This document shows, one piece after another, positions 1-64,000 of a DNA stretch of 64,000 bases. Made by a program: the position numbers and the translations under genes. Every line of letters starts with the position of its first letter. The first letter of the stretch is position 1. The stretch is taken from the NCBI RefSeq assembly GCF_012530535.1, contig NZ_CP051299.1:2232001-2296000 (forward strand), written 5' to 3'. The notes below the pieces were generated by a model. That model was not told the DNA's origin and searched no databases. It saw only the letters and a program-made list of their open reading frames with translations. This stretch comes from Microcella flavibacter. Lineage in GTDB: Bacteria > Actinomycetota > Actinomycetes > Actinomycetales > Microbacteriaceae.

Positions 1-465
1 GCAGCGAGCGCACTGTGCCTCCCGTCACGACGACCGTCAGACGCGGGATGCCCGGCTCGAGCGCCAGCGCGATGGCGAGCCCGTTCGTCACCACCACGAC
101 CTCCTGCAGCTCCACGCGGGCGACGAGCGCGTGCGCCACCGCCAGCGTCGTGGATCCGACATCGAGCAGCACGCTCTGCCCCGACTGCACGCGGGCCGCC
201 GCGGCCTCGGCGATCGCCGACTTGGCGCGGGCGAGCCGGGCGCGCGACTGCTCGAGGCTCGACTCGCGCTCGGCGACGAGTCCGCGCGGCATCGCGCCGC
301 CGTGCACGCGGGTGAGGCGCCCGTCGGCCTCGAGCGCCGCCAGGTCGGTGCGCACCGTGACCTCGCTGACGCCGAGCTCGCGGGCCAGGTCGGCGACGCG
401 GGCGAAGCCGCGCCGGGCGACGGCGCCGGCGAGGCGCTCGCGGCGGCGGGGGGCGGTGTCGGCCA
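1..465 (-). CDS. DeoR/GlpR-family transcriptional repressor, N-terminal part (runs off the left edge)
   Basis: This is the first 155 codons of a DeoR-type sugar regulator; the 3' end lies outside the window. An N-terminal winged helix-turn-helix occupies about residues 12-50 (LARELGVSEVTVRTDLAAL, then the family linker LTRVHGGA). It is followed by the start of the sugar-phosphate-sensing domain (LLDVGSTTLAVA, then VVVTNGLAIALAL). Family members repress sugar operons and are released by a phosphorylated sugar. It is divergent from galT with 144 bases between the starts, and two inverted repeats lie in that gap, so control of galTKE is the likely role. That is inference from position. The ATG at 465 is the first in-frame start before the HTH. 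Confidence 0.9.
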
Positions 466-537
466 TGGGGAACCTCTCGGTGGTGGGCGGCGAGCAGGCG
501 GGGCGGGCGGGGAGCGGGCGGGACGCGCATCCACCCC

Positions 538-588
538 GCTTTCGGAACTCGTCGAAAACGAAAGCACGCCGCTTGCGAATCCGCAAGC
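538..588. promoter_or_regulatory. Two inverted repeats in the galT/deoR intergenic region (candidate operators)
   Basis: Two perfect inverted repeats lie side by side. GCTTTCG (538-544) pairs with CGAAAGC (559-565), and GCTTGCG (571-577) pairs with CGCAAGC (582-588) across a 4-base loop. They sit directly upstream of the probable galT promoter and between the divergent deoR and galT starts. That is the expected place for sites bound by the neighbouring repressor. The second could also form an RNA hairpin if transcribed. Confidence 0.55.
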
Positions 589-598
589 GGCCGGCCCT

Positions 599-604
599 AG
601 CCTG
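599..604 (+). promoter_or_regulatory. Probable -10 element of the gal operon (leaderless start)
   Basis: TAGCCT fits TANNNT and ends 5 bases before the galT ATG at 610, so transcription would start at or next to the ATG. No ribosome binding site precedes that ATG, in keeping with a leaderless message. TTGCGA at 573-578 is a possible -35, with a long 20-base spacer, and lies inside the second inverted repeat. Confidence 0.45.
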
Positions 605-609
605 GAGCC

Positions 610-1733
610 ATGCCCATCACCCTGCGCACCGACGTGCTCGCCGACGGCCGCGAGCTGCTCTACTTCGACGACGCCGACACGACCCTCGGCCCCGAGCGCG
701 GCGTCGACGCCCGCGTGCTCGACCCGCGCCCGACGACCGCGAGCATGCGGCAGGACGTGCTCACCGGCGACTGGGTGTCGATCGCGAGCAACCGGCAGAA
801 CCGCGTGTTCCTGCCGCCGGCCGACCAGGACCCGCTGGCGCCCCAGACCGCGGCGAACCCGAGCGAGATCCCGAGCCGGTACGACGTCGCCGTCTTCGAG
901 AACCGCTCCCCCAGCTTCGGCCCCGCGCTCGAGCACGAGCACGCCCCGGCCGACCTCTCCGACCTCGCCGAGATCGGCCTCGAGCGCACCCGCACGAGCG
1001 TCGGGCGCTGCGAGGTCGTGTGCTTCTCGCCCGAGCACGAGGGCTCGTTCGGCTCGCAGACGGTGAGCCGCGCGCGCACCGTCATCGAGGCGTGGAGCCA
1101 GCGCACCGCCGCGCTGAGCGCGATGCCGGGCATCCAGCAGGTGTTCGTCTTCGAGAACCGCGGCCAGGAGATCGGCGTCACCCTCGGCCACCCCCACGGC
1201 CAGATCTACGCGTACCCCTTCATCACGCCGCGCACGAGCGCCCTGCTGCGCTCGGTCGAGGCGGTCGGAGACGACCTGTTCGCGCGCATCCTCGCGAGCG
1301 AGCAGGCGAGCGAGCGCGTGCTCATCCAGGGCGAGCACTTCACCGCCTTCGTGCCGTTCGCCGCGCGCTGGCCCCTCGAGATCCACCTGCTGCCGCACCG
1401 CCACGTGCCCGACCTCGCCGGCCTCACCGACGAGGAGAAGGACGAGCTCGCCCCGCTCTACCGCCGCCTGCTGCGCGGACTCGACGCCCTGTACGACACC
1501 CCCACGCCCTACATCGCCGCCTGGCACCAGGCACCGGTGCACGCGGGGCGGGATGCGGTGCGCCTGATGCTGCAGGTGACGAGTCCGCGGCGCGCGGCTG
1601 ACAAACTGAAGTACCTCGCCGGGTCGGAGGCCGCCATGGGCGCCTTCATCGGCGACGTCGCGCCCGAGACCCAGGCCGCGTTCATCCGCTCCGGCATCGA
1701 GAAGGCCGACACGGCCGAGAAGGCAGACCAGCA

Positions 1734-1737
<4 letters not shown>
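610..1737 (+). CDS. galT: Galactose-1-phosphate uridylyltransferase
   Basis: GalT transfers UMP from UDP-glucose to galactose-1-phosphate in the Leloir pathway. The 375-residue product has the nucleophilic HPH triad in GHPHGQIYAYPF (His-Pro-His at about 194-196), preceded by the family segment VFENRGQEIG. An upstream FENRSPSFGP segment also matches the N-terminal half of the HIT-like fold. Length is typical for the family. It is the first gene of galTKE and overlaps galK by 4 bases (GTGA), which suggests translational coupling. The start at 610 fits a leaderless transcript. Control by the divergent DeoR protein is likely. Confidence 0.97.
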
Positions 1738-2894
<1,157 letters not shown>

Positions 2895-2939
2895 TCGCCC
2901 CGCACGACCATCCGCCCGTCACCACCCCAGGGAGAGCTC

Positions 2940-3905
2940 ATGACCACCCTCGTCACCGGCGGAGCCGGCTACATCGGCGCCCACGTCGTGCGCGCCCTCG
3001 AGGCGGTCGGCCGTGAGACGGTCATCGTCGACGACCTGTCGGCGGATCGCGCGCACTCCCCCGCCGGGCCCGCGAACCGCATCGACCTCGCGTCGACCGA
3101 CGCCGCCGAGGCGCTCGAGCTGCTCATGCGCGAGCGGGGCGTCACGAGCGTCGTGCACCTCGCCGCGCGCAAGAGCGTCGCCGAGTCGGTCGCGCGACCG
3201 GCCTGGTACTTCCAGCAGAACGTCGGCGGCCTGTCGACGCTGCTGCTCGCCATGGAGCGCGCGGCGGTGCCGACGCTCGTGTTCTCCTCCTCCGCCGCCG
3301 TCTACGGCGAGGCGCCGCTCGAGCCGATCACCGAGGACGCCCCGGCCGAGCCCGTGAACCCGTACGGCGATTCGAAGCTCGTCGGCGAGCGACTCGTGCG
3401 CTGGGCGGTCGCCTCGGGCGCACTGCGCGCGGCGAGCCTGCGCTACTTCAACGTCGCGGGCACCGCGAGCGCCGACCTGGTCGACACCGGCACGGCGAAC
3501 CTCATCCCGCTGGCGCTCGGCGCCATCGCCCGCGGGGAGCGGCCGACCGTGTTCGGCGACGACTACCCCACGCCCGACGGCACCTGCGTGCGCGACTACG
3601 TGCATGTGGCCGACCTCGCCGAGGCGCACGTCGCCGTGCTCGACGCCCTCGAGTCGGGCCGCGAGATCAGCCCCGTCTTCAACGTCGGCACCGGGTCGGG
3701 CAGCAGCGTGCGCGAGGTCATCGAGCGCGCGGCGGCGATCACCGGCCTGCCGATCGAGCCTCTCCATGCGCCGCGCCGCGCGGGCGATCCGCCCGCGGTG
3801 GTCGGCGACGTGAGCCTCATCGCGCGCGAGCTGGGCTGGCACGCTCGGCTCGGACTCGATGACATGCTCCGATCGGCATGGGACGCCCGGCCGGCCGCTG
3901 ACTGA
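2940..3905 (+). CDS. galE: UDP-glucose 4-epimerase
   Basis: GalE interconverts UDP-galactose and UDP-glucose and closes the Leloir cycle. The 321-residue extended short-chain dehydrogenase has an NAD-binding GGAGYIGAHV at residues 7-16, catalytic Ser in VFSSSAAVYG near 118, and the YxxxK pair Tyr142/Lys146 in NPYGDSK. The substrate-binding DYPTPDGTCVRDYVHV is near 205. A good ribosome binding site (AGGGAG) precedes the ATG. It follows galK by 45 bases in the same operon. It is a little shorter than the roughly 330-340-residue family average. Confidence 0.95.
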   Translation: MTTLVTGGAGYIGAHVVRALEAVGRETVIVDDLSADRAHSPAGPANRIDLASTDAAEALELLMRERGVTSVVHLAARKSVAESVARPAWYFQQNVGGLSTLLLAMERAAVPTLVFSSSAAVYGEAPLEPITEDAPAEPVNPYGDSKLVGERLVRWAVASGALRAASLRYFNVAGTASADLVDTGTANLIPLALGAIARGERPTVFGDDYPTPDGTCVRDYVHVADLAEAHVAVLDALESGREISPVFNVGTGSGSSVREVIERAAAITGLPIEPLHAPRRAGDPPAVVGDVSLIARELGWHARLGLDDMLRSAWDARPAAD

Positions 3906-3998
3906 GCCGGTCATCGGTCGCGCGAGCGCTGAGGGGGCGCGTCCGCGTCCGCTTCCTGGATGCTCGCTGAGCGCCGGTCACCACGCTGGCCGCGCGTC

Positions 3999-4004
3999 TA
4001 ATAC
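3999..4004 (+). promoter_or_regulatory. Possible -10 element for the small gene pair
   Basis: TAATAC lies about 45 bases before the 87-codon gene, in an AT-rich patch (TCTAATACATTCGAACGC) that stands out from the GC-rich surroundings. No clear -35 is visible. Confidence 0.35.
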
Positions 4005-4048
4005 ATTCGAACGCATACACCCGCTCGAGTGATGAGGACCCCCGCACC

Positions 4049-4312
4049 ATGAGCTCGCTCCGCTCCCTCCCCGGCCTTCCCGCCCCCGCGCGGCAGCTGC
4101 AGTGGCTGAGCGCGCAGAAGGGCCTCTGGGTCGCGTCGGAGCGGACCAGCGAGGGCACCGCGCACGCCGGGTACGTCGAGCTCGTCGGCACCGGCTTCGT
4201 GGCCGTCGACGGCGTCGGCCGCCACCTCGGGCGTTTCGTCACGCGGGTCGCCGCCCAGCGCGCGCTGCGCACCAGCCGCCTGCGCCGCCGCGATCAGCGC
4301 CTCAGCGCCTGA
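4049..4312 (+). CDS. Small basic protein of unknown function
   Basis: This 87-residue product matches no family I recognise. The N-terminal half contains LQWLSAQKGLWVASERTSEG and the C-terminal third is strongly basic (RTSRLRRRDQR). There are no membrane segments or cysteines. A good ribosome binding site (GATGAGGA, about 9 bases before ATG) supports translation, and an AT-rich promoter-like patch lies upstream. A second very short reading frame follows 61 bases later on the same strand, so the two may form a small operon. Function unknown. Confidence 0.6.
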   Translation: MSSLRSLPGLPAPARQLQWLSAQKGLWVASERTSEGTAHAGYVELVGTGFVAVDGVGRHLGRFVTRVAAQRALRTSRLRRRDQRLSA

Positions 4313-4373
4313 GCCCGCCCCCGCACTTCGTACGTCGCTCCACCCGACAGCACCGCACCCGAACGAGGACAGC

Positions 4374-4478
4374 ATGAGCACGAACTCCAGCAACGTGGCC
4401 GCCCCGACCGACGACTCGGTCATGGTCGAGCTCGCCCCCACGCAGGCGATCGACATGAGCGCCCTGCTGTCCGAATAG
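4374..4478 (+). CDS. 34-residue acidic peptide of unknown function
   Basis: A short frame begins with ATG 6 bases after a GAGG ribosome binding site. It encodes an acidic peptide that starts MSTNSSNVAAPTDD and ends AIDMSALLSE. It has no cysteine or membrane segment. Third-position GC is high, as in real genes here. It follows the 87-residue protein on the same strand and is followed by a 57-bp hairpin that could terminate the transcript. A leader or modified-peptide precursor is conceivable, but no processing enzyme is next to it, so no function is assigned. Confidence 0.4.
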   Translation: MSTNSSNVAAPTDDSVMVELAPTQAIDMSALLSE

Positions 4479-4524
4479 CTCCTCAGCCCCTCTTCTCCGT
4501 CGGTGGCGGAGATGGATTCGCGCG

Positions 4525-4581
4525 CCTTCCACAACTGCGGAACGAGCGAATCGGATTCACCCGTTCCGTGATTGCGGAAGG
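4525..4581. repeat. 57-bp palindromic element, copy 1
   Basis: A left arm (4525-4549, beginning CCTTCCACAACTGCGGAACG) and a right arm (4557-4581, ending TGATTGCGGAAGG) are separated by a 7-base loop. The arms are imperfect complements. The copies at 19164-19220 and 19361-19417 have the same 25+7+25 layout and the same outer CCTTCC/GGAAGG ends. This copy lies between convergent genes and could also terminate transcription in both directions. Confidence 0.8.
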
Positions 4582-4652
4582 GGCTGAGTCGTCAACGCGA
4601 CGAGGTACGCGCGGTCACTCTGAGGCGCTGAGCGCTGGTCCGCCGGGATGGC

Positions 4653-5654
4653 TCAGAGCCAGGTCGCGCCGCGGTCCTCCGAGCGGGCGACCTCGTCTCC
4701 GGCCCAGAGCCACAGCGTGCCGTCGCTGCTCTCGCTGAGCGCGATGAGGCCGGCGAGCGACGCCGCATCGCCCGAGGCGGCACGGCAGCCCACCGGGGTC
4801 GGCGCGGCGCCGGAGCGGTCGAGGGCGACGATGGCGACGCCCGCGCATCCCTCGCCGCCGAGGACGGCCGCGAGGTAGCCGTCGCTGCGCAGGGCGAGCG
4901 CCTGCACGCCGGGGAGGGCCGCGGGAGCGCCCCAGGTGCGTCCGGCGTCGACGGTGGCCGCGACGGAGCCGTCGGCGCAGAGGGCGGCCGCCGAGTCGGT
5001 GCGCGAGACCGAGATCGCGACGGCGCCGGCCGGGCAGGCGGGCTGCACCGAGCCGCCGGGCGCGTGCACGCCCGCGCCGCCGTCAGCGATGTACCAGGCG
5101 CTGCCGACCTCCTCCGGGTACGAGGCCCAGTCGATGCCGCCGACGTAGGTGCGCACGAGCGAAGGGCTGCAGTCGTCGGCGGCGAGGCCGACGATCGCGA
5201 TCGACTCGGCGGAGGAGACGATGAGCCGCTGCACCGAGCGCAGGTCCGTCTCGGCAGAGGGGTCGAACGGCTGCCAAGCGGCGCCGGCATCGCGCGTGAC
5301 CTCGGGAAGCACCTGCGCCTCGGGACACGGGCCCGTCGGCACACGCCAGGCGGTACTGCCGTCGATGGCTGTCATGACCCGCTGAGCGGCGCCCGTCGCC
5401 GGCGGCTGCGGCGGTGCGGTCGGCTCGGCCGACGGCTCCGCCGAGGGCGACGCGGACGGTTCCGCCGCGACGTCGTCGACGACCTCGACCTGCGGGGTCG
5501 CGCCGCTCGGCTCGGGGTCGCGACCGCTGAGGGCCAGCCCGATGAGCACGGCGTCGACGATGAGCAGCAGCGCGACGACGGCGATGGCCACGGCGCGGCG
5601 ACTCAGCGCCTCCCGCGTGCGGCGCGAACGATCGGCGCGGGCACGGGAGGGCAT
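4653..5654 (-). CDS. Membrane-anchored exported protein with beta-propeller-like repeats, function unknown
   Basis: The 333-residue product starts with a basic stretch (MPSRARADRSRRTREALSRR), then one hydrophobic segment (about residues 23-44, AIAVVALLLIVDAVLIGLAL). A Pro/Ala/Ser/Glu-rich linker follows (about 50-85). The remaining roughly 245 residues are extracellular in this topology and carry repeated DAGAAW, DAGRTWGAPAALPG and EDRGATW motifs, like the Asp-box turns of sialidase/BNR propellers. Cysteines appear in pairs that could form disulfides. It is probably a type II membrane protein with a WD/BNR-like propeller domain. No catalytic residues are evident. It is co-directional with mqo, 32 bases downstream of it. 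Confidence 0.75.
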   Translation of the reverse strand: MPSRARADRSRRTREALSRRAVAIAVVALLLIVDAVLIGLALSGRDPEPSGATPQVEVVDDVAAEPSASPSAEPSAEPTAPPQPPATGAAQRVMTAIDGSTAWRVPTGPCPEAQVLPEVTRDAGAAWQPFDPSAETDLRSVQRLIVSSAESIAIVGLAADDCSPSLVRTYVGGIDWASYPEEVGSAWYIADGGAGVHAPGGSVQPACPAGAVAISVSRTDSAAALCADGSVAATVDAGRTWGAPAALPGVQALALRSDGYLAAVLGGEGCAGVAIVALDRSGAAPTPVGCRAASGDAASLAGLIALSESSDGTLWLWAGDEVARSEDRGATWL

Positions 5655-5686
5655 CGCCCGAGCGTATCGCCCGGGCCTGTCGCCGC

Positions 5687-7162
5687 CTACCGGGCGATGG
5701 CGAGCGCCGCGGCGGTCTCGCCGAGCACGCGATCCGCCGTCTCGGGCGACTCGCTGACGGTGCCGCCGTAGGTCGGCACCATGCGCGTCAGCTGCGGGGT
5801 CCAGCCCGCGATGCGGTCGGGGAAGCAGCGCTGCAGCAGCTCGAGCATGATCGGCGCGGCCGTCGAGGCTCCGGGTGAGGCGCCCAGCAGGCCCGCGATC
5901 GAGCCGTCGGCCGCCGCGACGACCTCGGTGCCGAACTGCAGCACGCCGCCCTTCTCGGGGTCGTTCTTGATGACCTGCACCCGCTGGCCGGCGACCATCT
6001 TGTACCAGTCGTCGCCGTTCGCGTTCGGGTAGAACTCGCGCAGAGCATCCAGGCGGTCGTCGCGGTTCGCGAGCAGCTCGCCGACGAGGTACTTGACCAG
6101 GTCGAAGTTGCGCAGCCCCACCTGCAGCATCGGCACGATGTTGTGCAGGCGGATCGAGCCGAACAGGTCGAACCACGAGCCGGTCTTGAGGAACTTGGGG
6201 CTGAAGCCGGCGTACGGGCCGAACAGCAGGGATGCCTGGCCGTCGACGACGCGGGTGTCGAGGTGGGGCACCGACATCGGCGGGGCGCCGACGCTCGCCT
6301 TGCCGTAGACCTTCGCGAGGTGCTTGGCGACGACCTCGGGGTTGTCGCTGCGCAGCCACTCGCCGCTGATGGGGAACCCGCCGAAGCCCTTGATCTCGGG
6401 GATGCCGCTCTTCTGCAGCAAGGGCAGCGCGTGGCCGCCGGCACCGACGAAGACGAAGCGCGCCTCGATCTCGAGCGGCGTCTCGCCGATCTCGTGGCGC
6501 AGCTTCAGTCGCCAGGCGCCGTCCGCCTTGAGCCTCTTGAGCCCGCGCACCGTGTGCTCGACCTCGAGCCGGCCGCCGTTCTCGATGAAGCCCTCGACGA
6601 GCAGGCTCGTGAGCGCTCCGAAGTCGACGTCCGTGCCCGCGGCCATGTACGTCGCCGCGATGGGCTGGCTCTTCGCACGGCCCGGGAGGAGCAGGGGCGC
6701 CCAGCGGCGGATCTGCGCGGCATCCTCGCTGTACTCCATGCCGGCGAACAGCGGGTGGTCCTTCAGCGCGTCGAAGCGCTTGCGCAGGTAGGCGACGTTG
6801 GCCTCGCCCCAGACGAAGCTCATGTGCGGGGTCGAGTTGAGGAACGCCTTCGGGTCGGGCAGGGTGCCCTCGTTCACGAGGTACGCCCAGAACTGCCGCG
6901 AGACCTGGAACTGCTCGTTGACCTTCACCGCGTTGGTGATGTCGATCGTGCCGTCGGCCTTCTCGGGCGTGTAGTTGAGCTCGCACAGGGCCGCGTGGCC
7001 GGTGCCCGCGTTGTTCCACGGGTTCGAGCTCTCGAGAGCGACGTCGCTCAGGCGCTCGTAGATGCGGATGTCCCACTCGGGCTCGAGCTGCTGGAGCATG
7101 GTCGCCAGGGTCGCGCTCATGATTCCGGCGCCGATCAGCGCTACGTCGATGCGTTCACTCAC
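5687..7162 (-). CDS. mqo: Malate:quinone oxidoreductase
   Basis: Mqo is an FAD-dependent peripheral membrane enzyme that oxidises malate to oxaloacetate and passes electrons to quinone, working in the citric acid cycle. The 491-residue length is typical. The N-terminal dinucleotide motif is IGAGIMSATLATML (about 10-23), followed by the family motif SSNPWNNAGTGHAALCELNYTP (two parts, about 45-67). A C-terminal GLLGASPGASTA segment is also characteristic. The GTG start at 7162 lies 6 bases from a TAAACT -10 element, suggesting a leaderless message. It is divergent from the TauE/SafE gene. Confidence 0.97.
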   Translation of the reverse strand: MSERIDVALIGAGIMSATLATMLQQLEPEWDIRIYERLSDVALESSNPWNNAGTGHAALCELNYTPEKADGTIDITNAVKVNEQFQVSRQFWAYLVNEGTLPDPKAFLNSTPHMSFVWGEANVAYLRKRFDALKDHPLFAGMEYSEDAAQIRRWAPLLLPGRAKSQPIAATYMAAGTDVDFGALTSLLVEGFIENGGRLEVEHTVRGLKRLKADGAWRLKLRHEIGETPLEIEARFVFVGAGGHALPLLQKSGIPEIKGFGGFPISGEWLRSDNPEVVAKHLAKVYGKASVGAPPMSVPHLDTRVVDGQASLLFGPYAGFSPKFLKTGSWFDLFGSIRLHNIVPMLQVGLRNFDLVKYLVGELLANRDDRLDALREFYPNANGDDWYKMVAGQRVQVIKNDPEKGGVLQFGTEVVAAADGSIAGLLGASPGASTAAPIMLELLQRCFPDRIAGWTPQLTRMVPTYGGTVSESPETADRVLGETAAALAIAR

Positions 7163-7168
7163 GCGGTG

Positions 7169-7174
7169 AGTTTA
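7169..7174 (-). promoter_or_regulatory. Probable -10 element of mqo
   Basis: On the minus strand TAAACT ends 6 bases before the GTG start of mqo, the geometry of leaderless actinobacterial transcripts. On the other strand TAGGGT at 7208-7213 stands 7 bases before the GTG of the divergent permease gene, so both genes may be leaderless. Confidence 0.45.
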
Positions 7175-7220
7175 CTCTCGGCGCGCTGACCGCCGGCCGC
7201 GCATCGGTAGGGTTGCGCGA

Positions 7221-8024
7221 GTGATTCTGCCCCTTCTTGCCACCGGCCTCGTCGGCGGGCTCCTCTCCGGGATGTTCGGCGTCGGCGGCGGCATCGTCAT
7301 GGTGCCCATGCTCATGTGGTGGGCCCGCATGGACCAGCGCCGAGCATCCACCACCAGCCTCGTCGCGATCGTGCCGAGCGCGATCGTCGGCAGCATCGGC
7401 TACGGCATCAATGGCGAGATCGACTACCTCGCCGCGGGGCTCATCGCCCTCGGCGCCGTGGTGGGCGCCCCGATCGGCTCGTGGCTGCTGCGCACGCTGC
7501 CGCTCGGCTGGCTGCGCTGGCTGTTCATCGGCGGGCTGCTCATCATCGCGGTGCGCCTCATCCTCGTCGCGCCCGAGCGCGGCGGCAGCCTCGACGTCGA
7601 GGTGCTGCCGCTGCTCGGCCTCGTGCTGCTGGGGTTCCTCATGGGCATCGCGAGCGGCATGTTCGGCATCGGCGGCGGCGTCATCGCGGTTCCCGTGCTC
7701 ATCGCGCTGTTCGGGCTCGGCGACCTCGTCGCGAAGGGCACGTCGCTGCTGGCGATGATCCCGACGGCGCTGTCGGGCACGGTCGCGAACGTGCGCGCCG
7801 GCATGGTGGATGTTCGGCAGGGCCTCATCGTCGGCATCGCGGCAGCCGTCGCCTCGCTCGGCGGCGTGGCGCTCGCGTTCCTCGTGCCGCCGCAGGTCGC
7901 CGGCGTGCTGTTCGGCATCCTGCTGCTCGCCGTGGTCGTGCAGCTCAGCGTGCGGGCGATCCGGGCGCAGCGGGCCGCGAAGGCGGCCGCGGCCGCGGCC
8001 GACGACGCTACGCCGAAGGACTGA
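7221..8024 (+). CDS. TauE/SafE-family membrane transporter (sulfite/organic anion exporter type)
   Basis: A 267-residue integral membrane protein with two homologous halves. Each opens with the family's glycine-rich motif: GGLLSGMFGVGGGIVMVP at about 12-29 and GIASGMFGIGGGVIAVP at about 142-158. About eight hydrophobic segments are visible. Family members move sulfite, sulfoacetate or related anions; the substrate here cannot be read from sequence. The cytoplasmic tail is Ala/Asp-rich. Its 3' end overlaps the convergent SGNH hydrolase gene by 17 bases, so there is no room for a terminator between them. Confidence 0.92.
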   Translation: MILPLLATGLVGGLLSGMFGVGGGIVMVPMLMWWARMDQRRASTTSLVAIVPSAIVGSIGYGINGEIDYLAAGLIALGAVVGAPIGSWLLRTLPLGWLRWLFIGGLLIIAVRLILVAPERGGSLDVEVLPLLGLVLLGFLMGIASGMFGIGGGVIAVPVLIALFGLGDLVAKGTSLLAMIPTALSGTVANVRAGMVDVRQGLIVGIAAAVASLGGVALAFLVPPQVAGVLFGILLLAVVVQLSVRAIRAQRAAKAAAAAADDATPKD

Positions 8025-8817
8025 TCGGCTCGAGCGTCGCCCGCTTCGGCGCGCGCCCGTCGCCGCTCGACCGGCCCGTCAGGCGACGGCCGATCCACGG
8101 CAGCACGTACTCGCGCCAGTAGGCGGCGGTGCGCGGGCGCGCCGCCTCGAGCTCGTGCAGACGCTCGACCTCTGACCGCCCTCCGGGCGCCACGGGCACG
8201 TCGAGCGCGGCCAGCACGTTCGCGGCCACGCGGGCATGGCCGAGCGCGTTGAGGTGCAGGCGGTCGATCGACCAGTAGCGCAGGGCGCGCAGGCCCTCGT
8301 CGCCCCAGTTGTCGACGAAGAGCATCCCGGAGCCATGGATGCGCTGCCGCACCTCGCGCGCCAGCTCGTCGCCGCGCGCCCGCAGCAGGCCGCCGAGGGG
8401 GATGTGATCGCCGGGGTCGGCCCCGCTCACGAGCACGACCCGGATTCCCTGCGCCGTCGCCCGCTCGGCCGCGTCGACGAGCCGGTCGGCGACCCCGGCG
8501 ACCGAGACGCGCGGGCGCATGATGTCATTGCCGCCGCCGTTGATGGTCAGCAGCTCGGGGCGCAGCGCGAGGGCGACGGGCAGCTGGTCGTCGAGGATGG
8601 GGCCGAGCAGCCGGCCGCGGATGGCGAGGTTGGCGTAGCCGAGCGGCTGCTGCGCGGCGTGGGCGAGGCCGAGGGCGACGAGGTCGGCCCAGCCGCGGGG
8701 CGTGCCGTCGGGCAGCTCGTCGCCCATGCCCTCGGTGAAGCTGTCGCCGATGGCGGCGTAGCTCGCCACGGGTGCGCCAGCGGCGTCGGACGCCGCGCGG
8801 GCCTCGTCGGCGCTCAC
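8008..8817 (-). CDS. SGNH/GDSL-type hydrolase (cytoplasmic)
   Basis: The 269-residue product has the SGNH blocks in order: GDSFTEGMGD (catalytic Ser) near 19, the glycine of block II near 68 (NLAIRGRLLG), INGGGNDI (block III Asn) near 94, and a C-terminal DRLHLNALGHARVA (Asp/His pair). Such enzymes are esterases or lipases, often acting on carbohydrate acetyl groups or lipids; the substrate is unknown. No signal peptide. The GTG start overlaps the stop of the upstream SGNH gene (GTGA), so the two are translationally coupled. Confidence 0.9.
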   Translation of the reverse strand: MSADEARAASDAAGAPVASYAAIGDSFTEGMGDELPDGTPRGWADLVALGLAHAAQQPLGYANLAIRGRLLGPILDDQLPVALALRPELLTINGGGNDIMRPRVSVAGVADRLVDAAERATAQGIRVVLVSGADPGDHIPLGGLLRARGDELAREVRQRIHGSGMLFVDNWGDEGLRALRYWSIDRLHLNALGHARVAANVLAALDVPVAPGGRSEVERLHELEAARPRTAAYWREYVLPWIGRRLTGRSSGDGRAPKRATLEPISPSA

Positions 8818-9521
8818 AGGCCCAGCGCCTCGAGCTCGGCACGCATGCGCTCGGTCATGACCGCGTAGCCGTCGTCGTCGGGGTGCAGCCCGTCGGAGGC
8901 CATGAGCTCGGGGCGGCCCTCGATCCAGCGCGAGGCGCCTTCGATGTAGTCGGCGTCGATGCGCTCGGCCATCTCGCGCTGCCAGCGGATGATGACCTCG
9001 ACCGACTCGGGCCGCTCGTCGGTGTACCAGAACGGCTCGACGACGATGAAGCGCGCCTCGGGCAGCGCCTCGACGAGGATGTCGATGTCGTCGTTCATCT
9101 GCTCCTGGATGCGCTCGCCGACCCGGTCGTACGAGAAGTTGTCGTTGAGGCCCATCGTGACGAAGACGATGTCGGGCTGCTGCTCGATGATGAGGTCGGG
9201 CAGGTCGCCGTCGCCGAAGGTGGATCGGTTGTTGATGTAGCCGAGCCCGTTGACGCTGGGGTTGTACTCGCGCCAGCCGCGCTCCTCGCTGATGACGGTC
9301 GACCACCGCAGCGCGGGGTCGCTCGCGCCGGTTCCGAGCGTGTACGAGTCGCCGTAGAAGGCCACGACGGGGCCGTCGCCCTCGGGCGGCGCGAGGGCGG
9401 CGGCGGGCGCCGCGCAGGCGACGAGCCCGACGGAGGCGACGATGGCGAGCAGGCCGAGCAGGGCGGGGCGGGATGCGCGGCGCGCGCTGCGGCGGAGGTC
9501 GGAACGAGCGGTCATGAGCAC
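8814..9521 (-). CDS. SGNH/GDSL-type hydrolase, probable lipoprotein
   Basis: A second SGNH hydrolase of 235 residues. A signal sequence (about 18-36, PALLGLLAIVASVGLVAC) ends in a lipobox-like LVAC, so the mature protein is probably lipid-anchored outside the membrane. Catalytic blocks are YGDSYTLGTGA near 55, GLNDNFSY near 124, and SDGLHPDDDGYAVM near 215. It pairs with the coupled cytoplasmic SGNH gene downstream. The start is GTG at 9521; an in-frame ATG two codons later is equally possible, and no clear ribosome binding site separates them. Confidence 0.85.
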   Translation of the reverse strand: MLMTARSDLRRSARRASRPALLGLLAIVASVGLVACAAPAAALAPPEGDGPVVAFYGDSYTLGTGASDPALRWSTVISEERGWREYNPSVNGLGYINNRSTFGDGDLPDLIIEQQPDIVFVTMGLNDNFSYDRVGERIQEQMNDDIDILVEALPEARFIVVEPFWYTDERPESVEVIIRWQREMAERIDADYIEGASRWIEGRPELMASDGLHPDDDGYAVMTERMRAELEALGL

Positions 9522-9550
9522 GGTTCGACGCTACCGCGGCAAGGGTTCGG

Positions 9551-11889
<2,339 letters not shown>

Positions 11890-12086
11890 GTGGTGCTCCT
11901 GATGCTGGGATGCGGGAGGGCGCTGTGGTCAGGCGGGTGGCCGGGCGAGGGGATGCGACGAAGGGTGGTGGCGACGGCCTCGACCCCCGATTCTAGCGGG
12001 ATGCCCTGCCCGCCCCCTGCGCGCTCGAGCTCGCTCGGCTAGCCGCTCCCCCGCGCACGGCGGCGGCACGGCTCGCCGCGGGATGC

Positions 12087-12686
12087 TCAGCGTTGGACGT
12101 TGCGGCGTCCCTCGAATGCGCGCCCCAGGGTGACCTCGTCGGCGTACTCGAGGTCGCCGCCCACGGGCAGGCCGCTCGCGAGCCGCGAGACGGTGAGCCC
12201 GGGCTGCACGAGCAGCCGGGTGAGGTAGGTGGCCGTCGCCTCTCCCTCGAGGTTGGGGTCGGTCGCGATGATGACCTCGGTCACCGTGCCGTCGTTGAGT
12301 CGGCCCAGCAGCTGCGCGATGCGCAGGTCGTCCGGGCCGATGCCGTCGATGGGGCTGATGGCGCCGCCGAGCACGTGGTACAGCCCGCGGAACTCGCGCG
12401 TACGCTCGATCGCGACCACGTCCTTCGCCTCCTCGACCACGCAGATGCTCACGGCGGAGCGGCGCGGGTCGCGGCAGATCGAGCAGGTCGCCTCCTCGGC
12501 GACGTTGCCGCAGATCTCGCAGAAGCGCACCTTCTCGCGCACGTCGATGAGCAGCTGGGCCATGCGCGCGACGTCGAATGACTCGGTCTGCAGGATGTGG
12601 AAGGCGATGCGCTGCGCCGACTTGGGGCCGATGCCGGGCAGGCGGCCGAACTCGTCGATGAGATCCTGGATGATGCCGTCGTACAC
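12087..12686 (-). CDS. recR: Recombination protein RecR
   Basis: RecR acts with RecF and RecO to load RecA at gaps. The 199-residue protein has an N-terminal helix-hairpin-helix ([18 protein letters not shown], about 13-30). A zinc finger follows with Cys56, Cys59, Cys68 and Cys71 ([16 protein letters not shown]). A Toprim domain follows from about residue 80 ([14 protein letters not shown]). It lies 3 bases downstream of dnaX, the conserved dnaX-recR pair. A ybaB-type gene, often between them, is absent here. Confidence 0.97.
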
Positions 12687-12689
12687 GGG

Positions 12690-14783
12690 CTACTCGTCTC
12701 TGGGGGGTTCGCTGGTGAGGCTGACGGCGGATTCGACGGCCTCTTCCGCGAGGAACCGTGCGCCGAGGACCTCGCGGACGACGGCCTCGCCGTAGCGCTG
12801 GCGGCCCGCGGCATCGGCGGGGTGGATCGCGACCGGAGCGGAGGGTACGCGGCGCTCGATCACGGGCTCGGGCGGCGCCGACCCGTCCTCGGTCGCCGGG
12901 GCTGACTCGTCGTCGGGGGCGTCGGCATCGTCGAGCGGTGGGAGGTCTTCGGCGTCGAGCGGGCGGGGATCGGCTGACGCCGCCGCGGCACTGCCCGGGA
13001 TCGCCACGACGTCCCATCCGGTGACCGGCGCGCTCGACTGCGGCACGGGCGCGGGGTTGCGCGGACGCGGGGTTCGCTCGACGGGCGCCGGTGCAGGCTG
13101 CGCCGGCGTCGCGGCCACCGGCTCCGGCTCCGGCTCCGGCGCCGGGTCGGGGTCGGCCGGCGGCGCCTCGTCGATGCTGGCCGAGGGTGCAGCGGCGGGC
13201 TGCCCCTCGTCGACGCGCACCTTGAACTTCACCCGGTGTCCGAGCACGTGCTGGATGGCGTTGCGCACCTGCTCGCTCACGCTCTCCGTCGGATTGGTGC
13301 GCTCCTTGAAGCGGTTCGCGTCGCCGGCGGAGGTGAAGGCGATGGTCAGCACGTCGCCATCGTCGAGCGCAGCGGGCTGGGCCAGGTACATGACCGTCCA
13401 GGCGCTCATCTTCACGGACTGGATGCGCTCGAGGACCTCGGGCCAGTGGGCGCGGAGCGACTCGAGGGTGAGCGGCCCGCTCGGCACGGCCTGCGCCTCG
13501 GCGGCGGGGGGCGCGACGTCGACGGCGGACTCGGCTGTGGCGGGGGCATCCGTCGAGGCCGAGGGCGGGGGATCGCTCGGGGGGCCGCCGGAAGCCGGGG
13601 AGGCGGACGACGGAGCGCTCCCGCCCGGTGCGGCGCTGCGAGCCGTCGCCGCGCCGGCGGGTCGGGCCGCGGCGACACCCGGAGCAGCGGTGACCAGGAC
13701 GCGCGCCATCATGAGCTCGAGGTGCAGTCGCGGCGAGGTGGCGCCCGTCATCTCGGTGAGCGCGCGGTTCACGACGTCGGCCGCGGTGGAGAGGTCGGCC
13801 GGGGCGAATCGGGAGGACTGGTCGCGCATGCGGGCGAGGTCGTCGTCCGGCACGCCGCGCAGGACGCTCGCCGCCTGCGCTCCGGTGGCCTGCACGACGA
13901 TGAGGTCGCGCAGGCGCTCCAGCAGGTCGTCGACGAAGCGGCGGGGATCCTGCCCCGTCTGCACCACCCGGTCGATCGCGCCGAAGGCGGCGGCCGGATC
14001 GGCGGCCGCGATCGCATCGACGACGTCGTCGAGCAGGGCGGCGTGCGTGTAGCCCAGCAGCGCGACGGCCCGCTCGTAGGTGACGGTGTCGGCGTCGCTG
14101 CCGGCGATGAGCTGGTCGAGCAGGGAGAGGCTGTCGCGCACCGAGCCGCCGCCGGCGCGGACGACGAGCGGCAGCACGCCCTGAGCGATCTGCACGCCCT
14201 CGCTGTCGGCGAGCTCGTGCACGTACTGCAGCAGTTGCGCCGGCGGCACGAGCCGGAAGGGGTAGTGATGCGTGCGCGAGCGGATCGTGCCGATGACCTT
14301 CTCGGGCTCGGTCGTCGCGAAGATGAACTTCACGTGCTCCGGCGGCTCCTCCACGATCTTCAGCAGGGCGTTGAAGCCGCCCGAGGTGACCATGTGGGCC
14401 TCGTCGATGATGAAGATCTTGTAGCGATCGCGGGCGGGGGCGAAGATCGCCCGCTCGCGCAGGTCGCGGGCGTCGTCGACGCCACCGTGACTCGCCGCGT
14501 CGATCTCGACGACGTCGAGCGAGCCGCCGCCCTCGCGCGAGAGCTCGACGCAGCTCGGGCAGACGCCGCACGGGGTGTCGGTGGGACCCTCGGCGCAGTT
14601 GAGGCAGCGAGCCAGGATGCGGGCCGAGGTGGTCTTGCCGCAGCCGCGAGGACCGCTGAAGAGATAGGCGTGATTCACCCGGTCGCTGCGCAGAGCCGCG
14701 CGCAGCGGATCGGTCACGTGCGACTGGCCGATCAGCTCGGCGAAGGTCTCCGGGCGATAGCGACGATACAGAGCGGTGACCAC
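12690..14783 (-). CDS. dnaX: DNA polymerase III subunits gamma and tau
   Basis: DnaX is the motor of the clamp loader. The 697-residue product starts VVTALYRRYRPETFAELIGQ, the conserved DnaX N-terminus, which fixes the GTG start at 14783 although the frame is open further upstream. Walker A is GPRGCGKT at 44-51, and a Cys zinc module (CLNC, CGVCPSC) follows at about 60-78. The DEAH-type Walker B is FIIDEAHMV. The central lid/collar domain extends to about residue 370. The C-terminal half is a long Pro/Ala/Glu-rich low-complexity region with a polymerase-binding segment near 430-530. No obvious slippery frameshift site was found. Confidence 0.96.
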   Translation of the reverse strand: MVTALYRRYRPETFAELIGQSHVTDPLRAALRSDRVNHAYLFSGPRGCGKTTSARILARCLNCAEGPTDTPCGVCPSCVELSREGGGSLDVVEIDAASHGGVDDARDLRERAIFAPARDRYKIFIIDEAHMVTSGGFNALLKIVEEPPEHVKFIFATTEPEKVIGTIRSRTHHYPFRLVPPAQLLQYVHELADSEGVQIAQGVLPLVVRAGGGSVRDSLSLLDQLIAGSDADTVTYERAVALLGYTHAALLDDVVDAIAAADPAAAFGAIDRVVQTGQDPRRFVDDLLERLRDLIVVQATGAQAASVLRGVPDDDLARMRDQSSRFAPADLSTAADVVNRALTEMTGATSPRLHLELMMARVLVTAAPGVAAARPAGAATARSAAPGGSAPSSASPASGGPPSDPPPSASTDAPATAESAVDVAPPAAEAQAVPSGPLTLESLRAHWPEVLERIQSVKMSAWTVMYLAQPAALDDGDVLTIAFTSAGDANRFKERTNPTESVSEQVRNAIQHVLGHRVKFKVRVDEGQPAAAPSASIDEAPPADPDPAPEPEPEPVAATPAQPAPAPVERTPRPRNPAPVPQSSAPVTGWDVVAIPGSAAAASADPRPLDAEDLPPLDDADAPDDESAPATEDGSAPPEPVIERRVPSAPVAIHPADAAGRQRYGEAVVREVLGARFLAEEAVESAVSLTSEPPRDE

Positions 14784-14907
14784 CCGCTCAGCGTAGTCGT
14801 CACCCCCGACGCCCGTCCCCGGCCCGGTGCGGCGTATACCGGGTTCCGAGCGCCGCCGCACGCGCCGCGCACACGGGGCGCGGAGCTTCGTCTGCTCAAC
14901 TGGTCGG

Positions 14908-15555
14908 ATGCGTATCGTCATCGTCGGAGGCCACGGCCAGATCGCCCGTCAGCTCAGCCGCCGCCTCTCTGCCGCCGGACACGAGCCGATCGCGCTGCTG
15001 CGCAATCCCGACCACTGCGGCGACGTGCGCGCCGACGGCGCCGAGCCCGTCGTGCTCGACCTCGAGCGCGGCGACGTGCACCGCGTCGAGGAGATCGTGC
15101 ACGGCGCCGACGCCGTCGTCTTCGCCGCCGGAGCCGGCCCCGACAGCGGGCCAGAGCGCAAGAAGAGCCTCGACCGCGACGGGCTCATCCTCGTCGCCGA
15201 CGGCATGGTCGCCGCGGGCGTGCGCCGCCTGCTGGTCGTCTCCTCCATGGGCGCCGACGACTTCGACGCCGACAGCTCCGACACCTTCCAGGTCTATCTG
15301 CGCGCCAAGAGCGAGGGCGACTCCGCCGTGCGCGAGCGCGACCTCGACTGGACCATCGTGCGCCCCGGATCGCTCACCGACGACGAGGCCGCCGACGCGG
15401 TCGAGATCGCCGAGTCGGTCGAGGCCGGGTCGGTGCCGCGCGCCGACATCGCCCATGTGCTGCACGCGCTGCTCGAGACCGGCGCCGGTGTGCGCCGCAC
15501 GATCGAAGTCGTCGGCGGGTCGACGCCGGTGAGCGACGCGGTCTCGGCGCTCTAG
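14908..15555 (+). CDS. NAD(P)-binding Rossmann-fold protein (atypical SDR, NmrA/YwnB-like)
   Basis: A 215-residue single-domain protein with the Rossmann motif IVGGHGQIARQLSRRL at about 4-20. VVFAAGAGPDSG is at about 71-82, LLVVSSMGADD at about 112-122, and a conserved WTIVRPGSL segment follows near 148. It resembles atypical short-chain dehydrogenases that bind NAD(P) and may act as reductases or redox sensors. The substrate is unknown. The start is the ATG directly before this motif; the frame is open upstream, but that part is antisense to the dnaX promoter region. It is convergent with ackA. Confidence 0.85.
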   Translation: MRIVIVGGHGQIARQLSRRLSAAGHEPIALLRNPDHCGDVRADGAEPVVLDLERGDVHRVEEIVHGADAVVFAAGAGPDSGPERKKSLDRDGLILVADGMVAAGVRRLLVVSSMGADDFDADSSDTFQVYLRAKSEGDSAVRERDLDWTIVRPGSLTDDEAADAVEIAESVEAGSVPRADIAHVLHALLETGAGVRRTIEVVGGSTPVSDAVSAL

Positions 15556-15565
15556 CCGAGCGCGG

Positions 15566-15586
15566 GCCCGCTAACCGTTAGCGGGC
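15566..15586. terminator. Bidirectional hairpin between convergent genes
   Basis: GCCCGCTAAC and GTTAGCGGGC form a perfect inverted repeat in the 32 bases between two convergent stop codons (15555 and 15588). A loop of about 5 bases leaves an 8-bp stem. There is no U tract, as is common for actinobacterial terminators. Confidence 0.7.
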
Positions 15587-15587
15587 G

Positions 15588-16730
15588 TCAGGCCCCGGCG
15601 AGCGCCGCCGCCTGACGCGCGATCGAGAGCTCCTCGTTCGTGGGCACCACGAGCACGGCGACGCCCGCACCCTCGGGCGAGATGGTGCGCGCCGCGCGGC
15701 TTCGTGCTGCATTGACCTCGGGGTCGACCTCGAGGCCGAGGAACTCGAGCCCCGCAAGGGCGAGCGCGCGCAACTGGGGACTGTTCTCTCCGACGCCGGC
15801 CGTGAACACCACCGCGTCGAGGCCGCCCAGCTGCGCGAGGTACGCCCCGACGTAGTGGCGGATGCGGTGGGCCCAGACGTCGAGCGCGAGCGCAGCATCC
15901 CGATCGCCCTCATCGGCGGCCTTCGTGACGTCGCGCATGTCGGCGCTGCCGCTGAGGCCCAGCAGGCCGCTGCGCTTGTTGAGCAGGGCGTCGAGCTCGT
16001 CGACGCTCATGCCCGCCTGCCGGTGCAGGTGCAGCAGCACCGCCGGGTCGAGGTCGCCCGAGCGCGTGCCCATGACGAGGCCCTGCAGCGGGGTGAGGCC
16101 CATCGACGTGTCGATCGAGCGGCCGCCGTCGATGGCGGTGATGGATGCTCCGTTGCCGAGGTGCAGCACGATCAGCTTGAGCTGCTCCAGCGGCACCCCC
16201 AGGTGCTCCGCGGCGCGCCCGGCGACGAAGGCGTGGCTCGTGCCGTGGAACCCGTAGCGGCGCACCCCGTGCTCGCGGGCGACCTCGCGGTCGATCGCGT
16301 AGGTGTAGGCGGCGGGCGCCATCGTCTGGTGGAAGGCCGTGTCGAAGACGGCGACGTGCGGCACGTCGGGCAGCACGGCCATCGCCGCGCGGATTCCCGC
16401 CAGGTTCGCCGGGTTGTGCAGCGGGGCGAGCATCGACACCTGCTCGATCTGCTCGATCACCGCGTCGGTCACCACGGTCGGGGCGGTGAAGGCCTCGCCG
16501 CCGTGCACCACGCGGTGGCCGACCGCGACGAGGCCGGTCGCCGCGTCGCCCAGCTCGGCGAGCACCCGGCGCATCCCGTCGACGTGATCGGCCGCGTCGC
16601 CGCCCGGCTCGCCGATGCGCTCGACCAGGCCGGAGAGGATCGCCTCCTCCGTCGCGACGTCGACGAGCTGGTACTTGATCGAGCTCGACCCGGAGTTGAC
16701 GACGAAGACCCGCGTGCCGGGGGCGCTCAT
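15588..16730 (-). CDS. ackA: Acetate kinase
   Basis: AckA interconverts acetyl phosphate plus ADP and acetate plus ATP. The 380-residue ASKHA-fold protein has VFVVNSGSSSIKYQL at 8-22 and the substrate-site segment VGHRVVHGGE near 85. HLGNGASITAIDGGRSIDTS follows near 190 and GVGENSPQLRA near 315. It overlaps the upstream pta gene by 4 bases (ATGA), so phosphotransacetylase and acetate kinase are made together. Confidence 0.97.
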   Translation of the reverse strand: MSAPGTRVFVVNSGSSSIKYQLVDVATEEAILSGLVERIGEPGGDAADHVDGMRRVLAELGDAATGLVAVGHRVVHGGEAFTAPTVVTDAVIEQIEQVSMLAPLHNPANLAGIRAAMAVLPDVPHVAVFDTAFHQTMAPAAYTYAIDREVAREHGVRRYGFHGTSHAFVAGRAAEHLGVPLEQLKLIVLHLGNGASITAIDGGRSIDTSMGLTPLQGLVMGTRSGDLDPAVLLHLHRQAGMSVDELDALLNKRSGLLGLSGSADMRDVTKAADEGDRDAALALDVWAHRIRHYVGAYLAQLGGLDAVVFTAGVGENSPQLRALALAGLEFLGLEVDPEVNAARSRAARTISPEGAGVAVLVVPTNEELSIARQAAALAGA

Positions 16731-18886
16731 GCCGTGCCGCCGATCGTCGAGATCGGGGTCGTCGGCGGGGGCGGGGTGCGCTGCGCCTGGATGGCCGTGA
16801 TGGCGACCGTGTTGACGATGTCGCTGACGAGGGCTCCGCGGCTGAGGTCGTTGACCGGCTTGCGCAGACCCTGCAGCACCGGGCCGATCGCGACGGCGCC
16901 GGCGGAGCGCTGCACCGCCTTGTAGGTGTTGTTGCCCGTGTTGAGGTCGGGGAACACGAAGACCGTCGCCCGGCCCGCGACCGGCGAGTCGGGCATCTTC
17001 GTCTTCGCGACGCCGGGGTCGGCGGCCGCGTCGTACTGGATCGGGCCCTCGACGAGCAGGTCGGGGCGGCGCTCGCGCACGAGGTGGGTCGCGGCGCGCA
17101 CCTTCTCGACGTCGTCGCCCGAGCCCGACTCCCCCGTCGAGTACGACAGCATCGCGATGCGCGGCTCGATGGCGAACTGCTGCGCCGTCGCCGCCGAGCT
17201 GATGGCGATGTCGGCGAGCTGCTCGCTGGTCGGGTCGGGGATGACGGCGCAGTCGCCGTAGACGAGCACGCGGTCGGCGAGCGCCATGAGGAACACGCTG
17301 GAGACGACACCGACGCCCGGGTCGGTCTTGATGATCTCGAAGCTGGGCCGGATGGTGTGCGCCGTGGTGTGGGCGGCGCCGGAGACCATGCCGTCGGCGA
17401 GACCGAGGTGCACCATCATCGTGCCGAAGTAGCTGACGTCGGTGACGACGTCGCGCGCGATCTCGACGGTGGCGCCCTTGTGGGCGCGCAGGCGGGCGTA
17501 CTCCTCGGCGAAGCGCTGCCGCAGCTCTTCATCGCGCGTGCTGAGGATCTGCGCATCCGTGAGGTCGAGCCCGAGCTCAGCGGCGCGGGCGCGCACCTCG
17601 GCCTCGTCGCCGAGGATGGTGAGGTCGCAGACGCCGCGCTGCAGAAGCGTGCTCGCGGCGCGCAGGATGCGGTCGTCGCCGCCCTCGGGCAGCACGATGC
17701 GCTTGCGGTCGCTGCGGGCCCGCTCGAGCAGCCCGTACTCGAACATGAGGGGCGTGATCGCCTCGGAGCGGGTGACGTCGAGCCGCTGCAGCAGGGCGGG
17801 GGCGTCGACGTGGCGTTCGAAGAGGGCGAGCGCGGTGTCGTACTTGCGCTGCGAGTCGGCGGCGAGGCGCGCGCGGGTCTCGGTGATGCGCAGCACCGTG
17901 TCGTAGGTGCCGTACTCGGTGCGCAGGATGGGCAGCGCCGGGTCGAGGCCCTCGACGAGCGACTGCACCGATTCGGGGGTCTCGAACCCGCCGTAGAGGA
18001 TGATCGCCGCCACGCTCGGGAAGGTCTCGCTCGCGTGGGCCATCAGCACGGCGAGCAGCACCTCGGAGCGGTCTCCGGGGATGAGCACGACGGCGCCCTC
18101 GGTGAGCCGGGGCAGCACGTTTTCCATGCTCATGCCGGCGACGACGACCCCGAGCACCTCGCGGCCCATGAGCTGCTGGTCGCCGCGCACGAAGCGGGCG
18201 TCGCAGGCCTGCATGACGCTGGTGACGGTGGGGGCGATGAGGTAGCGGTCTTCCGGGATGCTCGCCGCGAGAGCATCCGGAGCCACGCTCTGCACGGCGG
18301 CGGTGATCTCGTCGAGGCGCTCGGCGTCGGCGCGGTTGACGATGACGCCCAGCAGCTGCGCGTGGGCGTGCTCGAGCTCGGCGACGGCGACCTCGGCGAC
18401 GCGGCGCATGTCGTCGGGGCTGCGGGCGCCGGACTCGGCGAGTCCGCGGCCGCCGGCGCCGCCGGAGAGGCGCCCGCCGAGGACGAGCACCACGGGGGCG
18501 CCGAGGTTGGCGGCGATGCGCGCGTTGAAGCTGAGCTCGGTGGGGCCGGAGACGTCGGTGTAGTCGCTGCCGACGATGACGACGGCGTCGCACTGGCGCT
18601 CGACGTTCTTGAAACGCTCGACGATGGTGGCGAGCGCGGCCTCGGGGTCGGCGTGCACCTCGTCGTAGCCGACGCCGATGCACTCGTCGTAGGCGAGGTC
18701 GACGCCGTCGTGGGCGAGCATGAGCTCGAGCACGTAGTCGCGCTCGCTGCGGTCGTGCGAGCGCGCCACCGGCCGGAACACGCCGACCCGCCCGATCTGG
18801 TGGGCGAGCGTATCGAGGATGCCCAGCGCGACCGTCGACTTGCCCGAGTTGCCCTCGGCTGATGTCAGGTAGATGCTCTTCGCCAC
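16727..18886 (-). CDS. pta: Phosphate acetyltransferase (long form)
   Basis: Pta converts acetyl-CoA and phosphate to acetyl phosphate. The 719-residue long form has an N-terminal BioD-like P-loop domain (SAEGNSGKST at 9-18), a central DRTGG domain (about 215-330), and the C-terminal catalytic domain (about 370-710). The last contains KRIVLPEGGDDRILRA, the family motif GMVSGAAHTTAHTIRP and DSPVAGRATVFVFPDLN. The GTG start at 18886 begins VAKSIYLTSAEGN, matching the family N-terminus; the longer open frame upstream is not coding-like. Confidence 0.96.
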   Translation of the reverse strand: MAKSIYLTSAEGNSGKSTVALGILDTLAHQIGRVGVFRPVARSHDRSERDYVLELMLAHDGVDLAYDECIGVGYDEVHADPEAALATIVERFKNVERQCDAVVIVGSDYTDVSGPTELSFNARIAANLGAPVVLVLGGRLSGGAGGRGLAESGARSPDDMRRVAEVAVAELEHAHAQLLGVIVNRADAERLDEITAAVQSVAPDALAASIPEDRYLIAPTVTSVMQACDARFVRGDQQLMGREVLGVVVAGMSMENVLPRLTEGAVVLIPGDRSEVLLAVLMAHASETFPSVAAIILYGGFETPESVQSLVEGLDPALPILRTEYGTYDTVLRITETRARLAADSQRKYDTALALFERHVDAPALLQRLDVTRSEAITPLMFEYGLLERARSDRKRIVLPEGGDDRILRAASTLLQRGVCDLTILGDEAEVRARAAELGLDLTDAQILSTRDEELRQRFAEEYARLRAHKGATVEIARDVVTDVSYFGTMMVHLGLADGMVSGAAHTTAHTIRPSFEIIKTDPGVGVVSSVFLMALADRVLVYGDCAVIPDPTSEQLADIAISSAATAQQFAIEPRIAMLSYSTGESGSGDDVEKVRAATHLVRERRPDLLVEGPIQYDAAADPGVAKTKMPDSPVAGRATVFVFPDLNTGNNTYKAVQRSAGAVAIGPVLQGLRKPVNDLSRGALVSDIVNTVAITAIQAQRTPPPPTTPISTIGGTA

Positions 18887-19163
18887 GCGCCCAGCGTAGG
18901 GGCGTCGCCTTGCCGCGCGGTGGGCGGGTTGCTCGGGGCGCCGAGTGCGGCCCGGCTTCGCGCGGCGGGACACCTCGGCAGGACCGCGGCGGCGCTCGCC
19001 GCCGCGCGGCAACCGGCGTGGGGTGTGTGCGCTGACGGCTCCGGAGCCGTGCAGCACCAAGCCTTGGTGGCGCCCGTCGAGGGACGGCGCCGAGCGGGGC
19101 GCGGCAGGGCGCGGCGGTGCGCGGCGCGCCGGAGCCGCTCGGAGCGCGAAACCGTTCCGCGGT

Positions 19164-19220
19164 CCTTCCACAACTGCGGATCGGGTGAATGCGGCTCACC
19201 CGATCCGCAGTTCTGGAAGG
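19164..19220. repeat. 57-bp palindromic element, copy 2
   Basis: Arms at 19164-19188 and 19196-19220 match at 24 of 25 positions around a 7-base loop. The left arm begins CCTTCCACAACTGCGGATCG and the right arm ends TCCGCAGTTCTGGAAGG. It is the best-paired copy of the family and lies upstream of pta, not at a gene end, so termination is not its only possible role. Confidence 0.9.
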
Positions 19221-19360
19221 AGTGCCGTCGTGAAGGTCGCTCCCCGCTCCCCGCTCACCGGGCCTCGGCCGAGTCCGCGGGCGGAGTCTCGGCGGGCGGG
19301 CAACGCAGGGCGCGAAGACGGGCGGCGAGCGGGCGGGTGGGCGGCGAACTTTCCCGCGCG

Positions 19361-19417
19361 CCTTCCACAATCACGGAGTGGGTGAAACCGGCTCACGCGC
19401 TCCGTGATTGCGGAAGG
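19361..19417. repeat. 57-bp palindromic element, copy 3
   Basis: Arms at 19361-19385 and 19393-19417 match at 22 of 25 positions around a 7-base loop. The inner stem is CACGGAG/CTCCGTG where copy 2 has TGCGGATC/GATCCGCA, so base pairing is kept while sequence changes. Its right arm shares the string TCCGTGATTGCGGAAGG with copy 1. Confidence 0.9.
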
Positions 19418-19464
19418 ACGGCGGGGATGCTCGCGACCCCCTGCGCGCCGAGGAGTGAGCACGG

Positions 19465-19602
19465 GGTGCGGGTGCGGGTGCGGGTGCGGGTGCGGGTGCG
19501 GGTGCGAGTGCGAGTGCGGGGGTGCGGGGGTGCGGGGGTGCGGGGGTGCGGGGGTGCGGGGGTGCGGGGGTGCGGGGGTGCGGGTGCGGGGGTGCGGGTG
19601 CG
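19465..19602. repeat. G-rich tandem repeat: GGTGCG hexamers, then GGGGTGCG octamers
   Basis: Seven GGTGCG units (19465-19506) and two AGTGCG variants (19507-19518) are followed by eight GGGGTGCG units (19519-19582). The tract ends with GGTGCG, GGGGTGCG and GGTGCG up to 19602. Runs of four G at 8-base spacing could form G-quadruplex structures. Copy number is probably variable. It ends 38 bases before the small membrane protein gene. Confidence 0.92.
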
Positions 19603-19640
19603 AAATGCAGGGCGTCGGCGAGCTCGGTACGATGTCGAGC

Positions 19641-19856
19641 ATGACTCGGTCTCGGCGGAACAGTGCTCCGCAGTGGGTGAGCGTCACGCTCTGGTCGATC
19701 GCGGGCGCCCTGCTGGCGCTCGGCATCGTGCTCTCGATCACGACGAGCAGCGGCTGGCCGCTCATCCTCGCCGCCGGGCTCGCCGTGCCGCTGCTGCCGC
19801 TGTTCGCGCGCGGCGACCGCCGGTACCGCGCCCGGCGACCGAGCGCAACCCCGTAG
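19641..19856 (+). CDS. Small membrane protein, two transmembrane segments
   Basis: The 71-residue product has two hydrophobic segments, about 13-34 (VSVTLWSIAGALLALGIVLS) and about 40-55 (WPLILAAGLAVPLLPL), and a basic C-terminus (RGDRRYRARR). No family is recognised. The start is uncertain: ATGs also occur in frame 6 and 39 bases upstream, and no ribosome binding site distinguishes them. The gene is 32 bases before the FAD/Rieske oxidoreductase on the same strand and may be co-transcribed with it. Confidence 0.6.
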   Translation: MTRSRRNSAPQWVSVTLWSIAGALLALGIVLSITTSSGWPLILAAGLAVPLLPLFARGDRRYRARRPSATP

Positions 19857-19888
19857 CCGCCGGGGCCGCGCGGTCGTACCGTCGCCGC

Positions 19889-21379
19889 ATGACCTCCCTC
19901 TGGATCGACCGCAGCGGCACGCTCGAGACCGACCCCTTCGAGCCGGGGGCCCGGGTCGACGACGTCGTCGTCGGCGCCGGACTCACCGGGCTCACCACCG
20001 CCGTGCTGCTCGCCCGCGCCGGCCGCCGCGTCACCGTGCTCGAGGCACGAAGCGTCGGCGTCGTCGCCACCGGGCGCTCCACGGCGAAGCTCAGCCTGCT
20101 GCAGGGCTCCCAGCTGCAGCAGATCGCCTCGCGCAACACCCGCGGCGTGCTGCAGGCCTACGTCGACGGCAACCGCGCCGCCCAGACGTGGATGCTCGAC
20201 TGGGCCGCCGGCGCCGGCATCGACGTGCAGCGGCGCACCGCCTACAGCTACGCCGGCACCGACAGCGGCGTCAGCACCGTGCTGCGCGAGCAGGCCGTCG
20301 CCGAGAGCACCGGCCTGCCCGTCTACCGCACCACCACGCCCGAACTGCCCTACTCGACCCGCGCCGCCGTCGCCCTCGACGACCAGGCCCAGTTCGACCC
20401 CATGGACGTGCTGCGCGGACTCGCCGCCGAACTGCGCAGCCTCGGCGGCCGCCTCGTCACCGGCGTGCGCGTCACCGGCGTCGACAGCTCCCACGACCCC
20501 GTCGACGTGCGCACCGACCACGGCGGCATCCGCGCCGAGCACGTCGTGCTCGCCACCGGCAGCCCCGTGCTCGACCGAGGCCTCTACTGGGCCAAGCTCA
20601 AGCCGCAGCGCTCCTACGCGCTCGCCTTCACCGCACCGCAGACCCTCCCCCAGGGCATGTACCTCAGCGTCGACAGCCCCACCCGCTCCGTGCGCAGCGC
20701 GCCGGGCGACCACGACGGCGAGCGGCTCATCATCGGCGGCAACGGGCACACCGTCGGACGAGCATCCAGCCCCGCCGCCCTCGTCGACGAGCTCACCGAC
20801 TGGACCCTCGCCCGCTGGCCCGGCGCCCAACGCACCCACGCCTGGAGCGCGCAGGACTACGAAGCCCCGCAGCGCATCCCCTTCGTCGGCATCATGCCGC
20901 GCACGAACCGCCGCGTCAGCCTCGCCACCGGCTACGACAAGTGGGGCATGACCAACGCCGTCGCCGCCGCCCTGACCATCGTCGGCGACCGGCTCGGCGA
21001 CACCCCCGACTGGGCCCGCACCCTGCACCACCGCGTCACGCTGCCCCTCGCCCTCGCCGAAGGGATCGGCGCCAACCTCGCCGTCGGCTGGTGGTACGCC
21101 CGGGGCTGGGCGCGCACCCTCGCCACCCCGCTGCCGCAGAGTCGCCCCGCCGAGGGCGAGGGCGTCACCGGACGCCGCGGCATCCGCCCCGTCGCCGTCA
21201 GCACCGTCGACGGGCGCACCTGCGAGCTCTCCGCCCTCTGCCCCCACCTGCACGCCGTCCTGAACTGGAACGACCAGGAGCGCACCTGGGACTGCCCCGC
21301 CCACGGCTCGCGCTTCGCCGCCGACGGCGCGCTGCTCGAAGGGCCCGCGACCCGCGACCTGCGCCCCGCCGGGCGCTGA
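19889..21379 (+). CDS. FAD-dependent oxidoreductase with C-terminal Rieske [2Fe-2S] domain
   Basis: The 496-residue protein has an N-terminal DAO-type FAD domain (VVVGAGLTGLTTAVLLARAG, about 28-47; VLATGSP near 222). A C-terminal Rieske domain follows at about 415-495. The cluster ligands are the Cys-His of CPHLHA (near 450) and the Cys-His of CPAHGSRF (near 471), fitting the CxH-(n)-CxxH pattern. The family carries electrons from the iron-sulfur centre to FAD for oxidation of an unidentified amine or similar substrate. The start is taken at the ATG before the FAD motif. Confidence 0.9.
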   Translation: MTSLWIDRSGTLETDPFEPGARVDDVVVGAGLTGLTTAVLLARAGRRVTVLEARSVGVVATGRSTAKLSLLQGSQLQQIASRNTRGVLQAYVDGNRAAQTWMLDWAAGAGIDVQRRTAYSYAGTDSGVSTVLREQAVAESTGLPVYRTTTPELPYSTRAAVALDDQAQFDPMDVLRGLAAELRSLGGRLVTGVRVTGVDSSHDPVDVRTDHGGIRAEHVVLATGSPVLDRGLYWAKLKPQRSYALAFTAPQTLPQGMYLSVDSPTRSVRSAPGDHDGERLIIGGNGHTVGRASSPAALVDELTDWTLARWPGAQRTHAWSAQDYEAPQRIPFVGIMPRTNRRVSLATGYDKWGMTNAVAAALTIVGDRLGDTPDWARTLHHRVTLPLALAEGIGANLAVGWWYARGWARTLATPLPQSRPAEGEGVTGRRGIRPVAVSTVDGRTCELSALCPHLHAVLNWNDQERTWDCPAHGSRFAADGALLEGPATRDLRPAGR

Positions 21380-21407
21380 GCCCGGCCCGAGGAGGCGCGC
21401 CCGGCCG

Positions 21408-23705
21408 CTACTCCTTCGGCCGCAGCGCGCCCTGCACCGTGCGCAGCAGCAGCTCCGCCGTGAAGGGCTTCGCGAGCACGTCGCGCACGTTGCTCGCCGA
21501 GAGCTCGTCGAGGGCTCCGGCGCCGGGGTAGGCGCTCGCGGCGATGACCGGCACGTGCGGGTAGTGCTGGGCGACGTGCGCCGCGACCGCGGCGCCATCC
21601 ATTCGGGGCATGATCACGTCGGTGATGACCACGGCCACCTCGTCAGGGCGCTCGTCGAGCAGCTGCACCGCCTCCGCCCCGTCGGCCGCCACCAGCACGC
21701 GGTAGCCGTGCGCCTCGAGCGCCCGCCGCACCAGATCGCGGATGCTCGCCTCATCGTCGGCCACGAGCACGAGCTCCCCCGAGCCGACCGACGCCGGCGC
21801 GGGCTGCACGGCGACCGGGGTCGTCGGCGTGCCCTGGGTCGCGAGCGGGATCTGCACCGTGAACCGCGAGCCCGCGCCCCGCACGCTGTGCGCGCTGATC
21901 GCGCCGCCGTGGCTCGTCACGATCGCCTGCGTGTTCGCCAGGCCCAGACCCGTGCCGCGGCCCAGCTGCTTCGTCGTGAAGAACGGCTCGAAGATGCGGT
22001 CGAGCACGTCGGCGCTCATGCCCTCGCCGGTGTCCTCCACCGTGAGCACGGCGTAGCGGCCCGGCTCGAGCGACGTCGACGCGCGCTCCGCGAGGCGGAT
22101 CGTCTGCGGCCGCAACGAGATCGTCAGCTCGCCGCCCTCGGGCATCGAATCGCGGGCGTTCGCCACCAGGTTGAGCAGCACCTGCAGCAGCTGCGTGCGG
22201 TCGCCCGAGACCGGCGGCACCGCGTCGAGGTGCGAGGTCACCGTGATCGACGCCGGCATCGTCGGCAGGGTGATCGTGCACAGCTCCTGCACCACGTCGG
22301 CCAGGTCGACCAGCTCGCGCACGCCCTCCACGCCGCGGGCGAAGGAGAGCACCTGATCGACCATGTCGGCGCCGCGGCGCACCGCCGCCTCCATGCCCTC
22401 CAGCAGCACCCCCTGGTCGGGCGTCGGCGACTGCGCCTTCAACAGCTGCACCGACATCAGCAGCGGCGTGAGCACGTTGTTGAGGTCGTGGGCGATGCCG
22501 CCGGCGAGCGTTCCGAGGCTCTCGGTGCGCTGCGCCCGGCTCAGGGCCTGCTGCTGGCGGCGCAGCTCGGTGACGTCGGAGTTGACGACGAAGATCTTCG
22601 CCGGCCGCCCCTCCGCGTCGAGCACGACCTGCCAGCGGCACTCGATCACGAGCGCGCGACCGTCCTTCGTGCGCTGCTGCAGCTCGCCGAACCAGCGGCC
22701 GTCGCGCAGCAGCGCCGCGCCCGGCCCCTCGAAGTCGTCCGGGTCGGCGTAGATGAGTTCGCGGATGTTGCGCCCGACGGCCTCCTCGCTCGACCAGCCG
22801 TAGAGCTGCTCCGCGCCCTGGTTCCAGTAGAGGACGACGTTGTCGAGATCCTCGATGAGCATCGCCTCGGTCGAGGCCTCGATGAGGGCCGCCTGCTGAC
22901 GGGCGACCGCGGCGACGGCATCCATCTCGGCCTCGCGCTCGACCTCGTCGGTGACGTCGCGCGCGAACACGGCGACGCCGTTCTCGAGGGGATGCGCGGT
23001 GCCCTCGATCGTGACCCCGAACTGCTCCACGCGCGCCCGGGCGGTGCTGCTCGTCGCCTCGTTCATCGCGCGGTGCAGGCCGTTCGTGAACGGGCCCGCC
23101 GCGAGCTCGGGGATGAGCGACCACACCGGCTCGGAGTACAGGGTCGCGGCCGGCAGGTCGAGGAAGGAGCGCAGCGCCCGGTTCGCGAAGGTGATGCGCC
23201 ACTGGTCGTCGAGGAAGAACACGAAATCGGGGATGTAGTCGAGGGTGCGCTGCAGGCTCTCCTGCGCGGCGATGCGGTTCTCGCGCTCGGTGACGATCTC
23301 GGTGATGTCGTAGATCGCGCCCTGCACGCGGACGACCTCGCCCGCCTCGTCGAGCACCGGCACGCCGATGATGCGCACCCGGATCTCGCGGCCCTCGCGG
23401 TCCACGACCCGCGTCTCGAGGTCGGTCGCCACCTTGTCGACGACGTTGCGCTGGATGGCGGCCTGCACGATGGGCCCCTCATCCTCGGGGTACATGTCGA
23501 CCGCGGCGTCGAGCGGCGGGGCCCCGCCGCCCTCCGACTCGTAGCCGAAGAGGGCGAAGAGCTCGGCCGTCCAGTAGACCTCGCCCGAGGGGATCTCGAC
23601 CGACCAGCCGCCGAAGCGGGCGATGCGTCCCGCCAGGCGCACCAGATCCGAGTCGTCCGCCGACTGCGGCGACGTGCGGGGAGGTTCCGGCGCTTCGCTC
23701 GGCAC
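21408..23705 (-). CDS. Hybrid histidine kinase: three or four PAS domains, kinase, receiver
   Basis: This 765-residue cytoplasmic sensor has no membrane segment. PAS-like regions lie at about 25-145 (GGWSVEIPSGEVYWT ... VQGAIYDITE), 150-265 (DYIPDFVFFLDDQWRITFAN) and 270-385 (TEAMLIEDLDNVVLYWNQGA). The phosphoacceptor His is in GGIAHDLNNVLTPLL (about 410). The ATP-binding domain has NARDSMPEGGEL, DTGEGM and GRGTGLGLA. The C-terminal receiver (about 640-760) has ADDEAS and the acceptor Asp in VVITDVIMPRMDG. No output domain is present, so phosphate presumably passes to an unlinked partner. It is convergent with the oxidoreductase gene. Confidence 0.95.
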   Translation of the reverse strand: MPSEAPEPPRTSPQSADDSDLVRLAGRIARFGGWSVEIPSGEVYWTAELFALFGYESEGGGAPPLDAAVDMYPEDEGPIVQAAIQRNVVDKVATDLETRVVDREGREIRVRIIGVPVLDEAGEVVRVQGAIYDITEIVTERENRIAAQESLQRTLDYIPDFVFFLDDQWRITFANRALRSFLDLPAATLYSEPVWSLIPELAAGPFTNGLHRAMNEATSSTARARVEQFGVTIEGTAHPLENGVAVFARDVTDEVEREAEMDAVAAVARQQAALIEASTEAMLIEDLDNVVLYWNQGAEQLYGWSSEEAVGRNIRELIYADPDDFEGPGAALLRDGRWFGELQQRTKDGRALVIECRWQVVLDAEGRPAKIFVVNSDVTELRRQQQALSRAQRTESLGTLAGGIAHDLNNVLTPLLMSVQLLKAQSPTPDQGVLLEGMEAAVRRGADMVDQVLSFARGVEGVRELVDLADVVQELCTITLPTMPASITVTSHLDAVPPVSGDRTQLLQVLLNLVANARDSMPEGGELTISLRPQTIRLAERASTSLEPGRYAVLTVEDTGEGMSADVLDRIFEPFFTTKQLGRGTGLGLANTQAIVTSHGGAISAHSVRGAGSRFTVQIPLATQGTPTTPVAVQPAPASVGSGELVLVADDEASIRDLVRRALEAHGYRVLVAADGAEAVQLLDERPDEVAVVITDVIMPRMDGAAVAAHVAQHYPHVPVIAASAYPGAGALDELSASNVRDVLAKPFTAELLLRTVQGALRPKE

Positions 23706-23794
23706 GTGCCGCCTCTCTCGGGGGTGTGGTTCACCCTAGAACGGCGGAGGGCCGCCTGACCAGGGGCGCGCAGACGGACCCGGAGACGAGAAAG

Positions 23795-23880
23795 GACCCC
23801 TCGCGCACCCGCCAGAGCCCGGTTACCCTTGCTGCGTTTCCGCCCTGGGGGAGTTGGCCTGGATGGCGCCGCGCGAGGAG
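23795..23880 (-). ncRNA. ffs: Signal recognition particle 4.5S RNA (small SRP RNA)
   Basis: The minus strand contains the conserved apical SRP core: CCCCCAGGGCGGAAACGCAG followed by CAAGGG. A GGAA tetraloop closes the stem and the asymmetric AGCA side lies on the 3' strand, as in actinobacterial SRP RNAs. The outer stem is closed by GCGCGAGG (plus-strand 23871-23878) against CCTCGCGC (23799-23806). The exact ends are approximate. The RNA binds the Ffh protein for cotranslational targeting of membrane proteins. It lies next to tRNA-Ser on the opposite strand. Confidence 0.88.
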
Positions 23881-23943
23881 CCGGGATCAGTTTACCGGTA
23901 GAGTTGCCTCCGGTCGCACGCCCTTCGGCGCGCACGACCGCCA

Positions 23944-24031
23944 GGAGAATTCGCCTAGTGGCCTATGGCGCACGCTTGGAAAGCGTGTTGGGTGCAAGCC
24001 CTCGGGGGTTCGAATCCCCCATTCTCCGCCA
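23944..24031 (+). tRNA. tRNA-Ser (anticodon GGA)
   Basis: The acceptor stem GGAGAAT (23944-23950) pairs with ATTCTCC (24021-24027), followed by discriminator G and an encoded CCA (24029-24031). The anticodon stem-loop is CACGC-TTGGAAA-GCGTG, with GGA at positions 34-36 reading UCC/UCU. The long variable arm is that of a class II tRNA, and the T arm is GGGGG-TTCGAAT-CCCCC. Confidence 0.97.
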
Positions 24032-24115
24032 GATCACCTGCTTCGCCGCGACCGCCCGCGCACGATCCGCGCGCGCGTCCGCATCCGATTCGGGATGCTC
24101 GGCACCGCTCGAACG

Positions 24116-26029
<1,914 letters not shown>

Positions 26030-26071
26030 GGCGTCAGCCTAAGCGTCAGTGTCGACGCCGACCACGCCCTC

Positions 26072-26160
26072 GTGTTCCGAACGTCGGAGTTCTGCGAGCA
26101 TCCCCCGCCGTTCGCCTCACGATCGCCTCCCCTCGCCCCGGATCTCCGACGTTCGACACC
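26072..26160. repeat. About 89-bp palindromic element, type II, variant arms
   Basis: CGAACGTCGGAG (26078-26089) and CTCCGACGTTCG (26144-26155) are perfect complements. The left arm continues GTTCTGCGAGC, as the type II copy at 26359 continues GTTCTGTGACG. The arm core is CGTCGGAG in place of TGCAGGAG, with the matching change on the other arm. Length and layout match the family. Confidence 0.65.
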
Positions 26161-26196
26161 GTGATCGGCCGGAGGGCGGCCGTGGCCGGGGATGCG

Positions 26197-26286
26197 TGCG
26201 GTAACTCCTGCATCACGGTGGCGAGTGCGGTGCAGAGCCGCCCGCGCGCCGTGTTCGCGACCCAGGATGCAGGAGTTGCGACACGC
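26197..26286. repeat. About 90-bp palindromic element, type I
   Basis: The left arm contains GCGGTAACTCCTGCATCAC and the right arm GGATGCAGGAGTTGCGACAC, imperfect complements around the shared AACTCCTGCATC. It is followed after 72 bases by the type II element at 26359. Confidence 0.75.
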
Positions 26287-26358
26287 GGAGAGCCGGGGAG
26301 CAGCGTCGACCACCGGGGATCGACCGCTCACGCAGGGAACCCCCTCCCCGCCGCTGGC

Positions 26359-26446
26359 GTGCACGAATGCAGGAGTTCTGTGACGGAAGTCGGCGTGTCG
26401 CCGCTCGACACGCCAGCCGTGCGCGCGATCTCCTGCATTCGTGCAC
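26359..26446. repeat. About 88-bp palindromic element, type II
   Basis: GTGCACGAATGCAGGAG (26359-26375) and CTCCTGCATTCGTGCAC (26430-26446) are a perfect 17-bp inverted repeat. Inside it GGCGTGTCG (26392-26400) and CGACACGCC (26406-26414) form a second perfect hairpin with a 5-base loop. Confidence 0.85.
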
Positions 26447-26514
26447 GGCCGGCGAGGGGCGGGCGGGGCGGGGCAGGGCGAGGCGGGCGAGCGGGGCGGG
26501 GCGGGATGCGCGGC

Positions 26515-27663
26515 TCAGGGCCGCGCGAGCGACCCGGCGTCGGCCCGGCGCGCCAGCGCGGCTCCCGCGTGCTCGAGCCAGTGCTCGGCCCGAGCGAAGG
26601 CGGCGGCGGAGCCGCCAGCGAGCGCCGCGAGCTCGACCACCGCGGCGAGCCCCTCGACCGGCGCCGCGGCGCCCACAGATCCGGCCACGACGGCGACAGG
26701 GACCCCGGCCGGGCGGGCGAGGGCGGCGAGCCGGGCCACCTCGGCGGGCGCCTTGCCCGCGGCGGTCTGGGTGTCGAACCGGCCCTCTCCGGTGATGACG
26801 AGATCGGCCTGCTGCAGGGCCTCGGCGAGGGCGACCGCCTCGGCGATGCGGCGCGAGCCGCTCGACATGACGGCGCCGGCGGCGAGCAGGCCGAAGCCGG
26901 CGCCTCCCGCGGCGCCCGCACCCGGGGTCGCGGCGTCGACGTGCGGCAGGAGGGATGCGAGGTGCGCGAGAGCGGCATCCGCCCCCTCGATGTCGACGAC
27001 GCCCTTCTGCGGGCCGAAGACGGCGGCCGCTCCGCGCGCGCCGAGCAGGGGGTTGTCGACGTCGCCGAGGATGACGGCGCCGCCGGGCGGGAGGGCACGC
27101 AGGCCGGAGAGGTCGACCGTCGCGAGCGAGACGAGGCCACGCAGCCCGAGCGGCACCTCGGCGCCGTGCGCGTCGAGCAGGCGGGCGCCGAGCGCGCGCA
27201 GGGCCCCGGCGCCGCCGTCGGTCGAGCTGCTGCCGCCGAGCGCGAGCAGCAGACGGTCGACGCCGCGGCCCTGCGCATCCCGGTGATCGAGGGCCGCCGC
27301 GATCGCCTCGCCGAAGCCGAGCGTATGCGCGTCATCGGGGGCGGGATGCTCGAGCAGGGTCAGCCCGGAGGTCGCGGCGAGCTCCACGACCGCGGTCGCC
27401 GGCCGGGTCGCCGTGCGAGGCAGCAGCACCCAGTGCGAGTCGACCACTCGGGAGTCGGGGCCCGTCACCCGCACGGGCATGCGCCGCGCATCCGGCACCG
27501 CGACCTCGAAGGCGTCGAGCGTGCCCTCGCCGCCGTCGGCCATCGGGCGCGCGACGAGCTCGTCATCGGGGCGCACCGAGCCCCACCCGCGGGCGAGCGC
27601 CGCGACCGCCTCGACGGCCGAGGCGCTGCCCTTGAACGAGTCGGGGGCGAGGACGACGCGCAT
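26515..27663 (-). CDS. Glycerate kinase (GarK/GlxK type)
   Basis: The enzyme phosphorylates glycerate with ATP, feeding lower glycolysis from sugar-acid breakdown. The 382-residue protein starts with the family motif VVLAPDSFKGSASAVE (3-18). It has PMADGGEGTLDAF near 40, LLLALGGSSSTDGGAGALRALG near 138, and GFGLLAAGAVMSSG near 265. The ATG overlaps the GH42 stop by one base (TGATG), so the two genes are coupled. Its place at the end of a cell-wall sugar operon suggests handling of glycerate from uronate or deoxy-sugar catabolism. Confidence 0.93.
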   Translation of the reverse strand: MRVVLAPDSFKGSASAVEAVAALARGWGSVRPDDELVARPMADGGEGTLDAFEVAVPDARRMPVRVTGPDSRVVDSHWVLLPRTATRPATAVVELAATSGLTLLEHPAPDDAHTLGFGEAIAAALDHRDAQGRGVDRLLLALGGSSSTDGGAGALRALGARLLDAHGAEVPLGLRGLVSLATVDLSGLRALPPGGAVILGDVDNPLLGARGAAAVFGPQKGVVDIEGADAALAHLASLLPHVDAATPGAGAAGGAGFGLLAAGAVMSSGSRRIAEAVALAEALQQADLVITGEGRFDTQTAAGKAPAEVARLAALARPAGVPVAVVAGSVGAAAPVEGLAAVVELAALAGGSAAAFARAEHWLEHAGAALARRADAGSLARP

Positions 27664-29675
27664 CAGGCCTCCGGTCGCAGGAGGCGCACCCCGAACGGCT
27701 CGAGCTCGAGCGAGCTCACGCGCTCGCCCGACTCGACGTCGACGCCCGCGGCCTCGACCGTGACGGGATGCGCGGCGTGATTGATGACGGTCACCACGTC
27801 GCCGCGGCGCGCCGCCTCGACGTGCGCCGGCAGTCCCGGCAGCACGGGAGCGACCCCGGCGGCGGCGAGCACGTGCCCGACGATCGCGTCGGCGCCCTGC
27901 TCGTCGGGCACGGTCGCGAGGTAGCGGGCGGAGCCGCGGCCGTGACGCCGCACGGTGAGGGCCGGGTCGCCGGCGCGGCGGCCGGCGGTGAAGCGGGCCT
28001 CGACCTCGGCGGGGGCGGGTGCGTCGTCCGCCCCGGCGACGCCGAGCAGGTGCAGCTCCTCCGCGAGCAGCGTGCCCGTCACCGTGCCGAACGGCCCGTG
28101 CAGCGGCGCGAACCGCTCGCCGGGCACCTCGGCCGGCGACGCGGGGTCGACGAGCGCGCCGAAGTCCTCGAGGCGCACGCCGAGCATCCCGCCCAGCTGG
28201 GTGAGGAAGCCGCCCTCGCGGAACCGGTCACTCTCGTCGACCACGTCGGTGAAGGGACCGGCGAGCAGGTGCCCGCCGCCCTCGACGAAGGTGCGGACGA
28301 TGGCCGCGTCGGAGTCGGTCAGCAGGTACAGCGCGGGCGCGATCGCGAGGTCGTAGCCGTCGTCGAGCCGGCTCGCGGGCACGAGGTCGACCATGACGTG
28401 GCGGCGGTGCAGCGCGCGGTACCAGCGCTGCACGACGCGCAAGTAGTCGAGCACGACAGGGTGGTCGCTCGCCTCGACGGCCCACCAGTTCTGCCAGTCG
28501 ATGACGAGGGCGACGCGGGCCTCGCGACCGGGCACGGGCAGCTCGGGCAGGGCGGCGAGGCGCTCGCCCAGGCCGGTGACCTCGCGCCAGGTGCGGGTGT
28601 CGGTACCGGCGTGGGGCAGCATCGCCGAGTGGAACTTCTCAGCCCCGGCCCGGGACTGCCGCCACTGGAAGAACAGGATGCCGTCGGCGCCGCGGGCAAC
28701 CGACTGCATGCTGAGCGCCGCCATCTGCCCCGGCGCCTTCGGGGCGTTCGTCGGCCGCCAGTTGAGGGCGTTCGTGGCCTGCTCCATGAGCAGCCAGCCG
28801 GTGCCGGGCTTGAGCGAGCGCATGAGGTCGCGCTGCATGGCCGCGTCGCGGAAGCTCTCGGGCTCGTTCGGGTCGGGGTAGGCGTCGTCGCTGATGACGT
28901 CGACGTGGGGGGCCCACTGCGCGTAGTCGGCGGGCTTGAACGGGCCCATGAAGTTCGTCGTGATGGGCTGCGTCGCGCCCACCTCGCGCAGGATGGCCTT
29001 CTCCATCAGGTAGCACTCGAGCATCGCGTCGCTCGTGAACCTGCGGAAGTCGAGCGCCTGCCCGGGGTTGTGCGAGTACGGGGCCTTGCGCGGCGGCAGC
29101 ACCTCGTCGAAGGATCCGTAGCGCTGCGACCAGAACATCGTGCCCCAGGCCGCGTTGAGGGCGTCGATCGTGCCGTAGCGCGCTCGCAGCCAGCCGCGGA
29201 AGGCGTCGCGCGCGTTGTCGGAGTAGTCGGCGTTGACGTGGCAGCCGTACTCGTTGTTGACGTGCCAGAGCACGACGGCGGGATGCTGGGCGTAGCGCCG
29301 CCCGATGGCGCGCACCAACTCGCCCGCCAGCCGGCGGTACACCGGCGAGGAGGGCGCGTACTGCTGCCGGCTGCCCGGCCCGTACGTCACCCCATCCGCA
29401 TCCTGCGGCAGCATCTCGGGGTACCGCGTCGTCGCCCACGGCGGAGGCGAGGCCGTCGCCGTGGCGAGGTCCACGGCGATGCCGCCGGCGTGCAGCAGGT
29501 CGATGACCCGGTCGAGCCACGCGAAGTCGAACTCGCCCTCGGCGGGCTGGATGCGCGACCAGGCGAAGATGCCGAGGCTGACCATCGTGACGCCGGCCTC
29601 GCGCATGCGGGCGACGTCGTCGGGCCAGATATCCTCCGGCCACTGCTCGGGGTTGTAGTCGGCTCCGTAGTGCAT
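27663..29675 (-). CDS. Beta-galactosidase, glycoside hydrolase family 42
   Basis: A 670-residue enzyme with no signal peptide, so it probably acts on imported galacto-oligosaccharides. The start MHYGADYNPEQWPEDIW is the GH42 N-terminal motif. The acid/base Glu142 is in WHVNNEYGC and the nucleophile is Glu298 in WLLMEQATNALNW. A trimerisation/Rossmann-like middle domain (about 385-590) and a small beta domain follow. GGAAAGCGTATTCC lies 26 bases upstream of the start, an apparent LacI-type operator. The downstream glycerate kinase gene overlaps it by one base. Confidence 0.96.
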   Translation of the reverse strand: MHYGADYNPEQWPEDIWPDDVARMREAGVTMVSLGIFAWSRIQPAEGEFDFAWLDRVIDLLHAGGIAVDLATATASPPPWATTRYPEMLPQDADGVTYGPGSRQQYAPSSPVYRRLAGELVRAIGRRYAQHPAVVLWHVNNEYGCHVNADYSDNARDAFRGWLRARYGTIDALNAAWGTMFWSQRYGSFDEVLPPRKAPYSHNPGQALDFRRFTSDAMLECYLMEKAILREVGATQPITTNFMGPFKPADYAQWAPHVDVISDDAYPDPNEPESFRDAAMQRDLMRSLKPGTGWLLMEQATNALNWRPTNAPKAPGQMAALSMQSVARGADGILFFQWRQSRAGAEKFHSAMLPHAGTDTRTWREVTGLGERLAALPELPVPGREARVALVIDWQNWWAVEASDHPVVLDYLRVVQRWYRALHRRHVMVDLVPASRLDDGYDLAIAPALYLLTDSDAAIVRTFVEGGGHLLAGPFTDVVDESDRFREGGFLTQLGGMLGVRLEDFGALVDPASPAEVPGERFAPLHGPFGTVTGTLLAEELHLLGVAGADDAPAPAEVEARFTAGRRAGDPALTVRRHGRGSARYLATVPDEQGADAIVGHVLAAAGVAPVLPGLPAHVEAARRGDVVTVINHAAHPVTVEAAGVDVESGERVSSLELEPFGVRLLRPEA

Positions 29676-29700
29676 GCGTTAACCTCGTCGTCGAGTGAAT

Positions 29701-29714
29701 GGAAAGCGTATTCC
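29701..29714. promoter_or_regulatory. LacI-type operator palindrome before the GH42 gene
   Basis: GGAAAGCGTATTCC is a near-perfect palindrome with the central CG typical of LacI-family sites. It lies between the GH42 gene (minus strand) and the truncated GH35 gene (plus strand) and could have controlled both. Confidence 0.65.
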
Positions 29715-29786
29715 GACCCTACCGGTCGCGACGCTCCGCTCCCATCCTGCCGCTCCGCTCCCGCGGCTCCCATCCGAGAGGCTCCG

Positions 29787-30398
29787 ATGACGCAGCGACG
29801 GGATGCCGCGCTCACGATCCGCGCATCCGCCCCGGTTCTCTCCCTGCCGACGCCCCTCATGTCGCACGGCGACGACCGCCACGACCGCGTCGCGCTCGGC
29901 CCGGGCCGGGTCGAGCGCGACGGGCGGCCCTGGATCCCCGTGAGCGGCGAGCTGCACCCCACGCGGGTGCCGCGCCGGCACTGGCGGGAGCGCCTGCAGC
30001 TCCTGCGCTCCGGCGGCGTGAGCGTCGTCTCGAGCTACGTCATCTGGATCCACCACCAGCCCGAGCCGGGTCCGGCCCGCTTCGACGGGCAGCGCGACGT
30101 CGCCGCCTTCGTGGCGCTCGCCGCCGAGGTGGGCCTCGACGTCGTGCTGCGCGTCGGCCCGTGGGTGCACGGCGAGGTGCGCAACGGCGGCCTGCCCGAC
30201 TGGGTGCAGGCGGCCGACGTGCGGCACCGCACCGACGACCCCGCCTACCTCGCGCGCGTCGAGGAGTGGTTCGCCGCGCTCGGGGCACACCTGGCCGGCG
30301 TGTGCGGGCCGTCCTCGCCCGTCATCGCCGTGCAGCTCGAGAACGAGCTCATCGATCAGCCCGGGCACCTCGTAATGCTCGCCGCTATGGCTCGGTGA
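29787..30398 (+). pseudogene. Truncated GH35 beta-galactosidase (N-terminal fragment)
   Basis: The 203-residue frame matches the N-terminal catalytic region of GH35 enzymes. WIPVSGELHPTRVPRRHW, then SYVIWIHHQPEPGPARFDG, LRVGPWVHGEVRNGGLPDWV and VIAVQLENEL, which holds the acid/base Glu, are all present. Family members usually exceed 550 residues. The frame stops right after the LAAMAR helix that follows the LENEL strand. The next bases are the 3' end of an opposing gene, so the nucleophile and all later domains are missing. It is most likely a deletion remnant and catalytically dead. Confidence 0.85.
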
Positions 30399-31233
30399 AG
30401 TACACGAGCGCGGCGAGCGGCCCCTCGACGAAGGCCGCGCCGTGCCGCCCCATCTCGCCGTCGAGCGGGCGCGCAGCGGCGGGATCGGCGGCGGGGCCGA
30501 GCACCACCGCGTCGGGGCCGCCCTGGCGGTGCCACGTCACGGCGTCGGCCGAGCGGTGCACGGCCATGCCGCGCCACTCGTCGACGAGCATCCACCACCA
30601 GCCGCCGAGGGCGAAGACCGTCGGGCCCTCGTGCGGGCGCCCGCCGATGACCCGCCCGCCGTCGCGCCAGGTCTCGAGGTCGTCGCTCTCGGCCATCCAC
30701 GTCGTCGAGTCGTCGGCCTCGTTCTTGTACCAGAGGCGCCAGACGCCGTCGGGGCCGTGCGCGACGCAGGCGTCGATGACGCGGTCGCTCGCGAGCGGCA
30801 GCGGGCCGATGCGCGTCCAGCTGCGCAGATCGGGGCTGCGGTACTCGACGATCGACCGTGGATGCCCCTCCCACCGATCGGGAGCGCCGTCGATCACCGT
30901 GAGGAACATGCGGTAGCCGCCCGGCACGGCGATCACCTCGGGAGCCCAGTGCGTCTCCTCCCGGCCGGGCACCTGCTCGAGGCCCTCGAGCACGCCTTCG
31001 TACCGCCAGGCGTCGTCGGGTCGGGGGCCGCGGCGGGCGACGCCGATGCGGCTGCCGTGCACCCACTCGACGCCGGGGCCCTCGTGGCGGGCGCGGCGCT
31101 GCGTGTAGAGCATGACGAGCTCGCCCGTGGCGCGGTCGCGGATGAGGGTGGGGTCGCTCGCGCCGTCGTGCACGGGGTCGCGGAACAGCGGGGCGGGGGC
31201 TGGCTGGTCGCGCGCGCCGTCGGGCGCGCTCAT
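30385..31233 (-). CDS. Five-bladed beta-propeller glycosidase-like protein (GH43/GH117-type)
   Basis: The 282-residue protein has no signal peptide. Propeller features include PVHDGASDPTLIRDRATGEL (candidate Asp near 28), HWAPEVIAVPGGYRMFLTV, IVEYRSPDLRSWTRIG, RVIDACVAHGPDGVWRLWYK (candidate Asp) and HEGPTVFALGGWWWMLVDEW (candidate Glu). These three acids fit the clan pattern. The substrate is probably an arabinose- or galactose-containing oligosaccharide, from context only. The ATG overlaps the upstream Gfo/Idh gene (ATGA). Its 3' end overlaps the truncated GH35 frame by 14 bases. Confidence 0.8.
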   Translation of the reverse strand: MSAPDGARDQPAPAPLFRDPVHDGASDPTLIRDRATGELVMLYTQRRARHEGPGVEWVHGSRIGVARRGPRPDDAWRYEGVLEGLEQVPGREETHWAPEVIAVPGGYRMFLTVIDGAPDRWEGHPRSIVEYRSPDLRSWTRIGPLPLASDRVIDACVAHGPDGVWRLWYKNEADDSTTWMAESDDLETWRDGGRVIGGRPHEGPTVFALGGWWWMLVDEWRGMAVHRSADAVTWHRQGGPDAVVLGPAADPAAARPLDGEMGRHGAAFVEGPLAALVYFTEP

Positions 31234-32396
31234 CGCCCGGGGCGGCGCTCGACGACCGTGCTCTCGAGGCCGGCGCGGAACCGCGCGTCGGAGCGCAGCT
31301 CCTCGGCGGTGACGGCTCGGCCGTGCTCGGCGCTCGCGTAGATCGCCGTCACGAGCTCGAAGCTGCGGGCCGGATCGCTCGCCGTCGACGGCAGCGGCTC
31401 GCCCGCGAGCAGCGCGGCGTAGACCTCGCGCACGAGCGGGTCGTGGCCGCTGCGCTCCCCGGCGTCGGGCAGCGCCCAGCCCGCGGCCTCCTCGGCGCTC
31501 ACGTGCGGGGCCGGGGCGATGCGCCAGTTCTCGTGCCCGTGGCCGTAGAGGTGGTCGACCGTGATCGTCGCGCGCTTGGTGTCGATGCGGATCGAGCTCG
31601 TCTCGCGCGGCGCCACCGCGCTCGTCACGATGCTCGCCACGAGCCCTCCCTCGAAGGTCACGACCGCCGTCGACGAGTCCTCGGTGCCGGTCTCGCGGTC
31701 GAGCCGCCACAGCTGCGCCGTCACGCTCTGCCAGTCGCCGACCAGCCAGGCGAGCAGATCGATCTGGTGGATGCCGTGGCCGAGGGTCGGCCCGCCGCCC
31801 TCCGTCGCCCAGCTGCCGCGCCACGGCACGGCGAAGTACGCCGGGTCGCGGAACCACAGGGTGTGGCAGGTCGCGATGAGCGGTCGGCCGAGCGCCCCGC
31901 TGCGCAGCAGCTCGCGCACGCGGGCGGCGGCGGTTCCCGTGCGCTGCTGGAACACGACCGCGAGCTGCCGATCGGCCGCCCGCGCCGCGGCCGACATGCG
32001 GTCGAGCTCGTCGAGGCTCAGGGCGGGCGGCTTCTCGACCACCACGTGCACCCCGGCCTCGAGCGCGGCGACGGCCTGCTCGACGTGCACGCCGGGAGGG
32101 GTGCAGACGTGCAGCACATCGATGCCGGCGGCGAGCATCCCGTCGAGGTCGGCGAAGACCGCGGGGACCGGGGCAGGGGCAGAGGCGGCGGCCGTGGGGG
32201 CGGCTCCGGCGGGGGCGGAGGCGGCCGGCTCAGCGATGCGCTCGACGAAAGCGGCGGCGGCGGCCGGGTCGCGGTCGACGACCCCGACGAGCCGGCCGAG
32301 CCCGCTGCGCTCGATGGCGAGGGCGTGAGCGCCGGCGATGGCGCCCGTGCCGATGATGCCCGCGCGGAGGGTGCGGGGGTCGCGGAGGGAGGTCAT
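31230..32396 (-). CDS. Gfo/Idh/MocA-family oxidoreductase
   Basis: A 388-residue NAD(P)-dependent dehydrogenase acting on a sugar or sugar derivative. The N-terminal Rossmann motif is IIGTGAIAGAHALAIERSG (14-32). The family signature HVVVEKPPALSLDEL is near 137, and the C-terminal alpha/beta domain includes EGGGPTLGHGIHQIDLLAWL (split motif near 220) with the catalytic His. An Ala/Pro-rich insertion (about 58-80) is unusual. It precedes and overlaps the propeller gene. A LacI-type site lies 45 bases upstream. Confidence 0.92.
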   Translation of the reverse strand: MTSLRDPRTLRAGIIGTGAIAGAHALAIERSGLGRLVGVVDRDPAAAAAFVERIAEPAASAPAGAAPTAAASAPAPVPAVFADLDGMLAAGIDVLHVCTPPGVHVEQAVAALEAGVHVVVEKPPALSLDELDRMSAAARAADRQLAVVFQQRTGTAAARVRELLRSGALGRPLIATCHTLWFRDPAYFAVPWRGSWATEGGGPTLGHGIHQIDLLAWLVGDWQSVTAQLWRLDRETGTEDSSTAVVTFEGGLVASIVTSAVAPRETSSIRIDTKRATITVDHLYGHGHENWRIAPAPHVSAEEAAGWALPDAGERSGHDPLVREVYAALLAGEPLPSTASDPARSFELVTAIYASAEHGRAVTAEELRSDARFRAGLESTVVERRPGR

Positions 32397-32440
32397 GGGG
32401 CTCCGAGGGTTCGGGGCGCCGCACTGCGCGCCCGTGATCG

Positions 32441-32455
32441 TGGAAAGCGTTATCC
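32441..32455. promoter_or_regulatory. LacI-type operator upstream of the Gfo/Idh gene
   Basis: TGGAAAGCGTTATCC has the same core as the site before the GH42 gene. It is 45 bases from the Gfo/Idh start and about 190 bases from the divergent lacI start. Confidence 0.65.
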
Positions 32456-32536
32456 GACAGGGTACACGGGGTGCTCCGCGGCCCAGCGTACGGCCGGCGG
32501 GCGATCCGGGGTCGAGGGATGCGCGGCGCGACCCCG

Positions 32537-32578
32537 GGGCAATCGCTTACCCGCGCGGCGGCGCGCGCGCGTTAGAGT
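32537..32578 (+). promoter_or_regulatory. LacI-type operator and promoter of the lacI gene
   Basis: GGGCAATCGCTTACCC (32537-32552) reads GGGTAAGCGATTGCCC on the other strand and fits the local LacI-site pattern. A TAGAGT -10 candidate follows at 32573-32578, with TTACCC of the operator at the -35 position. The geometry suggests autorepression. Confidence 0.5.
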
Positions 32579-32642
32579 CGAGCGATCGCGCGGGTCAGGC
32601 CGGGCATCCATCGCCGCCACGGAGAAGAGAGGGGCACCCGTC

Positions 32643-33686
32643 GTGACCGACACCCTGCGCAGCAGCCCCGCGACGCTGCACGACGTGGCGCGCGAGGCCG
32701 GCGTCTCGCTCGCCACCGCCTCCCGCTCGCTCAACGGCAGCACCCGCAAGGTCAACGAGGACTACCGCGCCCGCGTGCTCGCCGCCGCCGAGCGCCTGGG
32801 CTACGTCGCCAACCTCTCGGCGCAGACCATCGCCAAGGGAACCTCGTCGACCCTCGCCCTGCTCGTCAGCGACATCGCCGACCCCTACTTCGCCGCCATC
32901 GCCGCGGGCGTGCTCAGCGGAGCCGAGCAGGCCGGCCTCATCACGACCATGGGCATCACGCAGCGCAGCGCCGAGCGCGAGCTCGACCTCGTCAAGACGC
33001 TGCGCGGGCAGCGGCCGCGCGTGCTCATCCTCACCGGATCCCGCTACGTCGACGCCGCCCTCGACGAGGCCCTCACCCGCGAGCTGCAGGCCTTCGAGTC
33101 GACCGGCGGCCGCGTCGTCATGGTCTCGCAGCGCTCGCTGCCCTTCGACACCGTGCAGACCGACAACTACGGCGGCGCGCGCGAGCTCGCCGAATCGCTC
33201 GTCGGCCAGGGCTACCGCTCGTTCGCCGCCCTCACCGGCGTCAGCTCGCTCATGACGGCGCGCGACCGCCTCGCCGGGTTCCGCGACGGACTCGCCGCGC
33301 ACGGCCTGAGCCTGCCCGACGAGCGCGTCGTCGAGACCGAGTTCACCCGCGCCGGCGGCTACGACGGCGCCGGTCAGCTGCTCGCCCGCGGCCTCGACGA
33401 CGCCGAACTGCTCTTCGCCGTCAACGACGTCATGGCCGTCGGCGCCATGTCGCGCCTGCGCGAGGAGGGCATCGACGTGCCCGGGTCGCTCGCCGTCGCC
33501 GGCTTCGACGACATCTCCACCGCGCGCGACGTCACCCCCGCGCTCAGCACCGTGCGCCTGCCGCTCGAGCAGGTCGGCGCCGCCGCCATCGAGCTCGCGC
33601 TCGCGGGCCCGCGCGGCGACGAGCCGACCCTCGTGACCCTCGGCGGCGAGGTCGTGCTGCGCGCGAGCACCCCGGCGCGCGGGTAG
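32643..33686 (+). CDS. LacI-family transcriptional regulator of the cell-wall sugar locus
   Basis: A 347-residue repressor with an N-terminal LacI HTH (TLHDVAREAGVSLATASRSL, about 11-30) and hinge helix (YRARVLAAAERLGYVAN). A periplasmic-binding-protein-like effector domain follows (LALLVSDIADPYFAAI near 68; VAGFDDISTARDVTPALSTV near 288). It is divergent from the Gfo/Idh-propeller operon. Similar palindromes occur before that operon, itself, the GH42 gene, the PL11 gene and the 38.6-kb operon, so it probably controls the whole locus. The effector is unknown. The GTG start is preceded by AGAAGAGAGG, a good ribosome binding site. Confidence 0.93.
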   Translation: MTDTLRSSPATLHDVAREAGVSLATASRSLNGSTRKVNEDYRARVLAAAERLGYVANLSAQTIAKGTSSTLALLVSDIADPYFAAIAAGVLSGAEQAGLITTMGITQRSAERELDLVKTLRGQRPRVLILTGSRYVDAALDEALTRELQAFESTGGRVVMVSQRSLPFDTVQTDNYGGARELAESLVGQGYRSFAALTGVSSLMTARDRLAGFRDGLAAHGLSLPDERVVETEFTRAGGYDGAGQLLARGLDDAELLFAVNDVMAVGAMSRLREEGIDVPGSLAVAGFDDISTARDVTPALSTVRLPLEQVGAAAIELALAGPRGDEPTLVTLGGEVVLRASTPARG

Positions 33687-33731
33687 GGGTCGCGCGGGCG
33701 CGGCCCGCCGCGTCGCGCGCTCACCGCCCGT

Positions 33732-33820
33732 GTGCGGCGACTCCTGCGTTCGTGCCGCGCCCCGCTGCTCGCGCCGCGCGGCGCCGCTCACGGCGGCCCG
33801 GGATGCAGGAGTTGCGGCAC
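33732..33820. repeat. 89-bp palindromic element, type I (unit 1)
   Basis: The left arm GTGCGGCGACTCCTGCGTTC and right arm GGATGCAGGAGTTGCGGCAC are imperfect complements. It lies exactly 160 bases before unit 2. Confidence 0.8.
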
Positions 33821-33891
33821 GCTCGCGCCGAGCATCCCCTCCGTCGCCCGCCGCCCGCGGCCAGCGCGCACCCGCGATGTCGAGCACGCGC

Positions 33892-33980
33892 GTGCCGCAA
33901 CTCCTGCGTTCGTGCCGCGCCCCGCTGCCTGCCCCGCGCGACCCCGCGAACCACGGCCCGGAATGCAGGAGTTGCGGCAC
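33892..33980. repeat. 89-bp palindromic element, type I (unit 2)
   Basis: GTGCCGCAACTCCTGCGTTC (33892-33911) pairs with GAATGCAGGAGTTGCGGCAC (33961-33980) with one mismatch in 20. It is the best-paired type I copy. Confidence 0.88.
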
Positions 33981-34053
33981 GCTCGCGCCGAGCATCCCCT
34001 CCGTCGCCCGTCGCCCGCGGCCCGTGCCCGCCGGCCGCCGCCCGCCGCCCGCC

Positions 34054-34137
34054 GCCCGCGATCAGGAGTCGAGCGCACGAGCACGGCGTGTTGCCGCACG
34101 ACACGGCGGCGGGATGCCCGGACTCCTGATCGCGGGC
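34054..34137. repeat. 84-bp palindromic element, type II, variant arms
   Basis: GCCCGCGATCAGGAGTC (34054-34070) and GACTCCTGATCGCGGGC (34121-34137) are a perfect 17-bp inverted repeat, with GATCAGGAG replacing AATGCAGGAG on both sides. The inner 50 bases (34079-34128) are identical at 47 positions to 38428-38477 in the copy at 38398. Confidence 0.88.
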
Positions 34138-34262
34138 ACTCCGAGACCGCGCATCCCGCACACCGACCGCCGGGCCGCACCGCACGGGTCGGCCGCCGCC
34201 CGCGCGCCGGAGGGCGCCCGGCCGGGTCTCCCCGACCGGACGCCCCGGTGTCGCGCGGGCGT

Positions 34263-37200
34263 CTACCGCACCCGCACCGTCAGCTCACGGCTGGAGGTGA
34301 CCCCGGCCGCGTTCTCGAACTCAGCCACGTAGACGTACGTGCCCGGCTCCCGGTCGGTCACCGACGTCGTCGCCCGCTGGGCGAGCGGCGTCTGCCCCAC
34401 GAGGGTCTGCTCGTCGATGACGACGCCGTTCTCGAGCAGCCGGTACTCGGTCGCGTTCGTGCCCCACCACAGGTTCGTGGTCAGGGTGTAGTCGCTGTCG
34501 CGGTCGCGCGAGTAGTCGCTCGACACCACGGGGGTGCCGGGCGCCGCGTCGCGCACCACGACGGTCACCGAGGTGGTGGCCGTCGTGCCGGCCGCGTTGA
34601 GCAGTTCGCCCGTGAAGACGTACCGGCCGTCGGGCAGCCCGCTGAAGCGGGTGCTCGCGACCTGCCCGTTCGGCGAGTCGGCGGTCAGCAGCTGGGTGTC
34701 GACGAGCACGCCGTCCTGGTAGAGCCGGTAGGCGGTGGCGTTCTCGCCCCACCACAGGTTCATCATGATGGCGAAGGTGCCGTCGCTGAGGCCGTACTCC
34801 CACCCGCTCGTCGACGTGAGCACGCCGCGCGCCGGGGCCGCCTCGGCTCCGGAGTCGGCGAACACGGTGATCGTCGACGAGACCTCGGTCGAGAGCCCGG
34901 CGTTGTTGACGGCGCGCACCGTGAGGGTGCGCTCCCCGACGAGGCCGTCGAGCGCGATCGACGCATCGGCCGCCACCCGCTCGCCGTCGAACTCCACGAC
35001 CAGCGAGCGGATGCCCGACTCGGGGTCGGCGGCGGTCACGGCCAGGTCGAGCGTCGCCGACTCGGCGAGCAGGGCATCCTGCACCCCCGCGATGTCGGGC
35101 GCCGAGGAGTCGGCGACCTCCTCGGGAGCGTTCGTGAACACGATCGGCGGCGCCGGCGGCATCTCCATGCCGTCCCCGATGAAGAAGCTCGGGTGCGGCG
35201 TCGAGTAGACGCGCGCCTCCGAGCTGTCCTCGCTGCGCCAGACGAGCTCCTCGCGCCAGTCGCCGAAGAGGTCGGCCTGCAGGATGGGCGTCGCCTTCGT
35301 GGTGTTGTTGGTGAAGGCCCCCTCCGCGCGCAGGATGACGTCCTCGCTCTGGGTCTCGACGTTCCACTTCGCGATCGTCGGCACGCCCGCGGCGATCGTC
35401 GCGTCGTAGTCGTTGTCGACGATCTCGCGCAGCGGGTCGCCGTCCCACCAGCCGACGAAGTTCGCCGCGGGGATGGCGGTGCCGATGACCGCACCGTCAG
35501 CCGCCACGAGCGTGCCGACGGGCGAGTCGAACGCGCCCGTGCCGCCGATGGCCCACGACTCGTTGCCCGGGAACCGGGCGTCGATGTCGGCGGTCGCCGC
35601 GCGACCGGTGTCGCGCGTCGCCGGGATCCCGAAGATGATCTCGCCGGTGCGCGCATCCCGCATGGTGGCACCCCGGTTGCCCGACTCGCCCATGCTCTCG
35701 TGCGCGGCGAAGACCTCGAGGCCGTCGCGCTCGGGCAGGTGGTCGCCCACGTGCAGCGCATCGCCGTGGCCGAGGCCCGTGCTGTAGAGCAGCGTGCCGT
35801 CGTCGTCGATCGTCGCCGAGCCGAAGACGATCTCGTCGAGACCGTCGCCGTCGACGTCCTGCACCGACAGGTTGTGGTTGCCCTGCCCGTACAGCGCCCC
35901 GTTGCCCGGGTCGTCGGAGTTCAGCACCCAGCGCTCGACGAGCCGGTCGTCGACCACGTCGTAGGCCGCGACCACCGCGCGCGTGTAGTACCCGCGGCTG
36001 AAGATCGCGCTCGGCGTCTCACCGTTCAGGTACGCCGTGCCCGCGAGGAAGCGGTCGATGCGGTTGCCGTAGGTGTCGCCCCACGAGCCGATATTGCCGC
36101 GGGCCGGCGTGTAGTCGATCGTGTCGAGCGCCGCACCCGTCTCGCCGTCGAACAGCGTGAGGAACTCGGGCCCGCTGAGGATGTACCCGCCGCTGTTGCG
36201 GTAGTCGGCGTTCGCATCGCCGATGACGACGCCCGTGCCGTCGACGGTGGCGTCCGCGGTCTTCATGATGACCTCGGCCTTGCCGTCGCCGTCGTAGTCG
36301 AAGACCTGGGGCATCGTGTAGTGCGCCCCGGCCCGGATGTTGCGGCCGAGGTCGATGCGCCACAGCTTCGTGCCGTCGAAGCGGTAGGCGTCGACGTAGA
36401 CGGGGCCGGTCGTGCCGCTCTGCGAGTTGTCGCGCGCGTTCGAGGGCTCCCACATCTGGATGAGCTCGTAGGTGCCGTCGCCGTCGACGTCGCCGACGCT
36501 CGCGTCGTTCGCGCGGTAGCTGTAGGCCTGGCCGCCGGGGGTGACGCCGTCGGCCGGGCGGTCGAGCGGGATGGAGAAGTACTCCTGCTCCCACACGCCG
36601 AACGGCTCGGTCGCCGTGACCTCGCGGTCGCCGACGACCTCGGTGACGAGGTACTGCGACTGCTCCGAGCCCTCGGCGTCGAGGATCGAGGTGGTCGCGG
36701 TGACGGGCGACTCGGTGATGCGCTCGCCGTCGCGGTAGACGTGGAAGGCGGTGGTCTCGGCGTCGTCGCCGAGCATCCGCCACGAGACCAGCACGCCGTC
36801 ATCGCTCGGAACCGCCGCGGGGGCGCGGTCGAGGTACTCGGTCTGGCGCTGCAGCACGGTGACGGCCTCGCTCGCGAGCACCTCCGAGACGGGGGATGCT
36901 CCGCCCGCGTTCACCGAGCGCACCCGGTAGAAGTAGGGGATCGTCGTGAGCACGTCCGTGTCGCGGTAGCTCGTGCCCTCGACCTCGGCGACGACGGCCC
37001 AGGGGCCCTCGGCGCTCGAGGCTCGCTCGACGATGGCGTAGGCCGGTTCGCCCTCGGCCTGCCAGCCGAGCTCGACGAGGTTCTTCTCGATGCTCGTCAC
37101 GGCGAGGCCGGTGGGGGCCGCGGGCGGTGCGAGCTCGGCGTCGACGTAGGAGACGACGAGCTCGTTCGAGGCGACCGACTCGCGGCCCGTGCCGTCGAGC

Positions 37201-37994
37201 GCGATCACCGCGTACCGGTACTGGCGGCCGAGGCGCGCGGAGGTGTCGGTGAACGTCGGCTCGGCGGTCTCGCTCAGCACGGTGGGGGCGGCGTCGCCCT
37301 CGCCGGTGCGCAGCACGCGGTAGCTCGCGCCGTCGACGGGGTTCCAGGCGAGCTCGGCTGTGGGCTGGGCCGCGGAGACGTCGAGATCGACGAGGCGCAG
37401 CTCGGCCGGCGCGAGCAGCGCGGGGATGACCGCGATGCCGTTGAAGCGAGAGGAGTTGCCGCCGATGACGACGTTCAGCTGCCCGTCGGTGACCGTGACC
37501 GGGCCGCGGTCGGCCTCGGTGACGAAGCCGGAGGCGGCGTTGCCCGTGCCGGCGTCGCGACCCTCGATGGTGAACCGGGTCTGGCTCGAGGCGATGAGGT
37601 CCCCGCTCCAGGTGGTGATGTCGTAGAGGCCGTTCGGAACGTCGACGACGAGCTCGAACGGAGCGCCCGAGATGATGAAGTCGCCGATCATGGCGCCGAG
37701 CTCGCCCGGGGCCGCGCCGCGGTTGCGGTCGTTGAGCCCGCCGGTCGCGACGAAGCCGAAACCGCGCTCGGGCGTGTAGGCCATGGTGCGGTCGAGGGCG
37801 GTGAAGCCGGCGGCGAGCGGTGCGCCGGCAGGGCCCGCATCGAGGCGGAGCCCTGCGAAGGGCTCCGCGGCGGCCGCGGGTGCGGCGACCGCGAGCGAGG
37901 AGGCGACGGCGGTCGCCGTGACGAGCGCCATCCACCTCCCGCGGGGCGTCGCGCCGGGAGCGCGAGGGGGTCGGGGGGATGACGCAGAGGCCAC
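34263..37994 (-). CDS. Secreted rhamnogalacturonan lyase (PL11) with fibronectin-III and C-terminal repeat domains
   Basis: The 1,243-residue protein cleaves the rhamnogalacturonan-I backbone of pectin outside the cell. A signal peptide (basic n-region, MALVTATAVASSLAVA core, cleavage near APAAAAEP) is followed by a jelly-roll domain (about 45-185). Two FnIII-like domains come next (about 190-395), then the PL11 eight-bladed propeller (about 420-930). The propeller has calcium-type loops DVDGDGTYELIQMW, DYDGDGKAEVIMK and DVDGDGLDEIVFG. An Ig-like domain (about 955-1040) and two C-terminal repeats with NLWWGENATAYRLY and NLWWGTNATEYRLL end it. The GTG start at 37994 has GAAGAAG 6-9 bases upstream; the ATG at 37931 is an alternative. 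Confidence 0.93.
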   Translation of the reverse strand: MASASSPRPPRAPGATPRGRWMALVTATAVASSLAVAAPAAAAEPFAGLRLDAGPAGAPLAAGFTALDRTMAYTPERGFGFVATGGLNDRNRGAAPGELGAMIGDFIISGAPFELVVDVPNGLYDITTWSGDLIASSQTRFTIEGRDAGTGNAASGFVTEADRGPVTVTDGQLNVVIGGNSSRFNGIAVIPALLAPAELRLVDLDVSAAQPTAELAWNPVDGASYRVLRTGEGDAAPTVLSETAEPTFTDTSARLGRQYRYAVIALDGTGRESVASNELVVSYVDAELAPPAAPTGLAVTSIEKNLVELGWQAEGEPAYAIVERASSAEGPWAVVAEVEGTSYRDTDVLTTIPYFYRVRSVNAGGASPVSEVLASEAVTVLQRQTEYLDRAPAAVPSDDGVLVSWRMLGDDAETTAFHVYRDGERITESPVTATTSILDAEGSEQSQYLVTEVVGDREVTATEPFGVWEQEYFSIPLDRPADGVTPGGQAYSYRANDASVGDVDGDGTYELIQMWEPSNARDNSQSGTTGPVYVDAYRFDGTKLWRIDLGRNIRAGAHYTMPQVFDYDGDGKAEVIMKTADATVDGTGVVIGDANADYRNSGGYILSGPEFLTLFDGETGAALDTIDYTPARGNIGSWGDTYGNRIDRFLAGTAYLNGETPSAIFSRGYYTRAVVAAYDVVDDRLVERWVLNSDDPGNGALYGQGNHNLSVQDVDGDGLDEIVFGSATIDDDGTLLYSTGLGHGDALHVGDHLPERDGLEVFAAHESMGESGNRGATMRDARTGEIIFGIPATRDTGRAATADIDARFPGNESWAIGGTGAFDSPVGTLVAADGAVIGTAIPAANFVGWWDGDPLREIVDNDYDATIAAGVPTIAKWNVETQSEDVILRAEGAFTNNTTKATPILQADLFGDWREELVWRSEDSSEARVYSTPHPSFFIGDGMEMPPAPPIVFTNAPEEVADSSAPDIAGVQDALLAESATLDLAVTAADPESGIRSLVVEFDGERVAADASIALDGLVGERTLTVRAVNNAGLSTEVSSTITVFADSGAEAAPARGVLTSTSGWEYGLSDGTFAIMMNLWWGENATAYRLYQDGVLVDTQLLTADSPNGQVASTRFSGLPDGRYVFTGELLNAAGTTATTSVTVVVRDAAPGTPVVSSDYSRDRDSDYTLTTNLWWGTNATEYRLLENGVVIDEQTLVGQTPLAQRATTSVTDREPGTYVYVAEFENAAGVTSSRELTVRVR

Positions 37995-38036
37995 GGGGTG
38001 TCTTCTTCGACAGCGGTGGCGAGGAACGTGGTGGGA

Positions 38037-38054
38037 TGGGAAAACGTATTCCCA
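38037..38054. promoter_or_regulatory. LacI-type operator before the rhamnogalacturonan lyase gene
   Basis: TGGGAAAACGTATTCCCA is a near-perfect 18-bp palindrome 43 bases upstream of the lyase start. It is the strongest match to the local LacI-site pattern. Confidence 0.75.
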
Positions 38055-38071
38055 AACGGGAACGCTCGTTA

Positions 38072-38084
38072 CCCCCCCCCCCCC
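38072..38084. repeat. Homopolymer of 13 C (13 G on the lyase coding strand)
   Basis: A run of 13 C lies 78-90 bases upstream of the lyase GTG and 18 bases beyond the operator. This is roughly where the promoter upstream elements would be. Such tracts vary in length by slippage. Confidence 0.85.
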
Positions 38085-38254
38085 GGACGGGAGGTCAAGG
38101 GGCGCCCCGCTCACCGCCGACTCTGCCGCGGCGGGTCGGGTGGACCCGGCACGACGGGCGGGACACCGTGCGGCCGACGAGGACCCGGCGGGACAGGCGG
38201 AGTCGGCGCGGCGAGGCCGAAGCGCTTCGGATACGCCCGCCATCCGCGCGACCC

Positions 38255-38347
38255 GTGCACTAACTCCTGCATTCGTGAGCTCAGCAGCACTGGCGCCCCC
38301 GAGCCGCTCCGGCTTGCCGGAGTTATTGCAGGAGTTGCCGCTCGCGC
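38255..38347. repeat. About 93-bp palindromic element, type I
   Basis: The left arm is GTGCACTAACTCCTGCATTC and the right arm contains TTGCAGGAGTTGCCGCTCGC; the shared core is AACTCCTGCA. An inner CCGGCTTGCCGG-like hairpin (about 38309-38321) is also visible. It is followed after 50 bases by a type II copy. Confidence 0.7.
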
Positions 38348-38397
38348 CCGCCGACTCGAACGCAGGGCCGGCCCCGCCTGCCTGCCCCACTGGCCCG

Positions 38398-38491
38398 CCC
38401 GTGCCGAAATGCAGGAGTTCCGCGCTCGAGCACGGCGTGTCGCCGCACGACGGGGCGGCGGGATGCCCGGACTCCTGCATTCGTGCCCGCT
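38398..38491. repeat. About 94-bp palindromic element, type II
   Basis: The left arm contains CCGAAATGCAGGAGTTC and the right arm GGACTCCTGCATTCGTGCCC. The inner 50 bases (38428-38477) differ from the copy at 34079-34128 at only three positions, although the outer arms differ. Confidence 0.82.
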
Positions 38492-38552
38492 CGAGCCGGG
38501 CATCCCGCGCCGCCGCCCCCCTCCGCCCCGCACCGCCCCCGCCGATTCCCCG

Positions 38553-38599
38553 TTGCGCAGCCGCGGCCGGGTGTCCTACACTTTGGTAAACGCTTTCCC
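38553..38599 (+). promoter_or_regulatory. Promoter and LacI-type operator of the Gfo/Idh-DUF993-isomerase operon
   Basis: TTGCGC (38553-38558) and TACACT (38577-38582), 18 bases apart, form a good -35/-10 pair. TGGTAAACGCTTTCCC (38584-38599) lies at the expected transcription start, where a bound repressor would block initiation. Confidence 0.65.
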
Positions 38600-38660
38600 G
38601 CATCGCTGACGATCGGGGCTGCCTCACACCGTCCCACCGCGCTCGAAAGTGAGTCACACC

Positions 38661-39875
38661 GTGTCAGAGTCGACAATCGGCATCATCATGAACGGCGCCT
38701 CCGGGCGCATGGGCTACCGGCAGCACCTCGTGCGCTCGATCCTCGCGATCCGCGAGCAGGGCGGCGTCGAGCTCGCCGACGGGCGCCGCGTGCAGGTCGA
38801 GCCGATGCTCGTCGGCCGCAACGAGGAGAAGCTCGCCGAGCTCGCGAAGCGCCACGGCATCGAGCACTTCACGACCGACCTCGACGCCGCGCTGGCCGAC
38901 GACCGGTGGCAGATCTACGCCGACTTCCTCGTGACGAAGGCCCGGGCATCCGCCATCAAGAAGGCGATCGCCGCCGGCAAGGCCATCTACACCGAGAAGC
39001 CGACGGCCGAGTCGTACGCCGACGCGCTCGAGCTGGCGAAGCTCGCCGCCGAGGCCGGCGTCAAGAACGGCGTCGTGCACGACAAGCTCTACCTGCCGGG
39101 CCTGCAGAAGCTCAAGCGCCTCGTCGACTCGGGCTTCTTCGGCCGCATCCTCAGCGTGCGCGGCGAGTTCGGCTACTGGGTCTTCGAGGGCGACTGGCAC
39201 CCCTCGCAGCGCCCGAGCTGGAACTACCGCTCGGAGGACGGCGGCGGCATCACCGTCGACATGTTCCCGCACTGGAGCTACGTGCTCGAGAACCTGTTCG
39301 GCCGCGTCGAGTCGGTGTACTCGCGCGCCGTCACCCACATCGACCACCGCGTCGACGAGGCGGGCGAGCCCTACGCGGCCACCGCCGACGACGCGGCCTA
39401 CGCGATCTTCGAGCTCGAGGGCGGCGTCATCGCGCAGCTCAACTCGAGCTGGACGGTGCGCGTCGACCGCGACGAGCTCGTGCAGTTCCAGGTCGACGGC
39501 ACGCACGGCTCGGCCGTCGCGGGCCTCTTCGGCTGCAAGATCCAGCCCCGCAACGCGACGCCGAAGCCCGTGTGGAACCCCGACCTGGTCGACGAGATCG
39601 ACTACGACGCCACCTGGGTCGACGTGCCCACGAACGAGGTCTTCGAGAACGGCTTCAAGACGCAGTGGGAGGACTTCATCCGCCACGTGGTCGACGACGC
39701 CCCCAACCACTACGACTTCCTCGCCGGCGCGCGCGGCATGCTGCTCGCCGAGAAGGGCCTCGAGTCCTCCCGCGAGGGCCGTCGCGTGGACGTTCCCGAG
39801 ATCGCCGTCGAGGGCGCCCCCGATTCGGTGGATGCTCCCGCCGAGCACGTCGCCGCCCCGAGCCTCGCGCTCTAG
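38661..39875 (+). CDS. Gfo/Idh/MocA-family oxidoreductase
   Basis: A 404-residue NAD(P)-dependent sugar dehydrogenase, first gene of a three-gene set. The N-terminus has IGIIMNGASGRMGYRQHLVR, an unusual nucleotide-binding loop. YTEKPTAESYADALELAKL near 110 is the EKP motif, VVHDKLYLPGLQKLKRL near 135, and GGGITVDMFPHWSYVLENLFG near 190 carries the catalytic His. The GTG at 38661 is chosen because GAAAGTGAG lies 7 bases before it; a GTG at 38649 lacks a ribosome binding site. The product goes presumably to the following TIM-barrel proteins. Confidence 0.9.
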   Translation: MSESTIGIIMNGASGRMGYRQHLVRSILAIREQGGVELADGRRVQVEPMLVGRNEEKLAELAKRHGIEHFTTDLDAALADDRWQIYADFLVTKARASAIKKAIAAGKAIYTEKPTAESYADALELAKLAAEAGVKNGVVHDKLYLPGLQKLKRLVDSGFFGRILSVRGEFGYWVFEGDWHPSQRPSWNYRSEDGGGITVDMFPHWSYVLENLFGRVESVYSRAVTHIDHRVDEAGEPYAATADDAAYAIFELEGGVIAQLNSSWTVRVDRDELVQFQVDGTHGSAVAGLFGCKIQPRNATPKPVWNPDLVDEIDYDATWVDVPTNEVFENGFKTQWEDFIRHVVDDAPNHYDFLAGARGMLLAEKGLESSREGRRVDVPEIAVEGAPDSVDAPAEHVAAPSLAL

Positions 39876-39921
39876 CGCCGACGACGCCGCCCCCGCCGCC
39901 GAGACCCGCGAGGCCGCGACG

Positions 39922-41106
39922 ATGACCGACCTGACCCTGCTCGACCGCTCGGGTTCCACGAGCACGACCCCCCTCGCCGAGGCGCCCGCCTTCGCGAAGC
40001 CCGTCGCCCCGCTGCGCAGCCGCATCGCCTACGCCGCCGCGCACGTCGTGCCGGTCGCGACGGCCGAGAACGTGCCGGGCGCCCCGGCCGAGATCGACTG
40101 GGACGCGACGCTCGCGTTCCGCCACCACGTCTGGTCGTGGGGGCTCGGGGTGGCCGACGCCATGGACACGGCCCAGCGCAACATGGGCCTCGACACCGCC
40201 GCGACGCGCGCGCTCATCACGCGAAGCGCGCAGGAGGCCGCTGCGGTCGGTGGGGACCTCGTGGTGGGGGTCAACACCGACCACATCGGCGACGAGGTGC
40301 TCACGCTGCCCCAGGTGATCGACGCCTACGTCGAGCAGCTGCAGTTCGTCGAGGACGCCGGCGCGGGCGCCGTGCTCATGGCGAGCCGGCACGTGGCGCA
40401 GGCCGCGCAGAGCGCCGACGACTACCGGCGCATCTACCGCGAGGTGCTCGCCCGCGCGGGCGCACCCGTCGTGCTGCACTGGCTGGGCGAGGCCTTCGAC
40501 CCGCGCCTGGCCGGCTACTTCGGCAGCACCGACTGGCGCACCGCCGCGCAGACCGTGCAGCAGATCATCGCCGAGAGCGCCGACAGGGTCAGCGGCATCA
40601 AGATGAGCCTGCTGGATGCCGATGCCGAGGTCGCCGTGCGCGCGGGCCTTCCGGCGACGGCCCGCATGTTCACCGGCGACGACTTCCACTACGTCTCGCT
40701 CATCGCGGGCGACGGCGTGCACCACTCCGACGCGCTGCTCGGCGCCTTCGCGGCGCTCGCGCCGCACGCCTCGGCCGCGATCCAGGCGCTCGACGCCGCG
40801 GACGACCACGAGTACGCCCGCATCCTCGGCCCGACCGAGCAGCTCTCGCGCCAGATCTTCGCCGCCCCGACCTTCTACTACAAGACGGGCGTCGCCTTCC
40901 TCTCGTGGCTCAACGGCCACCAGCGCGCCTTCTCGATGGTCGGCGGCCTGCACGCGGCGCGCAGCCTGCCGCACCTCAGCGAGATCGTGCGGCTCGCCAA
41001 CGACTGCGGCGCGCTGGAGCGGCCCGAGCTCGCGCTCGAACGCTGGCACGGGATGCTCGCCCTCAACGGCATCGAGGCCGCGACCCGCACGGCGGTGCTC
41101 GCATGA
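39922..41106 (+). CDS. DUF993-family protein (dihydrodipicolinate-synthase-like TIM barrel)
   Basis: A 394-residue protein of the DUF993 family, related to class I aldolases such as DapA. Recognisable segments are DTAQRNMGLD, VVVGVNTDHIGDE, VVLHWLGEAFDPRLAGYFGS and GIKMSLLDADAEVAVRAGLP, with the Lys in the position expected of a Schiff-base residue. FTGDDFHYVSLIAGDG follows. The family has no experimentally fixed role that I know of. It sits between a sugar dehydrogenase and a sugar isomerase/epimerase and overlaps the latter by 4 bases (ATGA), so an aldolase or hydratase step in the same pathway is likely. Confidence 0.88.
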   Translation: MTDLTLLDRSGSTSTTPLAEAPAFAKPVAPLRSRIAYAAAHVVPVATAENVPGAPAEIDWDATLAFRHHVWSWGLGVADAMDTAQRNMGLDTAATRALITRSAQEAAAVGGDLVVGVNTDHIGDEVLTLPQVIDAYVEQLQFVEDAGAGAVLMASRHVAQAAQSADDYRRIYREVLARAGAPVVLHWLGEAFDPRLAGYFGSTDWRTAAQTVQQIIAESADRVSGIKMSLLDADAEVAVRAGLPATARMFTGDDFHYVSLIAGDGVHHSDALLGAFAALAPHASAAIQALDAADDHEYARILGPTEQLSRQIFAAPTFYYKTGVAFLSWLNGHQRAFSMVGGLHAARSLPHLSEIVRLANDCGALERPELALERWHGMLALNGIEAATRTAVLA

Positions 41107-42029
41107 CCGCCGTCGACGGCGGCGTGCGGCCGCCCGCGGCCGCGCCGCCGACCCCGCACCCGCGCCTCTCGCTCAACCAGGCGACGATCAAGCACGCGAC
41201 CCTCGCCGAGGCGCTCGACGCGAGCGTCGCCGCGGGTCTGCAGAGCATCGGCCTGTGGCGGGAGCCCGTGGCCGAGGTGGGCCTGGCGGAGGCGGTGCGG
41301 CTCGTGGCGAGCTCCGGCCTGCGCGTGTCGAGCCTGTGCCGGGGCGGCTTCTTCACGGCGCCCGAGAGCGCCGAGCGCCGTGCGGCGATGGACGAGAACC
41401 GTCGCGCCATCGACGAGACCGCGGCGCTCGCGGCCGCCGGCGCGGAGGGCTCGGCCGCGGTTCTCGTGCTCGTCGCGGGGGGCATCCCGACCGGGTCGAC
41501 CGATCTGATCGGGGCGCGTCTGCGCGTCGCCGAGGCCCTGACCGAGCTGGCCCCGTACGCGGCCGACGCGGGCGTGCAGCTCGCGATCGAGCCGCTGCAC
41601 CCGATGTACGCGAGCGATCGCGCGGTGGTCTCGACGCTCGAGCAGGCGCTCGACCTCGCCGCGCCGTTCGACGCCGCGACGGTGGGCGTCGTCGTCGACA
41701 CCTTCCACCTGTGGTGGGATCCGGCGGTGCTCGACCAGGTCGCCCGCGCCGGCCGCGAGGGCCGCATCGCGAGCTACCAGGTGTGCGACTGGGCGACGCC
41801 GCTGCCGGAGGACGTGCTGCTCGCCCGGCATTACCCGGGCGAGGGCGTCATCGACTTCGCGGGCTTCACCCGCGCGGTCGAGGCGGCGGGCTACCGCGGC
41901 GACATCGAGGTCGAGCTGTTCCACGCCGACATCTGGGCCGCGCCGTATGCTGATGTTGTCGCTCGAACTGCCGATAGTTTCGATCGTGTCGTCGCCGCGC
42001 ACCTGCGCGAGACGGCCGTCGCCGGCTGA
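41103..42029 (+). CDS. Sugar phosphate isomerase/epimerase family protein (xylose isomerase-like TIM barrel)
   Basis: The 308-residue protein has the AP-endonuclease-2/IolE-like fold. Metal-binding acids are seen in AIEPLHPMYASDR (Glu near 162), VVDTFHLWWDP (Asp, His near 200), YQVCDWATPLP and DIEVELFHADIW (Glu near 273). Proteins of this family isomerise or dehydrate keto-sugars and inosose-type compounds. It is the last of the coupled set Gfo/Idh-DUF993-isomerase, with the GH51 gene 73 bases downstream. The exact substrate cannot be told. Confidence 0.88.
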   Translation: MTAVDGGVRPPAAAPPTPHPRLSLNQATIKHATLAEALDASVAAGLQSIGLWREPVAEVGLAEAVRLVASSGLRVSSLCRGGFFTAPESAERRAAMDENRRAIDETAALAAAGAEGSAAVLVLVAGGIPTGSTDLIGARLRVAEALTELAPYAADAGVQLAIEPLHPMYASDRAVVSTLEQALDLAAPFDAATVGVVVDTFHLWWDPAVLDQVARAGREGRIASYQVCDWATPLPEDVLLARHYPGEGVIDFAGFTRAVEAAGYRGDIEVELFHADIWAAPYADVVARTADSFDRVVAAHLRETAVAG

Positions 42030-42102
42030 GCGCGCCGCACCGCCCCGCATCCCGAACCGCCCGCACCGTCTCCGCCGCACACCCCCACCGGAAGGAGCTG
42101 CG

Positions 42103-43611
42103 ATGACGCAGCGCGCCCGCATCACCGTCCACCCCGCCTTCGAGGTCGGCGCGATCGACCCGCGCATCTTCGGCTCCTTCGTCGAGCACCTCGGCCGCGC
42201 CGTATACACCGGCATCTACGAGCCGGGGCACGCGACCGCCGATGCCGAAGGGTTCCGGCAGGACGTCGCCGCGCTCACCCGCGAGCTCGGCACGACCGTC
42301 GTGCGCTATCCCGGCGGCAACTTCGTCTCGGGCTACAACTGGGAGGACGGCGTCGGGCCGCGCGAGGATCGCCCCACCCGCATCGACATGGCGTGGCGCA
42401 CGATCGAGCCCAACGAGATCGGCACCGACGAGTTCCTGCGCTGGACGGCCGCGACCGGCACCGAGCCGATGATGGCCGTCAACCTCGGCACCCGCGGCGT
42501 CGCCGAGGCGGCCGCGCTCGTGGAGTACTGCAACGTGCCCGGAGGAACGGAGCTGAGCGAGCGGCGCCGGGCGAACGGGGCCGACGCGCCCCACGGCATC
42601 CGCCTCTGGTGCCTCGGCAACGAGATGGACGGCCCGTGGCAGATCGGCCACAAGACGGCCGAGGAGTACGGCCGCCTCGCGAGCCAGGCCGCGCAGGCGA
42701 TGCGCCGCGTCGACCCGAGCATCGAGCTCGTCGTCTGCGGCAGCTCGAGCCGCGAGATGGACACCTTCGGCGAGTGGGAGCGGGTCGTGCTCGAGCACAC
42801 CTTCGACCAGGTCGAGTACATCTCGGTGCACGCCTACTACCAGGAGCGCGACGGCGACCGGGCGAGCTTCCTCGCCTCGGCGGCCGGCTTCGAGGCCTTC
42901 ATGCACGAGGTCATCGCGACGGCCGACGCGGTCGCCGCCCGCCGGCACTCGGACAAGCGCATCCGGCTCTCGGTCGACGAGTGGAACATCTGGTACATCG
43001 ACACCTTCGCCGGCGAGGAGAACCTCGAGCTGCTCGAGCGCCCGCGCCTCATCGAGGACGTCTACTCGGCCCTCGACGCCGTCGTCGCCGGCGACCTGCT
43101 CGCGACGCTGCTGCGCAACGCCGACCGCGTCGCGATCGCCTGCCTCGCCCAGCTCGTCAACGTCATCGCGCCGATCATGACCGAGCCCGGCGGCGAGGCC
43201 TGGCGCCAGACCACGTTCTTTCCCGTAGCCCTCACGGCGCAGCACGCCCGCGGCGTGACGCTCGAGGCGCGCACCTCGGGCCCGCGCGCCACGACGGCGA
43301 AACACGGCGAGGTCGACGCGGTCTCGAGCGTCGTGACGTGGGATGCCGCTGCCGGCTCGCTCGTCGCCATCCTGACGAACCGCTCCCCCGAGCCGGTCGA
43401 GCTGCGCCTCGACGCCGCGGGCTTCCGCGAGCTGGCGCTCGCCGAGTCGCACGTCATGGTCGCCGACGACGCTGGTCCCCGCCGCACCGCCGCGGAGGCC
43501 GCCGAGGTCGCCCCGCGCCCGCTCGAGGGCGTCGTCGTCGAGGGTGCGGAGCTGCTCGTGACCCTGCCGCCCGAGAGCTGGAGCCTCATCCGACTCGACG
43601 CCGCGGTGTAG
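42103..43611 (+). CDS. Alpha-L-arabinofuranosidase, glycoside hydrolase family 51
   Basis: The 502-residue enzyme releases L-arabinose from arabinan and arabinoxylan side chains. It lacks a signal peptide, so it acts on imported oligosaccharides. Motifs are IDPRIFGSFVEHLGRAVYTG near the N-terminus, VRYPGGNFVSGYNW near 67, acid/base Glu174 in CLGNEMDGPW, and nucleophile Glu293 in LSVDEWNIWY. A C-terminal beta domain follows (about 370-500). A strong ribosome binding site, GGAAGGAG, precedes the ATG. Arabinose produced here would feed the araBDA operon at 59.6-63.5 kb. Confidence 0.96.
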   Translation: MTQRARITVHPAFEVGAIDPRIFGSFVEHLGRAVYTGIYEPGHATADAEGFRQDVAALTRELGTTVVRYPGGNFVSGYNWEDGVGPREDRPTRIDMAWRTIEPNEIGTDEFLRWTAATGTEPMMAVNLGTRGVAEAAALVEYCNVPGGTELSERRRANGADAPHGIRLWCLGNEMDGPWQIGHKTAEEYGRLASQAAQAMRRVDPSIELVVCGSSSREMDTFGEWERVVLEHTFDQVEYISVHAYYQERDGDRASFLASAAGFEAFMHEVIATADAVAARRHSDKRIRLSVDEWNIWYIDTFAGEENLELLERPRLIEDVYSALDAVVAGDLLATLLRNADRVAIACLAQLVNVIAPIMTEPGGEAWRQTTFFPVALTAQHARGVTLEARTSGPRATTAKHGEVDAVSSVVTWDAAAGSLVAILTNRSPEPVELRLDAAGFRELALAESHVMVADDAGPRRTAAEAAEVAPRPLEGVVVEGAELLVTLPPESWSLIRLDAAV

Positions 43612-43630
43612 CCCGGGCTCCGAGCCCGGG
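43612..43630 (+). terminator. Hairpin directly after the GH51 gene
   Basis: CCCGGGC (43612-43618) and GCCCGGG (43624-43630) form a perfect GC stem with a 5-base loop. It starts on the base after the stop codon and separates the sugar locus from the metal-resistance block. Confidence 0.65.
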
Positions 43631-43654
43631 CGACCCGGGCCCGCTGCGGCCCGA

Positions 43655-43675
43655 GTACAGCATCCCGTGTACTAT
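43655..43675 (+). promoter_or_regulatory. Promoter and inverted-repeat operator of the cmtR-like gene
   Basis: GTACA (43655-43659) and TGTAC (43668-43672) form an inverted repeat that overlaps the -10 candidate TACTAT (43670-43675). The -10 ends 6 bases before the ATG at 43682, so the transcript is probably leaderless and self-repressed. Confidence 0.6.
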
Positions 43676-43681
43676 CGCCGC

Positions 43682-44041
43682 ATGGCCCTCACCACGTCCA
43701 CGCGCCTCGACGCGATCCGCCGCATCGGCAAGGCGCTCGCGGACCCGACGCGCTCGGCGATGCTGCTCGCCCTGCTCGACGGCCCCAAGCACCCCGCCGA
43801 CCTCGTCGACGAGCTCGGCGTCAGCAAGCAGGGCGTCTCGAACCACCTCGCCTGCCTGCGCGACTGCGGCATCGTCGTCGCGGAGCCGACGGGCCGACGA
43901 ATGCTCTACGACATCGCGGATGCCCGGCTGCGGCACGCTCTGCAGGATCTCGTCGGCGTGGTGCTCGCCGTCGAGCCCGAGCCGCACTGCGCACCCGAGC
44001 CCGGGCCGCACTGCGCACCCGAGCGCGAGGCCCGCGCGTGA
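43682..44041 (+). CDS. cmtR: CmtR-type ArsR/SmtB metal-responsive repressor (Cd/Pb sensor)
   Basis: The 119-residue winged-helix repressor closely resembles mycobacterial CmtR. Its recognition helix carries Cys58 and Cys62 in HLACLRDCGIV, matching the CmtR metal ligands Cys57 and Cys61. The C-terminal tail has Cys103 and Cys111 in repeated PHCAPE motifs, the position of the third ligand Cys102. Metal binding releases DNA. It overlaps the CDF exporter gene by 4 bases (GTGA). The ATG is chosen over a GTG 15 bases upstream because the latter lies in the promoter. Confidence 0.9.
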   Translation: MALTTSTRLDAIRRIGKALADPTRSAMLLALLDGPKHPADLVDELGVSKQGVSNHLACLRDCGIVVAEPTGRRMLYDIADARLRHALQDLVGVVLAVEPEPHCAPEPGPHCAPEREARA

Positions 44042-44742
44042 CCGCCGCGGCCGCCGCCGCCGCTCCCGCCGCCGCCCGCCTCGACCCGGAGCGCACGCGC
44101 GTCCTCCGTCGCCGCGTGAAGATCATCGTCTCTCTGACGATCGGCTACAACGTTATCGAGGGCGTCATCGCCCTCATCGCGGGATCCGCCGCGAACTCGG
44201 CCGCCCTCATCGGCTTCGGCATCGACTCCGGTATCGAGGTGCTCTCGGCCGCGGCCGTCGCCTGGCAGTTCACCCGCAGCGACCCCGAGCGGTACGAGAA
44301 GCCCGTGCTGCGCGTCATCGCGCTCGCGTTCTTCGCACTGGCCGCCTACACGATCGTCGGATCGACGCTCGCGCTGATCGGGGTCACGCAAGCCGAGTCG
44401 AGCAGCACCGGCATCGTGCTCGCCGCCGTGAGCGTCGTCATCATGCCCGCGCTGTCGCTGCTGGAGCGCCGCACCGGGCGGGAGCTCGGCTCGGCCACCG
44501 TCGTCGCCGACGCGAAGCAGACGATGATCTGCTCGCTGCTCTCCGCCGCGGTGCTGATCGGACTCGTCGCCAACGCCGCCCTTGGCTGGGCGTGGGCCGA
44601 CGCGCTCGCCGCCATCGTCATCGGGCTCTTCGCCGTGCGCGAGGGCATCGAGGCCTGGAACGGGGACACCTGCTCCACCGCGATCGGTGAACTCATGGAG
44701 GGCGAGCACGACGGTCACGAATACGATTCGGTGCCGCGATGA
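44038..44742 (+). CDS. Cation transporter, cation diffusion facilitator-like family
   Basis: The 234-residue membrane protein has six hydrophobic segments. Its metal-site acids are in LIGFGIDSGIEVLSA (near 60) and VADAKQTMICS (near 160). The second half of the usual HxxxD motif pair is replaced by ADAKQT, and there is no C-terminal cytoplasmic domain, as in the shorter CDF-like proteins of actinobacterial metal clusters. An acidic His-containing tail (EGEHDGHEYD) could bind metal. It is coupled to cmtR and to the next CDF gene (ATGA). Confidence 0.88.
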   Translation: MTAAAAAAAPAAARLDPERTRVLRRRVKIIVSLTIGYNVIEGVIALIAGSAANSAALIGFGIDSGIEVLSAAAVAWQFTRSDPERYEKPVLRVIALAFFALAAYTIVGSTLALIGVTQAESSSTGIVLAAVSVVIMPALSLLERRTGRELGSATVVADAKQTMICSLLSAAVLIGLVANAALGWAWADALAAIVIGLFAVREGIEAWNGDTCSTAIGELMEGEHDGHEYDSVPR

Positions 44743-45650
44743 GCGCCGATACGCACGCCCACGCCGCCGGAGGGGTGAATCGCCGTCGGCTGGCGATCGC
44801 ATTCGCACTCACGGCCAGCGTGCTCGTCGCCGAAGTGATCGGTGCGATCATCACCGGATCGCTGGCCCTCCTCATCGACGCCGCTCACATGCTCACCGAT
44901 GCGGGAGGTCTGCTCATCGCGCTCCTGGCGTCCCGCCTCATGGAACGGGCAGCGACCTCCCGCCGCTCGTGGGGACTACGACGGGCGGAAGTGCTGGCGG
45001 CCACCGCTCAAGCGGCGATCCTGCTCGGTGTGGGAATCTTCGTCGTCGTCGAGGCGGTGAGACGCTTCACGGCACCTGCCGAGATCGTCAGCGCCGAACT
45101 GCTCATCTTCGGAATCATCGGTCTCGTCGCCAACGTCGTCTCCCTCGTCATCCTGTCCGGCGGGCGAGGGGCGAACCTCAACATGCGGGCGGCGTTCCTC
45201 GAGGTGCTCAACGACGCTCTCGGTTCGGTCGCCGTCATCGTCGCGGCGATCGTCATCATGACGACCGGATGGCAGCAGGCGGACACCATCGCCGCACTGC
45301 TCGTCGGCGTTCTCATCATCCCGCGCACGCTGCGCCTGCTGCGGGACGCCGTCGACGTGCTGCTCGAGTCGGTGCCGCGCGGCATCGAACTCGACGACGT
45401 GCGGCAGCACCTGCTCGACGAGGACCACGTCGTCGACGTGCACGACCTGCACATCTCGCAGATCGCGACCGGGCTGCCCGTGCTCACCGCGCACGTCGTC
45501 GTCGAGACGAAGTGCTTCCACGACGGGCACGCTCCTGAGATCACCGCCGCGCTGCAGCGGTGCGTCGCCGAGCACTTCCCGGTCGCCATCGACCACGCGA
45601 CCTTCCAGCTCGAACCGGTCGGGGCCGAGCGGGAGCACGACCTGCACTGA
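44739..45650 (+). CDS. CzcD-type cation diffusion facilitator exporter
   Basis: A 303-residue CDF antiporter exporting Zn, Cd or Co from the cytoplasm in exchange for protons. An N-terminal SADTHAHAAGG segment is followed by six membrane segments. The metal-site residues are in LLIDAAHMLTDAGGL (near 45; the HxxxD pair) and AAFLEVLNDALGSV (near 152; the second pair has Asn in place of His). A C-terminal cytoplasmic metallochaperone-like domain runs from about 205 to 303, with LHISQIATGLPVLTAHVVV. Last gene of the cmtR operon. Confidence 0.95.
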   Translation: MSADTHAHAAGGVNRRRLAIAFALTASVLVAEVIGAIITGSLALLIDAAHMLTDAGGLLIALLASRLMERAATSRRSWGLRRAEVLAATAQAAILLGVGIFVVVEAVRRFTAPAEIVSAELLIFGIIGLVANVVSLVILSGGRGANLNMRAAFLEVLNDALGSVAVIVAAIVIMTTGWQQADTIAALLVGVLIIPRTLRLLRDAVDVLLESVPRGIELDDVRQHLLDEDHVVDVHDLHISQIATGLPVLTAHVVVETKCFHDGHAPEITAALQRCVAEHFPVAIDHATFQLEPVGAEREHDLH

Positions 45651-45684
45651 GCATCCCGCCGCCGGCGGCAGCCGCACGCCGCGC

Positions 45685-46041
45685 TCAGCGCGCCTCGTCC
45701 TCCGGCACCGTGATCACGAGCCCGGCGACGACGAAGCCGAGGACGGCGAGGTACTGCGCGGTCAGCCACGCCGCATCGTCGAGCGGAATGGGCACGACCG
45801 GATTCCACACCACCGCGAGCGCGACCGGAATGGGCAGCCACCACCACTGGCGCGCCTGCAGCGCGAACCAGCCGACGATGAGGGCGAGGATCGCGATCAC
45901 GAACTGCACGAAGAAGAAGGCCTCCGTGCCGATCGCGATGATGCCGCCGAGCGCGACGACCACGCCGAGCAGTCCGGGGGCGAGCGCGAACCGGCGGTGC
46001 ACGGGGCGACCGGCGCGGGATGAGCGGGGGGAGCGGGTCAT
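45685..46041 (-). CDS. Small membrane protein (DUF6804-like)
   Basis: A 118-residue protein with a basic N-terminus and four hydrophobic segments (about 20-38, 41-60, 66-80 and 91-110). WWWLPIPVALAVVWNPVVPI is the most distinctive part. It resembles small DUF6804-type membrane proteins; the function is unknown. It overlaps the end of the CtaG-like gene (ATGA) and is the last gene of the minus-strand thiol/CtaG set. Confidence 0.75.
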   Translation of the reverse strand: MTRSPRSSRAGRPVHRRFALAPGLLGVVVALGGIIAIGTEAFFFVQFVIAILALIVGWFALQARQWWWLPIPVALAVVWNPVVPIPLDDAAWLTAQYLAVLGFVVAGLVITVPEDEAR

Positions 46042-47042
46042 CGGGCAGCCTCCTCGTCGGGCGCACCGCCGAGTGCGGGGCGCTGCGGCGCTGCCGCTAT
46101 CGTCGCATCCCCCCTCGACCGCTCACCACGAAGACGCGCGAGGTAGTCGTTGTACGCGTCGAGGTCGGGGTCGCCGAGGCGATCGGCGCGGGCGTCCGCT
46201 CTCGCTGCCCTCGCCGTGTCGTCGCGGAACCAGCGATGCAGGATGTACAGCAGCATGAGCACCGTCGGCCCCTCGCCGTACGACCAGGCCAGGCCGCCGG
46301 CCACGCCCTGGTCGACGAGGGGATCGATACCGAGAGATGCCGGCGGGGTCGCGAAGTAGTCGGTCACGAGCGTCGGGCTCACCATGAGGAACACCCCGAA
46401 GAAGGCGTGCAGCGCGACCTCAGCACCGAGATCGAGCGCCCGCGCCGGGTACGACATCCGAACCGGAAGCGGATCGTCGCTGAGGATCGGAACGGTGAAC
46501 AGGATGCCCGCGAGCAGGAAGGCCGCCTCGAGCAGACCGTGCCCGGATGGCAGCGCCAGCACGGGATCGACGAGGTCGCCGAGGTAGAGGCCGTAGAACA
46601 GCAGCAGGAAGACCGCGACGCTCACCGCCGGATGCAGTATCCATCGCGCGGCGCGGCTGCGCAGCCCGGCCACGGCGAGGACGAGCACGAGGCGACCGGC
46701 ACCTCGATGCGGCACGCTGCGCAGCAGCAGGCGGCCCGGCGACCCGAGCACCAGCAGCGGCGGCACGAGCATCATGAGCGTGAGCTGCTCCCCCATGAAG
46801 ACCGAGAGCATCACCTGGCTGTAGTCCTCGAGCGCCGACCCCGTCACGACCGTGATCACGCCGCAGCCGGCCAGGAAGAGCAGCGTGCGGGTGACCGACC
46901 ACCGCCGGCCCCGCCTCCACTGCGAGGCAGCGCCGACGAGGTAGACCACCGCGGAGAGGATCGCGATCGCCGGGAAGACGAAGGAAGAGCTCGCGGAGAC
47001 GCCGATGAATGCTTGAAGACCCGGAGGATCCAAGGGCGTCAT
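46038..47042 (-). CDS. CtaG-family membrane protein (cytochrome c oxidase assembly type)
   Basis: A 334-residue integral membrane protein with about eight to nine hydrophobic segments. It contains the family segments SVFMGEQLTLMMLVPPLLVLGSP, FLLLFYGLYLGDLVDP, and LHAFFGVFLMVSPTLV with YFATPP. It matches the Caa3_CtaG family, whose members assist cytochrome oxidase assembly or copper handling. The C-terminus is a soluble charged tail (about 275-334). Its place among metal and disulfide genes fits copper or redox-protein maturation at the membrane. Confidence 0.9.
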   Translation of the reverse strand: MTPLDPPGLQAFIGVSASSSFVFPAIAILSAVVYLVGAASQWRRGRRWSVTRTLLFLAGCGVITVVTGSALEDYSQVMLSVFMGEQLTLMMLVPPLLVLGSPGRLLLRSVPHRGAGRLVLVLAVAGLRSRAARWILHPAVSVAVFLLLFYGLYLGDLVDPVLALPSGHGLLEAAFLLAGILFTVPILSDDPLPVRMSYPARALDLGAEVALHAFFGVFLMVSPTLVTDYFATPPASLGIDPLVDQGVAGGLAWSYGEGPTVLMLLYILHRWFRDDTARAARADARADRLGDPDLDAYNDYLARLRGERSRGDATIAAAPQRPALGGAPDEEAAR

Positions 47043-47088
47043 CGCGTCCTCCTCGCGTCAGTCGACCTCGCGAGAGGGCGGGGCCGGC

Positions 47089-47775
47089 TCACCTCTCGAG
47101 CGCTGTCACGATGGCCGAACGCAGGTCTCCGAGCTCGCGGATCTCGATCGGGCGGTTGTCGACGAAGAAGGTCGGGGTCGAGGCGACGCCGATCTGCGTG
47201 CCCGACTCGAGATCGGCGGTGACGCGCTCCAGGGTCTCCGGTGCCGCGACCGCGGCATCGTACGCCGCGAGATCGAGTCCGAGCTGGCTGGCGTAACCCC
47301 GGAACAGCTCCGCCTTCGAATCCTGCGACTCGCCCCACTCCGACTGCGTCTCGTACATGAGGTCGTACATCGCCTCGAGCTCGCCCTGCTGCGCGGCCGC
47401 CTCGACGGCGAGCGCCGCGGTCATGGAGTTCACATGCCCGGGGATGGGGAAGTAGCGGAAGGCGAAGGTGACCTCGCCCTCGAACTCCTCGCGCAGCTCT
47501 TCGACGACGGGGTAGAACGCCCCGCAGGCCTCGCACTCGAAGTCGAGGAACTCGACGACGACGACGGCGCCCTCCCCCGCGTCGTCGAGGATGCGCGTAT
47601 CGGGCTGGAGCATCGACACCGGCGCCGGTATGGCGGCGCCGGGGTCGGAGTCCGGGTCGGCTACGGGGCCGCTGGACGGCGCCTGAACGATGCCGAGGAT
47701 GACGAACGCGGCGATGAGCAGGATGATCGCGCCGGAGAGCGCGACCGAGACTTTGGCGGTGGTGCTGGTGGTCAC
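47089..47775 (-). CDS. DsbA-like thiol:disulfide oxidoreductase, membrane-anchored
   Basis: A 228-residue protein with one N-terminal membrane anchor (about 10-31, ending LGIVQAP). A thioredoxin-fold domain follows with the CxxC pair Cys81/Cys84 in FLDFECEACGAFYPV and a cis-Pro in STPTFFVDNRPIEI near 205. The helical insert (about 115-185) is DsbA-like. It would oxidise or reduce exported proteins. The divergent VKOR gene less than 1 kb away is the expected partner for reoxidation. A GAAAGG ribosome binding site precedes the GTG start. Confidence 0.92.
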   Translation of the reverse strand: MTTSTTAKVSVALSGAIILLIAAFVILGIVQAPSSGPVADPDSDPGAAIPAPVSMLQPDTRILDDAGEGAVVVVEFLDFECEACGAFYPVVEELREEFEGEVTFAFRYFPIPGHVNSMTAALAVEAAAQQGELEAMYDLMYETQSEWGESQDSKAELFRGYASQLGLDLAAYDAAVAAPETLERVTADLESGTQIGVASTPTFFVDNRPIEIRELGDLRSAIVTALER

Positions 47776-47889
47776 GAAGGATACCTTTCGACGAGCGCAG
47801 AGCGCGCAAACAGGAGGGGCGCAGACAAGGGTCCGCGCGGTGACGTGCCCGGCTCCGATCGCGCAGGGCGCGGACCGGGGGGGCGACTC

Positions 47890-48381
47890 CTACGTGCGGA
47901 TGATGCAGAGCGCCGTCCGGTCAGGCCGGTCGGCGTCGATCCAGGCCTGCCGGACGAGGGCGACGAGGGCCCAGCATCCCATCGCGATGCGGCGCAGCCC
48001 TCCGGCGGGGCCGGACCGTAGCGCGGGCCCGAGGAGGACGAGCAGGGCGAGGATCGAGCAGATGAGCAGCACGAGCTCCTGGGCGGCCCCGAGGCCCGAT
48101 TCGGTGGCGATGTCGGGCACAGTCGGGTCGGGGGATGCTGTGGTGGCGGCAGCCGGAACGATGAGCGGGCTCTCCGCGGCGACGGCGGCGGCGTGCTCGT
48201 TCGCCCCGGCGGCCTCGACGTGATCGGCTGTGAGCGCGCCGACGACCACGAGGGCGACTGCGAGGACGATGAGGACGATGCGCCGCAGTACCCTTCCGCC
48301 GCTGCCGAGCTCAGCGGTGCCGCGCCCGACTGCGGGCACCGTCGCGGCCTGCGCATCGAGAGGGACGTCCACGGGTGTCAT
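47890..48381 (-). CDS. Hypothetical membrane protein, two transmembrane segments
   Basis: A 163-residue protein with hydrophobic segments at about 35-52 (IVLIVLAVALVVVGAL) and 105-122 (LVLLICSILALLVLLGPAL). Between them lies an exported loop rich in Ala and Pro. A C-terminal Cys-containing cytoplasmic stretch (MGCWALVALVRQAWIDADRP) ends the chain. No family is recognised. It is first of the minus-strand set with the DsbA-like and CtaG-like genes and is divergent from VKOR, with 64 bases between the starts. Confidence 0.7.
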   Translation of the reverse strand: MTPVDVPLDAQAATVPAVGRGTAELGSGGRVLRRIVLIVLAVALVVVGALTADHVEAAGANEHAAAVAAESPLIVPAAATTASPDPTVPDIATESGLGAAQELVLLICSILALLVLLGPALRSGPAGGLRRIAMGCWALVALVRQAWIDADRPDRTALCIIRT

Positions 48382-48445
48382 GTTACGCCGGGCCGTGTCA
48401 GCATAGGCTGGGAAGGCATGTCTGCACACTGAGGAGAGGTTCGAG

Positions 48446-49072
48446 ATGACGACGGTCGATACAGCGACCCTCACTGAGCGTGATGACCGGACCGCTGCCC
48501 GCTCGTCGATCGCATTCGCGATCGTACTGATCGTGGGCGGAGCGATCGGCTGGCTCGCGTCCACCGGGCTCCTCATCGAGAGGGTCCGCGCGCTGCAGAA
48601 CCCCGAGACTCCCCTCTCGTGCGACCTGAGCCCTTTCGTCTCCTGCGGCGCCCTGTTCGACCGCTGGCAGGCCTCGCTGCTCGGGTTCCCCAATCCGGTG
48701 ATCGGGGTGGCCGGCTTCGTCGTTCCGATCGTGGTCGGCCTCGGGATGCTCGCGAGCGCCCGCTTCGCCTCCTGGTTCTGGCGGCTCGTCGTCATGGGGC
48801 TCTTCGGCGCCTGGGTCTTCGTCACCTGGCTGTTCGTGCAGAGCGCCTTCGTCATCGGCGTGCTCTGCCCGTACTGCCTGGTGGTCTGGGCGGCGACGAT
48901 CCCCCTGTGGTGGACGGCGATCGTGCGCACGATGGCGGACGGGGATCTGGGTCGCCGCGCGGTCGCGCCGGGCCGAGCGCTCACCCCGTTCATCGTCGTG
49001 CTCGTGCTCGCGAACTACGCGGTCATCATCGGGGCGATCGTGCTGCGGTTCCCGTACCTGCTGGCCGGGTGA
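48446..49072 (+). CDS. Vitamin K epoxide reductase (VKOR)-family disulfide oxidase
   Basis: The 208-residue membrane protein has five hydrophobic segments. The loop cysteines Cys59 and Cys67 (SCDLSPFVSCG) and the quinone-site CxxC Cys141/Cys144 (GVLCPYCLVVW) are all present. Bacterial VKOR passes electrons from DsbA-type proteins to quinone. Here it is divergent from a cluster that includes a DsbA-like gene, giving a complete oxidative folding pathway. GAGGAGAGG is a strong ribosome binding site 7 bases before the ATG. Confidence 0.94.
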   Translation: MTTVDTATLTERDDRTAARSSIAFAIVLIVGGAIGWLASTGLLIERVRALQNPETPLSCDLSPFVSCGALFDRWQASLLGFPNPVIGVAGFVVPIVVGLGMLASARFASWFWRLVVMGLFGAWVFVTWLFVQSAFVIGVLCPYCLVVWAATIPLWWTAIVRTMADGDLGRRAVAPGRALTPFIVVLVLANYAVIIGAIVLRFPYLLAG

Positions 49073-49154
49073 GGCGGGCCGGTCGGGCCGGGCCGGGTGG
49101 GCCCCGGGCAGGGCAGCCCAGGCGGGCCGGTCGCACCGTCGCGCGTCCGCCGGG

Positions 49155-51020
49155 TCACCCCGCCTGCACCCCGTGCAGCTGCGCGTACCGGCCGCCGCGG
49201 GCGAGCAGCTCGTCGTGCGGGCCGACCTCGACGATGCGCCCGTGCTCGAGCACGACGATGCGATCGGCCGAGCGGATCGTCGACAGCCGGTGCGCGACCA
49301 CGAGCGTCGTGCGGCCGGCCATGAGGCGGTCGAGGGCCTGCGCGATGACGGCCTCGCTGCCCGAGTCGAGGGCGCTCGTCGCCTCATCGAGCAGCAGGAT
49401 GCTCGGGTCGCGCACGAGGGCCCGCGCGATCGACAGGCGCTGGCGCTGGCCGCCCGACAGTCGCGCGCCGCGCTCGCCGACGACCGTGTGCCAGCCCTCG
49501 GGCAGCGCCGTCACGATCTCGAGCGCGTTCGCGTCGCGCAGCGCCTGCTCGAGCCGGGCATCCTCGACCTCGCCGAGGCCGTAGGCGATGTTCTCGCGGA
49601 TGGTGCCCTCGAACAGCACCGACTCCTGCGGCACGACCGAGACGCGGCGGCGCACGCTGCGCAGATCGAGGGTCTCCATGTCGACGCCGTCGAGCAGCAC
49701 CCGCCCCCGCGTCGGACGCACGAAGCCCAGCACGAGGTTCAGCATCGTCGACTTGCCCGAGCCGGAGGAGCCGACGAACGCGATCGTCTCGCCGGGCTCG
49801 ATCGCGAGATCGATGCCGTCGAGGGCGGGGCGGGCGGCGGGGGCGGGCTCCGGCGGCGGGGCCGCGGTGGGGGCGGCCTCGGGATGCCCGGCTCGGGCCG
49901 CGCCGGCGCCGCCGGCGCGATCCCCGTAGGCGAAGGTCACCCCCTGCAGCTCGATGCGGCCGCGCACCACGCCGACCGCGGTCTTGCCCTCGTTGCGCTC
50001 GAGGTCGGGATCCTGCAGCACCTCGGCGATCGACCGCACCGACTCGGTGCCGCGCGCGACGATCGGCAGCAGCATGAGCAGCCCCGTCGCGCTCGTCGTG
50101 AGCAGGGCGAAGTACGAGCTCAGCAGCACGACCTCGCCGGCCGAGATCGGCAGGAACCCGGTGAGCGAGAACCAGGCGGCGAGGATGAGGCAGCCGACGC
50201 CGAGCAGCTGCAGGCTCACCCACGAGACCGAGGCGAAGCGGCCGTTGAGCAGGTCGAGGGCGAAGCCGGCGGTGCGCACGCCCTCGGCGCCGTCGGCGAC
50301 GCGCTGCCGGGCCGTGTGCTCGAGCCCGTGCGCGCGGGTGATGGGCATGAGCGCGGCCATCTCGCCGACGCGGGCGGAGAAGTGCTCGACCTCGCGCCGG
50401 AACGCCTCGTTGCGGGTGAGGCTGCGCCGCTGCAGCAGCGCGCGCAGGGCGACGGCGAGCGGGATGGCGAGGGCGTAGACCGGCAGGAACTGCGGCACCG
50501 CGATCGCCGTCATCGTCACGGCGCCGAGCAGCACCATCGTCGCCGACAGCAGCGGATGCGCGGTCTGCTGCAGCATGACCTCGATGTTCTCGACGTCGCG
50601 CACGACCTTCGTCTGCACGACCGCGGAGTTCGCGCGGGTGTGGAAGCCGATCGAGAGCTCCTGCAGGCGGGCCGCGATCGCGTTGCGCAGGTCGGCGCCC
50701 GTGCGCCGCACGACCCCCATGAAGAAGCGCGTGTAGAGCACGTGGCCGGGGTAGTTCTGCAGCAGCGCGACGACGGCGATGCCGCCCCAGAGCGCGAGCT
50801 CGATCGGCGGGCGCTGGTCGACGACGATGTCGATGACCTGCGCGGTGATGACGGGCAGCAGCCAGAGCGGGGTGTCCTTGACGGCGAAGAACAGCAGCGC
50901 GAGCAGCACCCGGCGGCGGTGCAGGCCGAGCAGGCGCAGCACCGAGCGGGCGGGGTGCCGGCCGTCGACGGCGTGCCGCACGGCATCGGCGGTGTCGGCG
51001 GAAAGCGCTTCCCGAGTCAT
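49155..51020 (-). CDS. ABC exporter, fused membrane and ATPase domains
   Basis: The 621-residue half-transporter has six hydrophobic segments (about 30-310) and a C-terminal ATPase domain. Walker A is GSSGSGKST (near 430), the signature is LSGGQRQR, and Walker B is ILLLDEATSALDSG, with a final HRLSTI switch. A Gly/Ala/Pro-rich insertion (about 377-405) lies between beta strands at the start of the ATPase domain. The family exports lipids, peptides or drugs; the substrate is unknown. A LacI-like palindrome lies inside codons 3-7. Confidence 0.95.
   Translation of the reverse strand: MTREALSADTADAVRHAVDGRHPARSVLRLLGLHRRRVLLALLFFAVKDTPLWLLPVITAQVIDIVVDQRPPIELALWGGIAVVALLQNYPGHVLYTRFFMGVVRRTGADLRNAIAARLQELSIGFHTRANSAVVQTKVVRDVENIEVMLQQTAHPLLSATMVLLGAVTMTAIAVPQFLPVYALAIPLAVALRALLQRRSLTRNEAFRREVEHFSARVGEMAALMPITRAHGLEHTARQRVADGAEGVRTAGFALDLLNGRFASVSWVSLQLLGVGCLILAAWFSLTGFLPISAGEVVLLSSYFALLTTSATGLLMLLPIVARGTESVRSIAEVLQDPDLERNEGKTAVGVVRGRIELQGVTFAYGDRAGGAGAARAGHPEAAPTAAPPPEPAPAARPALDGIDLAIEPGETIAFVGSSGSGKSTMLNLVLGFVRPTRGRVLLDGVDMETLDLRSVRRRVSVVPQESVLFEGTIRENIAYGLGEVEDARLEQALRDANALEIVTALPEGWHTVVGERGARLSGGQRQRLSIARALVRDPSILLLDEATSALDSGSEAVIAQALDRLMAGRTTLVVAHRLSTIRSADRIVVLEHGRIVEVGPHDELLARGGRYAQLHGVQAG
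51000..51013. promoter_or_regulatory. LacI-like palindrome inside the start of the ABC exporter gene
   Basis: GGAAAGCGCTTCCC has a perfect AAGCGCTT core and the local LacI-site pattern, at codons 3-7 of the exporter. Position inside the coding sequence is compatible with roadblock repression, but a chance match is possible. Confidence 0.35.
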
Positions 51021-51079
51021 GGGTCCATCATGCCGGGTCGCCGGTCGCGCCGCGACCGCACCTGCGGTGCTCCGCCCCG

Positions 51080-52384
51080 CTACACGCCCCAGTGCTGCAG
51101 CAGCGGGCCGCGCAGCGCGCCGCGCGCATCCCACTCGGCGCGCAGCGCGCGGAACGACTCCCAGCGCGGGTAGCGCGCGGCCACGGCCGCCGGATCCATC
51201 GTGAAGACCTTGCCCCAGTGCGGTCGGGCGCCGAAGGGCGCGAGCACCGACTCGATGCCGGGCAGCGCCGCACGCACGGCGGGCTCGTCGGGCATCCAGG
51301 TGAAATGGATGCCGATGACGTCGCCGCCGAACGCCCCGCTCAGCCACAGCTCGTCGCCGCGGATGCTGCGCACCTCGCTCACCTGCAGCAGCCCCTCGAT
51401 GGCCGGCCCGTGGGCGCGCATCGCGCTGAGCGCGGCCACCGCGTGCTCGCGCGGCACGAAGTACTCGCTCTGCAGCTCGTCGCCGTTCGAGGGCGTGAAC
51501 TCAGGCCTGAAGTGCGGCAGCCGCTCGAACCAGGGCCCCGGCTCACCGCTCTGGTCGGTGCAGTTGGGGGCGGGCTGACCCCTGAGGGGATGCTCCGCCG
51601 CCCCCGCGCGCACGGCCCTGTCGAGCGGCCCGGGCGCCCCGCTCGCCTCGGGCGTCACGCGCGACTTGCGCCACACCTGGTCGATGAGGTCGGATCGGCT
51701 CCAGTTCGTGAACAGGCTCACGCTCGTCGCCGACCCCATCACGGCGTCGAGATCGGCGAGCGCGGCATCCCACGGCAGGTCGAGGTCGACGACCTGGGTC
51801 ATGGCGTAGCTCGGCTCGACCGCGAGCTCGACGCGGACGACGACGCCGAGGGCGCCGAGCGAGACGACGGCGCCGTCGAACCCCTCGTCTCCGCGACGGA
51901 TGGTCGCGACCGAGCCGTCGGAGCGCACGAGCTCGAGCCCGACGACCGCGGTCGCGAGCGAGCCCGCGGCGTCGCCCGAGCCGTGGGTGCCGGTGGCGAT
52001 CGCGCCGGCGATGGAGATGTGCGGCAGCGAGGCCATCGCGCCGAGCGCCCAGCCCTGCGCGTCGAGCGCGCTCGCGACCTCGGCGTAGCGCATCCCGGCG
52101 GGCACCGAGGCGACGCCCGAGCGGCCGTCGGCAGTGGGCGCGACGGTCACCGCGCCGGGCAGCCGCGCCACCGACACGAGCAGCCCGGACGTGTCGGCGA
52201 TGCGCGTGAACGAGTGCCGCGAGCCGAGCGCGCTCACCTGCGGCGCCTCGGCGACGAGCTGCTGCAGCTCACCAATGCTCGTCGGTTCGGCGAAGCGGGA
52301 TGCGGCGTAGGCGAGGTTGCGCGCCCAGTTCAGCCCGGCGGGGCCGGGGGACGCCGTGGTGGGGGTCTGCGCGGTCGTGGTCAC
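51080..52384 (-). CDS. FAD-dependent alditol oxidase-type protein (AldO/xylitol oxidase, D-arabinono-lactone oxidase family)
   Basis: The 434-residue flavoprotein closely follows Streptomyces AldO. LGSRHSF carries His57, the expected covalent FAD attachment site. MASLPHISIAGAIATGTHGSG is the FAD-binding segment near 117 (split motif). CTDQSGEPGPWFERLPHFRPEFTPS (two parts, near 282) and ARPHWGKVF near 388 are AldO substrate-domain motifs. Such enzymes oxidise sugar alcohols to aldoses with oxygen, giving hydrogen peroxide. It is 60 bases downstream of no obvious partner gene and stands alone between the exporter and a structured intergenic region. Confidence 0.93.
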   Translation of the reverse strand: MTTTAQTPTTASPGPAGLNWARNLAYAASRFAEPTSIGELQQLVAEAPQVSALGSRHSFTRIADTSGLLVSVARLPGAVTVAPTADGRSGVASVPAGMRYAEVASALDAQGWALGAMASLPHISIAGAIATGTHGSGDAAGSLATAVVGLELVRSDGSVATIRRGDEGFDGAVVSLGALGVVVRVELAVEPSYAMTQVVDLDLPWDAALADLDAVMGSATSVSLFTNWSRSDLIDQVWRKSRVTPEASGAPGPLDRAVRAGAAEHPLRGQPAPNCTDQSGEPGPWFERLPHFRPEFTPSNGDELQSEYFVPREHAVAALSAMRAHGPAIEGLLQVSEVRSIRGDELWLSGAFGGDVIGIHFTWMPDEPAVRAALPGIESVLAPFGARPHWGKVFTMDPAAVAARYPRWESFRALRAEWDARGALRGPLLQHWGV

Positions 52385-52489
52385 CTGCTCGACCCTACGC
52401 CGCGGGCCCCGGAGCCCGCCGACCGCGAGCGGCCTGCCGCCGCCCGCGGCCGGCGCTCAGGCTGCCCGCCCGTGCCGGGCTGCGCCCGA

Positions 52490-52568
52490 GCCGCCGTCGA
52501 GTTGCGCCGTTTCGCTCGAGTTGAGGGTTCCGAACGCGCAACTCGGCGGGAACCGTCAACTCGGCGGC
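52490..52568. repeat. 79-bp nested palindrome built on GAGTTG/CAACTC
   Basis: The outer ends GCCGCCGTCGAGTTG and CAACTCGGCGGC are imperfect complements. GAGTTGCGC (52499-52507) is a perfect complement of GCGCAACTC (52536-52544), and GAGTTGAGGGTTCC pairs imperfectly with GGAACCGTCAACTC. It lies between two minus-strand genes and resembles the other intergenic palindromes in scale but not in sequence. Confidence 0.6.
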
Positions 52569-52604
52569 ACCCGGCGCTCAGGCCCGGCGCTCAGGCCGCC
52601 CGGC

Positions 52605-53891
52605 TCAGACCGCCGCCGGCGTCCGCTCCTCGAACCCCCACGGCTGCCCGTACCCGCCGTCGGCCTCGGGCCGCGCCATGAGGTCGAGGAACGCCCGGGC
52701 GTCGAACGCCTCCGGCCCGAGCACGCCCGCGCCGCTCCAGGCGCCGGTGGCGAGCAGTTCGAGCGCGATGACGGGGTTGAGCGCGGTCTGCCAGACGACG
52801 CACTGGGCCTCGTACTCGGCCATCGTCCACTCGTTGTCGGCCACGTGGTACAGGTACACCTCGCGGGGCGCGCCGTCGACGCCGGTGCCGGTCACCCAGA
52901 GTCCGGCGCAGGTCTTGCCGGTCATCCGGGGCCCCAGCGTGGCCGGGTCGGGCAGGCCCGCCGCCACGACGTCGCGCGGGCTGACCTCGACGGGGCCGTT
53001 CGCCGAGCGCACGCGCACGGGGGCGGTGCGGTCGAGGCCGAGCTGGTTCAGGGTCTTGAGGATGCCGATGAACTCGTCGCCGAGGCCGTACTTGAAGGTC
53101 ACGCGCTTGGCGTCGACCCAGCGCGGCATGAGCAGCACCTCCTCGTGCTCGACGTTGACGCACTCCACGGGGCCGATGCCCTCGGGGAACTCGAAGACCT
53201 CGGGCTCGCTGAACGGCGCGGTCGTGAACCAGCCGCGGTCCTTCTCCCACACGACGGGCGGGTTGAGGCACTCCTCGATGGTCGTCCAGATGCTGAAGGA
53301 GGGGGCGAAGATCTCGTTGCCCTCGTCGTCGCGCACGACGAGGTTGGCGCCGTCGCGGGTGCCGAGCTCGTCGATCTCGCTGAAGAGGTGGTCGGCGGCG
53401 TAACGGGCGAAGACGTCGCTGAGCCCGGGCTCGACGCCCATGCCGACGAGGGCGAGGCGGCCGGCGGCCTCCCACTCGGCGGCCGCGGCGAACTGCTCGT
53501 CGCCGAGCTTGACGCCCGTGAGCGCGTGCGGCTCGGTCGGGTGCGGCTGCGACAGGCTCATCGCCATGTCGAGGTAGTCGGCGCCGGCGGCGAGCGCCCC
53601 GGCGAAGATCGTCGGCACGAACTTGGGCTCGACGGCGTTCATGACGTGGGTGGCGCCGTGCTCGCGGGCGACGCGCTCGACCGCGGCGGCGTCGCTCGCG
53701 TCGATCTGCGCGGCGACGAAGCGGCCGCCCTGGTCGCCGTGGCGCTCGGTGATCCAGGCGACCGAGCGCTCGGCCCGGCCGAGGTCGTAGTCGCTGACGA
53801 TCATGGTCTCGAAGAACGAGCGGCGGGCGGCGATCTTGGCGATCGCGTCGCCCACGCCCCCGGCGCCGACAAGCAGGATTCTCATGGCCAT
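52605..53891 (-). CDS. Saccharopine dehydrogenase-family protein
   Basis: A 428-residue protein with N-terminal Rossmann motif ILLVGAGGVGDAIAKIAARR (about 4-23) and HVMNAVEPKFVPTIFAGALA near 84. A saccharopine dehydrogenase C-terminal domain follows, with GMGVEPGLSDVFARYAADHL near 152. It is of the type annotated as saccharopine or carboxynorspermidine dehydrogenase; the bacterial substrate is usually unknown. Both ATGs at 53891 and 53885 lack a ribosome binding site. A palindrome lies right at the start, so the message may be leaderless and repressed there. Confidence 0.9.
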   Translation of the reverse strand: MAMRILLVGAGGVGDAIAKIAARRSFFETMIVSDYDLGRAERSVAWITERHGDQGGRFVAAQIDASDAAAVERVAREHGATHVMNAVEPKFVPTIFAGALAAGADYLDMAMSLSQPHPTEPHALTGVKLGDEQFAAAAEWEAAGRLALVGMGVEPGLSDVFARYAADHLFSEIDELGTRDGANLVVRDDEGNEIFAPSFSIWTTIEECLNPPVVWEKDRGWFTTAPFSEPEVFEFPEGIGPVECVNVEHEEVLLMPRWVDAKRVTFKYGLGDEFIGILKTLNQLGLDRTAPVRVRSANGPVEVSPRDVVAAGLPDPATLGPRMTGKTCAGLWVTGTGVDGAPREVYLYHVADNEWTMAEYEAQCVVWQTALNPVIALELLATGAWSGAGVLGPEAFDARAFLDLMARPEADGGYGQPWGFEERTPAAV

Positions 53892-53895
53892 GATG

Positions 53896-53911
53896 TTATC
53901 CAACTGGACAA
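53896..53911. promoter_or_regulatory. Palindrome at the start of the saccharopine dehydrogenase-like gene
   Basis: TTATCCAACTGGACAA is a 16-bp near-palindrome (7-base arms, one mismatch) 5 bases from the ATG. It is AT-richer than its surroundings. On the coding strand GGATAAC could be part of a -10 region. Confidence 0.5.
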
Positions 53912-53950
53912 CAAAGCGGAAGAGGCGAGGGGATGCTCCGCGCGAGCCCC

Positions 53951-54742
53951 TCAGCGCCCGGCGTCGTCCGCCCGCGCCTCCGGCGCCCCGCGCCCCGGCG
54001 CCGAGCGCTCCGGCGCCGAGCGCCCCGGCACCCCGCGCTCCGCCACCTCGCCGGCCACCGCATCCGGCACGGGTCCGCCGCCCGACTTCCTCGGCCTCGG
54101 CTCCTCCCCCAGCCTCACGGCGAAGGGGACGGCGACCATGACGGCGACGGCGATGCCGACGAGGGCGCCGCCGATGGTGTCGGTGATCCAGTGCGCCCCG
54201 AGGTAGGTGCGGGCCAGCGCCATCGCGACGATGTACACCGCGCCGAGCATCCACACCCACCACCGGCCCGGGCGCAGGCCGAAGATGACGACGAAGGTGA
54301 CCGCGAGCGTCGCCGCGTTCGCGACGTGGCCGGAGGGGAACGAGCCGAAGTCGGCCACGACCAGGATGTCCTCCGGGCGCGCGCGCCCGAACAGGTTCTT
54401 CAGCAGCTGCACGACCCCGGCGCTCAGCACCGCCGCGACCACCGAGTAGAGCGCGCCCCACGGCCGCCGCAGCACGAGCAGCAGCACCGCGAGCCCGACC
54501 GGCACCACGACGATGCCGACGATGTGCCCGCCGAACCAGTCGAGGAAGAGCGCGGGAACGTCGAGCCAGGGGGCGCGCTCCTCGAGCAGCTCGTCCATGA
54601 ACTCCTCGTCGAGCGCGGTCGGCGATTCGCGCAGCGCGACGAGCAGTCCGACGAGCACGGCGGCGGCGAGGCCGACGCCGCCCGTGATGAGCGGCCAGCG
54701 TCGGCGGATGCGGCGGCGTTCGGCGGGGGTCACGGTGGTCAT
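53951..54742 (-). CDS. PAP2-family membrane phosphatase
   Basis: A 263-residue protein with six hydrophobic segments. The phosphatase triad motifs are KNLFGRARP (near 114), PSGH (near 136) and RTYLGAHWITD (near 177), the last with the catalytic His and Asp. Family members dephosphorylate phosphatidic acid, undecaprenyl pyrophosphate or similar lipids. The C-terminal 45 residues are a Pro/Glu/Arg-rich cytoplasmic tail with repeated SAPERSAPGRGAPE units. Confidence 0.93.
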   Translation of the reverse strand: MTTVTPAERRRIRRRWPLITGGVGLAAAVLVGLLVALRESPTALDEEFMDELLEERAPWLDVPALFLDWFGGHIVGIVVVPVGLAVLLLVLRRPWGALYSVVAAVLSAGVVQLLKNLFGRARPEDILVVADFGSFPSGHVANAATLAVTFVVIFGLRPGRWWVWMLGAVYIVAMALARTYLGAHWITDTIGGALVGIAVAVMVAVPFAVRLGEEPRPRKSGGGPVPDAVAGEVAERGVPGRSAPERSAPGRGAPEARADDAGR

Positions 54743-54820
54743 GGGCGAACACTACCGAGCGCACCGGTGCCGGGCGGCACGGGCGTTCGGGGGATGCTCA
54801 GCGCGAGCATCCCGTCGCGA

Positions 54821-56050
54821 TCAGCGCGACAGCGCCGGAACGGTGCGCGGGCGCACCACGAACCACAGCGAGAGCACGGCGACCGCGGCGGCCACGGCCA
54901 TCGCCGCGCCCATCGGGGTCGCGCTGTCGATGCCGAAGACGCCGACGACGGGCGAGAGCAGTCCGGCGAGGCCGAAGTTCATGGCGCCGAGCAGCGAGGC
55001 GGCGGTGCCGGCCTCCTTGCCGTGGTTGACGAGCGCGAGCACCTGCACCATCGGGAACCCGAAGCCGCAGGCCGTGATGAAGAAGAACAGCGGCACGATC
55101 GTGCCCCACATGCCGGCGTCGAGCTGGTCGAGCACGACGATCGCGATGGCGCTCGTCAGCAGCACGGCCGTCGAGACGGAGAGGATCCACTGCGGGCCGA
55201 TGAACTTCGCCAGCCGCGAGCTCACCTGCACGCCGATGACGACGCCGATCGAGTTCGCCGCGAAGACGATGCCGTAGGCCTGGGCGTCGAGCCCGTAGAC
55301 GTCCTGGAAGAGAAACGACGAGGCCGAGAGGTAGGCGAAGAGCCCGGTGAAGGTGAATCCGCCGATGATGGCGACGCCGACGAAGATGCGGTCGCGGAAC
55401 AGCGCGCGGTACCGCTCGCCGAGGGTCGAGTGCCCCGGGTCGGCGCGGCGCGCGGGCGGCAGCGTCTCGACGATGAGCAGCCACGAGGCGACGACGACGA
55501 GCACGCCGTAGCAGGCGAGCACGCCGAACAGTCCTCGCCACGGCATGACGAGCAGCAGCTGCGAGCCGATGAGCGGCGCGAGCACGGGGGCGAGCCCGGT
55601 GACGAGCGCGAGGCGCGAGAGCATGCGCACGAGCGGGTAGCCGCCGAAGAGGTCGCGCACCATCGCCATGGCGACGACGCCGCCGGCCGCGGCCCCGGCG
55701 CCCTGCAGCACGCGGGCTGCGAGCAGCCAGCCGATGTCGGGGGCGAGCGCGACCGCGAGGCTCGCGGCCACGTGCACGGTCGTCGCGAGGATGAGGGGCA
55801 GCCTTCGGCCGATGCGGTCGCTCCACGGGCCGACGATCAGCTGCCCGAAGCCGAAGCCGATCATCGTGGCGGTGAGCGTCAGCTGCACGAGCGCGACGCT
55901 GACGCCGAGGTCGGCCTCGACCTGCGGGAAGGCCGGCAGGTACAGGTCGACGGTGAACGGCCCGAGCGCGGTGAGCGCCCCGAGCACGAGCACGTAGGTC
56001 ACGCGCTGGCGCCGGGTCAGGGAATCACCGGGGTGGACGACGGTCGACAC
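54821..56050 (-). CDS. Bcr/CflA-family multidrug efflux transporter (MFS, 12 segments)
   Basis: A 409-residue major-facilitator protein. Bcr/CflA motifs include LGALTALGPFTVDLYLPAFP (about 28-47), the loop motif GPWSDRIGRRLPLI (near 95), and QGAGAAAGGVVAMAMVRDLF (near 135). It resembles proton-driven drug or sulfathiazole/bicyclomycin exporters. The substrate is not determinable from sequence. The start is the ATG at 56050. Confidence 0.93.
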   Translation of the reverse strand: MSTVVHPGDSLTRRQRVTYVLVLGALTALGPFTVDLYLPAFPQVEADLGVSVALVQLTLTATMIGFGFGQLIVGPWSDRIGRRLPLILATTVHVAASLAVALAPDIGWLLAARVLQGAGAAAGGVVAMAMVRDLFGGYPLVRMLSRLALVTGLAPVLAPLIGSQLLLVMPWRGLFGVLACYGVLVVVASWLLIVETLPPARRADPGHSTLGERYRALFRDRIFVGVAIIGGFTFTGLFAYLSASSFLFQDVYGLDAQAYGIVFAANSIGVVIGVQVSSRLAKFIGPQWILSVSTAVLLTSAIAIVVLDQLDAGMWGTIVPLFFFITACGFGFPMVQVLALVNHGKEAGTAASLLGAMNFGLAGLLSPVVGVFGIDSATPMGAAMAVAAAVAVLSLWFVVRPRTVPALSR

Positions 56051-56191
56051 GGTCGGTACGGCCTTTCGCGAGCGGGGCGCACCGGTCGACGTGGGCGACC
56101 GGTCGACGCTGAACGGGATGCTGCGCCGAGGCGGCGCGAGAGGCGCGGGTGATCCGGCGCGCAGACGATCCTACGCTCGCTCCGGCCTCAC

Positions 56192-56207
56192 GTCGAATCG
56201 ATTCGAC
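56192..56207. promoter_or_regulatory. Perfect 16-bp palindrome
   Basis: GTCGAATCGATTCGAC is a perfect palindrome about 140 bases upstream of the efflux gene start, in AT-richer sequence. It could be an operator for that gene. Confidence 0.4.
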
Positions 56208-56274
56208 AGTTTGTCGGCGAGTCGAACGAACTCGCCCGTCATGTCACTCGGTCCCGTGCTCTCCGGCTCGGAGC

Positions 56275-56363
56275 GTGCGGCAACTCCTGCATTCCGGGAG
56301 GCGCTCCGCGCGCTGCCGCGCCGCCGACCTTCTGCCGAATCTGAATCGCAGGAGTTAGCGCAC
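56275..56363. repeat. 89-bp palindromic element, type I
   Basis: The left arm is GTGCGGCAACTCCTGCATTC and the right arm contains AATCGCAGGAGTTAGCGCAC. The shared core is AACTCCTGC. It is the only isolated member of the family in the window. Confidence 0.75.
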
Positions 56364-56433
56364 GCCGCGCCGACGTCTCTCCACGCGCGGCGACGCGCTG
56401 GGAGCGCGCGAACGCGGGCGAGCGCGGAGGCGC

Positions 56434-57024
56434 TCAGCCCTTGTCGGCCTTCGCCGCCTTCGCCGCCTTCTTCGCCGCGCGCACGCGGGCGAGCGAGTCG
56501 GCGTCGACGATGTCGGCGACGGAGGCGTACGAACCCTCTTCGCCGTAGCGCCCGGCCGCCTCGCGCCAGCCGGGCGCATCCAGCCCGCACTGCTTGCCGA
56601 GCAGGGCGAGGAAGATGCGCGCCTTCTGCTCGCCGAAGCCGGGCAGCGCCTGCAGCCGGCGCAGCACCTCGGCGCCGTCGGGCGCCTCGTCCGAGCCCTC
56701 AGCCGGACGGGTCCAGATCGCGGCGGCGTCGCCGCCCCACTCGTCGCGCACGACCCCGGCGAGGGTCTGCACCCGCGCCGCCATCGAGCCGGGGAACCGG
56801 TGCACCGCGGGCGTCTCGCGGAAGGCGGTGAGGAACGCCTCCGGGTCGGTGTCGGCGATCGTCGCCGGGTCGACCGGGCCGAGGCGGTCGCGGATCTTCG
56901 CGGGGCCGGCGAACGCCGTCTCCATCGGGATCTGCTGATCGAGCAGCATGCCGACGAGCAGCGCGAAGGGGTCGTCGGTGAGCAGGGCGTCGGCCGGGGC
57001 ATCCCCCGTGATGTTCAGAGCCAT
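56434..57024 (-). CDS. HhH-GPD-type base excision repair protein
   Basis: A 196-residue DNA-glycosylase-like protein. It has LVGMLLDQQIPMETAFAGP (near 23) and the helix-hairpin-helix LPGFGEQKARIFLALLGKQ near 127. An Asp-containing segment follows, and the tail is Lys/Ala-rich (RAAKKAAKAAKADKG). It belongs to a short actinobacterial HhH-GPD group without the iron-sulfur Cys cluster of Nth. The lesion recognised is unknown. It lies 44 bases downstream of the GH1 gene on the same strand. Confidence 0.88.
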   Translation of the reverse strand: MALNITGDAPADALLTDDPFALLVGMLLDQQIPMETAFAGPAKIRDRLGPVDPATIADTDPEAFLTAFRETPAVHRFPGSMAARVQTLAGVVRDEWGGDAAAIWTRPAEGSDEAPDGAEVLRRLQALPGFGEQKARIFLALLGKQCGLDAPGWREAAGRYGEEGSYASVADIVDADSLARVRAAKKAAKAAKADKG

Positions 57025-57068
57025 GTCGACATCGCACCACGCGCGCCTGCGAGGCCGCTCACGAGCCC

Positions 57069-58508
57069 CTACTCGGGGATGCGCCGCGTGCGGATGAGCT
57101 CCGAGTACCAGTGGCCCGACTGCTTGACGGTGCGCTCGAGCGACTCGTAGTCGACGTGCACGATGCCGAAGCGCTTCGTGTAGCCGTAGGCCCACTCGAA
57201 GTTGTCCATGAGGCTCCACACCTGGTAGCCGCGCAGGTCGACCCCGCGCTGCATGGCGCGGTGGGCGGCCGTGAAGTGGCGGCGCAGGTAGTCGATGCGC
57301 AGCGGGTCGTCGACGCGGCCGTCGACGACCTCGTCGCCGGGGAAGGCCGCGCCGTTCTCGGTGATCATGAGCGGCAGCTCGGGGAACTGCTCGTGCAGGT
57401 CCATGAGCAGCTGCTCGAGGCCGTCGGGCGCGATGTTCCAGCCCATGTCGGTGTACGGGCCGGGCTGCTGCACGAACTCGACGTCGAGCGAGCCGGGCCA
57501 GGCCGAGCCCTCGGACTGGCCGTGGCCGTCGGCGTTGCTGCGGGGCGAGTGGCCGTCCCACATGCGCACGGTGACGGTGGAGTAGTAGTTGACGCCGAGC
57601 ACGTCGATCGGCTGGTGGATCTGCTCGAGGTCGCCGTCGCGCACGAACGACCAGTCGGTGACGGAGGCGGTGTCCTCGAGCAGGTCGGTCGGGTACGCGC
57701 CGCGCAGCATCGGGCCGGTGAAGGCGCGGTTGGCGAGCGCGTCGATGCGGCGCACGGCCTCCTCCTGCGAGGCCTGCTCGGCCCGCTCGTCGCCGCGGAT
57801 CATGTGCAGATTGAGCGTCGCCGAGTACTGCGTCTCGGGCCGCGTGACGGTCGAGCGGAGCGCCTGCAGGCCGAGGCCGTGGGCGAGGTTGAGGTGGTGC
57901 ACGGCGGTCAGGGCGGCGGCGCCGTTCGCGATGCCGGGGGCGTGCACGCCCGAGCCGTAGCCGAGGTAGGCGCTGCACCAGGGCTCGTTCAGCGTCGTCC
58001 AGGTGTGGATGCGGTCGCCGAGCGCATCACCGAGGTGGTGAGCGTAGTCGGCGAAGCGGTAGGCGGTGTCGCGGTTGGTCCAGCCGCCCTCGTCCTCGAG
58101 GGCCTGCGGAAGATCCCAGTGGTACATCGTCGCGATGGGCGTGATGCCGCGGGCGAGCAGGCCGTCGACGAGGCGCCCGTAGAAGGCGAGCCCCTTCTCG
58201 TTGGCGCGGCCCGATCCCTCGGCCTGGATGCGCGGCCACGCGATCGAGAAGCGGTACGCCTCGAGACCCATGCGCTGCATGAGGTCGAGGTCGTCGTCGA
58301 GGCGGTGGTAGTGGTCGTCGGCCACGTCGCCGGTGTGGCCGTGCAGCACGCGGCCGGGGGTGTGGCTGAAGGTGTCCCAGATGGACGGGCCGCGACCGTC
58401 CTCGGTCACCGCGCCCTCGATCTGGTAGCTGGCGGTGGCGGAGCCGAAGAGGAACCCGGCGGGGAACTCGAGGCCGGCGTCGCGGTAGTCGGGGGAGCTG
58501 TCGGTCAT
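57069..58508 (-). CDS. Beta-glucosidase, glycoside hydrolase family 1
   Basis: The 479-residue cytoplasmic enzyme cleaves beta-linked glucose or galactose from disaccharides. The N-terminal signature is [16 protein letters not shown] (19-34). The acid/base is Glu175 in TTLNEPW and the nucleophile Glu384 in MITENGAAF, and a conserved [12 protein letters not shown]-like segment ([19 protein letters not shown]) follows. Length is typical. A LacI-type palindrome lies 25 bases upstream, and a lacI gene lies next to it on the same strand. Confidence 0.96.
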
Positions 58509-58532
58509 GGGTCGAGCCTATTCCTTCGGGTG

Positions 58533-58546
58533 TGCAACCGCTCCCA
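58533..58546. promoter_or_regulatory. LacI-type operator before the GH1 gene
   Basis: TGCAACCGCTCCCA (TGGGAGCGGTTGCA on the coding strand) fits the TGGGAGCGNTCCCA pattern typical of actinobacterial LacI regulators of beta-glucosidases. It lies in the 67-base gap between lacI and the GH1 gene. Confidence 0.6.
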
Positions 58547-58575
58547 CGGTCGCGGGGCGGGTGATCGGGTACGCA

Positions 58576-59598
58576 TCAGTCGGCGTCGGGGGCGGGCGGC
58601 GGGGCGGTGGATGCTCGCACGACGAGCTGCGCCCCGATCACCCGGTGCCCCGCGGCACCGGGGTCGCCCTCGACCGCGTCGAGCAGGGCGGCGAGGCTGT
58701 CCGCTCCCAGCGCCCGGAAGTCCTGGCGCACCGTCGTCAGCGGCGGCAGGAAGTGGTGCGCGTCCGGCACGTCGTCGAAGCCGACGACGCTCACGTCGTC
58801 GGGCACGCGGATCCCGCGGGCGACGAGCCCGTGCACGAGCCCGAGCGCCATCTGGTCGTTGGCGGCGAAGACGGCGGTCGCGCCGTCCAGGGCGGCGGGG
58901 TCGGAGCCGGCGCGGTACCCGGCGTCCGAGCTCCAGTCGCCCGGGATGGGCTCGTGCACCGGCAGACCCGCCCGCTCGAGGGCATCCCGCCAGCCGCGCT
59001 CGCGCGCCGCGGCGTCGAGCCAGTCGGCGGGGCCGGCCAGGTGGCGGATCCCGCGGTGACCGAGGGCGATGAGGTGCTCGACCGCGGCGACGGCCCCGCC
59101 GTGCTGGTCGACCGCCGAGGTGAGCAGCCCCGCGTCGGCCTCGGCCGTGATGACCACCGTCGGGCAGCGGTCGGCGATGCCGTGCACGGCCGCGAGCGCC
59201 GAGGCGCGCGGCGCGATGACGCACAGCCCGTCGATGCCCTGCAGCATGAGCTGCTCGAGTCCGGCATCCACCGAGAAGGCGGGGTCGTCGGCGACGGTCG
59301 TGACGCTCACGTGGTACCCGCGGCCGCGCGCCGCCTCCTCGAGGCCGCGCAGGGTGCTCGTCGGGCCGTACTGCACGGGGCTATCGATGAGCACGCCGAT
59401 GCGCCGCGACTCGTTCGTCGCGAGCGCGCGGGCGAAGGAGTTGCGGGTGAAGCGCAGCTCGGCCATCGCCGCCTCGACCCGCGCCCGCGTCGTGGCGCGG
59501 ATGTTGGGGTGGTCGTTGATGACGCGCGAGACGGTCTGGTGCGAGACGCCCGCGAGGCGCGCGACGTCGTAGATGCTCGCGCGGGCGCCGGCGATCAG
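58576..59598 (-). CDS. LacI-family regulator in the ara operon, apparent CTG start
   Basis: A 340-residue repressor. The HTH starts right at the N-terminus ([20 protein letters not shown], about 8-27), followed by the effector domain ([37 protein letters not shown]). No ATG, GTG or TTG lies in frame between the araA stop and the HTH. The only plausible start is CTG at 59598, which makes a CTGA 4-base overlap with the araA stop, the same geometry as araB-araD and araD-araA. It probably regulates araBDA and the following GH1 gene. Confidence 0.88.
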
Positions 59599-61115
59599 AG
59601 CCCCTGGGCCAGGCGGTAGTACGCCGCGTTCGCCCGCACCTCCTGCGCGAAGCCGCGCTCGGTCGTCCCCTCGTCGATGACGAGCAGCTCGACGCCCGCG
59701 ATGTGGGCGAAGTCGCGGAAGACGTCGACCCCCACCTGCGTCGACATGACGGTGTGGTGCGCGGCGCCGGCCGTGAGCCACGAGGCGGCGGAGGTCGCGA
59801 AGTCGGGCGCGGGCTTCCAGACGGCGTGGCCGACGGGCAGCTTCGGCATGGGTGCCGGGAGGGCGACGTTCTCGACGACGTTCGCCACGAGGCGGAACCG
59901 GTCGCGCATGTCGCTCAGCGCGGCGACGACGGCGGGGCCGGCGTCGGCGGTGAAGACGAGGCGCACCGGGTCCTCCTTGCCGCCGATGCCGAGCGGGTGC
60001 ACCTCGAGGCGCGGGCGCTGCGAGGTGAGCGAGGGGCTCACCTCCAGCATGTGCGCGCCGAGGATGAGCTCGTTGCCGGGCTCGAGGTGGTACGTGTAGT
60101 CCTCCATCAGGCTCGCGCCGCCCGGCAGGCCCGCGCCCATGACGGCGGCCGCGCGCACGAGCACCGCGGTCTTCCAGTCGCCCTCAGCCCCGAAGCCGTA
60201 GCCACAGGCCTGCAGGCGCTGCACGGCGAGGCCGGGCAGCTGGCGCAGCGCACCGAGATCCTCGAACGAGGTCGTGAAGGCGCCGAAGCCCCCCGCCTCG
60301 AGGAACGAGCGCAGGCCCAGCTCGATAGCCGCGCCGTAGCGCAGCGAGTCGGCGCGCTCGGCGCCGGGGTGCAGCTCGGGGGCGACGTCGTAGAGGTCGA
60401 CGTACTCGGCGACGAGCTCGGTGATGGCGGCGTCCGAGACGGCGTGCACGGCGTCGGCGAGCTCGGTGACGCCCCAGGTGTTGACCTGAACGCCGAAGCG
60501 CAGCTCGGCCTCGGTCTTGTCGCCCTCGGTGACGGCGACGTAGCGCATGTTGTCGCCGAAGCGGGCCAGCTTGAGCTCGTGGGTGGCGTGCCAGCCGGCC
60601 GCGGCGCGCGCCCAGACGGCGACGCGGTCGGTGACGGCCGGGTTCGAGACGTGGCCGACGACGGTCGTGCGGGCCACCCCGAGCCGGGTCTGGATGTACC
60701 CGAACTCGCGGTCGCCGTGCGCCGCCTGATTCAGGTTCATGAAGTCGAAGTCGATCTCGCTCCAGGGCAGCTCGACGTTGGCCTGGGTGTGCAGGTGCAT
60801 GAGGGGCTTCTGCAGGGCGTCGAGGCCGGCGATCCACATCTTGGCCGGGCTGAAGGTGTGCATCCAGGCGATGACGCCGATGACGTTCTCGGCGGCGTTG
60901 GCCTCCTGCATCACCTTCTTGATGCTCGTGCTGTCGACGAGGGTGGGCTTCCAGACGATGCTGACCGGGATGCTCGACGCGGCCTGCAGGCCGGCGACGA
61001 CCTCCTGCGACTGCGCCGCCACCTGCCGCAGCGTCTCGTCGCCGTAGAGGTTCTGGCTGCCGGTGAGGAACCAGACCTCGTAGGTCGACAGGTCGGGGAC
61101 GATGCTGCGGCTCAT
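59595..61115 (-). CDS. araA: L-arabinose isomerase
   Basis: AraA converts L-arabinose to L-ribulose. The 506-residue protein starts [20 protein letters not shown], the family N-terminus. It has [15 protein letters not shown] near 93, [18 protein letters not shown] near 310, and [25 protein letters not shown] near 340, which holds metal-ligand Glu and His residues. The ATG overlaps the araD stop (ATGA), and the stop overlaps the lacI start. Confidence 0.97.
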
Positions 61116-61858
61116 GCGGGAGCTCCTTCGGGGGTCTTCTCGGGGGTGGCCGTCTGGCCGTACACGTTCTGGTAGCGGTCGTAGAGCGAGTCGATCGCGG
61201 CGGGGTCGATGGGGTGGGGCTCGCCGAGCGAGCGGGCGAGGTGCACGCTGCGGGCGGCGTCCTCGACCATGACGGCCGCCTTGACCGCAGCGCGAGCATC
61301 CACGCCGATCGTGAACGGACCGTGGTTGGCCATGAGCACAGCGGGCGACCGGTGGCCGCGCAGGGTGTCGACGATGCCGCGACCGATGGAGTCGTCGCCG
61401 ATGATCGCGAACGGGCCCACCGGGATCTCGCCGCCGAACTCGTCGGCGATGGCCGTCAGCACGCAGGGGATGGGCTCGCGGCGGGCCGCCCAGGCGCAGG
61501 CGTACGGCGAGTGCGTGTGCACGACGCCGCCGACCTCGGGCATGTTCCGGTAGACGTACGCGTGCGCGGCGGTGTCGCTCGACGGGCTGCGCTCCTTGCC
61601 GCCGGGGGTGTCGGGCACGACCTCGCCGTCGAGCGTGCACAGGATCATGCTCTCGGGGGTGAGGTCGTCGTAGTCGACGCCGCTCGGCTTGATGAGGAAC
61701 AGGTCGGCGCCGGGCACGCGCGCCGAGACGTTGCCGCCCGTCCAGACGACCAGGCCGTAGCGCACGAGCTCGCCATGCAGGGCCGCGAGCTCCTCGCGCA
61801 GGCGGGTGATCTCGATGACGGAGGCGTCGGTGCCGCTCGCGTCGGCGACCCCGCTCAC
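61112..61858 (-). CDS. araD: L-ribulose-5-phosphate 4-epimerase
   Basis: AraD converts L-ribulose-5-phosphate to D-xylulose-5-phosphate, the entry to the pentose phosphate pathway. The 248-residue class II aldolase-like protein has GNVSAR (near 41), [26 protein letters not shown], and the zinc ligands in [13 protein letters not shown] (near 113) plus a later ANHGPF His. The GTG start overlaps the araB stop (GTGA). Confidence 0.97.
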
Positions 61859-63543
61859 GCGCGGACCTCGCGCCGGCGCGCCTTCAGCCGCTTCATCACG
61901 TCGTTCGCACCCCGGCCGAAGTAGTCGTGCAGCTGCAGGTAGTCGGCGTAGAGCGCGTCGTAGGCGTCGGCGGCTTCGGGGTTCGGCGTGAAGGCCGCGA
62001 CGGTGCGCGAGCCCATCGCCGCTCCGGCCTCGCGCACGTCGGCGTAGGCGCCCGCGGCGACGGCGGCGTGGATCGCCGACCCGAGCGCCGGGCCCTGCTC
62101 GCTCGCGATGGTCGAGATGGGCATCCGCAGCACGTCGCTGTAGATCTGCATGAGCACCGGGTTCTTGATGAGGCCGCCCGCGGCGATGAACTCCGTCACC
62201 GGCACGCCCGACTCGGCGAACGCCTCGACGATGCGCCGGGTGCCGTAGGCGGTCGACTCGAGCAGCGCGCGGTAGACCTCCTCGGGCCGGGTCGTCAGCG
62301 TCATGCCGAGCACGAGGCCGCTGAGCTCGGTGTCGACGAGCACCGAGCGGTTGCCGTTGTGCCAGTCGAGGGCGAGCAGGCCGTGGTCGCCGACGGGGCG
62401 GTCGGCGGCGAGGTCGGTGAGGTACTGGTGGATGCTCGTGCCGGCAGCCTCGGCGGCGGCGTACGCCGATGCCGGCACCTGGTTCTTGACGTACCAGGCG
62501 AAGATGTCACCGACGCCCGACTGGCCCGCCTCGTAGCCGTAGAGCCCGTCGACGATGCCGCCGTCGACGACACCGCACATGCCGGGCACCTCGGCGAGGG
62601 TCGCGCCGTTCATGACGTGGCACGTGCTCGTGCCCATGATGGCGACCATCTGGCCGGGCTCGACGGCCTGGGCCGCGGGCGCGGTGACGTGCGCGTCGAC
62701 GTTGCCGACCGCGACGGCGATGCCCTCGGGCAGGCCCGTCCACGCCGCGGCCTCGGCGGTGAGCCAGCCCGCGCGCTGGCCGAGCCGGCCGATCTCGTGG
62801 GCGAGCTTGTCGTCGACGAAGCCGGCGAAGCCGGGGTTCAGCGCCGCGAGGAACGCGGCGTCGGGGTAGGCGCCGTCCTGGTAGATGCCCTTGTAGCCGG
62901 CGGTGCAGGCGTTGCGCAGGTAGGTGCCGCTGAGCTGCCAGACGATCCAGTCGGCGGCCTCGATCCAGCGGTCGGTCGCTGCGTAGACGTCCGGCGCCTC
63001 CTCGAGCAGCTGCAGCGCCTTCGCGAACTCCCACTCGCTCGAGATGAGCCCGCCGTAGCGCGGCAGCCAGGCCTCGCCGCGCTCCTCGGCGAGCGCGTTG
63101 ATGCGGTCGGCCTGGCCCTGGCCGGCGTGGTGCTTCCAGAGCTTGACGTAGGCGTGCGGATTCTCGCGCCACTCGTCGAGGGACGAGAGCGGGGTTCCGT
63201 CGGCGGTCACGGGCAGCGGGGTCGAGGCCGTGAAGTCGGTGGCGATGCCGATGACGTCGGCGGGGTCGATGCCGGCGGCCCGCACCGCGGCGGGCACGGC
63301 GTTCTGCAGCACCTCGACGTAGTCGCGGGCATCCTGCAGCGCCCACTCGGGCGGCAGGGCGGCGCCGGTCGCCGCGAGCGTCGTGTCCATGACGGCGTGG
63401 CGGTACTCGTGCACGCCCGTGCCGAGCTCGGCGCCGTCGGCGACGCGCACGACGACGGCGCGGCCGGAGAGGGTGCCGTAGTCGACGCCGATGACGTAGC
63501 GGGGGGTGGACGGGGACGGGGTGGGGGCAGCGACGTCGCTCAC
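61855..63543 (-). CDS. araB: L-ribulokinase
   Basis: AraB phosphorylates L-ribulose with ATP. The 562-residue FGGY kinase has N-terminal [18 protein letters not shown] near 17, [27 protein letters not shown] near 135, [11 protein letters not shown] and [20 protein letters not shown] near 465. First gene of araBDA-lacI. The GTG at 63543 is chosen because the protein motif begins soon after it; a perfect operator palindrome lies 48 bases upstream. Confidence 0.97.
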
Positions 63544-63590
63544 GAGGGTCCGCTCTCGGTTCAGGCCGGCGCTCGCTCGCCCCGGCGCGT

Positions 63591-63604
63591 TGTTAGCGCT
63601 AACA
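63591..63604. promoter_or_regulatory. Perfect LacI/AraR-type operator of the ara operon
   Basis: TGTTAGCGCTAACA is a perfect 14-bp palindrome with central CG, between araB and the ABC permease gene. The LacI protein encoded in the same operon is the obvious candidate to bind it. Confidence 0.75.
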
Positions 63605-63677
63605 GTATGACAGTGGTGGACAGGGGTACGGGGGTCGGCCGCGGACGGCCGACCCCCGAGCACTCCTCCGGCGCGGC

Positions 63678-64000
63678 CTACGTGCGGGCGCGCTTGCGGT
63701 TGTAGACGTCGAAGGCCACGGCGAGCAGCAGCACGAGGCCCTTGATGAACTGCTGGTAGTCGGTGCTCACGCCGAGCAGCGACATGCCGTTGTTCAGCAC
63801 GCCGACGATCAGACCGCCGGTGATGGCGCCGATCACCGTTCCGACGCCGCCCTGCACCGCCGCGCCGCCGATGAAGGCGGCCGCGATGGCGTCGAGCTCG
63901 AACAGGTTGCCGGCACCCGGGCCCGCCGAGTTGAGGCGGCCCGTGAAGATGATGCCCGCGAGCGCGGCGAGCACGCCCATGTTGACGAACAGGTAGAAGT
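63678..64000 (-). CDS. Monosaccharide ABC transporter permease, C-terminal part (cut by the right edge)
   Basis: The last 107 or so residues of a sugar permease of the XylH/MmsB/GguB family (5' end outside the window). It contains AALAGIIFTGRLNSAGPGAG, then FELDAIAAAFIGGAAVQGGVG, the permease-ATPase contact region. A final hydrophobic segment, FIKGLVLLLAVAFDVY, and a basic tail, NRKRART, end it. In this family it imports arabinose, xylose or related sugars with an ATPase and a binding protein. It lies just upstream of araB on the same strand, consistent with arabinose uptake. Confidence 0.93.
   Translation of the reverse strand, partial: FYLFVNMGVLAALAGIIFTGRLNSAGPGAGNLFELDAIAAAFIGGAAVQGGVGTVIGAITGGLIVGVLNNGMSLLGVSTDYQQFIKGLVLLLAVAFDVYNRKRART

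Follow-up and report, generated by a model that had tools for sequence, protein, structure and literature searches.

The type II palindromes of Microcella flavibacter are best explained as dispersed satellites of a resident winged-helix/DUF559 gene, and their arms probably track the specificity of that gene. Two copies bracket the gene, the arms are specific to the gene which they flank, and copies with the same arms are dispersed over the chromosome. Between two species the arms switched in concert, the two halves of the protein diverged unevenly, and the arms within one copy were not coupled with each other.

The window, i.e. the whole 64-kb stretch of DNA that was analysed, contains the following palindromes:

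34048..34143, plus strand, type II palindrome of the GATC-arm class; 44.8 bits with model R1; arms GCCCGCGATCAGGAGTC / GACTCCTGATCGCGGGC, perfect over 17 bp; core CGGCGTGTTGCCGC
38397..38492, plus strand, type II palindrome of the ATGC-arm class; 48.4 bits with model R1; arms AATGCAGGAG / CTCCTGCATT; core identity of 47/50 to the copy at 34048
26355..26450, plus strand, type II palindrome of the ATGC-arm class; 62.1 bits with model R1; perfect arms of 18 bp, CGTGCACGAATGCAGGAG
26203..26277, no strand assigned, type I palindrome; arms AACTCCTGCATC / GATGCAGGAGTT
33732..33820, no strand assigned, type I palindrome; arms GTGCGGCGACTCCTGC / GCAGGAGTTGCGGCAC
33890..33982, no strand assigned, type I palindrome; 22-nt arms GCGTGCCGCAACTCCTGCGTTC; within a tandem repeat
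38262..38336, no strand assigned, type I palindrome; arms AACTCCTGCA / TGCAGGAGTT
56273..56365, no strand assigned, type I palindrome; arms GCGTGCGGCAACTCCTGC / GCAGGAGTTAGCGCACGC

The units of the tandem repeat, 33729-33875 and 33889-34035, were 87% alike. The first-pass annotation had described two palindromes with a common core and differing arms, and its description was confirmed. The cores at 34079-34128 and 38428-38477 were identical at 47 of 50 positions on recount, the arms differed as a block on both sides, and the variant arm of the copy at 34054 was matched perfectly by its partner (34054-34137, the 17-bp pair listed above). The outer part of the arm pair was imperfect in the copy near 38400-38489. 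When both strands of the window were searched with the 50-mer core at a threshold of at least 33 matches, the sole further place was a 36/50 match at 26386, in the third copy.

Further copies were searched for by BLAST and patterns in the window's genome (G000; 2.62 Mb, one contig), and 26 genomes of Microcella in the GTDB sense constituted the comparison set. Most of the copies could be aligned without gaps as a single family, about 97 bp long, with the layout of an arm of ~16 bp, 16 variable bases, CGGCGTGTCGCCGC, ~11 variable bases, CGACACGCCG, 6 bases and the second arm. A covariance model constructed from 17 copies located 26 places in G000 (49 rows, most of the places being found on both strands). 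The model matched in 6 of the 26 genomes with numerous matches only in G000 and G005, a distribution biased by the origin of the model in G000 copies. In G000 the type II copies were dispersed, and a stretch of 795 kb (0.89-1.68 Mb) was without any (p 0.028 on 19 clusters).

The arm classes around the common core were AATGCAGGA in G000, AATTCAGGC in G005 and GCGATCAGGA in both; with the same core, GAATGAAGGA was detected in G006, and AAATGAAGGG or a close sequence in G001, G011 and G024. As a rule, the arm sequence was identical on both sides of one copy. The arm variation exceeds the two copies described at first, five arm sequences being found around a CGGCGTGTCGCCGC-like core in six genomes. 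Alignment A5 comprised 50 of the 58 copies, those of 97 nt, while the three window copies (96 nt) are included in alignment A1 and absent from A5; one G000 place, at 1,836,577, was left out of the copy set.

The comparison of flanks assigned an ortholog in G005 to 18 G000 copies. At 11 of the 14 orthologous loci of the ATGC class, both arms were AATGCAGGA in G000 and of the AATTCAGGC type in G005. One of the remaining three loci had switched on the left side only and two had kept ATGC-type arms, one of these being decayed on the left. The G005 copies which were still of the ATGC type were L084, L098 and, on one side, L096. In contrast, none of the four orthologous pairs of the GATC class had switched, and the arms were kept in all four. 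The identities of the left arms, determined with 13 of the 14 ATGC-class pairs (97-nt elements), were 0.91 and 0.84 within the two species, 0.79 between orthologs and 0.75 between non-orthologs. Arms of the same species thus resembled each other more than did those of orthologs. A reader acting in trans would be the simplest cause of the concerted switch.

The same pattern could be expected if transposition or gene conversion had replaced whole copies and each species had undergone its own recent burst, which we consider unlikely as the general cause. The copies are patchy, and two of the 26 genomes hold nearly all the matches of a model that was built from one of them and is biased in that respect. 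At the L051 locus, 231 bp with the element lie between the aligned flanks in G000 and 10 bp in G005; the occupied and the empty site were compared for a target-site duplication, resulting in a presence/absence difference with no clean junction at this one site. However, the 18 copies occupy orthologous places in both genomes, and the interiors of the switched orthologs were more similar than those of non-orthologs. For the switched pairs with 97-nt elements, 10 of the 14 of the ATGC class, the interior identity was 0.51 compared with 0.33 for non-orthologs, a difference reached in 0 of 10,000 permutations. Four of the switched pairs were individually clear (interior identity 0.59-0.83), whereas six were too diverged (0.24-0.48; non-ortholog mean 0.33) to show that the same copy had been kept. 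Whole-copy replacement may therefore hold for part of the loci, as 6 of the 10 pairs are individually uninformative. The earlier suggestion that the arms are exchanged as a unit was incomplete: the arms had switched and the locus-specific interior had stayed, which was clear in 4 of the 10 pairs, and in one copy (L088:816-912) the change was one-sided.

A candidate for the reader of the arms is encoded outside the window, where the type II copies at 882,854 and 883,937 of G000 bracket a single gene (G000:C1, about 883,000; locus L056:1635-2483, minus strand). The G005 ortholog of this gene is flanked by two AATTCAGGC copies. Pfam detected DUF559 in the C-terminal part of the product, DUF559 protein 2 (E 2e-9), and the matches of MTES_1575 and AbiEi_3_N were below the cut-offs. 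The AlphaFold2 model of the protein had a pLDDT of 93.8 and a pTM of 0.89. Residues 1-171 of the model matched AbiEi 6y8q (Foldseek E 1.6e-5; Z 7.8 over 161 residues) and residues 172-281 matched NGO0050, I-Bth0305I and Vsr with Z values of 13.1, 12.6 and 11.1, respectively. As modelled, the gene product is an AbiEi-like winged-helix domain fused to a DUF559 nuclease of the Vsr/EDxHD-homing-endonuclease-like type. Residues E185, D212, E222, H229, D238 and D242 were invariant in 39 sequences; these conserved E, D and H residues of the EDxHD/Vsr type are presumably the catalytic ones.

The two parts of the protein differed in their divergence between G000 and G005. The identity was 69% in residues 1-52 and 68% in residues 53-128, compared with 93% in residues 179-282. 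The first 128 codons carried 40 nonsynonymous and 35 synonymous differences, the last 154 codons 13 and 31, respectively. Judging from the predicted domains, the half that changed is the half that should read DNA.

Under the satellite reading, the winged-helix domain would recognise one site, which each palindrome carries in both its arms in inverted orientation. With the divergence of this domain between species, the chromosomal sites would follow, locus by locus and in both arms, and many DUF559 genes would each possess their own palindrome family. The Vsr-like domain may cut or nick at the arms, and this nuclease activity may spread or maintain the palindromes. Two drivers would fit the switch: selection that keeps the sites in step with the altered reader, and biased repair where this reader cuts. 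We infer the binding of the arms, their cutting and their copying by the DUF559 protein; binding by the winged-helix domain would correspond to that of AbiEi proteins to the inverted repeats of their own promoter (PMC7319586).

The association of palindromes with DUF559 genes was studied further in the genus and beyond it. PF04480 matches were detected in 25 of the 26 genus genomes, 53 in total. Forty-seven of these genes were examined; one each in G013, G015 and G017, two in G016 and L127 (G019) were left out, the frame of L127 being without a BLAST match to the four G000 proteins. An inverted-repeat score of at least 13 was found in 41 of 94 flanks of 300 bp (22/47 upstream, 19/47 downstream) and in 0 of 93 windows further out (0/46 and 0/47). 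At a score of at least 12, the corresponding numbers were 47 flanks and 3 outer windows. At least 7 of the 47 genes were without a clear flanking palindrome (L111, L113, L114, L115, L117, L129, L130).

Similar results were obtained with 56 further DUF559 genes from named genomes, mostly of Microbacteriaceae, where 61 of 112 flanks reached the score compared with 0 of 111 controls. With nine repeats of genus loci kept in the same scan (65 loci), the counts were 70/130 and 0/129; by side, 33/65 upstream and 37/65 downstream, with controls of 0/64 and 0/65. Identity of the arms was the basis for recognising the nine repeated loci, and the rows were read to obtain the counts that exclude them. Most of the 65 loci came from genera which we take to belong to Microbacteriaceae, and a few from MAGs with broader or other labels. 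In the outer control windows of the genus and the relatives together, the score was reached in 0 of 204. Outside the family, in a phylum sample, 4 of 57 windows and 1 of 56 controls were positive, and arms common to both sides were found in 3 of 28 genes compared with 0 of 321 pairings. The association was present outside Microbacteriaceae at L297, L298 and L300, and was rare there with these settings.

The arms differed from gene to gene or from group to group. Arms shared by both sides of one DUF559 gene (score of at least 8) were detected in 21 of 44 genes, compared with 18 of 517 pairings of different genes. L126, L136 and L137, with incomplete or split frames, were dropped in one step of the genus analysis, lowering the number of genus genes from 47 to 44. 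The partial correlation was entered with 98 genes (44 of the genus and 54 of the 65 named loci, omitting the nine repeats, L188 and one locus lost to the frame check), 72 of which had an arm score of at least 12. In these 72 genes, arm similarity correlated with winged-helix identity, given nuclease identity, at a partial rho of 0.177 (0/500 permutations), and with nuclease identity, given winged-helix identity, at 0.084. These values suggest a coevolution of gene and palindromes, weak in effect and beyond 500 permutations.

Many of the DUF559 genes sit at a few chromosomal places common to the genus, the neighbours of which, by reading of the ORFs, we take to be glgP-like/ybaK-like, dapA-like/thyX-like and others. 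The flanks at these sites were mostly 75-97% identical, whereas the proteins were down to about 30% identical or gave no match at the cut-offs. In the L113/L143 pair, for example, the flanks were 97% and 96% identical and the proteins 51%. Because near-identical flanks hold highly divergent proteins, the unit of gene and bracketing palindromes must undergo either replacement as a whole cassette or very rapid divergence in situ.

The gene-specific arms bear also on the possibility that a different DNA-binding protein of the host, a chromosome organiser or regulator, recognises the arms and that the DUF559 gene is one more of its targets. The 26 dispersed sites of G000 and the 795-kb gap between them would agree with such a protein, and so would the GATC copies, which are without a matching gene. 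GATC arms were seen at none of the DUF559 genes, though the GATC class has the common core, and G005 has one PF04480 match, yet 8 GATC copies in alignment A5; both points speak against the satellite reading. On the other hand, many of the DUF559 genes are flanked, frequently on either side, by an arm sequence of their own, and the HNH genes of the genus, most of the 30 loci of which look like one orthologous gene, had strong palindromes in 0 of 59 flanks. Another host protein is therefore quite unlikely to be the reader.

The concerted change of the arms, from which it had been proposed that pairing itself is selected, was real. In 50 copies, the outer stem contained 135 two-sided changed cells compared with 54.7 (sd 8.1) in shuffles, and the covariation score of the whole structure was 0.311 compared with 0.142; 0 of 500 shuffles reached either value. 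The number of pairs with two-sided change (11 compared with 10.2; 182/500) and the number of further pair types (33 compared with 30.9; 75/500) were not above those of the shuffles, and in the inner stem of the 50 copies two-sided change was found in 0 of 10 pairs. The coupling inside the arm classes was measured with 42 of the 50 copies by shuffling the right arms among copies, a comparison with few varying pairs and limited power. The Watson-Crick cells of the real and shuffled arms numbered 244 and 244.5, 178 and 180.9, and 172 and 173.2. Since the arms of one copy are uncoupled within a class, the outer-stem covariation is a difference between arm classes. The covariation test called for by the first-pass annotation was thus positive for the outer stem beyond shuffles, and the signal lay between the arm classes without coupling inside them. 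The proposed selection on pairing itself failed the test which distinguishes it from a common recognition site, as the arms of the same copy matched no better than the shuffled right arms within a class.

Two inverted sites for one reader give covariation between classes, whereas a selected hairpin should couple the arms inside a class as well. In appearance, the arms resemble a single recognition site that is present twice in opposite orientation, more than a hairpin under selection; the lack of within-class coupling is evidence for this and not proof, because few positions vary inside a class. A hairpin in which the arms must pair as RNA or as cruciform DNA, and in which compensatory changes keep the stem, is very unlikely. 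The DNA folding z values of six copies, -3.9 (34043), -1.9 (38400), -8.8 (26355) and, for three others, -8.9, -8.8 and -6.1, and the outer-stem covariation as such would be in accordance with it, but the position of that covariation between classes, the unchanged inner stem and, within its limited power, the within-class arm test disfavour it. Among known RNA families (Rfam, gathering threshold), the window matched the SRP RNA and one tRNA only, and the palindromes were unmatched. Ordinary bidirectional terminators or generic extragenic palindromes are extremely improbable: the type II copies of the window are extragenic by ORFs and Pfam calls and the palindromes at 33732-34143 are flanked by genes converging on them (a LacI-type gene ending at 33686 and RGL11 ending at 34263), but the copy at 38397 has divergent genes as its neighbours, the copy at 26355 is located upstream of a HerA-like gene, the loops are about 50-57 nt with a variable interior, and the arms are gene-specific.

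REP/RAYT systems ('REPtrons', with the REP-associated tyrosine transposase) are usually taken as the model for how many short palindromes are maintained in bacteria in association with one resident gene. Inverted palindromic units are described on both sides of the RAYT gene, which coevolves with them and evolves faster than its neighbours (PMC2817692; PMC3116915). The DUF559 gene is similarly bracketed by two inverted palindromic units which are also dispersed, and the palindromes appear to coevolve with it, as suggested by the weak partial correlation and by the switch that accompanied the diverged DNA-binding half. In contrast to the Y1 HUH transposase of REP/RAYT, the enzyme here is a predicted winged-helix protein with a Vsr-like nuclease. 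The units listed measured 64-101 bp, the copies number in tens, whereas REPs usually exceed 100 per genome (PMC2817692), and the DUF559 genes occupy common sites with hyperdivergent alleles. The search for a Y1 transposase (PF01797) was positive in 5 of 14 control genomes and gave 0 matches in G000, and this enzyme was rejected as the partner of the palindromes. The best reading is that the palindrome-DUF559 arrangement resembles REP/RAYT in its mode of working and falls outside that group, because the enzyme is unrelated, the window's genome is without a Y1 transposase, and units and copy numbers differ; the likeness would be one of arrangement, not of descent. A more comprehensive picture, to which we assign somewhat less than an even chance, is that of a resident system, either selfish or regulatory, which does not descend from REP/RAYT and occupies a few fixed sites across Microbacteriaceae; each allele would have its own bracketing palindromes, would be replaced or re-specified fast, as in the L113/L143 pair, and would rewrite the arms of dozens of satellites by the nuclease so that they conform to its present specificity.

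The likeness to AbiEi antitoxins (type IV toxin-antitoxin AbiE) consists in the winged-helix fold of the N-terminal part of DUF559 protein 2 and in the combination of such a protein with inverted repeats, whose binding is predicted here and described for AbiEi (PMC7319586). Unlike in AbiEi, a nuclease domain is fused and the palindromes are found on both sides of the gene and genome-wide. The nuclease fold is shared with the EDxHD homing endonuclease I-Bth0305I and Vsr, from which the DUF559 nuclease differs by its association with palindromes. MITEs likewise are short inverted repeats without coding capacity that occur in tens of copies, but here the termini vary between classes and the core is conserved. 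A link between DUF559 and palindromes was not found in the open-licence literature, where the wider searches did not all require DUF559. If true, a second such arrangement with an unrelated enzyme would show that these partnerships arise repeatedly, and it would point to a function of the DUF559/AbiEi-like genes present in 25 of the 26 genus genomes. The genome-wide switch of a recognition sequence at orthologous loci, accompanied by divergence of the DNA-binding domain, would constitute a natural experiment. What keeps the dispersed palindromes alive and who reads them are questions directly testable by a binding assay.

Palindromes of other arm sequences were found with the other DUF559 genes of the genus. 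In G000, genes 2 and 3 were bracketed by clear palindromes and gene 1 by degenerate ones of the CGAACGTCGGAGA type, and gene 4 had a type I-like palindrome on one side. The arm GTTCGCAACTCAKGCTGA (up to one mismatch) had 106 matches in 14 of the 26 genomes, many of them as close inverted pairs, compared with 0 for the reversed control. Of the 106 matches, 92 were in the 8 genomes for which a gene of this arm group had been examined, and the proportion was 71 of 85 when the 21 copies flanking those genes were excluded; G023 had 5 matches of this arm without a DUF559 match. The arm TGTCCGCTCGCCCCGG was low-copy, with 22 matches in 10 genomes compared with 3 control matches, 6 of the 22 being at the G007 and G022 genes.

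The type I arm GTGCCGCAACTCCTGC had 8 exact matches in G000 and 0 in the 25 other genus genomes. With one mismatch, 6 single matches were found in the relatives, where the reversed controls gave as many or more; in G000 the reversed controls gave 5 matches with one mismatch, and the exact matches were 8 compared with 0. Only the exact matches of this arm are distinctive. The type I palindromes would belong to DUF559 gene 4 of G000. In the window, TGCAGGAGTT occurred 22 times (up to one mismatch) compared with 1.13 expected, and 0 of 100 shuffles reached 22; its abundance is thus not due to chance.

The half-switched copy was detected in G005, the second Microcella genome, at 816-912 of the fetched locus L088: its left arm was ATATTCAGGC while CTCCTGCATT was retained at the right arm. 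The GATC-arm type II copies, in turn, were located at positions 176413, 610598, 2517096, 673856 and 2266048 of G000:C1, the contig containing the window, and eight were determined in G005. An ATGC- or ATTC-arm copy lay within about 250 bp of 9 of these 13 copies. The arm switch was found in none of the four GATC-arm ortholog pairs of G000 and G005, and no DUF559 gene with GATC arms was seen among the genes examined.

The type II copies were absent from 795 kb of the G000 chromosome (G000:C1:889321-1683988; p = 0.028, 19 clusters) and were missing also from the part of G005 which corresponds to it by position.

In the window, the type I arm AACTCCTGCATT was the exact reverse complement of the type II arm AATGCAGGAGTT. 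This match may be due to chance or exchange; the owners of the type I and type II arms seem to be different DUF559 genes.

Other repeats and genes of the window are listed below.

Short-loop palindromes and other features (window positions)
4525-4581: short-loop palindrome of the second kind
19163-19221: same kind
19361-19417: same kind
19464-19606: GGGTGC / GGGGGTGC units repeated in tandem
26515-39875: Pfam calls of RGL11 rhamnogalacturonan lyase, GH42, GH43 (weak), GFO/IDH oxidoreductases and LacI regulator

The stem differences between the copies of the short-loop kind (CCTTCCACAAYTGCGGA..) at the three places were concerted here too, and the arms of this kind did not match those found beside the four DUF559 genes of G000. 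The Pfam calls indicate plant-polysaccharide use, and several palindromes occupied the borders of these genes.

Split or short DUF559 frames were observed at L126, L136 and L137, which are possibly decaying genes. The DUF559 genes of other actinobacterial families at L297 (genome G041), L298 and L300 were flanked on both sides by matching palindromes with loops of about 20–30 nt or shorter.
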